Positions 1 to 34,172 of a stretch of DNA of 34,172 nucleotides are shown here, in pieces (the first letter of the stretch is position 1; each line of letters starts with the position of its first letter). The notes beneath the pieces are model-generated. The model did no database searches. It saw only the letters and a list, made by a program, of their open reading frames with translations, and was not told where the DNA came from. The translations under genes were made by a program, and so were the position numbers. The stretch comes from Porticoccaceae bacterium (lineage in GTDB: Bacteria; Pseudomonadota; Gammaproteobacteria; Pseudomonadales; Porticoccaceae), in contig JAQXEN010000031.1 of the NCBI GenBank assembly GCA_029250825.1, positions 1-34,172 of the forward strand. Reading direction: 5' to 3'.

Positions 1-253
1 CATCATTGATCTCCTTACAGGACGTGCATTCACCACAGGGCACTGAACTAACACCAACTTCACAGTTCAAACATTTTGAGAGAATTCTTGCGATAGTGGT
101 TTTACCTACACCGCGGGTACCAGTAAACAGATAGGCATGGTGAAGACGATCATTGTCGAGCGCATTTATTAATGCCTGCAACACATGTTGCTGTCCTGCC
201 ATTTCGGCAAAGATACGCGGACGCCACTTGCGGGCAAGTACTTGATAACTCAT
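1..253 (-). CDS. dnaX: DNA polymerase III subunit gamma/tau, N-terminal part (cut by window edge)
   Basis: The clamp-loader ATPase of the replicative polymerase, seen here only for its first 84 or so residues. The reverse strand from the ATG at 253 begins MSYQVLARKWRPRIFAEMAG, the very conserved DnaX start, followed by Walker A (GTRGVGKTT, about residues 45-53) and the beginning of the zinc-binding cysteine cluster (CLNC, CGECTSC). The gene continues beyond base 1. The SRP RNA gene lies directly upstream on the same strand, an arrangement known from pseudomonads and relatives. Nothing is unusual in the visible part. Confidence 0.96.
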   Translation of the reverse strand, partial: MSYQVLARKWRPRIFAEMAGQQHVLQALINALDNDRLHHAYLFTGTRGVGKTTIARILSKCLNCEVGVSSVPCGECTSCKEIND

Positions 254-281
254 ATCAACAGGTCTTCAAAATCAAAAAACT

Positions 282-310
282 ATTATAGGGAGATAAACAG
301 TGCGCGGAAA
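282..310 (-). promoter_or_regulatory. Possible dnaX promoter
   Basis: The reverse strand has a perfect TATAAT at 287-282, about 29 bases before the dnaX start. The matching -35 (TTTCCG, 310-305, 17-base spacer) is weak, so this is a tentative promoter. Transcription could also read in from ffs. Confidence 0.35.
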
Positions 311-324
311 GAGACTTTTTATAT

Positions 325-346
325 AAGCCTTTTATATATAAGGCTT
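325..346 (-). terminator. Hairpin between ffs and dnaX, possible weak terminator
   Basis: An AT-rich inverted repeat AAGCCT...AGGCTT (arms 341-346 and 325-330, extendable by A/T pairs) lies 38 bases past the 3' end of the SRP RNA. On the minus strand it is followed by TATATAAAAA rather than a run of T, so it is not a textbook intrinsic terminator. It may instead mark 3' processing. Confidence 0.3.
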
Positions 347-383
347 TGATTGGGCAATTTAACGCGGGGGAAGTATAAATGGC

Positions 384-495
384 GGTAACCCCCACCAGCC
401 ACACCTCGGCACACAGTATAACCACTACCGTTGCTCCCTTCCGGGCCTGGCGGGGTTCGCGGCTGGCTGTTGCGAGGGGACCAGTGAGGGCCACC
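384..495 (-). ncRNA. ffs: SRP RNA (4.5S, small bacterial type)
   Basis: The RNA component of the signal recognition particle, which binds Ffh to target nascent membrane proteins. On the reverse strand the centre reads CCAGGCCCGGAAGGGAGCAA, matching the conserved apical loop of 4.5S RNA (GGUCCGGAAGGAAGCAGCC in E. coli). The outer ends can pair (GGTGGCCCTCAC with GTGGGGGTTACC, allowing G-U pairs), giving a hairpin of about 112 nt, close to the 114 nt of E. coli. Exact ends are inferred from the pairing. Open reading frames crossing this stretch are shadows. Confidence 0.88.
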
Positions 496-508
496 ATTGA
501 AGCGCGAG

Positions 509-537
509 ATTATCTAGGGTTTAGCACCCAAGTGCAA
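509..537 (-). promoter_or_regulatory. ffs promoter, sigma70 type
   Basis: The reverse strand has TTGCAC (537-532), a 17-base spacer and GATAAT (514-509), then a GC-rich discriminator (CTCGCGC) just before the SRP RNA. A GC-rich discriminator is typical of stable-RNA promoters under growth-rate or stringent control. Such control here is inferred from that likeness. Confidence 0.7.
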
Positions 538-699
538 CCGCTCTTCCACCAAAAACCCCCTCAACGGCAGATAAAAATCAAACCAGCCTCGATAAAAATA
601 GCCAATAAAATGATCACTTTTAATGTGGTTAAATTTCATCGGTTCGGTACACTACAATTCGAAGCCAGCGACACAACAATCAAAAACGGATTTCAATAA

Positions 700-2403
700 A
701 TGAGTCACTACCAGGCACCCTCAGGCACCCAGTCCAGAACCGCAACCCGCTCATTTACTAGACCCAATTCCGTCAAAGCACTGGCCACCCTACTACTCCT
801 GACACTACTCAGCGGCTGCGGTGGTGGCGAAAACAATGTCAGCAGCGGCAACCGCAGCGGCACCCTGCACTGGGGCAACGGCACCGAACCACAGAGCCTT
901 GACCCCCATATCGCCACCGGCGTCCCCGAACACAAAATCATCGTCGCCCTGATGGAAGGCCTAGTGCTCAAAGACAGCAAAACCCTCGAACCGCGACCCG
1001 GCGTCGCCACATCCTGGGATATCAGTGACGATGGCCGCGTCTATACCTTTTACCTAAGAGACAACGCCCGCTGGTCCAATGGCGACCCCCACAACGCCCA
1101 TGACTATGTCTGGTCATGGTGGCGCGCCCTGCAACCAGCGCTGGGCAACCTCTACGCCTACATGTACTTCCCCATCGCAAACGCCAAAGAATATTATGAA
1201 GGGGAAATCAGCGACTTCGAACAGGTCGGCGTCAAAGCACTAGACGACCATACCCTACAAGTCACCCTCAACAACCCAACACCCTACTTCTTGCAACTGC
1301 TCGACCACTACAGTCTCTACCCAGTGCATCGCGCTACCATCGAAAAGTTTGGTGATGCCGATCAACGGGGCACCCGCTGGACTTACGAGGGCAATATAGT
1401 AGGCAATGGTCCCTTTGAACTATCCGAATGGAAAATTAATCGCCGCGTAGTCGTCGAGCGCAACCCCCACTACTGGGATGCCGACAGCATCAAACTAAAT
1501 GAAATCATCTTCTACCCTATCGAAAATGCCGTCACCGTTGAACGTATGTTCCGCGCCGGACAATTGCACTACAGTGGCTCAGTGCCCGCGGACAAAATCG
1601 CCAGCTACAGAGAGCGCAACGACCCTGCCCTGCATATAGCTCCCTATCTTGGGGTGTATTTCTACCGCATCAATACTCGCGTACCGCAACTGCAAGACAA
1701 ACGAGTCAGGCGCGCACTGGGCATGACAATCGACCGCGACAAGATAAGCCAACGGATACTCAAAGGGGGACAGATCCCCGCCTATACCATCACCCCGCCG
1801 GGCACCATGGGCTACTACCCCAAGAGCGACCTAGCGTTTAATCCAGAAGCCGCTCGACAGCTACTGGCCGACGCAGGTTATCCCAATGGCGAAGGTTTTC
1901 CCGCCACGGAAATTCTCTATAACACCAGCGAAGGCCATCGCAAGATCGCCGTGGCCATTCAGCAGATGTGGAAAAAGCACCTCAATATCGACGTCAAGCT
2001 GCTCAACCAAGAATGGAAAGTCTATTTAAACAGCGTCACCAGTCGCGACTATGAAATCGGTCGCGCCGGCTGGATCGGCGACTATGTGGATCCGAATAAC
2101 TTTCTCGATATGTTTCTCTGCAACGGCGGCAATAATCGGACCGGTTGGTGTAACCCTGAGTATGACCAGCTGATACTGAAAGCCGCGCCGGAAGCTAAAA
2201 CCCATGCACAGCGACTGGCAATATTTACCCGCGCCGAAAAAATGTTACTGGACGCCATGCCGGTGATCCCCATCTACATTTATACCTCTAACAATCTGGT
2301 CAATACCTCGGTAAAGAACTTTAATGACAATATTCTCAACCAACCGTCATTTAAAGAAATCTATCTCGAAGCTGACCCAGCAGATGCAGGAGTGAAAAAC
2401 TAA
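700..2403 (+). CDS. Oligopeptide ABC transporter, substrate-binding lipoprotein (OppA family)
   Basis: Family 5 extracellular solute-binding protein, 567 aa, close to the roughly 540 aa of E. coli OppA. It should capture peptides or similar solutes in the periplasm and hand them to the permeases that follow. It opens with a long polar n-region, a hydrophobic stretch (about residues 27-37) and the lipobox LSGC, which predicts lipidation at Cys40. The family signature follows (GTEPQSLDPH near residue 61, EGLVLKD, TFYLRDNARWSNGDP). The start is the only in-frame ATG before the signal peptide and no strong ribosome site precedes it. The stop overlaps the next start (TAATG), so the four transporter genes form an operon. 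Peptide specificity is a family inference; dipeptides or other small solutes are possible. Confidence 0.9.
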   Translation: MSHYQAPSGTQSRTATRSFTRPNSVKALATLLLLTLLSGCGGGENNVSSGNRSGTLHWGNGTEPQSLDPHIATGVPEHKIIVALMEGLVLKDSKTLEPRPGVATSWDISDDGRVYTFYLRDNARWSNGDPHNAHDYVWSWWRALQPALGNLYAYMYFPIANAKEYYEGEISDFEQVGVKALDDHTLQVTLNNPTPYFLQLLDHYSLYPVHRATIEKFGDADQRGTRWTYEGNIVGNGPFELSEWKINRRVVVERNPHYWDADSIKLNEIIFYPIENAVTVERMFRAGQLHYSGSVPADKIASYRERNDPALHIAPYLGVYFYRINTRVPQLQDKRVRRALGMTIDRDKISQRILKGGQIPAYTITPPGTMGYYPKSDLAFNPEAARQLLADAGYPNGEGFPATEILYNTSEGHRKIAVAIQQMWKKHLNIDVKLLNQEWKVYLNSVTSRDYEIGRAGWIGDYVDPNNFLDMFLCNGGNNRTGWCNPEYDQLILKAAPEAKTHAQRLAIFTRAEKMLLDAMPVIPIYIYTSNNLVNTSVKNFNDNILNQPSFKEIYLEADPADAGVKN

Positions 2404-3338
2404 TGTGGCGATTTGCCCTCAACCGCTTGCTGCAGGCAATTCCTGTGTTGCTAATCGTAATCAGCGCCACCTTTTTGCTGGTGCACTCAGCGCCCGGGGG
2501 GCCTTTTTCAGCAGAAAAAAATGTGCCGCCAGAAGTCATCAAAGCCCTAGAAGCCCAATATAATCTCGACCAACCCCTGTGGCAGCAATATATCAACTAC
2601 CTCGGTGATGTGGTGCAGGGTGACTTTGGCCCCTCATTTAAATACTCCGGGCGCACTGTGAATGAACTGATCGCAGCAGGATTGCCCGCCACCGCCGAAC
2701 TGGCTCTCTACGCCATGCTTGTGGCACTGGTTATCGGCATCAGCGCAGGTGTTACCGCCGCCATGCGTCCCAACACCGTGCAGGACTATCTGCCAATGTC
2801 AGCGGCTATGCTGGGAATCTGCATGCCCTCTTTCCTTCTGGGGCCACTGTTGGTTCTGGTATTTGGCATCCACTTAGAGTGGCTGCCAGTATCCGGCTGG
2901 GGAGATATGCCCGGAGACAAAATTATGCCCGCGATCACTCTGGGCACCGGTTACGCTGCCTACATAGCACGACTCTCTCGGGGCGGTATGCTCGAAGTCT
3001 TATCTCAGGACTATATTCGTACCGCCAGAGCCAAGGGCCTCTCAGAGCCGGTGATTATTTTTAAACATGCCATGCGCGGCGGCCTAATTCCCGTGGTGGC
3101 CTTTTTAGGACCAGCCTTTGCCGGACTGCTGGGCGGCTCCTTTGTAGTGGAAACCATATTCCAAATTCCCGGACTCGGACGCTTCTACGTCCAGGCAGCC
3201 TTTAATCGCGACTACACCATGATTCTCGGTATGACTATTTTCTTTGCGACATTAATAATTCTGTTTAATTTGCTCTCGGATATGCTCGCCATTTGGCTCG
3301 ACCCAAAACTGCGACAGCAAGCTCGGGGGAATAACTAA
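2403..3338 (+). CDS. Oligopeptide ABC transporter permease (OppB family)
   Basis: Inner-membrane permease, 311 aa, of the BPD_transp_1 family. It starts with a first membrane helix and the typical N-terminal block (APGGPFSAEK, DQPLWQQYINYLG, GDFGPSFKY). Five further hydrophobic segments follow, with the EAA loop region near residues 195-225 (SQDYIRTARAKGLSE..IIFKHAMRGGLIP) that docks on the ATPase. The start overlaps the binding-protein stop by one base (TAATG) and its own stop overlaps the next gene in the same way, which suggests translational coupling. The length is normal for OppB (about 306 aa in E. coli). Confidence 0.93.
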   Translation: MWRFALNRLLQAIPVLLIVISATFLLVHSAPGGPFSAEKNVPPEVIKALEAQYNLDQPLWQQYINYLGDVVQGDFGPSFKYSGRTVNELIAAGLPATAELALYAMLVALVIGISAGVTAAMRPNTVQDYLPMSAAMLGICMPSFLLGPLLVLVFGIHLEWLPVSGWGDMPGDKIMPAITLGTGYAAYIARLSRGGMLEVLSQDYIRTARAKGLSEPVIIFKHAMRGGLIPVVAFLGPAFAGLLGGSFVVETIFQIPGLGRFYVQAAFNRDYTMILGMTIFFATLIILFNLLSDMLAIWLDPKLRQQARGNN

Positions 3339-4216
3339 TGGATCAGATTAAAGCCTCCGAACAAGAGCAAGGCACATCACTGTGGAAAGACGCCTGGATC
3401 AAGCTCAGCAAAAACTATCTGGCCCTCTTTGGTCTCAGTGTTTTGGCTCTGCTCTGCATAGTCTCGCTGCTAACGCCCTGGATTGCACCCTACGGCTATG
3501 AAGAGCAGAACCTGATTCTTGGGGCCAGCGCCCCCTCTCTAGAGCACTGGCTGGGTACCGATATCTTTGGTCGCGATATGCTCACACGGATTATGTACGG
3601 TGGCCGTGTCTCCCTTACCGTAGGCTTTATTGCCACTGCAGTAGCACTGATAATCGGCGTACTCTGGGGCGCCATTGCCGGCTTTGTTGGCGGCCGGGTA
3701 GATGCGGTGATGATGCGCATTGTGGATATTATGTACGCCCTGCCCTTTATGATTTTTATTGTGCTTCTAATGGTCGTCTTTGGACGCAATATTCTGCTGC
3801 TATTCTTAGCTATTGGTGCTGTCGAATGGCTAACTATGGCGCGCATAGTGCGCAGTCAAGTGATGTCACTGCGCGAGCAAGAGTTTGTTGAAGCGGCTCA
3901 TTCACTGGGACTCTCCCAATGGACTATTATCCGCCGTCATATTATCCCCAACACCCTTGGTCCAGTGATTGTCTACACCACATTAACCATTCCCAGTGTG
4001 ATGCTGCTGGAAGCATTTTTAAGTTTTCTTGGGCTCGGTATTCAGCCCCCCCAAAGTTCATGGGGCCTGCTCATTAATTATGGCGTTGAGACCATGGAAG
4101 AATATCCTTGGCTACTGATATTCCCCGGGGTGACCTTGTCGCTGACCCTGTTCGCACTCAACTTTCTCGGCGATGGCCTGCGCGATGCCCTCGACCCCAG
4201 AACCTCAAAGGATTAA
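3338..4216 (+). CDS. Oligopeptide ABC transporter permease (OppC family)
   Basis: Second inner-membrane permease, 292 aa. It has the OppC hallmarks: a cytoplasmic N-terminus before the first helix, LGTDIFGRDMLTRIMYGGRVSL near residues 73-94, and the EAA loop (REQEFVEAAHSLG..WTIIRRHIIPNTLGP). The C-terminal LSFLGLGIQPPQSSWG and LNFLGDGLRDALDPR blocks are also standard. It should pair with the OppB-like protein to form the channel. The start overlaps the previous stop by one base. Confidence 0.93.
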   Translation: MDQIKASEQEQGTSLWKDAWIKLSKNYLALFGLSVLALLCIVSLLTPWIAPYGYEEQNLILGASAPSLEHWLGTDIFGRDMLTRIMYGGRVSLTVGFIATAVALIIGVLWGAIAGFVGGRVDAVMMRIVDIMYALPFMIFIVLLMVVFGRNILLLFLAIGAVEWLTMARIVRSQVMSLREQEFVEAAHSLGLSQWTIIRRHIIPNTLGPVIVYTTLTIPSVMLLEAFLSFLGLGIQPPQSSWGLLINYGVETMEEYPWLLIFPGVTLSLTLFALNFLGDGLRDALDPRTSKD

Positions 4217-4221
4217 TTATT

Positions 4222-5859
4222 ATGGCGTTACTTGAGGTAAATGGGCTAAGCATCTATTTTTACAGCAGAAATGGTGTGGTCAAAGCCGTGGATGATGTGA
4301 GCTTTAGTGTCGATGCTGGGGAAACTCTGGCAATTGTCGGCGAATCCGGTTCCGGTAAATCAGTCACCTGTTACAGCCTGCTCGATCTGCTGCCGAAACC
4401 GCCAGCCAAAATCGAAGCTGGCACTGCCCTGTTTGATGGCATTGATCTGCTAAGTTGCGATGACACCCAAATGAGACGCTTTCGCAGCAATGATATTGCG
4501 ATGATTTTTCAGGATCCCATGACCTCCCTGAACCCCTTTATCAGCATTGGCGAGCAGCTTATTGAGCCACTGATTTACAACGAGGATAAAAGCCGCCGCC
4601 AAAGTCGCTCGGAGGCACGTCTGCGGGCAATAGAGCTGCTCAATGAAGTTGGCATTATGGACGCTGAGCGGCGCTTTGACAGCTTTCCCCATGAGTTTTC
4701 TGGCGGCATGCGTCAACGCGTTATGATTGCTATGGCGCTGATTAATGAGCCGCGCCTTTTAATCTGTGATGAACCCACTACGGCTCTGGATGTCACCATT
4801 CAGGCGCAGATATTGGCATTGATCAAAACCCTGCAAAAAAAGCGCGATGTGGCAGTGATCTTTATCAGTCACGATCTCGGTGTGGTTGCCGGCATTGCCG
4901 ACAAAGTGGTGGTGATGTGCGAAGGCACAGTGCGGGAAGCCAATGATACCGAGGGCATTTTTTATCGCACCGAAGATGACTATACGCGCAAACTATTAGC
5001 AGCAATTCCCGAGGGTGCCAAGGTCACGCCTAGCCGCGCCGAGGCCACCGGGGAGCCAATGATCCGAGTAGACAACCTCAAAACCTATTTCCCGGATTAC
5101 AGCAAAACGCCGGTCGGGTATATCAGGGCCGTAGACGGGGTTTCCCTGGAGATTCAACGGGGTGAGATTCTCGGTTTGGTGGGTGAATCGGGTTCAGGGA
5201 AATCGACACTGGGACGCTCAATTCTCCAATTGGCACCGATCACCGCCGGCTCAATCAACTTTGATGGCACCCAACTCAATAAGCTTAGCGCGGATCATTT
5301 AGTGCCTTGGCGACGCAAGATGCAGATGATTTTTCAGGATCCCTATGCATCCCTGAACCCCCGCATGACGGTCTATCAGACCTTGGCTGAACCCCTGCTA
5401 TATCACGGTCTCGCCAATGCTAAAAACATTGACCAACAAGTCCAACACCTGATGGATGATGTAGGTCTGGCGCGGAACAATATGCGTAAATACCCCCATG
5501 AGTTCTCCGGGGGGCAGCGCCAGCGAATTGCCATAGGCCGCGCTATTGCCACCAAGCCAGAATTGATTATTGCCGATGAACCGGTATCAGCGCTGGATGT
5601 TACAATTCAGGCTCAGATTCTCGATTTGATTCTCAACTTAGTGGAAAAGCACAATCTAACCATGTTGTTTATCTCCCACGATCTCTCGGTGGTTCGCTGT
5701 ATTTCCGATCGTGTAGTGGTGATGAATCAGGGCGTGATTATTGAGACCGGTGACACCGAGGCACTGTGGGCAGATCCGCAGCAACAGTACACTCGCGATT
5801 TACTGGCGGCGATTCCAATGGCCGACCCCAAGTCTGAGCGCTTGCGGACTACCCGTTAA
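4222..5859 (+). CDS. Oligopeptide ABC transporter, fused double ATPase (OppD-OppF / YejF type)
   Basis: One 545-aa polypeptide carrying both ATPase halves that E. coli OppD and OppF supply separately. Half one: Walker A GESGSGKS at 40-47, signature FSGGM at 159-163, Walker B LLICDEP ending at 185, switch ISHD near 215-218. Half two: GESGSGKS at 321-328, FSGGQ at 428-432, IIADEP at 449-454, ISHD near 484-487. Each half ends in the DYTRKLLAAIP / QYTRDLLAAIP type of tail found in oligopeptide transporters. The reading frame is open upstream, but the ATG at 4222 is preferred: AAAGGA lies nine bases ahead and homology begins at once (ALLEVNGLSIYF). It follows the OppC-like gene by five bases. Confidence 0.94.
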   Translation: MALLEVNGLSIYFYSRNGVVKAVDDVSFSVDAGETLAIVGESGSGKSVTCYSLLDLLPKPPAKIEAGTALFDGIDLLSCDDTQMRRFRSNDIAMIFQDPMTSLNPFISIGEQLIEPLIYNEDKSRRQSRSEARLRAIELLNEVGIMDAERRFDSFPHEFSGGMRQRVMIAMALINEPRLLICDEPTTALDVTIQAQILALIKTLQKKRDVAVIFISHDLGVVAGIADKVVVMCEGTVREANDTEGIFYRTEDDYTRKLLAAIPEGAKVTPSRAEATGEPMIRVDNLKTYFPDYSKTPVGYIRAVDGVSLEIQRGEILGLVGESGSGKSTLGRSILQLAPITAGSINFDGTQLNKLSADHLVPWRRKMQMIFQDPYASLNPRMTVYQTLAEPLLYHGLANAKNIDQQVQHLMDDVGLARNNMRKYPHEFSGGQRQRIAIGRAIATKPELIIADEPVSALDVTIQAQILDLILNLVEKHNLTMLFISHDLSVVRCISDRVVVMNQGVIIETGDTEALWADPQQQYTRDLLAAIPMADPKSERLRTTR

Positions 5860-5917
5860 TAACAGCTGATTAGCAACCCCCTATTACTAAAAAATAATTC
5901 TAATAAAGAGCACAAAT

Positions 5918-6664
5918 ATGTCAGACCTTATTCAAAGCCACTATGCCGATGGCATCCTCTCGGTTAATTTCAATCGACCAGAGAAAAAGAACGCCCTAAC
6001 CTCAGAAATGTATGCCCAACTGGCGGATATTTTTGATCATCAAGCCACTCAGGATAACGTCAATGTGGTGGTTTTACGCGCGGGCCAGGATTTTACTGCA
6101 GGTAATGATTTAGATGATTTTCTGGCGCGCCCGCCGGCCGCTGAAGAGGGGGCAACGGCGCCAGTGTGGGAATTTATGCGCGCCCTATCCACTTGCCCAG
6201 TGCCAGTTATTGCCGCAGTGGACGGTTTCGCCGTAGGCATAGGCACTACCCTATTGCTGCACTGTGAATTTGTTTATTCAACGCCCAGCACTGTGTTTAT
6301 GCTGCCGTTTATTAATTTGGCAGCGGTGCCGGAATTCGGCTCATCCATGCTGTTACCCATGCACACCGGCTATGTTAAAGCTGCCGAAATGCTGCTTTTG
6401 GGTGATCGTTTTGATTCGGAGACGGCATTGCAGTACAACCTGATCAATCAGATCTGTAGCAGTGAAAATCTGATGGCCTGCGCTATGGCGACTGCAGCCA
6501 AGTTAGCCGGTAAATCTCGTGAGGCGCTGGTGCAGAGCAAGGCGCTGATGCGTCGTGATATAGAGCCACTGGCGGAGCGTATTGCTCTTGAGTCGAAGGC
6601 GTTTGCCAAACGTGTTGCCTCACCGGAGGCCAAAGCGGCAATCTCGGCGATAATGAAGCGCTAA
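5918..6664 (+). CDS. Enoyl-CoA hydratase/isomerase family protein
   Basis: Crotonase-fold enzyme acting on an acyl-CoA, 248 aa, the usual single-domain size. It shows the N-terminal RPEKKNALTSEMY block, the first oxyanion-hole motif FTAGNDLDDF (about residues 59-68), and the second, AVDGFAVGIGTTLLLHCEFV (about 99-118). VPEFGSSMLLP near residues 134-144 resembles the isomerase/PaaG-type branch more than the classical hydratase with its GAGGTQ block. The exact reaction cannot be assigned. It lies 58 bases after the transporter ATPase on the same strand and may be co-transcribed, but no functional link to peptide uptake is evident. The SoxG gene converges on it. Confidence 0.88.
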   Translation: MSDLIQSHYADGILSVNFNRPEKKNALTSEMYAQLADIFDHQATQDNVNVVVLRAGQDFTAGNDLDDFLARPPAAEEGATAPVWEFMRALSTCPVPVIAAVDGFAVGIGTTLLLHCEFVYSTPSTVFMLPFINLAAVPEFGSSMLLPMHTGYVKAAEMLLLGDRFDSETALQYNLINQICSSENLMACAMATAAKLAGKSREALVQSKALMRRDIEPLAERIALESKAFAKRVASPEAKAAISAIMKR

Positions 6665-6886
6665 GGGTTATTATTGGGTTGAGGGGGACTGCTGGCTGAT
6701 TGAGGTTCCTCGTCGCCGTGCTCTTTGGGGATAACAGATTTGGAAAACTGTGACGGGTTGTGAGTTCGGTCACCCTAAGCAAGACCACTCACATCTCTAA
6801 CAAAACTGCTGTCCCATACAACAACATGACTGTCATCTCGAACGAATTAAGCGGATGCCGACCTCTTATCCCGTTAATGACAGCTA

Positions 6887-7522
6887 TCAGCTACTCTCTA
6901 TCCGGCATCCAAACTCGCCACCCGCATCTAACAACCACTGAGCAAGATAGTCGGCGAAACTGCGTCTAATCACCAGATCATAAGAGCCATCGGGCCTATT
7001 ACTGACTGCGGCGGAAGCCTTGGCAAAGGTGGTTTGCACTACTCGCCCATAAGCTGACTGAGCATCATTCCAGCCCTCAAAGTCGTAGACGCTTGATTTT
7101 TTAAGCACAGTCGCCGCACCCGCACCGCGCAGATTAATACAGGTCTGACCACCACTCACATCAACAACGGAGATATGGCCTTTTAAGCTGGCTCGCAGGG
7201 TCGCCTCTATAACCGCCCCATCGCCACCGACCTCTAGAATCAACCATTCACTGGGGCCGAGCCAATAGATGCTGGTGTTGCCATTGCGATGATAGGTGCC
7301 GGGTACTTTAGGCACTGGCACATCTAACACTGCGGTCACAGCAGCGCAGAATTCGCTATCCTCAGCATCACCACGGAGATTTAAGTGGGCACTTAAAGGC
7401 GCTTCCTTAATCACCAGATCACAGTCTATTTGATCATTAAATAGGCTCTCGGGAGCGCTGCTCTTATTGAACCATCCATGAAAATACTGCAGCGGTGATT
7501 CACGTTTGATTGAGTTAGACAT
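6887..7522 (-). CDS. soxG: Sarcosine oxidase, gamma subunit
   Basis: Small subunit of heterotetrameric sarcosine oxidase, which turns sarcosine into glycine with O2 as electron acceptor and, when tetrahydrofolate is present, forms methylene-THF. The 211-aa protein has the SoxG pattern: a GcvT-like fold with LNLRGDAEDSEF, YWLGPSEWLI, VVDVSGGQTCINLRGAGAATVL, and the C-terminal FADYLAQWLLDAGGEF. The frame is open further upstream, but the ATG at 7522 gives the usual N-terminus and makes an eight-base overlap with the end of soxA. It is the last gene of soxBDAG. No glyA or purU follows, although both are often linked to this operon in pseudomonads. Confidence 0.93.
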   Translation of the reverse strand: MSNSIKRESPLQYFHGWFNKSSAPESLFNDQIDCDLVIKEAPLSAHLNLRGDAEDSEFCAAVTAVLDVPVPKVPGTYHRNGNTSIYWLGPSEWLILEVGGDGAVIEATLRASLKGHISVVDVSGGQTCINLRGAGAATVLKKSSVYDFEGWNDAQSAYGRVVQTTFAKASAAVSNRPDGSYDLVIRRSFADYLAQWLLDAGGEFGCRIESS

Positions 7523-10517
7523 GCTGACGCTCTCCCTTGGGATCATAAAATACCGAACTGACAATTTCTGCCGCAATAGTGCGACCATCCGCCAAGGGGC
7601 AATGCACTATTTGCCCTAGCCTGCTGTGACCCCCTTTAACCACCGCCAGAGCAATGGAATGTCCCAAGTTGGCACTGTAATAACTCGAGGTCACATGGCC
7701 CTGCATGGACATGGGGATAGACTGTTTGGCATCAAACACAACCTGTGCGCCCTCGGGCAAAACGTCCTTTCCTTGCAGGGTTTTTAAACCCACTAGCTGC
7801 TTGCGATTTTCTCGCAAACTATCGCTGCGCTGAAGAGAGCGCTCGCCGATAAAGCTAAAGGTTTTATTTTTGCCCACTACCCAGTCCATATTCATATCTG
7901 CTGGGGTCATAGAGCCATCCGTATCTTGGCCAACAATAATAAAGCCCTTCTCAGCGCGCAGAACATGCATGGTTTCTGTGCCATATGGGGTGATATTAAA
8001 TTCTTCTCCGGCGGCAATTAAAGCCTCCCAAATATGTCGACCATAATGGGCCGGCACATTGACCTCATAGGACAGTTCACCAGTAAAGCTGATGCGGAAG
8101 ATTCGCGCCTTAACACCAGCCACCGTGCCATCTCGCCAATCCATGAAGCCAAAGGCGTCATTGGACAGATCGATATCACTGCAGACTTTGGCGATTACCT
8201 TCCGTGCATTGGGACCCGTCACCGTAGCCGTAGTCCAGTGATCGGTCACCGAGGTAAAGTAAACCTGCAGCTCTGGCCACTCGGTTTGCTGCCACAGTTC
8301 CAGCCAGGCCAACACCCCAGCGGCTCCGCCAGTGGTGGTAAACATCAGGTAGTGATTGTCACCGAGACAGGCACAGACGCCATCATCAAAGATCATGCCG
8401 TCTTCTTTTAGCATCACTCCGTAGCGGCATTTGCCCGGCGCCAGTTTGAGGTATGAGTTGGTATAGATTCGGGTAATAAATTCTGCCGCATCAGGACCCT
8501 GAATATCGATTTTACCCAGGGTTGTGGCATCCAAAATACCGACACTCTTGCGCACCGCCAGTCCTTCACGGTTAACCGCATCTTGCAAAGCCTCGCCTTT
8601 CAGGGGGAAGTACCAGGGGCGCTTCCACTGGCCGACATTTTCAAATTCGGCACCCTTTTCTACATGCCAACGATGCATAGCCGTGTAACGTTCAGGGTCA
8701 AATAAATCATTTACATCACGCCCGGCGATAGCGCCAAAGGTGGTGGGTGTATAGGAGGGCCGGAAGATCGTGGTGCCGGTCTCAGCAATGCTCTGATCTA
8801 AGGCATTAGCCAAGATGGCCATACCATTAATATTGCCCAGCTTGCCCTGATCCGTACCAAAACCCAGCGCGGTGTAACGTTTAACATGCTCCACCGATTC
8901 AAAACCTTCGCGCACCGCTAACTCAATGGCGCTGGCACTGACATCCAACTGGAAGTCCACAAACTGACTCGGCGCGCGACTGGTGCTTTTACTGTGGGGC
9001 ACCAAAAACAATGCCTGCTGCGGTTGCTCTTGATACTCTTCAACGGTGCAGGCTGAGAACTGAATATTGCCCTCACCCTGCCCAGACAGCTTGGCGGCGT
9101 CGGCACCGGCTCTGGCACCCTCGGCTAAACAGCCACTGAGATCAAAGGTGCCTCTGCAGGCACCGGCAGAGCGCTCCTGCTGTTTTGAGTCTCCCGGTCT
9201 AAAGCCCACAATGCTCTCGTCCCAAATGGGCTTGGCGCCGGTATGTGAACTCAGATGAACCGCCGGACTCCAACCGCCAGAACAGGCGATTAAATCACAA
9301 TTTAAAGGGCGCACAGCACCGGTTACTTCAGTGCCGGCTTGATTGATCGGTGCTATCAGGGCGCGTTTAACACGCTTATTGCCCTGTGCTTCGATCAGTC
9401 CATGCCCGTCAATCACCTCGATGCCCAGAGCCTTTACCACGGCCACAATAGCGCCGCTAGGATTGCTGCGGCTATCGATCACAGCGACCACTTCACGGCC
9501 GCTGTGGTGCCAATCTAGGGCGCTCTGATAGGCATTGTCATTGGTGGTAAATAGCACCAGCTTATTACCGGGGGCGACGCCGTAACGATTGACGTAAGTG
9601 GAGACCGCTGAGGCCAGCATCACCCCGGGAATATCGTTATGGGCAAAGACCAGAGGTCGCTCAAAGGCACCGGTTGCCAACACTACCTGAGTCGCTCTGA
9701 CTCTATGCATACGCTGACGCACCGCATATTCAGAGGTCAGGCCCAGATGGTCGGTGCAGCGTTCTAAAATCGTTAAAAAGTTATGGTCGTAATAACCAAA
9801 CACTGTACTTCTAGGGAGTAGCTGAACATTACTGTAGGCGCGAAGTTCAGCCACCAGACCGGCAACCCACGCAGGTGCCTGAAGGCCGTCAATGGTCTGT
9901 TTTGAGGCCAGTAAACTGCCGCCAAATTCAGACTGTTCATCGGCAATTATTACTCGAGCGCCGGTGCGTGCCGCTTCACGGGCGGCAACTAATCCCGTCG
10001 GGCCTGCGCCAACCACCAATACATCACAGTGCTGATGGAGTTTGTCATAGCGATCGGGATCCGCCTCAACTGGGGTTGCCCCCAAGCCAGCGGCCTTGCG
10101 AATAAAGTGCTCGTAGGTCATCCAGAGCTTTTTCGGATACATAAAGGTTTTGTAGTAAAACCCCGGTGGCATCAGCCTACCAAAGGCCCCTATTATGCCC
10201 ATCACATCGAAGTTAACACTGGGCCAGCCATTGACGCTGGAGGCTTCAAGCCCCTGATAGAGTTCTACCTGAGTGGCTTTCAAATTGGGAATAGTGCCGG
10301 CACCTGAGCCCAGCTGAATAATGCCATTGGGCTCTTCGGCACCATGACCAAAGATGCCTCGCGGTCGGGCATATTTAAAACTGCGGCCCACCACATCAAC
10401 GCCATTGGCCAGTAGTGCCGAGGCCAGTGTGTCACCGGCAATACCCTGATAGGCTCTGCCGTTAAAGGTGAAATCAATAGCAGCACCAGTATGAGTCTTA
10501 AGACGATTACGGCTCAT
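7515..10517 (-). CDS. soxA: Sarcosine oxidase, alpha subunit
   Basis: Large subunit, 1000 aa, the normal size. The N-terminus has the 2Fe-2S-ferredoxin-like fold without the cysteines (FNGRAYQGIAGDTLASALLA, then GRSFKYARPRG). An NAD-binding Rossmann motif follows near residue 168 (VVGAGPTGLVAAREAA). The C-terminal third is a GcvT-type folate-binding domain (LDATTLGKIDIQGPDAAEFI, FRISFTGELSYEVNVP, GTETMHVLRAEKGF). In characterised enzymes this domain takes the one-carbon unit onto THF after oxidation at the SoxB flavin. The start overlaps the soxD stop by four bases (ATGA). Confidence 0.96.
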   Translation of the reverse strand: MSRNRLKTHTGAAIDFTFNGRAYQGIAGDTLASALLANGVDVVGRSFKYARPRGIFGHGAEEPNGIIQLGSGAGTIPNLKATQVELYQGLEASSVNGWPSVNFDVMGIIGAFGRLMPPGFYYKTFMYPKKLWMTYEHFIRKAAGLGATPVEADPDRYDKLHQHCDVLVVGAGPTGLVAAREAARTGARVIIADEQSEFGGSLLASKQTIDGLQAPAWVAGLVAELRAYSNVQLLPRSTVFGYYDHNFLTILERCTDHLGLTSEYAVRQRMHRVRATQVVLATGAFERPLVFAHNDIPGVMLASAVSTYVNRYGVAPGNKLVLFTTNDNAYQSALDWHHSGREVVAVIDSRSNPSGAIVAVVKALGIEVIDGHGLIEAQGNKRVKRALIAPINQAGTEVTGAVRPLNCDLIACSGGWSPAVHLSSHTGAKPIWDESIVGFRPGDSKQQERSAGACRGTFDLSGCLAEGARAGADAAKLSGQGEGNIQFSACTVEEYQEQPQQALFLVPHSKSTSRAPSQFVDFQLDVSASAIELAVREGFESVEHVKRYTALGFGTDQGKLGNINGMAILANALDQSIAETGTTIFRPSYTPTTFGAIAGRDVNDLFDPERYTAMHRWHVEKGAEFENVGQWKRPWYFPLKGEALQDAVNREGLAVRKSVGILDATTLGKIDIQGPDAAEFITRIYTNSYLKLAPGKCRYGVMLKEDGMIFDDGVCACLGDNHYLMFTTTGGAAGVLAWLELWQQTEWPELQVYFTSVTDHWTTATVTGPNARKVIAKVCSDIDLSNDAFGFMDWRDGTVAGVKARIFRISFTGELSYEVNVPAHYGRHIWEALIAAGEEFNITPYGTETMHVLRAEKGFIIVGQDTDGSMTPADMNMDWVVGKNKTFSFIGERSLQRSDSLRENRKQLVGLKTLQGKDVLPEGAQVVFDAKQSIPMSMQGHVTSSYYSANLGHSIALAVVKGGHSRLGQIVHCPLADGRTIAAEIVSSVFYDPKGERQHV

Positions 10518-10804
10518 AAGCTGTCTCCGGTAACCCTGGGCTGAGTGCCGGTTTTATAAGTTTCTAAAATCTCATAGGTGACCGTATTTCGGGTGGCATT
10601 AAAATAGCGCCGGCAACCGATGGCGTGATACCACATCTCATGGTGGATACCCCGGGAATTGGTGCGAAAGAACAGGTAGTCTCCCCACTCTTGGTCATTT
10701 AGCGCTTCAGGTTCCAGAGGGCGAACGATATGCGCTTCACCGCCATAGCTAAACTCTTCCTCATCACGATGTTCCTGACAGTGGGGGCAATGGATTAATA
10801 ACAT
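10514..10804 (-). CDS. soxD: Sarcosine oxidase, delta subunit
   Basis: Small zinc-binding subunit, 96 aa, as expected for SoxD. The zinc ligands known from the family are present: Cys6 and Cys9 (CPHC), His60 and Cys64 (YHAIGC). Other family marks are EEEFSYGGEAHIVRP and WGDYLFFRTNSRGIHHEMW. It sits between soxB (44 bases upstream) and soxA (four-base overlap), the standard order. Confidence 0.95.
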   Translation of the reverse strand: MLLIHCPHCQEHRDEEEFSYGGEAHIVRPLEPEALNDQEWGDYLFFRTNSRGIHHEMWYHAIGCRRYFNATRNTVTYEILETYKTGTQPRVTGDSL

Positions 10805-10848
10805 ATTTTTCTCACAATATTAGGGCTGTTACTTTTTAACTCGAACAA

Positions 10849-12099
10849 TCAGTGGGCCACACCAGCAGCGCCGTGTTCATCGATCAGCGCGCCAGTATTA
10901 AAGCGGTCAATGTTAAAGGCCGCAGCCAGTGGATGTGGGCGGTCATTGGCCACAGTGTCAGCAAATACATAGCCGGAACCCGGGGTCGCCTTAAAACCGC
11001 CAGTACCCCAGCCGCAGTTAAAATAAAGTCCCTGCACAGAGGTCTTGCTGATAATCGGACAGGCATCTGGACAGGTATCGACAATGCCGCCCCACTGGCG
11101 ATTCATGCGCACCCGACTAAAGGCCGGGAACAGTTCGCAGATCGCCTGAATAGTATGTTCAACCACATTAAAGGAGCCACGCTGGCCGTAGCCGTTGTAG
11201 CTATCAACGCCGGCACCGATCACCAGATCGCCCTTGTCCGACTGACTGATATACCCGTGCACTGCATTGGACATCACCACCGTGTCGAGACAGGGTTTAA
11301 CCGGCTCCGACACGAGGGCCTGCAGTGGCCGCGACTCAACCGGTAACCGCAGGCCAGCCATAGCAGCCACCACACCTGAATTGCCCGCAGTGACACAGGC
11401 CACTTTGCGCGCACCGATAAACCCATTGGAGGTTTCAACTCCCACCACCGCTCCGTCTTTGCGGCGGATACCGGTAACTTCAGTCTGTTGAATAAGGTCC
11501 ACACCCAGTGCATCGGCACCCCGGGCATAGCCCCAAGCCACGGCATCGTGACGGGCTGTGCCACCCCGAGGTTGCCATGAGGCACCCAGTATTGGGTAGC
11601 GGCTGTCCCGGGAAATATTAATAAGAGGAGCGATTTCTTTAATCCGCTCGGGGCTTACCACTTCACCGTCTATGCCGTTGAGACGGTTGGCATTGACCCG
11701 CCGTTCGATATCACGCATATCTTGCAAGTTATGGCCGAGATTAAGCACTCCGCGCTGGCTAAACATAACATTGTAGTTAAGCTCTTGGCTTAAGCCTTCC
11801 CAGAGTTTAAGTGACAGATCATAGAGCTGGGCGGCTTCGTCCCAGAGATAATTGGAACGAATAATAGTGGTATTTCGCGCGGTATTGCCGCCCCCCAAAT
11901 AGCCCTTTTCAATCACCGCTATATTGGTAACCCCGTGAACTTTGGCAAGATAATACGCCGTGGCTAAACCGTGACCGCCTCCGCCCACAACAATCACATC
12001 GTAGTCTTTTTTCGGGGTTGGGCTGCGCCAGACTTTTTGCCAATTTTCATGATAACTCAGGGCATTTTTTAGAAGGCTGAAAGCGGAATATTTTTTCAT
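10849..12099 (-). CDS. soxB: Sarcosine oxidase, beta subunit
   Basis: FAD/FMN subunit, 416 aa, where sarcosine is oxidised. The N-terminus has the dinucleotide-binding [16 protein letters not shown] motif (about residues 38-53) and [20 protein letters not shown]. His184 in GGTARHDAV fits the histidine that covalently holds FMN in characterised heterotetrameric enzymes. The C-terminus has [15 protein letters not shown] and [17 protein letters not shown]. It is the first gene of soxBDAG, transcribed away from a GlxA-type regulator across a 178-base gap. AAAGAG lies about nine bases before the ATG. Confidence 0.96.
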
Positions 12100-12157
12100 T
12101 GTCAGTGCTCTTTCGGTGCTCTACGCAATAGCGATTAATGGCCTCTATTGGAGCAAT

Positions 12158-12173
12158 TTGCCGGCCTCGGCAA
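12158..12173. promoter_or_regulatory. Inverted repeat in the soxB/regulator gap, possible operator
   Basis: TTGCCG-GCCT-CGGCAA is a perfect 6-bp inverted repeat with a 4-base spacer. It lies 59 bases before soxB and 104 bases before the regulator's first ATG. That position suits an operator for the divergent genes. No second copy was seen in front of the other promoters of the window, so the role is a guess from position and symmetry. Confidence 0.3.
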
Positions 12174-12277
12174 CTAGAAGAAAACTGACAACCTCAGCAC
12201 TCAAAAGCGACAAATACAGGATAAAAGGTAATAATGGCGGTTAGATTCAAACTATTATCAGGATCTGTTGTATATAA

Positions 12278-13315
12278 ATGCCGCCAAGCCTAAACTGGGG
12301 TCTCGAGAAATCATCACAGACTATGGCCATCAGCATGCCTAAAAAAGCTAATTCAACTAAGATATCCCCGAGCTTATCGGTGGGCTTTGTGCTGATGCCA
12401 AGCTTTACCCTGCTGCCCTTTTCCGCTTTTGTAGACGCCCTGCGTCTCGCCGCTGATGAGGGCGATCAGAGCCAACAAATAAACTGTCACTGGACCGTTA
12501 TGGGTCCCAATCTTGAACCGATTTCATCTAGTTCTGGGGTTCAGGTAAAGCCTTGGGAAACCTACCGTGATCCCACTGAGTTTGACTATATAGTGGTGGT
12601 CGGCGGGCTGCTGCAGAAGACCTTGCAGGGCAGCCAACATGTGATCGACTATTTACAGCAGACAAATCGTGTCCATGTACCAATTATTGGTCTCTGCACC
12701 GGTTCCTTTGCGATGATTCGCGCCGGTCTGATGCATCAGCGGCGCTGTTGTGTCAGCTGGTTTCACTACAAGGATCTCAGCGATCACTACAGTGATGTTA
12801 TTCCAGTGGCCGAGCAGCTCTTTGTCGATGACGGCGATCGTATTACCTGCGCTGGGGGCGCTGTGGCGGCAGATCTGGCGGGTTATATTATCGAGCGTCA
12901 TTTGGGTCAGAGCTGGGCGCGCAAGAGTCTGCGTATACTGGTCATGGACAATCCGCGGCCTGCCAATGCGCCACAGCCTCAGCCTGCGTCGGATTATCAG
13001 GTAAATAATAAATGGGTTAAACGGGCACTGTTAATACTCGAACAGAACCTAAGTCGGCCCCTGTCTACCGATGAAATTTCCAGTCGTTTAAATATTTCAA
13101 AACGCCAACTTGAGCGTTTGTTTATCAGTGAAACCGGTGATAGTTTGCAGAAGTTTTATCGCAAGATTCGACTCAATTATGGCCTCTGGTTACTGCAGAA
13201 TACCCCCCGTTTGATAACCGATATCGCTGAGGAAACCGGCTTTGCCGATACTGCCCATTTCTCCCGTGCATTTCGCGCGGCCTTTGATAAAAAGCCAACG
13301 CAATGTCGCGATTAA
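12278..13315 (+). CDS. GlxA-family transcriptional regulator (DJ-1/PfpI + AraC), GbdR/SouR-like
   Basis: 345-aa activator-type regulator. Residues about 34-200 form a DJ-1/PfpI-like sensor domain (VGFVLMPSFTLLPFSAFVDALRLA, GLCTGSFAMIRAGL, ITCAGGAVAADL). Residues about 243-340 form an AraC-type double helix-turn-helix (STDEISSRLNISKRQLERLF, ITDIAEETGFADTAHFSRAFRAAF). GbdR, SouR and CdhR, which control glycine betaine, sarcosine and carnitine use in Pseudomonas, have this architecture. Its divergence from soxB supports control by betaine, dimethylglycine or sarcosine, but the ligand is inferred. The start is uncertain: ATGs at 12278, 12323 and 12335 are all possible, none with a clear ribosome site. 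A TATATAA just before 12278 could be a -10 element, which would favour a later start. Confidence 0.9.
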   Translation: MPPSLNWGLEKSSQTMAISMPKKANSTKISPSLSVGFVLMPSFTLLPFSAFVDALRLAADEGDQSQQINCHWTVMGPNLEPISSSSGVQVKPWETYRDPTEFDYIVVVGGLLQKTLQGSQHVIDYLQQTNRVHVPIIGLCTGSFAMIRAGLMHQRRCCVSWFHYKDLSDHYSDVIPVAEQLFVDDGDRITCAGGAVAADLAGYIIERHLGQSWARKSLRILVMDNPRPANAPQPQPASDYQVNNKWVKRALLILEQNLSRPLSTDEISSRLNISKRQLERLFISETGDSLQKFYRKIRLNYGLWLLQNTPRLITDIAEETGFADTAHFSRAFRAAFDKKPTQCRD

Positions 13316-13404
13316 TAAATCGGATTTTTCTCTAAGTCACCCCGTTAAATAATTTTTAATAATCCTCAATAATTTCATTCACTCCATTGCTCTATGACTC
13401 ACAT

Positions 13405-14388
13405 TTACTCCAACGCATAACGCTCATTGCTCGGTGGTTTGCCATAGAGTTCGCTGTAACATCGACTAAAGTGCGGCGCCGTGGAAAAGCCACAACTAAT
13501 CGCTATATCAATTACTGGGATGGCGGTTTGCAACAGCATTAGTCGCGCTCTGGAGAGTCGCAATTCAAGGTAATATCGAGACGGTGCACAGTGCAAATAA
13601 CGATTAAATAAACGCTCTAATTGACGCCTGGAAATACCCACATAATTGGCCACTTCATCTAGGGTAAGGGGTTCTTCAATATTGCTTTCCATCAGTGTTA
13701 CTGCATCAACCAATCGGGGCTGACTGGCACCAATCAGATAGCGCAGTGGCGCACGCTGAGCATCTTTTTCAGTGCGCACCCGATCACAGGTAAACTGCTC
13801 CGAGATCTGCTGGACTAATTGATGGCCGTGAATACTGGCAATCAAGTTAAGCATTAGGTCAATAGAACTAATGCCTCCAGCGCAGGTGTAGCGGTCGCGA
13901 TCAATGGTAAACAGGCTCGATGACAGCTGCAGCTTGGGAAATTCCTCGCGCATGCTGGCAAGATTTTCCCAGTGAATAGTGCAGCGGTAGCCCTCTAATA
14001 ATCCGGCAATGGCAAGGGCATAGCTGCCGGTACAGATACCCCCGAGTGGAATATTATTTTTAGCAAAACCGCGCAGGCGACTAATCAGTAATTTATCGCA
14101 GTAGCGCTTGATGTTGTAGCCGCCACAGACCAGTAGCACCTTGATCTCAGTGGCATTTTCAAGACTGTCATTATGTTGTATTTCGAGTCCCGCGCTCGAC
14201 AGCACAGGTTCACCGGTCATGGTGAAAACTGACCAGCGATAGAGTTCCCTGCCACTGAGACGATTGGCCATACGCAGCATTCCCACTGCATTGGAAAAGG
14301 TACTCAGGGTATATTCCGGCATAAGCAGAAACCCTATATGCAGGGTTACTACCGGTTCAATAGAATCAACAGCAATATCATCGGACAT
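13405..14388 (-). CDS. Second GlxA-family transcriptional regulator (DJ-1/PfpI + AraC)
   Basis: 327-aa paralogue of the regulator at 12278-13315, with the same two domains: LHIGFLLMPEYTLSTFSNAVG and GGICTGSYALAIAGLL in the sensor part, then DEVANYVGISRRQLERLF and IDIAISCGFSTAPHFSRCYSELYG in the AraC part. The start is set at the ATG at 14388 because AAGG lies nine bases ahead; the frame is open from a TTG at 14406. It lies downstream of, and on the same strand as, the corrinoid/methyltransferase operon with a gap of about 146 bases. It converges on the first regulator. A GbdR-like role in betaine response is likely but not proven. Confidence 0.9.
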   Translation of the reverse strand: MSDDIAVDSIEPVVTLHIGFLLMPEYTLSTFSNAVGMLRMANRLSGRELYRWSVFTMTGEPVLSSAGLEIQHNDSLENATEIKVLLVCGGYNIKRYCDKLLISRLRGFAKNNIPLGGICTGSYALAIAGLLEGYRCTIHWENLASMREEFPKLQLSSSLFTIDRDRYTCAGGISSIDLMLNLIASIHGHQLVQQISEQFTCDRVRTEKDAQRAPLRYLIGASQPRLVDAVTLMESNIEEPLTLDEVANYVGISRRQLERLFNRYLHCAPSRYYLELRLSRARLMLLQTAIPVIDIAISCGFSTAPHFSRCYSELYGKPPSNERYALE

Positions 14389-14534
14389 TTTTAAACGCCT
14401 TCTCAATATGTACCACTCTTTTATTCTAAGAATCTAGCAATCAGAAACTAACGAACTGCTCGGTGGTTTATGCTGAGTATAGATCAACAAACTGACTTTT
14501 AAGAAGAAGTATTTAACCGTTTAGCAATCAAAAT

Positions 14535-16544
14535 TTAACCTCTGCGACGGCGTCTACCTGCACCGCTATCGGCGACTACTTTTAACGCCGGTCGAGTCAC
14601 CACAGAAAACAAATTGGGGAACGGATCAGTCTTGTTGGGAAAGGCCATGGCATCGACAAAATAGTCCTGAAACTTTGGCTCCAGAGCGGTTTCTATTTTC
14701 TCAATATTTTTTACCTGAGTTTCAATAAGCTCACGGGATTGTCGGTTCAGCAGCGCAATTCGCGCACCGGTGCCAGCGGCATTGCCCGCCGATGAAACAT
14801 CCTCCAGCAGACAGTCGGGAATCAAGCCCAACACCATTGCGTGCTGCACATTGATATGACTGCCAAAGGCACCGGCCAAACGAATTCGTTCAACCCGGTC
14901 TGTGTCCATATGGTCCATAAGTAATTTCACACCGGCATAAAGCGCGGCTTTGGCCAACTGGATTTGGCGGATATCATTTTGTGTCACCACAATCTGCGCC
15001 TGATCACTTTCAGAATCTACCACAGAGCCCAGCACATAGGACCAGGTGCGATCGTTTTGAATAATTCTCCCGGTGCGAGAGGCAAGGCTACCGTCAATAA
15101 TGCCATCGACTGTGACTATCCCCGCCAAGTACATCTCGGCAACCACTTCAATGATCCCTGAACCACAGATCCCGGTTACGCCGTGACTCTCAATGGCTTC
15201 AGCAAATCCCTGTTGATCGGACCAGAGTTCAGAACCAATCACTTTAAAGCGCGGTTCCAAGGTGGCAGGGTCTATGCGCACCCGCTCTATGGCGCCAGTG
15301 GCGGCGCGCTGACCACAGCTGATCTGGGCCCCTTCAAAGGCTGGACCTGTGGGGCTAGAGCAAGCCAGCAAGCGCTGACGATTGCCCAGTACAATCTCGG
15401 CATTGGTTCCCACATCCACCAACAGAGTCATCTGATCCTGTTCCTGAGGTTCCTCAGAGAGAATCATACCGGCGGTATCGGCGCCCACATGACCGGCAAT
15501 ACAGGGCAGTATATAGATGCGTCCGCCGCCGTTAATTTTCAGATCCAACTCAACCGCCGGTACTTCTACCGCGGCATCTGTGGTCAGGGCAAAGGGCGCG
15601 CCACCCAGTTCAACCGGGCTAATTCCCAGTAAAATATGATGCATAATCGGGTTGGCCACCAAGCTGACTTCGAGAATATCCTCTCGGCTAATACCCATTT
15701 CTGCGGCCACCTCTGCAAACAGACTATTGAGTGCCTCGCGGATCACCTGAGTCATCTCCCCGGCTCCCTCTGGGTGCATCATGACGTAGGAGACGCGGCT
15801 CATCAGATCTTCACCGAAGCGTATCTGTGGGTTCATTAGACTGGCGCTTGCCAGCACCGCCCCGCTGGCGAGATCACAGAGATGAGCGGCAATAGTGGTG
15901 GAACCCACATCTACGGCAACACCATAGGCCTTATCCCTTAAGCTCGGCCACAGGGCGATAATCTGTGTCTGTTGATAGACCGCCACAGTCATCCCGCGCT
16001 TGCCCTCGGCCAAGAGCGGTTGCAGGGTTGCTAATAGTCTAGTGTCACAGCCCAGATCAGTGAGACCCCAATCCGCTTCCAGAGCATCCTTAACCCGCTG
16101 CAAGTCACCTTTTGGCACATGCATATCGGCCTCTTCGACCTGCACGTAATAGAGCCTGGTAGCCGGATCCAAATGAATATCCCGGTACTCGGCATCTTTG
16201 CGCACGATCTGTCGGTGCACCTGACTTTCAGGTGGAACATCAATCACTACATCGTCTAGCAGCAAGCTGTGACAGCTCAGACGGCGGCCATTGGCCAGTG
16301 GTGCTTTGCGCTCACCGTATTTGATCTCGGTGGCACAGATTGGTGATAGATGGCTACTGTGAGACTCTATTTGATGTTTGCTAAAGCTGCCCTCGGCACA
16401 GACGATTTGGCAGCGACCACAGAGACCGCGGCCGCCGCACACCGAATCAATATCCACGCCCAGTACTCGCGCTGCATGGAGTAGCGGCGTATTAACCGGA
16501 AAGCTCCCGCGCCGACCAGAGGGAGTAAAGACAACTTTGACCAT
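14535..16544 (-). CDS. Corrinoid activation protein: 2Fe-2S ferredoxin + ASKHA ATPase domain (RACE/RamA-like role)
   Basis: 669-aa protein that should reduce cobalamin of the corrinoid protein from inactive Co(II) to Co(I), using ATP and a low-potential electron. The N-terminal domain is a plant-type 2Fe-2S ferredoxin with Cys36, Cys42, Cys45 (CGGRGLCGRC) and Cys91 (RRLSC). A linker follows, then the ASKHA domains (VAVDVGSTTIAAHL and LLVDVGTNAEIVLGN phosphate loops, GICGSGIIEVVAEMYLAG, IRLAGAFGSHI). This matches the DUF4445-type reductive activators of corrinoid enzymes. The last residues are an arginine/glycine tail (AGRRRRRG) resembling tails on two other proteins of this operon. The start is the ATG at 16544; a TTG at 16553 is the alternative. 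It is the last gene of the run. Confidence 0.9.
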   Translation of the reverse strand: MVKVVFTPSGRRGSFPVNTPLLHAARVLGVDIDSVCGGRGLCGRCQIVCAEGSFSKHQIESHSSHLSPICATEIKYGERKAPLANGRRLSCHSLLLDDVVIDVPPESQVHRQIVRKDAEYRDIHLDPATRLYYVQVEEADMHVPKGDLQRVKDALEADWGLTDLGCDTRLLATLQPLLAEGKRGMTVAVYQQTQIIALWPSLRDKAYGVAVDVGSTTIAAHLCDLASGAVLASASLMNPQIRFGEDLMSRVSYVMMHPEGAGEMTQVIREALNSLFAEVAAEMGISREDILEVSLVANPIMHHILLGISPVELGGAPFALTTDAAVEVPAVELDLKINGGGRIYILPCIAGHVGADTAGMILSEEPQEQDQMTLLVDVGTNAEIVLGNRQRLLACSSPTGPAFEGAQISCGQRAATGAIERVRIDPATLEPRFKVIGSELWSDQQGFAEAIESHGVTGICGSGIIEVVAEMYLAGIVTVDGIIDGSLASRTGRIIQNDRTWSYVLGSVVDSESDQAQIVVTQNDIRQIQLAKAALYAGVKLLMDHMDTDRVERIRLAGAFGSHINVQHAMVLGLIPDCLLEDVSSAGNAAGTGARIALLNRQSRELIETQVKNIEKIETALEPKFQDYFVDAMAFPNKTDPFPNLFSVVTRPALKVVADSGAGRRRRRG

Positions 16545-16560
16545 GTCCTGCAAAACTTAA

Positions 16561-17454
16561 CTAGGCTCTTCTTCGGCGACCGCCGCGAACGCGGCCTTCG
16601 CCTTCAGCTGGGGGTTCACGGTAAGCTTTAATCCAGTTGGCGCAGTTGGGATCATGACCCATCATGACATCGCCACCGCGCACCGCAGCCATCACTTCCG
16701 GATGCAGTGGACTGGTAATCGCCGAGGTCATACCCGCGCCCATTGCCATGGTTAGAAAGGCACTGTTAATACCATTGCGATTAGGCAGACCAAAACTGAC
16801 GTTGGAGGCGCCACAGGTAGTGTTCACCTTAAGTTCTTCACGGAGACGACGCACCACATGCATCACCTGCAACCCTGCGGTATTGATCGCGCCAATCGGC
16901 ATAACCAGAGGATCAACCACCACGTCGCTGTAGTGAATGCCGTAGTCAGCAGCCCGCTCGACAATCTTTTTCGCCACTTTAAAACGCTCATCTGGATCTT
17001 CAGAAATACCGGTTTCATCATTTGAAATGGCCACTACCGAGGCGCCGTATTTCGCCACCAAGGGCAGCACTCGCTCAAGCACCTCATCTTCGCCGGTAAC
17101 TGAATTAACCAGTGCTTTGCCCTGATAGACCGCGAGACCCGCTTCCAGAGCTTCGATAATCGATGAGTCAATACTCAGGGGCACATCGGTAATCGACTGC
17201 ACGAGCTGAATTGTCTCAGCCAGAATGCGCGGCTCATCCGCCAGTGGAATACCGGCGTTGACATCGAGCATTTGCGCCCCTGCAGCCACCTGTGCCAGAG
17301 CATCCGCTTCCACCCGGCTGTAATCCCCCTGCTTCATTTCTGCAGCGAGGATTTTGCGTCCCGTGGGATTGATACGCTCACCAATAATCACAAAGGGCTG
17401 ATCAAAGCCGATTTTGACTTCTCGGGTAGCGGAACTAATTGTCGTGATGGTCAT
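16561..17454 (-). CDS. Methylcorrinoid:tetrahydrofolate methyltransferase (pterin-binding domain, MtgA-like)
   Basis: 297-aa protein of the dihydropteroate-synthase/pterin-binding fold, the kind that moves methyl groups between methylcobamide and THF (MtgA, AcsE, MetH pterin domain). Visible marks: FVIIGERINPTGRKI near the N-terminus, QMLDVNAGIP, VPLSIDSS, LVNSVTGE, VVAISNDETG, VVDPLVMPIG, and TTCGASNVSFGLPNR. The domain fills the protein and is followed by a short tail rich in Gly and Arg (GRVRGGRRRRA). A GTG at 17466 is in frame, but its GGAG is better read as the ribosome site of the ATG at 17454. It follows the MetF-like gene by 15 bases. Next to a corrinoid protein, the likely job is methyl transfer to THF; AcsE-like transfer in reverse is chemically possible. 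Confidence 0.88.
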   Translation of the reverse strand: MTITTISSATREVKIGFDQPFVIIGERINPTGRKILAAEMKQGDYSRVEADALAQVAAGAQMLDVNAGIPLADEPRILAETIQLVQSITDVPLSIDSSIIEALEAGLAVYQGKALVNSVTGEDEVLERVLPLVAKYGASVVAISNDETGISEDPDERFKVAKKIVERAADYGIHYSDVVVDPLVMPIGAINTAGLQVMHVVRRLREELKVNTTCGASNVSFGLPNRNGINSAFLTMAMGAGMTSAITSPLHPEVMAAVRGGDVMMGHDPNCANWIKAYREPPAEGEGRVRGGRRRRA

Positions 17455-17469
17455 GGGTTTCTCCACAAA

Positions 17470-18456
17470 TTAACGGTTCGGATGCCAGGGAGTTCGATCT
17501 CCCAACACCTGGGTTTTTTCTACGATTTCAGCGATCCGATGTTCCTGACGGTAGGCCATAATATGGACGCCACTGGCACCGGGTATCTGGCGAATTTCAT
17601 TGATCATATCGATACAGATATTGACCCCTTCCTGCTTTTGATCCTCAGCTCCAGCAAGGCGCTTAATGATGGCATCGGGGATATGCACACCCGCCACATT
17701 ACTGCGAATCCACTCCGCGGATTTGGCTGAGGCCAGAGGGCCAACCCCGGGCAAGATAAAGACTTTTTCATGCAGCCCCAAATCTCGCACTCTGGCCATA
17801 TAGTCTTTGAGCATGGCGATATCAAAGCAGTACTGAGTCTGAATAAACTGAGCACCAGCGGCGACTTTTTTCGCCAGTCGCAGAGGTCGATAGTCAAAGG
17901 GTGGAGCAAAGGGATTTGCCGCGGCACCCAAAAACACTGGCGGCGGCGAGGTAATCTTTCGACCGCTGAGAAACTCACCCTTATCGCGCATGCCGCGGAG
18001 CATTTGCAAACTGGTCATGCAGTCCATATCAAACACCGGCTTGGCCTCTGGATGATCGCCGGACTGCACTCCATCACCGGTTAAACAGAGGATATTCGAC
18101 ACTCCCATTGCCGAGGCACCGAGTACATCGCCCTGCATTGCGATGCGGTTTTTATCGCGACAGGAGATCTGCATAATCATCGAGTAGCCGCGGCGAGTCA
18201 GCAGCGCACACATCCCGACACTAGACATATGACAGTTGGCACCGGAGCCGTCAGTGGCATTGATCGCATCCACATAGCCATCAAATAACGCAGCGCGCTG
18301 AAACACTTCCTGGGGGTCAGCAGAGTCTGGCGGTGCGATTTCTGCGGTCACGGCAAAATGGCCAGCGCGCAATACCCGCTCAAAGCGTCCGGGAGAATTG
18401 TGTCCCGGCAATATCGGCAAGTTCTCTCCCACGAGGGGTTCATCGTCAAAGGTCAT
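17470..18456 (-). CDS. Methylenetetrahydrofolate reductase-family protein (MetF-like)
   Basis: 328-aa TIM-barrel flavoprotein. It shows the MTHFR pattern: VTAEIAPPDSADP at the N-terminus, DAINATDGSGANCHMSS, MIMQISCRDKNRIAMQGD, NILCLTGDGVQSGDH, QFIQTQYCFD, and VFILPGVGPLASAKSAEW. The usual enzyme makes methyl-THF. Here the genes suggest the opposite direction, oxidation of methyl-THF from the demethylation to methylene-THF. It overlaps the MetV-like gene by four bases (ATGA), so the two are probably made together as a complex. The electron acceptor is not evident. Confidence 0.9.
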   Translation of the reverse strand: MTFDDEPLVGENLPILPGHNSPGRFERVLRAGHFAVTAEIAPPDSADPQEVFQRAALFDGYVDAINATDGSGANCHMSSVGMCALLTRRGYSMIMQISCRDKNRIAMQGDVLGASAMGVSNILCLTGDGVQSGDHPEAKPVFDMDCMTSLQMLRGMRDKGEFLSGRKITSPPPVFLGAAANPFAPPFDYRPLRLAKKVAAGAQFIQTQYCFDIAMLKDYMARVRDLGLHEKVFILPGVGPLASAKSAEWIRSNVAGVHIPDAIIKRLAGAEDQKQEGVNICIDMINEIRQIPGASGVHIMAYRQEHRIAEIVEKTQVLGDRTPWHPNR

Positions 18457-18923
18457 AACCGTCCCCCCAGTGGCAACCCGAGTCGCTTGCGCACAGCGCG
18501 CAGCCAGGCACTGGTGCCTTTAAGTCGCACATCCACTGGAGCCTGAATCACCTGAATCGTTGACTCTATGTCACCAATCCGCTTGCTGCCCTCCCAGGAG
18601 GTCACCCAGACGCAGACCATACTCGGATCGACCTCACAGTGGCCATTGCCGCGGACGCCGCCACAGGGGCCATTGCGGAGGGATTTGGGGCAGTTCATGG
18701 GACAGGCCATACCGGTTTCACCCAGAGTGCACTGGCCACAGGATTGGGAGTCAAATAAAAAGCCTTTAACCAACTTTTCGAGGGCCGCAAAACCGCCCTC
18801 TACACGCTGGTAGCCGAGCCGTTTAAAGATAGGATGCAGCAGCACCAGACCGCTCTCTAGGGTCTGGTAGACAGGACGCAACCAGCGGGCATTCTTAACC
18901 GACCAGTACCGAACCCTTTTCAA
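18453..18923 (-). CDS. MTHFR C-terminal-domain protein (MetV-like, cysteine-rich)
   Basis: 156-aa protein matching the MTHFR_C family (PF12225), the partner subunit called MetV in acetogens, where it binds metal or Fe-S centres. Seven cysteines stand in the central block: Cys62 and Cys65 (CGQC), Cys74, Cys78 (CPMNC), Cys87 (GPCGG), Cys96 and Cys104. This spacing suggests an Fe-S cluster or zinc site. It has four-base ATGA overlaps with the PF13769-type gene upstream and the MetF-like gene downstream, so translation is probably coupled. An unlinked methionine-pathway MetF would not need such a partner, so the pair looks dedicated to catabolism. Confidence 0.85.
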   Translation of the reverse strand: MKRVRYWSVKNARWLRPVYQTLESGLVLLHPIFKRLGYQRVEGGFAALEKLVKGFLFDSQSCGQCTLGETGMACPMNCPKSLRNGPCGGVRGNGHCEVDPSMVCVWVTSWEGSKRIGDIESTIQVIQAPVDVRLKGTSAWLRAVRKRLGLPLGGRL

Positions 18924-19228
18924 GCGCTCTCTACCCTGAGGCCTTTGGCCGCGACCAGCGCAGCAATATCGGCATTGGAATAGCGGGCCTCGATGGCTTC
19001 GACAAACTGCTGCGCCATTTCCTGGGGCGTGCCATCAGCTTCGATTGAGCTGGTAACTCGACGCCAATCCGCGAGATATTCGTCACTGCCGCCCTTGCCT
19101 GCGCGCATAGCAGCACGATCGATAGCTGCCTGAAAGCGATGACTAAGCATCGCCTTGCCTTTGACTCGGCCACTTTTTACCAGAATCTGAGCGGGAATAT
19201 CACGCCAAAATACTTCAATTTTTTGCAT
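18920..19228 (-). CDS. Small 'virulence factor' family protein (PF13769-like), function unknown
   Basis: 102-aa soluble protein with no cysteines and no signal peptide. The opening (QKIEVFWRDIPAQILVKSGR) and the block LSHRFQAAIDRAAMRAGKGGSDEYLADWRR agree with the short family named Virulence_fact. The name is historical and says nothing about a role here. It sits inside the corrinoid operon, 21 bases after the DUF1638 gene and overlapping the MetV-like gene by four bases. It is therefore probably an accessory factor for the methyltransferase or reductase, perhaps for assembly or cofactor loading. That role is inferred only from position. Confidence 0.8.
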   Translation of the reverse strand: MQKIEVFWRDIPAQILVKSGRVKGKAMLSHRFQAAIDRAAMRAGKGGSDEYLADWRRVTSSIEADGTPQEMAQQFVEAIEARYSNADIAALVAAKGLRVESA

Positions 19229-19249
19229 CAGATGGCTCTCTTATACCGT

Positions 19250-19891
19250 CTATTTAATCTTCAAAATTTGCTCTTCAAGACCCCTGTTTAAGTCCCCATA
19301 ACCAACCTGTTCATGGCGAAACTGTAGACCTAAAAATTCTGCCGCGGTTGCGGCTCTGGCCACTAGATCCGGATCTTGCCGCTGGGACAGGTAGACCACT
19401 AATTTGTAGTGGGCAAAATACTGATCTCGCAGCTGCGGATATTTATCCAGTTTTAACCCCTTAATCACTAAGCGGTCGAAATGTTCCACCAGAAAGTCAG
19501 TCAGATAAAAAGTCCCCAGCTCCTGATCTGCAATCTGCGTAAAACGCGGTTCCCCGGCATAGAAGGAGTAACAATGGGCGCCGGGCAATCGCTCTATGGA
19601 CTCCCCCGCCTCGGCTAACACTCTATCGATTTCACCGCCGGTACCGCAGTCGCCATAGGCAACAAAAATATGCTCGTAGTGGTCGCGATTCTGACCAATT
19701 TTTTCCCGCAGTTTCTGGGGGATTAATTTGGGTCGGTTGTGTAACTCTGCATCGAGACACTGCAGATCAATCTGACTCCAAGCATTGTGCTTTTGCAGCC
19801 AGACAATCTCCCGGGCCAGTGCACCGCAGGCAATAACTAGCAACTTGGCCTTAGTGCCGGAGCTGTCTAATGGCCCGAGGCCCTTCATCAA
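19250..19891 (-). CDS. DUF1638 family protein, function unknown
   Basis: 213-aa soluble protein recognised as DUF1638 (PF07796) by LLVIACGALAREI near the N-terminus, LDAELHNRPKLIPQKLREKI, VAYGDCGTGGEID and GAHCYSFYAG. Conserved-looking Cys22, Cys45, His51, Cys82, His106 and Cys107 could hold a metal or bind a cofactor. The start overlaps the corrinoid-protein stop by four bases (ATGA). DUF1638 genes are known companions of MttB-family methyltransferases, so a role in loading or protecting the corrinoid is plausible, but nothing in the sequence proves it. Confidence 0.82.
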   Translation of the reverse strand: MMKGLGPLDSSGTKAKLLVIACGALAREIVWLQKHNAWSQIDLQCLDAELHNRPKLIPQKLREKIGQNRDHYEHIFVAYGDCGTGGEIDRVLAEAGESIERLPGAHCYSFYAGEPRFTQIADQELGTFYLTDFLVEHFDRLVIKGLKLDKYPQLRDQYFAHYKLVVYLSQRQDPDLVARAATAAEFLGLQFRHEQVGYGDLNRGLEEQILKIK

Positions 19892-20586
19892 GCCGCCTCT
19901 ACAGCCCTGCGCTCCTGCACCAGTCGAATCGCTGTAGTCGCTGCATCTGCAGCATCGCGACAGTAGGCATCGGCTCCCACCGCAGTGCCAAACTCTTCAT
20001 TGAGCGGTGCGCCGCCAACCATAACGATATATTTATCCCGCAATCCCTGATCTTTAAGGGCATCGATCACCACTTTCATATAGGGCATGGTGGTGGTCAA
20101 CAGAGCGGACATCCCCAAGATATCCGGCTTGTGGCGCTCTAGAGCGGCAATATATTCTTCGACACTGTTGTTAATACCCATATCGTGAACTTCGAAACCT
20201 GCACCTTCCATCATCATGGCAACCAGATTTTTACCGATATCATGAATGTCGCCTTTAACCGTGCCAATCACCATAGTGCCCACTGGCTTAGCGCCAGTTT
20301 CAGCTAACAGAGGCTTGAGAATAGACATGCCACCCTTCATGGCATTGGCTGCCAACAGCACCTCGGGAACAAATAAAATGCCGTCTCGAAAATCAATCCC
20401 GACAACGGTCATACCGTCCACCAGCGCTTCCCCCAAGACACGCTCTGGAGTCCAGTCGCGATCCAAGAGAATCTGTGTGCCCTCTTCAATCTCTTCTTTT
20501 AAACCATCATAGAGATCGTCATGCATCTGCAAAACCAAATCAGCATCGGATAATTCGGCGAGTACAATATCGTCTTCTTCAGACAT
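19888..20586 (-). CDS. Corrinoid (B12-binding) methyl-carrier protein, MtgC/MttC-like
   Basis: 232-aa methyl carrier. Residues about 20-95 form the helical cap domain (VLGEALVDGMTVVGIDFRDG, LFVPEVLLAANAMKGGMSIL). Residues about 100-225 form the Rossmann-like B12 domain with the base-off motif GDIHDIGKN; His115 should be the lower cobalt ligand. GMSALLTTTMPYMKVVIDAL and VMVGGAPLN are further family marks. It would accept the methyl group from the MttB-like protein and pass it to the pterin methyltransferase. It lies 25 bases after the MttB-like gene, with GAGG ahead of its ATG. An unusually acidic N-terminus (MSEEDDIVLAELSDAD) is visible. Confidence 0.93.
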   Translation of the reverse strand: MSEEDDIVLAELSDADLVLQMHDDLYDGLKEEIEEGTQILLDRDWTPERVLGEALVDGMTVVGIDFRDGILFVPEVLLAANAMKGGMSILKPLLAETGAKPVGTMVIGTVKGDIHDIGKNLVAMMMEGAGFEVHDMGINNSVEEYIAALERHKPDILGMSALLTTTMPYMKVVIDALKDQGLRDKYIVMVGGAPLNEEFGTAVGADAYCRDAADAATTAIRLVQERRAVEAA

Positions 20587-20611
20587 AGGGTTTAATCCTC
20601 AACGGTCCTGC

Positions 20612-22165
20612 TTAATAGTCACGGTCGGCAAAGGAACCTTTGCGTCGCGCCATAAAATCAATCAACGCTTCATCAACCGCCGGATCAAATGTCGGTGCCT
20701 GATACTCGTTGAGCATTTTCTTCCACAGCAGATTGGCGCGCTGGGCAGTATCCAGCGAGCCATCTACCTGCCACTGCTCATAGCTATTATTGTCGGCAAT
20801 ATTGGAGCGGTAGAATGCAGTTTCAAAGTTCTTTAGGGTGTGTGCTGAACCCAAATAATGTTTACCGGGACCCACTTCACGGACTGCATCCAGTGCCTGA
20901 CCGTTCTCCGACATATCCATGCCGCCGAGCAGCACCGAAATCATGCTGGCCTGATCGCTGTCCATAATAAATTTCTCATAGCCCATAGCCAGACCACCTT
21001 CTAACCAACCGGCGGTATGCAACATAAAGTTAACCCCGGCTAGGGCGCTGGTTTGCAATGTATTGGCTGCTTCATAGGCGGCCTGAGCGTCGGGCAATTT
21101 AGAGCCGGTGAGTCCACCACCACTTCTAAAGGGCACACCGAGTCGGCGCGCCAGAGACGCCGCGGCGTAGATAACCTGACTTGGCTCTGGGGTACCAAAG
21201 GTGGGTGCGCCAGTGGCCATTGATACTGCCGCGGCAAAGGTGCCAAAGATAACCGGTGCCCCAGGGCGACAGAGCTGAGTAAAGGCAATACCGGCCAGTG
21301 CTTCGGCGAGTATCTGCGTCACTGTGCCGGCGGTGGTCACCGGTGACATGGCGCCGGCGAGAATAAAGGGCGAGACTACTGTGGCCTGATTATTGCGCGC
21401 ATAGACCTTGAGTGAACCGAGCATGGTGGCATCGTAGGTCATGGGTGAATTGACATTAATCAGACTGGTAAGCACACAGTTTTGATCGACAAATTCATCA
21501 CCAAACACTAGCTTGGCCATATCCACCGTATCCTGAGCACGCTCATGGTGGGTTACGGATCCCATCAGTGGCTTGTCACTGTATTTAAAATGGCTGTAAA
21601 CCATATCGAAGTGGCGCTTGTTTACCGGCAGATCCACTGGCTCACAAATAGTGCCCCCGGAATGATGTATTCCCGGTGCCAGGTACGCTAGCTTCACAAA
21701 ATTTTGAAAATCTTCGATAGTGGCGTAGCGGCGGCCTCTGTCTATATCCTGAACAAAGGGTGAACCATAGGCGGGCACTAACACTGTGCGCTTGCCACCG
21801 ATAATGACATTGCGCTCTGGATTGCGCGCGTGCTGGACAAATTCACGGGGTGCCGTGGCCTGAATAATCGAGCGACAAAGCCCCTTGGGAAAGTGCACTC
21901 GAGTACCCTGCACATCGGCACCGGCTTCACTCCACATGGCCAGCGCTTCAGGATCATCGAGAAAATCAATACCGATCTCTTCAAGCAAGATATCCGCATT
22001 GTTTTCGATCAGCTGCAGATCTTCTTCGCTGAGATATTCGAAATAGGGAATTTTGCGCTCGATAAACGGCGCCGCTTTAACCACTGCAGTGGCTCGAGCT
22101 TGGCGTCGACCATCGCGACCGCCACCCTCTCTACCCGCTCTTCTACGCCCAGTTGTTTCAGTCAT
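20612..22165 (-). CDS. MttB-family methyltransferase without pyrrolysine (probable glycine betaine:corrinoid methyltransferase, MtgB-like)
   Basis: 517-aa TIM-barrel methyltransferase of the trimethylamine methyltransferase family. Recognisable blocks are LLEEIGIDFLDDPEAL, PAYGSPFVQDIDRGRRYAT, PGIHHSGGTICEP, KPLMGSVTHHERA, VNVNSP-type region at 236-241, PGAPVIFGTFAAAVSMATGAPTFG split over 301-324, and LHTAGWLEGGL. There is no in-frame TAG; the place of pyrrolysine in true trimethylamine enzymes falls by rough alignment in the Gly-rich stretch near 348-356. Non-Pyl members demethylate quaternary amines such as glycine betaine. The linked dimethylglycine and sarcosine enzymes favour that substrate over proline betaine or carnitine. 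The N-terminus carries a positively charged Arg/Gly stretch (residues 7-24). GGAAG precedes the ATG. Confidence 0.9.
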   Translation of the reverse strand: MTETTGRRRAGREGGGRDGRRQARATAVVKAAPFIERKIPYFEYLSEEDLQLIENNADILLEEIGIDFLDDPEALAMWSEAGADVQGTRVHFPKGLCRSIIQATAPREFVQHARNPERNVIIGGKRTVLVPAYGSPFVQDIDRGRRYATIEDFQNFVKLAYLAPGIHHSGGTICEPVDLPVNKRHFDMVYSHFKYSDKPLMGSVTHHERAQDTVDMAKLVFGDEFVDQNCVLTSLINVNSPMTYDATMLGSLKVYARNNQATVVSPFILAGAMSPVTTAGTVTQILAEALAGIAFTQLCRPGAPVIFGTFAAAVSMATGAPTFGTPEPSQVIYAAASLARRLGVPFRSGGGLTGSKLPDAQAAYEAANTLQTSALAGVNFMLHTAGWLEGGLAMGYEKFIMDSDQASMISVLLGGMDMSENGQALDAVREVGPGKHYLGSAHTLKNFETAFYRSNIADNNSYEQWQVDGSLDTAQRANLLWKKMLNEYQAPTFDPAVDEALIDFMARRKGSFADRDY

Positions 22166-22167
22166 AA

Positions 22168-22260
22168 TTACGCTTCCGTTGGAGAGATTGTTCTCTCTTC
22201 TATTGGATCTTTATGGGCCGCATTCTGTGCCTCTTTAACCACTGCCGCATCTGCTTTCAC
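22168..22260 (-). CDS. Possible small ORF (30 codons) just before the MttB-like gene
   Basis: The gap between the dehydrogenase and the MttB-like gene holds a GTG-started frame ending in TAA two bases before the next ATG. Its product (VKADAAVVKEAQNAAHKDP, then IEERTISPTEA) has a protein-like, helix-prone, charged composition. A weak AGG lies seven bases ahead of the GTG. It could be a leader peptide for translational coupling, a decayed N-terminal extension of the methyltransferase, or chance. I do not recognise it. Confidence 0.25.
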   Translation of the reverse strand: MKADAAVVKEAQNAAHKDPIEERTISPTEA

Positions 22261-22295
22261 GACGCCTAGGTGTCAGTTTGCGACGCGCCTAAAAA

Positions 22296-24809
22296 CTAAC
22301 TTCTCAAACAGTTATTTTCGCTATCAAAGGGTGACTCTTCTATGACCGTTGCCCGGTAGCGATCACCGAGAATTTCAATCTCTAATTCTGTGCCTATGGC
22401 ACCGTAGGCGGTTTTCACCAGACCCAGAGCCAAAGATTTATTGGTTCTAAAGCCAAAGCCTCCAGAGGTGGCGCGACCGACCAGCTGACCCTCTTTATAG
22501 AGACCCTCTGAACCGCGGGCATCGGCATCGGTAACGCCGTGCACTTCAAGGGTGGCAAAACAATTTTCAAAGCCTCGCTGCTGCCAAGCTGCAAGCGCTT
22601 CTTTGCCGACAAAATCGCAGTCTTTATCGAGTTTTACAAAGCGTTCTAATCCGGACTCTAGGGCGGAGTATTCGATGGACATCTCACGGGGAATCAAACG
22701 GTAAGATTTCTCAATCCGCATACTCTCCATAGCACGAATACCAAAGGGTTTAACATTGAACTCGGCACCGGCTTTCATCAGCTCATCAAAGATATAATTT
22801 TGCATCTCGATTGGGTGGTGTAGTTCCCAACCCAACTCGCCGACAAAGTTAACCCGCAGTGCTTCGGCCTGGGCATAACCCAGATTGATCGACTTGCCGG
22901 TAAGCCATTTAAAACTATCGTTGGACATATCCGTGTCAGTGAGTTTTTGCAGTAGCGCTCGAGACTTGGGGCCAGCGACCACTAAAACGCCCATCTGAGT
23001 CGTGATTTTCTGCAGACTAACGGAACCATCCCGCGGTGCCAACTTGGTCAGATAGTCCCAGTCATGGCGCTCTTGAGAACCGGCAAATACTAGGTAATAG
23101 CTATTTCGTGCGCGCTTATAAACCGTAAACTCGGCGCGCACGCCCCCGTTTTTAGAAAGCATATGACAGAGACCAATGCGCCCTACTGCCTTGGGAATAG
23201 TATTCGCCAAAATGCTATTTAGCCAAGCTTCTGCACCATGTCCGGTGACTGTGCACTTGGAGAATGCCGACATATCGAGAACCCCAACATGCTCATTCAC
23301 ATGGCGACATTCCTCTCCAACAAAGTCAAAGTAGTTGGAGCGGCGGAAAGAATTTTTCTCAACAATACGACCATCGGCCAAGGCCTTGGAATGGTTTTTA
23401 TTCCACAGGGTATCGGCTTTATCCAAATCATCCTCCGACAGAGAATAACCGGGAGGCGCAAACCAGTTGGGGCGCTCCCATCCATAGACGGAGCCAAACA
23501 CGGCGCCCAATGCTTTCATACGGTCGTAACAGGGAGTGGTTTTTAAAGGCCGAGCGGCACCGCGCTCTTCGTCTGGATAGTGGTTTTTAAACACATGATC
23601 ATAGGCCTCTTCATTTTTACTGCGCAGATAACCGCGGGTTGCATAGGGACCAAAGCGCCGCGGGTCAACACCCATCATATCCACAGTGGGCTCACCATCG
23701 ACAATCCATTCCGCCAACTGCCAACCGGCACCGCCGGCGGCAGTAATACCAAAGCTGTGGCCTTCATTAAGCCAGAAGTTCTTTAGTCCCCAGGCTGGCC
23801 CCACAATTGGGTTGCCATCTGGCGTATAAGCAATGGCACCATTATACACCGTCTTGACTCCCACCTCAGCAAAGGCCGGAACCCGGTTCATGCAGGCCTC
23901 AATATGGGGCATCAGACGATCGAGATCACCATTAAACAGTTCGTATTCAGAGTGCTCGCTGGGGCCGTCCACATAGCAACAGGGAGCATCCTCTTCATAG
24001 GGGCCGAGAATAAAACCACCCGCCTCTTCGCGCAGATAATAACCGGCGTCAGACTCTCGTAAAACCGCCTGCTCGGGAAGTCCCTGAGCTTTTCGCGCCA
24101 GTACGTCTGGGTGTGGGTCAGTGACAATATACTGGTGTTCCACCGGAATAACCGGGATATCCAGACCCACCATCTCGCCGGTCTTGCGAGCAAAATTACC
24201 GGTGCAGCAGACCACATGCTGACAGTGGATATCACCTTTATCAGTCTTGACGATCCAACTGTCATCCGGCTGTTGCTCGAGATCCAAGACCACAGTGTTG
24301 CGATAGATTTCAGCTCCCCGAGAGCGGGCACCTTTGGCCAGTGCCTGAGTCAGATCAGCGGGTTGAATATAGCCGTCATCCGGGTGCTGAATGGCGCCGA
24401 TAATGCCATCCACGTTAGCCATTGGCCAGGCTTCTTTAACCTGCTCTGGGGTTAAAAAATTAACCTCGACACCCACTGTCTGAGCAACCCCTGAGTAGTA
24501 TTTGTACTCGTCCATACGGTCTTGGTTGGCCGCTAAACGAATATTCGAGACCACACTAAAGCCGACATTTTGCTCGGTCTCTTTTTCAAGCTCGTGATAA
24601 AAGTCCACTGAGTACTGGTGTAACTTGCCCACCGAGTAGCTCATATTAAACAGTGGCAATAACCCGGCAGCATGCCAAGTGGACCCAGACGTCAATTCCT
24701 TGCGCTCGACCAACACCACATCAGTCCAGCCTTTTTTAGCCAGATGATAAAGCGTGCTGACACCGACAACGCCACCGCCCACTACCACTACTTTTGCACT
24801 TTTTTTCAT
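22296..24809 (-). CDS. FAD-dependent oxidoreductase / GcvT fusion, dimethylglycine dehydrogenase-like
   Basis: 837-aa enzyme of the DMGDH/SARDH type. It oxidises an N-methyl group and hands the one-carbon unit to THF. The FAD domain (about 1-370) has VVVVGGGVVGVSTLYHLAKKG. SGSTWHAAG follows, in which His46 fits the histidine that covalently binds FAD in mammalian dimethylglycine dehydrogenase. A middle FAO_M-type region follows (about 370-430), then the GcvT domain (VGVLDMSAFSKCTVTG, FVGELGWELHHP, GIRAMESMRIEKSYR) and its C-terminal barrel (SGGFGFRTNKSLALGLV). Since SoxBDAG in the same window handles sarcosine, dimethylglycine is the most likely substrate. It is the first gene of the minus-strand run, 130 bases before the MttB-like gene. 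AGAGAC lies before its ATG. Confidence 0.9.
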   Translation of the reverse strand: MKKSAKVVVVGGGVVGVSTLYHLAKKGWTDVVLVERKELTSGSTWHAAGLLPLFNMSYSVGKLHQYSVDFYHELEKETEQNVGFSVVSNIRLAANQDRMDEYKYYSGVAQTVGVEVNFLTPEQVKEAWPMANVDGIIGAIQHPDDGYIQPADLTQALAKGARSRGAEIYRNTVVLDLEQQPDDSWIVKTDKGDIHCQHVVCCTGNFARKTGEMVGLDIPVIPVEHQYIVTDPHPDVLARKAQGLPEQAVLRESDAGYYLREEAGGFILGPYEEDAPCCYVDGPSEHSEYELFNGDLDRLMPHIEACMNRVPAFAEVGVKTVYNGAIAYTPDGNPIVGPAWGLKNFWLNEGHSFGITAAGGAGWQLAEWIVDGEPTVDMMGVDPRRFGPYATRGYLRSKNEEAYDHVFKNHYPDEERGAARPLKTTPCYDRMKALGAVFGSVYGWERPNWFAPPGYSLSEDDLDKADTLWNKNHSKALADGRIVEKNSFRRSNYFDFVGEECRHVNEHVGVLDMSAFSKCTVTGHGAEAWLNSILANTIPKAVGRIGLCHMLSKNGGVRAEFTVYKRARNSYYLVFAGSQERHDWDYLTKLAPRDGSVSLQKITTQMGVLVVAGPKSRALLQKLTDTDMSNDSFKWLTGKSINLGYAQAEALRVNFVGELGWELHHPIEMQNYIFDELMKAGAEFNVKPFGIRAMESMRIEKSYRLIPREMSIEYSALESGLERFVKLDKDCDFVGKEALAAWQQRGFENCFATLEVHGVTDADARGSEGLYKEGQLVGRATSGGFGFRTNKSLALGLVKTAYGAIGTELEIEILGDRYRATVIEESPFDSENNCLRS

Positions 24810-25083
24810 ACCCGTCTCTTCAGCCCAGCTTTATGATTTTTTAGCAGTGTAACCCTCAAGACTGCCCTGCCAACGCGCAAATACGACAGCCATATACCTT
24901 CCTGCGCCATAGCCGCAAATCCTTGCTCTGCTTGACCTAGAGTCGTTTTTAGAACAGCATAAGCCGGTCTCAGAACGCCAGCGCTACGGCTGTTTAAGGA
25001 AGATAAGCGCAACAGTGATGACGCTGGTGAGAAATAGTCTTGCCAGGCAGTCTTATTGACATAATCAAAGGAGTTAGACCTGA

Positions 25084-26751
25084 ATGAGTGATATCAAAAT
25101 AGCGCGCAGTGCCACCAGCCAACCGATCGCTGAAATCGCTGCCAAGCTCAATATTCCCGATGCCGCAATAATTCCCTACGGCCGAACCAAAGCGAAAATA
25201 TGCCCTGACCATATTGCGTCTTTAAAAGACAAGCCCGATGGCAAGCTGATATTGGTTACCGCGATTACCCCGACCCCTGCGGGAGAAGGTAAAACGACGA
25301 CTTCTGTAGGCCTGACCGATGGACTTAACCGCATCGGCAAAAACGCACTGGTGTGCCTGCGAGAACCCAGCCTCGGCCCCTGCTTTGGTATGAAAGGCGG
25401 AGCTGCCGGTGGCGGTTATGCTCAGGTGGTGCCAATGGAAGATATCAATCTGCACTTCACCGGTGACTTTCACGCCATTGGCGCAGCTCACAATTTGCTC
25501 TCAGCCCTAATCGACAACCATATCCACTGGGGCAACAGTCTCGAAATTGATGCCCGTCGTATTGTCTGGAAGCGCGTTGCGGATATGAATGACCGTGCGC
25601 TGCGCAGTATCAACTGCGGTTTGGGTGGCCCAGGCAATGGCTTCCCGCGGCAGGATGGCTACGATATTACGGTAGCATCGGAAGTGATGGCGATCTTCTG
25701 TCTAGCCACAGATCTCGATGATCTAAAAGCGCGACTGAATAAAATTGTGGTGGGCTACACTCGCGACCACAAACCGGTTCATGCCAGTGAAATACTCGGC
25801 ACCGGCGCCATGACCGTGCTGCTTAAAGATGCTCTTGCACCCAACCTAGTGCAGACCCTGGAGAACAATCCAGCGATTATCCACGGCGGACCCTTCGCCA
25901 ATATCGCCCACGGCTGCAACTCAGTAATCGCCACCAAGGCAGGCCTTAAGATGGCAGATTATGTAGTCACCGAAGCCGGCTTTGGTGCTGATCTCGGGGC
26001 CGAGAAATTCTTTGATATTAAATGCCGCGCAGCAGGCCTCAGTCCCGATGCCGCCGTAATTGTAGCCACTACCCGAGCGTTAAAAATGCACGGTGGGGTA
26101 AGCAAGGAAGATCTGGATAAAGAAGATCTCAAGGCTCTTGAGAATGGCTGCTGCAATCTAGTGCGCCATATTGAAAATGTAAAAGCCTTTGGCGTTCCAG
26201 TGGTGGTGGGTATCAACCGCTTTACATCAGATACAGATGCTGAAATTGCGCTGATTAAAAAGATCGCTCTGGCCAATGGCGTTAAAGCTATCGACTGTAC
26301 CCACTGGGCTGATGGTGGTGCTGGCACTGAGGAGCTAGCCCATGAAGTCGTGGCGCTTGTGGATTCCGGTCATGCTAATTTCGCCCCCTTATACCCAGAT
26401 GATATGCCTATTTGGGAAAAGATAAAAACCGTAGCCACGCGCCTCTATCGGGCTGATGATATTATCGCCGATCAGAAGATTCGCGATCAGGTTCAGCAGT
26501 TACAAGACAATGGTTATGGCCATTTCCCGGTGTGCATTGCGAAAACGCAGTACAGCTTTTCAACCGACCCAACCCTCAAGGGCGCGCCCTCTGATCATGT
26601 GGTGGCAATTCGCGAGGTGAGACTGTCTGCGGGTGCCGGTTTTATTGTGGTGGTCTGTGGCGACATTATGACTATGCCGGGGCTACCGCGAGTGCCTGCG
26701 GCGAACAGCATTGATATGAATGATCAGGGTGAGGTTGTTGGTTTATTTTAG
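25084..26751 (+). CDS. fhs: Formate-tetrahydrofolate ligase (10-formyl-THF synthetase)
   Basis: 555-aa enzyme that interconverts formate + ATP + THF and 10-formyl-THF. Marks: the ATP-binding loop [16 protein letters not shown] starting at residue 63, [56 protein letters not shown], and the C-terminal [16 protein letters not shown]. The length is normal. A strong AAAGGAG site lies ten bases before the ATG. It is divergent from the dehydrogenase/MttB run across a 274-base gap. In a methyl-oxidising pathway it would run towards formate and gain ATP; in biosynthesis it would run the other way. FolD, needed to link it with methylene-THF, is not in the window. Confidence 0.97.
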
Positions 26752-26817
26752 GCGGCAAATCAGGGACTAATAGTCGGTGAGTATGCAGTCGGTGCAGGAA
26801 GTGTTGTGCCGGCTGTA

Positions 26818-26838
26818 TTGAGTGTTGAGTGTTGAGTG
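26818..26838. repeat. Three tandem copies of TTGAGTG
   Basis: A perfect 7-bp unit is repeated three times in the 195-base gap between the fhs stop and the stop of the DUF2855 gene. The genes converge here. No hairpin terminator was recognised in the gap. The repeat is probably a replication-slippage product and has no evident role. Confidence 0.8.
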
Positions 26839-26946
26839 CTTGGGAATCTTGAGACCTCGTGGATGGTTCTGCTGCACCAGATACAGCTATGTGATACCAG
26901 AAGCCTCGTCGCAAAACTTCATTTAGCTTACCCTTGCCTGCAAACC

Positions 26947-28056
26947 TCATTTGGGCAATACAATAAGCCCCTCATTAGGATTCATCACACCCACCACCAC
27001 ATCGGCATAAATCTTAGCAAAAGCCTCAAAATCTGCCACAGTCTCTACCCTCATCCAACCTGCACTCTGCTCCATGCGCGCCTGCATAAAGGCCGCCGCC
27101 CGCTGACTAAATCCATCTTGGCCCCAGTCACCCACGCGCTTTTGTATATGCGCAGGGGCAAAGAAAAAGCTACTGCGCTGGCGATTGATCTTAGCTGCTA
27201 GAGGATCATTATCCGCCAGTGTCTCCCAGTGAGTCATACCGACACTGATACAGCTGAGCATATTGTCCCCAAGGGCTTCATGTAGAGCCCCTAGGACCGC
27301 TCGATTACCGGCCATATCCACCATAACCGTGGCTCTACTGGTATCGATATCCATTAACTGGTCATAGCCAATAATTCCATCGTAACAACCCAGAGAACTC
27401 ACAAATTCACGGTTTGTTGTTGAGGTAACGCCAATAACTCTGGGGCTACTTTTTTCATCCGCTAATCCCTGAGCCAGACCTATAGCAGTTTTACTAGAGG
27501 CACTCAAAATAACCACCTGTGAGGCGCCGTGATATGCCTCAGACTGCAGGGCATCGCAGAGACAGAATGAGGTCACATGTAATGGATTTAACAGAGCGCG
27601 AACATTGTCAGTAGAAGCGTCATAGTTCGCTTCGCCGGACATTAGCAGGTAATTATTGTAAACCCCCGGCAGCTCCGCCCGGTGGACTGCACCATCCATA
27701 AAGCGCAGTGGGGAGACTTTGATTGGCGACATAACCAAGAAATCAGCCGGTGGGAAGTAGCCATAGATTCTCTCACCTAGGGCTAGCCCATCAACCTTAG
27801 ACGCCGTAATTTCCGCAAAACCCCAGACTGGCAGACAACCCCAGTCGCCACTTTCATTGGCTGTTGCAGGAAAGAACTTCCAATAGCCGATGGTATCTCC
27901 AGCGGCGCCATAGGTGACATTGTTAGCGGTAAAGGCAAAGCGCTCTATCTCCACAAGAATATCACCGGTTTTTAAATTCGCCAGAGCCTCAGCCTTATCA
28001 GTGTCAACCAGACGTGACCGAGTTAGATCTTTTTTATAGGTTTGAAATTCACTCAT
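26947..28056 (-). CDS. DUF2855 family protein, function unknown
   Basis: 369-aa soluble protein that I recognise as DUF2855 (PF11017). It has a medium-chain-reductase-like feel: an N-terminal barrel-like part (LKTGDILVEIERFAFTANNVTYG, WGFAEITASKVDGLALGERIYGYFP) and a middle Rossmann-like part (QVVILSASSKTAIGLAQGLA, VIGVTSTTNREFVSSLGCYDGIIGYD). That suggests an NAD(P)-dependent oxidoreductase, but the substrate is unknown. The start overlaps the stop of the flavoprotein gene by four bases (ATGA), so the two are probably made together. No link to the methyl pathway is evident. Confidence 0.82.
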   Translation of the reverse strand: MSEFQTYKKDLTRSRLVDTDKAEALANLKTGDILVEIERFAFTANNVTYGAAGDTIGYWKFFPATANESGDWGCLPVWGFAEITASKVDGLALGERIYGYFPPADFLVMSPIKVSPLRFMDGAVHRAELPGVYNNYLLMSGEANYDASTDNVRALLNPLHVTSFCLCDALQSEAYHGASQVVILSASSKTAIGLAQGLADEKSSPRVIGVTSTTNREFVSSLGCYDGIIGYDQLMDIDTSRATVMVDMAGNRAVLGALHEALGDNMLSCISVGMTHWETLADNDPLAAKINRQRSSFFFAPAHIQKRVGDWGQDGFSQRAAAFMQARMEQSAGWMRVETVADFEAFAKIYADVVVGVMNPNEGLIVLPK

Positions 28057-29501
28057 GTTTTAGTTCCTTGCGATAGCTCTTGTTCTAACAGCTCTTTATC
28101 TAACAGCTCGATATTAAACTGTTGTAACTTGGCGATAGCTGGCATTGCGTTGTTCTGAATGCGTTGCAAGATATCCATCTTCTTCTGGTCTTCTTTATCA
28201 GCACTGCTGATTAGCTTGGTAAAACCATCCAGTCGATTCGCTCGCACCCAGAGTCGCAGCTGCTTATCCTGTGACCAATTAAATTGATTCATCATCATCG
28301 CCAAGGTCATGGGGATAAAATCCACGTCATGGTTTGGCGGCGGGACTAGAGCGCAGAGGCGATTTTTCTCTCCATCGCTGGCATAGTTAACCTCAACGTA
28401 GGCTGCCATTGAAGCACTAAAGGCTGGCTGATAAGCCCTTATCATTTGCGGCGTAATACAGTTGCCATCGAATACCGGCCGTGGCTGTTTATGGGCAAAG
28501 GATCGCTCCAGACTGGCTGAGCAATCAACATGGATATGCGCTGCAGTGGTGGGGATTTCGCCTCCTGCCAAGACAATACGATCTAACTCAACGGCACTCA
28601 CCTGCCCCATCCGGACAATATTCTTAATACGCTGCAACTGCTCAATCTCAGGCTTGCTGATTGTGGCAGCATGAAACATAGATGGCCGCACGTCCTCGTC
28701 TAGGCGCAGTAGATAACCGTCCTCTTCAAGGCGATCGAACATATCGTCAATAGAGCTTGCACCGGCAATCGCCTCATATTGCGCAGCGATGGAACCCACG
28801 GACTTATGAAAGAAAGCATTGGTGGGCTGGGTGTTGGCGCGATCCAGCAACCAGGCATCACGGGATCGAATCCAGGTAATCTGATCCGGATCAACCCCGC
28901 GGGCAAGCAGCCAGAGGCAGGCATCTATACCAGTCTTACCGCCGCCGATAACCACATAGCCAGCCGGTTTTTCGGTGATAGTTGGCAGATCATTCAGCGG
29001 CATAAATTGCGCCCCTATCGCTACGCTGAAATTGGGTGTATGAGTAGAGGGCACTGCAATGGTCAAGAAGGTTGCATCGACCAATTTCTCGTAGTCCACC
29101 GAGTGAGTCTCACCGGTTAGCTTAGAGGTGAACTGGCCATCGCCCTCATATTCGCACATGGGGAAATATTGCACTCGGCCACTGCTTAAAAATCGCTGGC
29201 GCATCAGATCATCGAAGTAAGCGCAGATCTCATCACCGGTGGCAAGATCAGCCATGCCTTTATTAAGACCAATCTGGTCGATCACTCCGCGACTTAGCTC
29301 CTTCGAGCTAACACCGAAAAAGGATGAGGGTTGATGGAGAGTGACAAAGGGATAGGCCATATTCCAGTGGCCGCCTGGTTTGGCATAGCGATCGACAATA
29401 ACAATGTTGGCATCAGTCTCGGTAAAAAGCGTATCGGCAAAAGCCATACCCACTAGACCGCTACCAATAATCAGATAATCTGTCTTAAGTGATTCCCCCA
29501 C
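28053..29501 (-). CDS. FAD/NAD(P)-dependent oxidoreductase (flavin monooxygenase-like)
   Basis: 482-aa flavoprotein. A first dinucleotide motif (YLIIGSGLVGMAF, about residues 9-21) and a second one (YVVIGGGKTGIDACLWLLARG, near 180) give the two-Rossmann plan of FMO-like or pyridine-nucleotide-linked oxygenases. GGHWNMAYPFVTLHQPS resembles the FAD-contact region of this group. The start is a GTG at 29501 with AAGGAG six bases ahead. It is the first gene of a two-gene operon with the DUF2855 gene. The substrate is unknown; pairing with a putative reductase suggests joint turnover of one metabolite. Confidence 0.8.
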   Translation of the reverse strand: MGESLKTDYLIIGSGLVGMAFADTLFTETDANIVIVDRYAKPGGHWNMAYPFVTLHQPSSFFGVSSKELSRGVIDQIGLNKGMADLATGDEICAYFDDLMRQRFLSSGRVQYFPMCEYEGDGQFTSKLTGETHSVDYEKLVDATFLTIAVPSTHTPNFSVAIGAQFMPLNDLPTITEKPAGYVVIGGGKTGIDACLWLLARGVDPDQITWIRSRDAWLLDRANTQPTNAFFHKSVGSIAAQYEAIAGASSIDDMFDRLEEDGYLLRLDEDVRPSMFHAATISKPEIEQLQRIKNIVRMGQVSAVELDRIVLAGGEIPTTAAHIHVDCSASLERSFAHKQPRPVFDGNCITPQMIRAYQPAFSASMAAYVEVNYASDGEKNRLCALVPPPNHDVDFIPMTLAMMMNQFNWSQDKQLRLWVRANRLDGFTKLISSADKEDQKKMDILQRIQNNAMPAIAKLQQFNIELLDKELLEQELSQGTKT

Positions 29502-29671
29502 TCTCTGCTCCTTTATTATTTTTATTTTAAGCCATGATGGCGGGCATTAAATGGCCTTGCCAGCCAGGCTTTGATGGTATCCTCTCCCTATTAACACACC
29601 AATAGACCAGCATGTAAAATGCGGCCTTAATATGCGCCTTTGCTATGACTACGCATTCTGGAGAGATAAAT

Positions 29672-30256
29672 ATGCGTTACACCCTTTTTTCCACACCGCT
29701 GCTCTCGCCATTTCTCCGTGCTCTTTCAAAAGTTATCTTGAAAATAATAGGCTGGCGAGTAGATGGGACTCTGCCGCCTGATCAAAAAAAGTATGTGCTT
29801 GTCGTTGCCCCGCACACCTCAAACTGGGACTTCTTCCTTTTTGTTCTTACGGTTTCAGTGCTTCGCCTGCAGCCCAGCGTGCTGATTAAGGACAGCCTGT
29901 TTATCGGACCTCTGGGTTGGTTCCTGCGCTACTGTGGCGCAATTCCGGTGAATCGTCGACAGGCGGGTTCCTTGGTCACCTACATATCGAGTATTTATGA
30001 GGCCAGAGAGGAGTTTGTATTAATCATTACACCAGAGGGTACGCGCAGCCCCAATGCCAACTGGAAACGTGGCTTTCACCATGTGGCCAAGGCCGCAGAA
30101 GTCCCTATTTTAGTGGTCTATGTGGACAGTGCCGTGCGCACTATTGGGATTGAGGGGCTGATGCAGCCCAGTGATGATATTGAGGCGGATATGCAGCAGT
30201 TGAAGACCTTCTTCGATAAGAAGAAGGGTCTAAAGCCGGGAAATTATGCGTCCTAG
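29672..30256 (+). CDS. Lysophospholipid acyltransferase-family protein (PlsC-like)
   Basis: 194-aa membrane-associated acyltransferase that would move a fatty acyl group onto a lysophospholipid or related alcohol. It carries the catalytic HX4D motif in APHTSNWDFF and the PEGTRS acceptor-site motif, with a hydrophobic N-terminal stretch. The start is the ATG at 29672, since GGAG lies eight bases ahead; an upstream in-frame ATG at 29645 has no such site. At this size it resembles the short PlsC-like group. It stands alone between divergent and convergent neighbours. Confidence 0.88.
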   Translation: MRYTLFSTPLLSPFLRALSKVILKIIGWRVDGTLPPDQKKYVLVVAPHTSNWDFFLFVLTVSVLRLQPSVLIKDSLFIGPLGWFLRYCGAIPVNRRQAGSLVTYISSIYEAREEFVLIITPEGTRSPNANWKRGFHHVAKAAEVPILVVYVDSAVRTIGIEGLMQPSDDIEADMQQLKTFFDKKKGLKPGNYAS

Positions 30257-30817
30257 CATTGGGGAGTGCGACGTTATTTTAAGGCCCAAATAATGAGACG
30301 ATATTGTTGCCCATAACCTTTTAATTTGATCTCCAGAAACATACACAGCATCGGTTGCCACGGCCCCATCGACAAGAGCTGTAATTATTAAAGAATAAAT
30401 ACTTAAGCAGAGACCGTCATGGCCGACAAGAATGCTATAGCTGCACCCTTCTCGATGTCGCTCCATTGGCTCATTGGTTTAAAACGTTAGCGATCTTCTC
30501 GCCACTTCTGCCCACGACATAACTGCCTAGAGCTATTTGAAGTAGTGACCACACCTCATCTCTTTAGGGACTTGCGAACCGCCTAGAGGTATCGCCAACA
30601 ACCAGAGTCAGAAACCGAAGCATGGTGATCGGCCTCCAACTCGCCGCAAGCCAGTTTCCGCTGTTCGCCTATGCGGTGACTATTACCTGTTGCACCTTGG
30701 TCATTCGCTTTGCGTAATCAAAACCTTCGCATGGCTGCCGCCTGCATTTAACAGTGTAGTATTATGAACCTATGGTCTTGCCCACTTCGCACGCGGACTC
30801 TTTTTACGTGTATTTTA
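30257..30817. other. 560-base stretch with no recognisable gene
   Basis: Between the acyltransferase and the fimbrial operon there is no reading frame with family likeness, no tRNA, no clear terminator and no inverted repeat that would mark an insertion sequence. A 78-codon minus-strand frame (30230-30466) overlaps the acyltransferase end and matches nothing I know. The stretch separates the core-composition region from the more GC-rich fimbrial operon, so it may be an old insertion boundary or gene debris. Confidence 0.5.
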
Positions 30818-31345
30818 TCAAAAAGTTAGCTCCACGATGATAATGTCGCTGTAGCTGCCCGCATGTACGTTCTGGAGAGCGGGGATACGTCCGTAGACCC
30901 CGTAATTTACACTCACACCATTGCCGGTGCCGTTTACTGTAACGGTGCCGCTGGTGGCGTCACCCCAAATGACGGCGCGGTTAGCGGCGGTATAAAGGTT
31001 GTAGTTGAGTCTGTGGGCGCCGCTGATCATGACACGCTGTGTATGGACCCCGCTGCCCGCGCTGAGGGCCATGGAATACCCAGCGCCGTTAGGGCAGTTC
31101 ACGTCAATATTACCGGTGGAATCACGTGCTGAATTACTGAACACATCATAGCTTCCGAAGTTCACCCCTGTGACGTTAAGGGTGCAGGCATGCCCCTGCT
31201 GCGCTGTTAGCGCAAACGCTAATGGGATTAAAAAGGATATCAGTACGCTGCGCTTGCCTGTGCCCGCAAGGGCACTTGCCGCTGCAGAGCGGGCTGATTG
31301 ACAGGTGCGGCAGACGCTGGATTTTAAGCTGATAACTAGTCTCAT
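30818..31345 (-). CDS. Spore coat U domain (SCPU) fimbrial subunit, Csu type
   Basis: 175-aa secreted pilin-like protein of the SCPU family (PF05229), used in archaic chaperone-usher (Csu) fimbriae. A hydrophobic segment (SVLISFLIPLAFALTAQQGHA) gives a signal peptide with likely cleavage before CTLNV. The mature part has VNFGSYDVFS, GNIDVNCPNGAGYSMALSAG, a central LNYNLYTAANRAVIWGD, and a C-terminal strand (GSYSDIIIVELTF) typical for donor-strand exchange. The start ATG at 31345 overlaps the usher stop by four bases; the n-region before the hydrophobic part is long. As the last gene after the usher it may be the tip adhesin (CsuE position). Confidence 0.9.
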   Translation of the reverse strand: MRLVISLKSSVCRTCQSARSAAASALAGTGKRSVLISFLIPLAFALTAQQGHACTLNVTGVNFGSYDVFSNSARDSTGNIDVNCPNGAGYSMALSAGSGVHTQRVMISGAHRLNYNLYTAANRAVIWGDATSGTVTVNGTGNGVSVNYGVYGRIPALQNVHAGSYSDIIIVELTF

Positions 31346-33738
31346 GGTTCTACTCTGATACAGGTATAAGTTCCCAAATACGGCAACGGCTCTGTCGATT
31401 CCGGAAAAGTCAGCATGAACTCGCAACTCTGCTCTAGCCAAGTGACTCTCAGCCGATTGCTCGCCGCCAGCCCGGTCAGATAAACCTCGCCCCTCAAGCC
31501 GATGGGGAAGACTTCATTGTCTTCGACGCTATCTCCAATTATTTGCGCTTGCGCGCCCGTTGGTAAAGGTTCGCCGTTTTCCAGCACCACGGTGAGCAGC
31601 GCTCCGCGCGAGCGCTTAACCGGAAACCTCAGCAGCAGGCCACTGCGGAAATACGGCACGGCGTCCAGCTGAACCGCGTCGATCTGCGCATCAAGCGGTA
31701 AATCAGCCTGTTCAATGCGCACTGTGTTCTTTTGGTACGGGCGCAACCTTGGCAACAACGCATTGCCGTCTGCGTCAGTGCGTGCGACCAGTTGGTTGTC
31801 TGCGTAGATGCCCACGCTGGAATAGTCGGGCACCTGCACCACGGCGAAGCTGTTGGTAATACGCCGGCTCAAGAAGGCGCTACCCCCGAGAAACGCCACG
31901 CCACCGCTGGCACTGCCGCGGAAGGCCGCCTGACCCTGGAACTGATCTACCGCCAAGGTATAAGTACCGATTCCATTTTGCGCAATGACCTCCGCAGCAC
32001 GGCGATCTGAATCGCCCACTCCCGCAGCTAGACGATAACCCAACCCGCTACCTGCTGGCATACTGCGACTCACCTGTAGACGTGCCTGCTCGCGACCTGG
32101 TTGCGCCGACCTGTTGATGCTGGCGTTGGTCCGATTGCCCAATGGCAAAGAGAAACCCAGGTTGAAGGTCGTCTTTGCGTCCCCACTGAGAAGCCTAGTC
32201 ACAGACGCGGTCAGGTTGCCTTGACGCCCTACCTTCCTCCTATAACCCGCGGTCAGTATCTTATTCCCAGTCCGGTCACGGAAGGCCTGCTGCGTGTAGT
32301 TCGCTCTGAAGGAGCCATAATCGGTAGTCGCCAGATTGACAAACATCTGGCTTATCTGCCGGGGCGCAAGTGCTTCGGGCTGCAGCCCCAACTTCGCAAA
32401 GCGCTGGCTGGCGAGCTGTGTGTTGGCGCCGAAACTAACGTAGCGGCCCTGACGCTGAAACCCAAGCTCCAGCAATCCGCCCACTCCCTTATCACTGTGG
32501 CTCATGGCGAGGGAGCTGGACAATACACCGGCAACCGGCCATAGCATCACGCCGCCCAGCCCCACAGTCTGCTGGTGGCCGAGAAGCTCACCGTGGAGCT
32601 CGCCGGTGAACTGCTCGGTGATCCCCAAGCGGTGCGTACCGACCGCCAGGGGGCGGCCGTAGTTATTACTGTCGGTGCCAAAATTCCTGCGCACAAAACC
32701 TAACTCGTAAGAATACTCTTGCAGGCCCGGCTTCAGCAGGCGGCGGGTGGCATAGAAGGGCTGTGTGATGACCTGCTCGCGCCCTAAAATATCGCGTACC
32801 ACCAAACGTGCATCCCCTTGGCCAGTCGTAACTGGCAGATCCTGGATGCTGAACGGCCCGCTGGGCACTTCGCGGCTCATGCGCAAGGCACTATCAACAT
32901 AAAGATCCACTGTGGAGGGCAGCGCCGCTTCGCCAGACACCGCGGGTAGCGGGAAAGCAATAAAGCCAGGCTGGGTAGAAAAATTAGTCGTCCACTGCAC
33001 GCCACCGAAGCGCACTGCGCCTCCCCAACTGCTTGTGCCGCTGATCGCGTCGCCAACTCGCAGGCTGGCGACGTCCAGCGGCTGATCTCGCGTCCAGGTG
33101 GTATCCAGCCGGACGGCGGTCGCTTTTCCGTTGAGGTCCCGCGCCAACAGACGCGTTTGGGCCGTACCCCAGCCAGCGAAACCACCCAGCACCAGCAGCC
33201 CGCTGGTCGATGTTCGCCCTTGCGCATGATTGGCCGACACATCGTAATTAAGAAAGCCGCCGGGCGACGCCGGGGTCGGCGCACTGAAATCGGTCACCGT
33301 CCCCTTTAGCCGCGTGGCATCAAATAAGTTTGGGGGGGCTTGAACCCTTAGCGCTTGACTGGATTGATTAAATTCATATGACAGGCCTGCCAGCATATCA
33401 AGTGCATAAAAATCTTCGCCATCACGGTTAAGGGGGGTAGTGTCAGGCAAGTGCAAGCGCCAGCGCCGCAGATCTTGAGCCCCCGCGAACAAACGATCGT
33501 CGCTGCGCAGTAAAAAGGCGACCCCCTGCTCTTGCTGGTTGATAACCACCACCAGAAACACTTCGTCTACAGCAAGCGCCGTGTCTTCCGCTAGCGGCGC
33601 TGACGGGACTAGTGCCAGCAAACCAAGCAGGAGTGCGCCTGCATTTAGAGACTTGCAGGCATTAAGCTTATGAGCAACGATTCCTGCCAGGCGCACATCA
33701 AGGTGCAATGATGACTTCAGCCTCGATGTCACCGGCAT
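31342..33738 (-). CDS. Outer-membrane usher protein, Csu-type fimbriae
   Basis: About 798-aa usher that forms the outer-membrane pore and assembles fimbrial subunits. A signal peptide is visible (LNAGALLLGLLALVPSAPLAE), followed by the N-terminal chaperone-binding domain, a long beta-barrel region rich in alternating strands, and the plug. The usher signature TLVVRDILGREQ-type block occurs as ARLVVRDILGREQVITQPFY. The C-terminal part has VGIYADNQLVARTDADGNALLPRLRPYQKN and the final plate domains. The start is uncertain: the ATG at 33738 overlaps the chaperone gene, while an in-frame GTG at 33696 begins two bases after the chaperone stop and would give a compact signal peptide. Base composition is richer in G+C than the left part of the window. 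Confidence 0.92.
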   Translation of the reverse strand: MPVTSRLKSSLHLDVRLAGIVAHKLNACKSLNAGALLLGLLALVPSAPLAEDTALAVDEVFLVVVINQQEQGVAFLLRSDDRLFAGAQDLRRWRLHLPDTTPLNRDGEDFYALDMLAGLSYEFNQSSQALRVQAPPNLFDATRLKGTVTDFSAPTPASPGGFLNYDVSANHAQGRTSTSGLLVLGGFAGWGTAQTRLLARDLNGKATAVRLDTTWTRDQPLDVASLRVGDAISGTSSWGGAVRFGGVQWTTNFSTQPGFIAFPLPAVSGEAALPSTVDLYVDSALRMSREVPSGPFSIQDLPVTTGQGDARLVVRDILGREQVITQPFYATRRLLKPGLQEYSYELGFVRRNFGTDSNNYGRPLAVGTHRLGITEQFTGELHGELLGHQQTVGLGGVMLWPVAGVLSSSLAMSHSDKGVGGLLELGFQRQGRYVSFGANTQLASQRFAKLGLQPEALAPRQISQMFVNLATTDYGSFRANYTQQAFRDRTGNKILTAGYRRKVGRQGNLTASVTRLLSGDAKTTFNLGFSLPLGNRTNASINRSAQPGREQARLQVSRSMPAGSGLGYRLAAGVGDSDRRAAEVIAQNGIGTYTLAVDQFQGQAAFRGSASGGVAFLGGSAFLSRRITNSFAVVQVPDYSSVGIYADNQLVARTDADGNALLPRLRPYQKNTVRIEQADLPLDAQIDAVQLDAVPYFRSGLLLRFPVKRSRGALLTVVLENGEPLPTGAQAQIIGDSVEDNEVFPIGLRGEVYLTGLAASNRLRVTWLEQSCEFMLTFPESTEPLPYLGTYTCIRVEP

Positions 33739-34172
33739 CCGTCTGAGCAAAAAGCTGTAAGGAAGTCCCTGGTGGTGGGACTGGATATTCCGAGTTAGCC
33801 GGCAGGTTCCAGTCGCGACTCTGACCCGATAGCACATACTCAGCAGATTGTTTGGTCACCCAAGGTTGCGCGCTACCGGGCAACGACAGCTTGAAGTTGG
33901 CGATTTGGATACGGGCATTACCGCTGTTGGTCAGGCTAATCTTGAGGGCACCTAGCGGGGTGCGAGTCGCCTGCCACAGCAGCACGGGTTTAGCGTCGAC
34001 CTTGGGTAAAACAAATACTGGAAGGCTGATGCGCATCAACATTCGTGTACCCATAAAATCGGGATTGGGGGGGGGCGGCAATTCCTGGAGGACAATGCGA
34101 TAGGTAAGCTCGCGCTGCCCATCCGGCGCTCGCCGAAGTCCGACCCGGACCAACTGCGAACCACCCGCTGGC
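33698..34172 (-). CDS. Periplasmic fimbrial chaperone (PapD-like), cut by window edge
   Basis: C-terminal 157 or so residues of a pilus-assembly chaperone. The frame is open to the window edge, so the true start lies outside; an internal methionine codon is not the start. SQLVRVGLRRAPDGQRELTYRI with VLQELPPPP matches the conserved strand and proline-rich loop of PapD-like chaperones. LKISLTNSGNARIQI belongs to the end of domain one or the start of domain two. It would hold fimbrial subunits in the periplasm for the usher that follows. Further SCPU subunit genes are expected beyond the edge. Confidence 0.88.
   Translation of the reverse strand, partial: PAGGSQLVRVGLRRAPDGQRELTYRIVLQELPPPPNPDFMGTRMLMRISLPVFVLPKVDAKPVLLWQATRTPLGALKISLTNSGNARIQIANFKLSLPGSAQPWVTKQSAEYVLSGQSRDWNLPANSEYPVPPPGTSLQLFAQTDAGDIEAEVIIAP

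What the first reader, a model, noticed from the sequence alone, without database searches (positions are those of the whole stretch)
14535..24809. Corrinoid-dependent quaternary-amine demethylation operon in an apparently aerobic gammaproteobacterium
Seen: a non-Pyl MttB-family methyltransferase, base-off corrinoid protein, pterin methyltransferase, MetF/MetV pair and a ferredoxin-ASKHA activator in one run, led by a dimethylglycine-dehydrogenase-like enzyme. Known: MtgB/MtgC/MtgA systems are best described in anaerobes, while aerobes usually open glycine betaine with a Rieske monooxygenase (GbcAB) or BHMT. Inference: this operon replaces GbcAB or BHMT and conserves the first methyl group on THF. 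It must work although cob(I)alamin is oxygen-sensitive.
Basis: partly seen in the sequence, partly recalled or inferred. Interest (0 to 1): 0.85.

Follow-up and report, generated by a model that had tools for sequence, protein, structure and literature searches.

The report
B12-dependent betaine demethylation operon, arginine-tagged
A marine SAR92-type bacterium carries a vitamin-B12 operon that very probably strips the first methyl group off the osmolyte glycine betaine, a route already shown in other aerobic marine bacteria, and its separate enzymes share an apparently undescribed arginine-rich tail that may hold them to the B12 protein.

Summary
Nine minus-strand genes run from 24809 to 14535: dimethylglycine dehydrogenase, non-pyrrolysine MtgB, MtgC, DUF1638, PF13769, MetV, MetF, pterin methyltransferase (MtgD) and a RACo/RamA-like activator, beside GbdR, SoxBDAG and formate-THF ligase. 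In this SAR92-clade MAG (91% complete) I found cytochrome oxidase and full-length MetH, but no GbcA-type oxygenase, separate BHMT/MtgE or corrin-ring marker CbiC.

This is a new member of that kind.

One feature appeared in no paper that I found. Unrelated proteins that must meet MtgC carry arginine-rich tails (MtgB at the N-terminus; MtgD, the activator and, elsewhere, MtgE at the C-terminus). In 44 of 45 loci with MtgB, MtgC, MtgD and activator all three clients are tagged; the exception has a broken activator frame. Activators of 11 MttB-less genomes, a distant subfamily, have none. MtgC has a conserved acidic N-terminus (first 35 residues, mean net charge -13.5). I propose electrostatic docking of clients on the B12 hub; binding is untested.

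The parts
22296..24809 (-). dimethylglycine dehydrogenase (mitochondrial type), first gene of the run
   Evidence: DAO + FAO_M + GCV_T; dimethylglycine dehydrogenase chains about 624 bits, dimethylglycine oxidase 321 bits
20612..22165 (-). MtgB: non-pyrrolysine MttB-family betaine:corrinoid methyltransferase
   Evidence: PF06253 750 bits; 4yyc 762 bits, MtgB chains 9yce/2qne about 425 bits; only MttB found in the genome
22073..22165 (-). arginine-rich N-terminal tail of MtgB
   Evidence: tail in 114 of 114 scored MttB-family frames with R at least 4 and R+K at least 6 in the first 40 residues, 113 of 114 with R at least 5
19888..20586 (-). MtgC: corrinoid-binding hub protein
   Evidence: B12-binding and cap domains; MtgC model NF047996 196 bits, below its cut-off of 370
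20482..20586 (-). acidic N-terminal part of MtgC (first 35 residues, of which about 13-14 are extra compared with NF047996 and 1y80)
   Evidence: net charge -13 here, mean -13.5, sd 1.0 in 67 homologues; L9, L12, L17 invariant in 37 sequences; alignment offsets
19250..19891 (-). DUF1638 protein, predicted to be a four-cysteine metalloprotein that helps corrinoid reactivation
   Evidence: PF07796 102 bits; AlphaFold2 pLDDT 90; C22, C45, C82, C107 in 95-100% of 57 sequences
18920..19228 (-). PF13769 protein (named 'virulence factor' in Pfam), unknown role, conserved in the operon
   Evidence: present in the synteny; AlphaFold2 pLDDT 93.5, best PDB fold match E 0.27
18453..18923 (-). MetV-like zinc/Fe-S partner of MetF
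   Evidence: PF12225 87 bits; seven cysteines invariant in 40 sequences
17470..18456 (-). MetF: methylene-THF reductase, here expected to oxidise methyl-THF
   Evidence: PF02219 122 bits
16561..17466 (-). MtgD: methylcobalamin:THF methyltransferase (pterin-binding)
   Evidence: PF00809 108 bits; NF005719 369 bits, above its cut-off of 259
16564..16602 (-). arginine-rich C-terminal tail of MtgD
   Evidence: 65 of 68 distinct MtgD ends pass the count rule; the three others have five arginines
14535..16553 (-). RACo/RamA-like corrinoid activator with [2Fe-2S] domain
   Evidence: RACo_C_ter 309 bits; 3zyy 297 bits
14538..14573 (-). arginine-rich C-terminal tail of the activator
   Evidence: 84 of 89 distinct activator ends pass the count rule, 0 of 11 in MttB-less genomes
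13405..14406 (-). GbdR-like betaine regulator
   Evidence: NF052371 434 bits, cut-off 480
12278..13315 (+). second, more distant GbdR-like regulator
   Evidence: NF052371 176 bits
6887..12099 (-). SoxB-SoxD-SoxA-SoxG heterotetrameric sarcosine oxidase
   Evidence: TIGR01373 724, TIGR01374 124, TIGR01372 1466 bits, all over cut-off; TIGR01375 97 bits, below cut-off 144
25084..26751 (+). formate-tetrahydrofolate ligase, divergent from the operon
   Evidence: NF010030 914 bits, cut-off 652

Best explanation
The operon is an MtgBCD-type, cobalamin-dependent glycine betaine demethylation system of an aerobic SAR92-clade bacterium. MtgB moves one methyl group from glycine betaine to cob(I)alamin on MtgC (inferred for this protein; measured for anaerobic homologues). 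MtgD passes it to THF (inferred; in Ruegeria mtgC and mtgD are needed for growth on betaine). MetVF oxidises methyl-THF to methylene-THF (inferred). DMGDH and SoxBDAG remove the other two methyl groups and also load THF (inferred from family). Formate-THF ligase can recover ATP as formate leaves (inferred). When oxygen turns the cofactor to cob(II)alamin, the RACo-like activator, helped by DUF1638, reduces it again (both are genetically tied to a split methionine synthase in Phaeobacter; reactivation is those authors' inference and mine). The genome lacks a corrin-ring synthesis marker, so it probably depends on imported B12. Separately, I infer that the arginine-rich tails on MtgB, MtgD and the activator are a shared docking tag for the acidic N-terminus of MtgC, keeping clients at the hub as covalent linkage does in MetH. 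The tails and the acidic N-terminus are shown in sequence; the docking is not.
For: Family and structure matches of the genes. Conserved order in related loci. Betaine regulators and downstream steps in the window. No GbcA-type oxygenase; the only PF02574 protein is MetH; CbiC in 0 of 19 genomes of the genus and a cobalamin riboswitch in the own genome; BCCT transporters; haem-copper oxidase. Predicted betaine-contact residues kept at 4 of 5 places. Published knockouts of the same system in R. pomeroyi and fitness data for the DUF4445 and DUF1638 proteins in P. inhibens. For the tag: 44 of 45 loci with all three clients tagged; 0 of 11 activators tagged in MttB-less genomes against 39 of 42 in the other activator genomes, the three misses ending in RRRRR plus one or two residues; 11 MttB paralogues at 25-37% identity also tagged; arginine preferred over lysine also in low-GC loci; acidic MtgC N-terminus.
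Against: No activity has been measured for this protein. MttB-family members use several quaternary amines, and the window's MtgC scores below NCBIfam's MtgC cut-off. The genome is a 91%-complete MAG in 93 contigs, so GbcA, BHMT or MtgE could be missed; four of 18 genus mates do have an MtgE besides a MetH-sized protein. For the tag: residue order is not shared between MtgB and the other tails beyond composition (mean z about 0), so a sequence-specific signal is unlikely; the untagged control activators are also a distant subfamily (24-29% identity), so ancestry is not separated from function; PF13769 and MetV also have basic N-termini (mean +5.5 and +5.4); any polyanion could be the target.
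Confidence: 0.85

Rival explanations
1. The MttB-family enzyme acts mainly on another quaternary amine (proline betaine, carnitine, choline, gamma-butyrobetaine), and glycine betaine is a secondary or no substrate.
For: The family has members for several such substrates (passages of PMC12478193; abstracts); the F353 position of D. hafniense MtgB is a glycine here.
Against: It is the only MttB found in the genome, sits with DMGDH, SoxBDAG and GbdR-type regulators, and its four predicted betaine contacts are kept.
Confidence: 0.1
2. As in Ruegeria pomeroyi, MtgC and MtgD also serve methionine synthesis, so the operon is a dual-purpose enzyme.
For: MtgC/MtgD do both jobs in R. pomeroyi. Four of 18 genus mates (G003, G006, G007, G015) carry a separate MtgE homologue (45-49% to S. 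meliloti MtgE), with an arginine-containing end, so the dual role may exist in the genus; the own genome is only 91% complete.
Against: No separate MtgE was found in the own genome; its only PF02574 protein is a full-length MetH. The four mates with MtgE also have a second PF02574 match in a frame of 1,227-1,229 residues, the length of MetH.
Confidence: 0.08
3. The arginine-rich tails do not bind MtgC but a polyanion (polyphosphate, RNA, the membrane), gathering the enzymes in a condensate or at a surface.
For: Composition, not order, is what the tails share; arginine/glycine-rich stretches suit such binding (recalled, no call).
Against: The tails follow the corrinoid system and not the activator fold: 0 of 11 activators of MttB-less genomes have one; the tails sit on MtgC's clients and MtgC itself has an extreme acidic N-terminus.
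Confidence: 0.3
4. The tails are neutral low-complexity ends without function.
For: They vary in length and order; linkers diverge.
Against: Kept on three or four unrelated proteins through Alpha-, Beta- and Gammaproteobacteria, and arginine is kept in low-GC loci; the other families of the same loci have such C-terminal ends in 6 of 554 cases.
Confidence: 0.08

Closest known systems
MtgBCD(E) of Ruegeria pomeroyi DSS-3 and other aerobic marine bacteria (PMC12478193; abstract and sections Results, Discussion and Bioinformatics read)
   Same: PF06253 MtgB, PF02310 MtgC, PF00809 MtgD, RamA-like activator, DUF1638, a MetF; aerobic host; betaine steps nearby; Gammaproteobacteria included in the survey.
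   Different: SAR92 is not mentioned in the main text. Here the genes form one operon with DMGDH in front and MetVF inside; no MtgE was found and a full-length MetH is present (the paper gives 28 of 239 metH genomes with MtgBCD). The paper's main text holds none of the words arginine, tail, motif, disordered, docking or electrostatic.
MtgB/MtgC/MtgA of Desulfitobacterium hafniense (passages; start of the abstract of PMC7154762)
   Same: Non-Pyl MttB member that demethylates glycine betaine to a corrinoid protein; methyl group ends on THF.
   Different: Anaerobe. The MtgB chain in PDB 9yce begins at the catalytic domain, without room for the basic tail, if the chain is full length. Its MtgA is described as lacking sequence identity with known structures, whereas the window's enzyme is an ordinary PF00809 protein with solved relatives.
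Split methionine synthase with RamA-like and DUF1638 proteins of Phaeobacter inhibens (PMC5764234; passages)
   Same: Same activator family and DUF1638, genetically tied to a separate corrinoid protein in an aerobe.
   Different: Makes methionine and needs a homocysteine module, which was not found as a separate gene in the window's genome.
Sinorhizobium meliloti pSymB cluster (L096)
   Same: MtgB, MtgC, DUF1638, PF13769, MetV, MetF, MtgD and activator in one region, with arginine-rich ends on MtgB, MtgD, activator and MtgE.
   Different: Divergent MtgB, and a Bmt/MtgE gene in the region; its MtgD end has five arginines and misses the count rule by one.
MtaB-MtaC methanol system (passage of PMC9842639)
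   Same: There an extra N-terminal domain of the corrinoid protein fits between methyltransferase subunits and appears to stabilise the complex: a precedent for an N-terminal docking part on MtgC.
   Different: A different methyltransferase; no arginine-rich tails in the passages seen.

Membership tests
Aerobic MtgBCD glycine betaine demethylase | PF06253 + PF02310 + PF00809 proteins encoded together | tested here: met
Aerobic MtgBCD glycine betaine demethylase | RACo/RamA-like activator and DUF1638 | tested here: met
   both in the same run
Aerobic MtgBCD glycine betaine demethylase | betaine catabolic genes nearby, no GbcA or BHMT | tested here: met
   (91%-complete genome)
Aerobic MtgBCD glycine betaine demethylase | mutant cannot grow on glycine betaine | not testable with these tools
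   shown for R. pomeroyi mtgC and mtgD
Dual MtgBCDE methionine synthase | separate homocysteine module MtgE | tested here: not met
   only PF02574 protein of the own genome is MetH; four of 18 genus mates do have MtgE
Pyrrolysine MttB (trimethylamine methyltransferase) | in-frame amber codon and score above TIGR02369 cut-off | tested here: not met
   open frame of 517 residues; 262 bits against a cut-off of 525
D. hafniense-type MtgB | glycine betaine contact residues Y94, N199, R309, H345 (docking-based) | tested here: met
   Y133, N237, R347, H383; numbering mapped by me; F353 is G391
D. hafniense-type MtgC (NCBIfam NF047996) | score above curated cut-off | tested here: not met
   196 bits against 370
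Glycine betaine monooxygenase GbcAB | Ring_hydroxyl_A oxygenase | tested here: not met
   0 matches in the own genome
RACo/RamA-like activator | RACo linker, middle and ASKHA domains with [2Fe-2S] domain | tested here: met
   3zyy 297 bits
Dimethylglycine dehydrogenase | FAD oxidoreductase + THF-binding GCV_T domains, closest to DMGDH | tested here: met
   activity not tested

The most novel reading that the evidence does not exclude
Aerobic split corrinoid methyltransferases use a common electrostatic tag. Unrelated client enzymes (MtgB at its N-terminus; MtgD, the RACo-like activator and MtgE at their C-termini; also MttB paralogues of 25-37% identity) have gained arginine-rich tails that dock on a conserved acidic N-terminus of the B12 protein MtgC. 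The tag replaces the covalent linkage of MetH and shortens the exposure of cob(I)alamin to oxygen.
Probability: 0.45. Interest if true: 0.75.

Novelty: new member of a known kind. Interest (0 to 1): 0.55.

Why it matters
The operon extends a recently found B12-dependent glycine betaine route to the SAR92 clade, marine bacteria that appear to lack corrin-ring synthesis, so betaine turnover there would depend on B12 supplied by others. The shared tails, if they are a docking tag, would show how a corrinoid enzyme built from separate subunits can work in air, would give a sequence mark for finding further clients of MtgC (new methyl donors or acceptors), and would be a simple part for building such pathways. 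The few anaerobic comparators seen in the PDB leave little room for such tails, so the idea can be tested directly by swapping or removing them.

Tried and rejected
Sequence-specific tag: rejected as far as tested. Shuffling the last 20 residues of a tail (60 shuffles per locus) shows that order is not shared between MtgB and MtgD, activator or MtgE tails (mean z 0.01, 0.06, -0.16); MtgD, activator and MtgE tails share a little (mean z 1.2-1.8). A regular expression for an RR..GGR..ARR motif matched 17 of 114 MtgB, 2 of 64 MtgD, 0 of 66 activator and 0 of 11 MtgE tails.

Function of DUF1638 and PF13769 by fold: AlphaFold2 models are good, but Foldseek gave only weak matches for DUF1638 (best E 4e-4, TM by query length about 0.22-0.34, carbamoyltransferase- and binding-protein-like) and none for PF13769 (best E 0.27). 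No function is claimed from the folds. The profile search of DUF1638 against PDB sequences gave no hit with E below 0.4, and the MetV search none up to E 0.01.

Strict anaerobes as controls: the genome collection could not be centred outside the own phylum in the way I tried, and a plasmid search with D. hafniense MtgB showed only proteobacterial records in the 60 rows and ten genera printed (three of its hits read, all three tagged). The anaerobe comparison therefore rests on PDB chains, which may be trimmed constructs. The control of 11 MttB-less genomes of the same phylum was used instead; two of them, G177 and G105, are only 74% and 88% complete.

Literature on the tails: searches 'arginine-rich + corrinoid + methyltransferase' (2 papers, off topic), 'split methionine synthase / cobalamin / tail' (2,640 papers with two terms, 15 listed, none fitting), a six-term search (768 papers with three terms, 15 listed, none fitting) and 'MtgC + arginine + corrinoid' (0 papers) found nothing. 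The library holds only open-licence papers.

Rows dropped before counts: loci L099-L128 (30 MtgB stretches) were left out of the tallies; they overlap L129-L148 only in part, and all 30 print a basic MtgB N-terminus. One MtgB frame that runs off its contig, L030, had no start and was set aside. Ends that fail the rule: MtgD of L096, L097 and L155 (five arginines each); activators of L195 and L198 (RRRRR) and L146 (weak), plus two broken or partial frames (L017, L022); MtgE of L075. The four extra MtgE of genus mates came after the tally: one of four passes the rule, the other three end in RARRR plus two to four residues. Counts are of related sequences, not independent events. My scripts label MtgD 'MtgA'.
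Full report
WHAT IS THERE. The window is contig C62 of an assembly of 2.33 Mb in 93 contigs, 91% complete. Its closest relatives in named genomes are Porticoccaceae/SAR92-clade bacteria, including the strains H921, MOLA455 and HTCC2207 (91-95% identity in MtgB). The run on the minus strand is DMGDH, MtgB, MtgC, DUF1638, PF13769, MetV, MetF, MtgD, RACo-like activator. It is followed by a GbdR-like regulator, a second GbdR-like gene on the other strand and SoxBDAG, and preceded by a divergent formate-THF ligase. Order and content recur in the SAR92 loci fetched, with MetVF replaced in some; in Halieaceae, Woeseiaceae and others the core MtgB-MtgC-DUF1638-PF13769-(MetVF)-MtgD-activator is often kept while DMGDH and Sox genes move or are out of the stretch.

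HOW IT PROBABLY WORKS. Glycine betaine gives its first methyl group to cob(I)alamin on MtgC through MtgB, MtgD moves it to THF, MetVF oxidises it, and DMGDH and sarcosine oxidase remove the other two methyl groups, also on THF. This is inference from families, context and published homologues, not activity of these proteins. Support: the four betaine-contact residues proposed for D. hafniense MtgB by docking (passages of PMC6855144) are kept, one further position is not. The genome shows no Ring_hydroxyl_A protein; its one PF02574 protein is a full-length MetH, with matches to the homocysteine, pterin and B12 proteins in one 1,222-residue ORF. So neither GbcA nor a separate BHMT/MtgE was found. 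It has COX1, four BCCT matches, one of them a fragment, a BetA-like protein below the BetA cut-off (635 against 732 bits), a cobalamin riboswitch and no CbiC; none of 19 genomes of the genus has CbiC. Four of the 18 genus mates do have a separate MtgE homologue (45-49% identity to the S. meliloti one), which speaks for a possible dual role there.

WHAT IS KNOWN. PMC12478193 (PNAS, September 2025; abstract, Results, Discussion and Bioinformatics sections read) shows by proteomics and knockouts that MtgC and MtgD are needed for glycine betaine growth and methionine synthesis in R. pomeroyi. It reports MtgBCD in Alpha-, Delta- and Gammaproteobacteria, predicts that RamA and DUF1638 recharge cobalamin, and reports 28 of 239 metH genomes that also have MtgBCD. 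SAR92 does not occur in its main text. PMC5764234 (passages) had tied the DUF4445 and DUF1638 proteins to methionine synthesis in P. inhibens, without a specific proposal for DUF1638. The search for SAR92 with glycine betaine listed 7 papers. In one, PMC6383258, I looked for three terms: the main text refers glycine betaine assimilation to its supplement, which I could not read. In PMC10746254, on SAR92 isolates and DMSP, the words betaine, methyltransferase and cobalamin do not occur. The operon is therefore a new member of a known kind. It differs from R. pomeroyi in having no MtgE that I could find, with MetH instead, and one compact operon with MetVF.

THE TAILS. MtgB begins with, and MtgD and the activator end with, arginine-rich stretches. 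In S. meliloti the MtgE/Bmt protein has one as well, and in Granulosicoccus-type loci too. Counts: with a strict rule (last 22 residues, R at least 5 and R+K at least 7), MtgD 48 of 57, activator 50 of 54, MtgE 7 of 11, other families of the same loci 1 of 482, remaining frames 17 of 928. With R+K at least 6 and distinct ends, MtgD 65 of 68, activator 84 of 89, MtgE 10 of 11, the other families together 6 of 554; the failing ends are listed. MtgB N-termini: 114 of 114 with R at least 4 and R+K at least 6 in 40 residues, among them 11 paralogues at 25-37% identity; 113 of 114 with R at least 5. In 45 loci with MtgB, MtgC, MtgD and activator, all three clients are tagged in 44 (rule there: R at least 5 in the last 22 residues for MtgD and activator, R+K at least 6 in the first 40 for MtgB); in the other, L017, the activator and MtgC frames are broken. 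The four MtgE of SAR92 genus mates also end in an arginine cluster (RARRR or RSRRRR with a lysine before it), though only one passes the count rule.

CONTROLS. Of 398 genomes sampled from the phylum, 42 have MttB and 53 an activator C-terminal domain (the same handles). Twelve of the 53 have no MttB match. Eleven of these activators are distant (24-29% identity) and 0 of 11 are tagged; the twelfth genome, G131, has a close activator and MtgD, both tagged. Of the 42 close activators (41 MttB genomes and G131), 39 pass the rule and three end in RRRRR plus one or two residues. Because the 11 are also the distant subfamily, this control cannot separate aerobic life or MttB partnership from ancestry. 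PDB chains of D. hafniense MtgB (9yce), of a PF00809 methyltransferase (4o0q, from D. hafniense as I recall) and of RACo (3zyy, from Carboxydothermus as I recall) leave little room for such tails, but constructs may be trimmed. In the four tails from loci below 42% GC, arginine makes 86% of R+K in the tail against 40% in the body; in the twelve from loci of 42-48% GC it is 78% against 61%.

THE HUB. The first 35 residues of MtgC have net charge -13.5 on average (sd 1.0, n = 67), far from every other end measured; the next lowest is the SoxD N-terminus, -4.7. About 13-14 residues of this part are extra compared with the NCBIfam MtgC model (alignment 16 to model position 3) and with the nearest solved corrinoid protein 1y80 (23 to chain position 9), and it has invariant hydrophobic places. 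Corrinoid proteins beside the untagged activators score between -5 and +4, with uncertain starts. Opposite charges on all clients and on the hub suggest docking. The test on residue order shows that this would be electrostatic rather than a sequence signal. A precedent for an N-terminal docking part on a corrinoid protein is MtaC (passage of PMC9842639). No paper found in the searches describes such tails.

THE TWO UNKNOWN GENES. DUF1638 is predicted with confidence (pLDDT 90) as an alpha/beta protein. Four cysteines (C22, C45, C82, C107) are kept in 95-100% of 57 sequences, with H51 and D89 in all. In the model's secondary structure each cysteine lies at the end of, or a few residues after, one of the first four strands (whose numbering is one lower), so a shared metal or Fe-S site is plausible; I had no coordinates to measure it. 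PF13769 (pLDDT 93.5) has no PDB match and many invariant residues.

VERDICT. Observation confirmed. Interpretation supported, but the pathway was published in 2025. The undescribed part is the shared tail and acidic hub, which I put at 45% as MtgC docking.

Noticed in passing
L014:13304-14242, L018:13164-14165, L021:13236-14198, L043:9049-9894: In several SAR92 and Woeseiaceae loci MetVF is replaced, at the same place in the operon, by another ORF; the two that were scanned (L018, L043) are very divergent MTHFR-family proteins (28 and 43 Pfam bits). In some loci (L024, L033) no ORF of over 100 residues was found between PF13769 and MtgD.
   Followed up: partly
window 19250-19891: DUF1638 has four almost invariant cysteines and an invariant His and Asp, which suggests a metal or Fe-S site; no specific function was proposed in the papers seen beyond a link to cobalamin recharging.
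   Followed up: partly
window 18920-19228: The PF13769 protein, named 'virulence factor' in Pfam, is a conserved member of this corrinoid operon; its predicted fold has no match in the PDB.
   Followed up: partly
L203, L204, L205, L206 (G003, G006, G007, G015): Four of 18 genus mates carry a separate MtgE homologue besides a MetH-sized protein, with an arginine cluster at the end.
   Followed up: partly
L179 (G131:C17): A genome without an MttB match keeps a tagged MtgD, a MetF and a tagged close activator; its methyl donor is unknown and may be an unrecognised client of the same hub.
   Followed up: partly
L023:3008-4564, L026:3076-4632, L043:15703-17244, L065:1591-3201: A distant MttB paralogue (25-28% identity to MtgB) recurs near DMGDH-like genes of about 31-39% identity, with the same basic N-terminus; possibly for another betaine.
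   Followed up: no
genus of the window: MttB is found in 12 of 19 genomes of the genus (one only as a fragment), and corrin synthesis (CbiC) in 0 of 19.
   Followed up: no
L017: The activator and MtgC genes of this locus are each split in two frames; described only, not mended.
   Followed up: no
window 390-486 (minus strand): Bacterial small SRP RNA, 70.9 bits, overlaps the ORF listed at 379-699 on the plus strand, which may therefore not be a gene.
   Followed up: no
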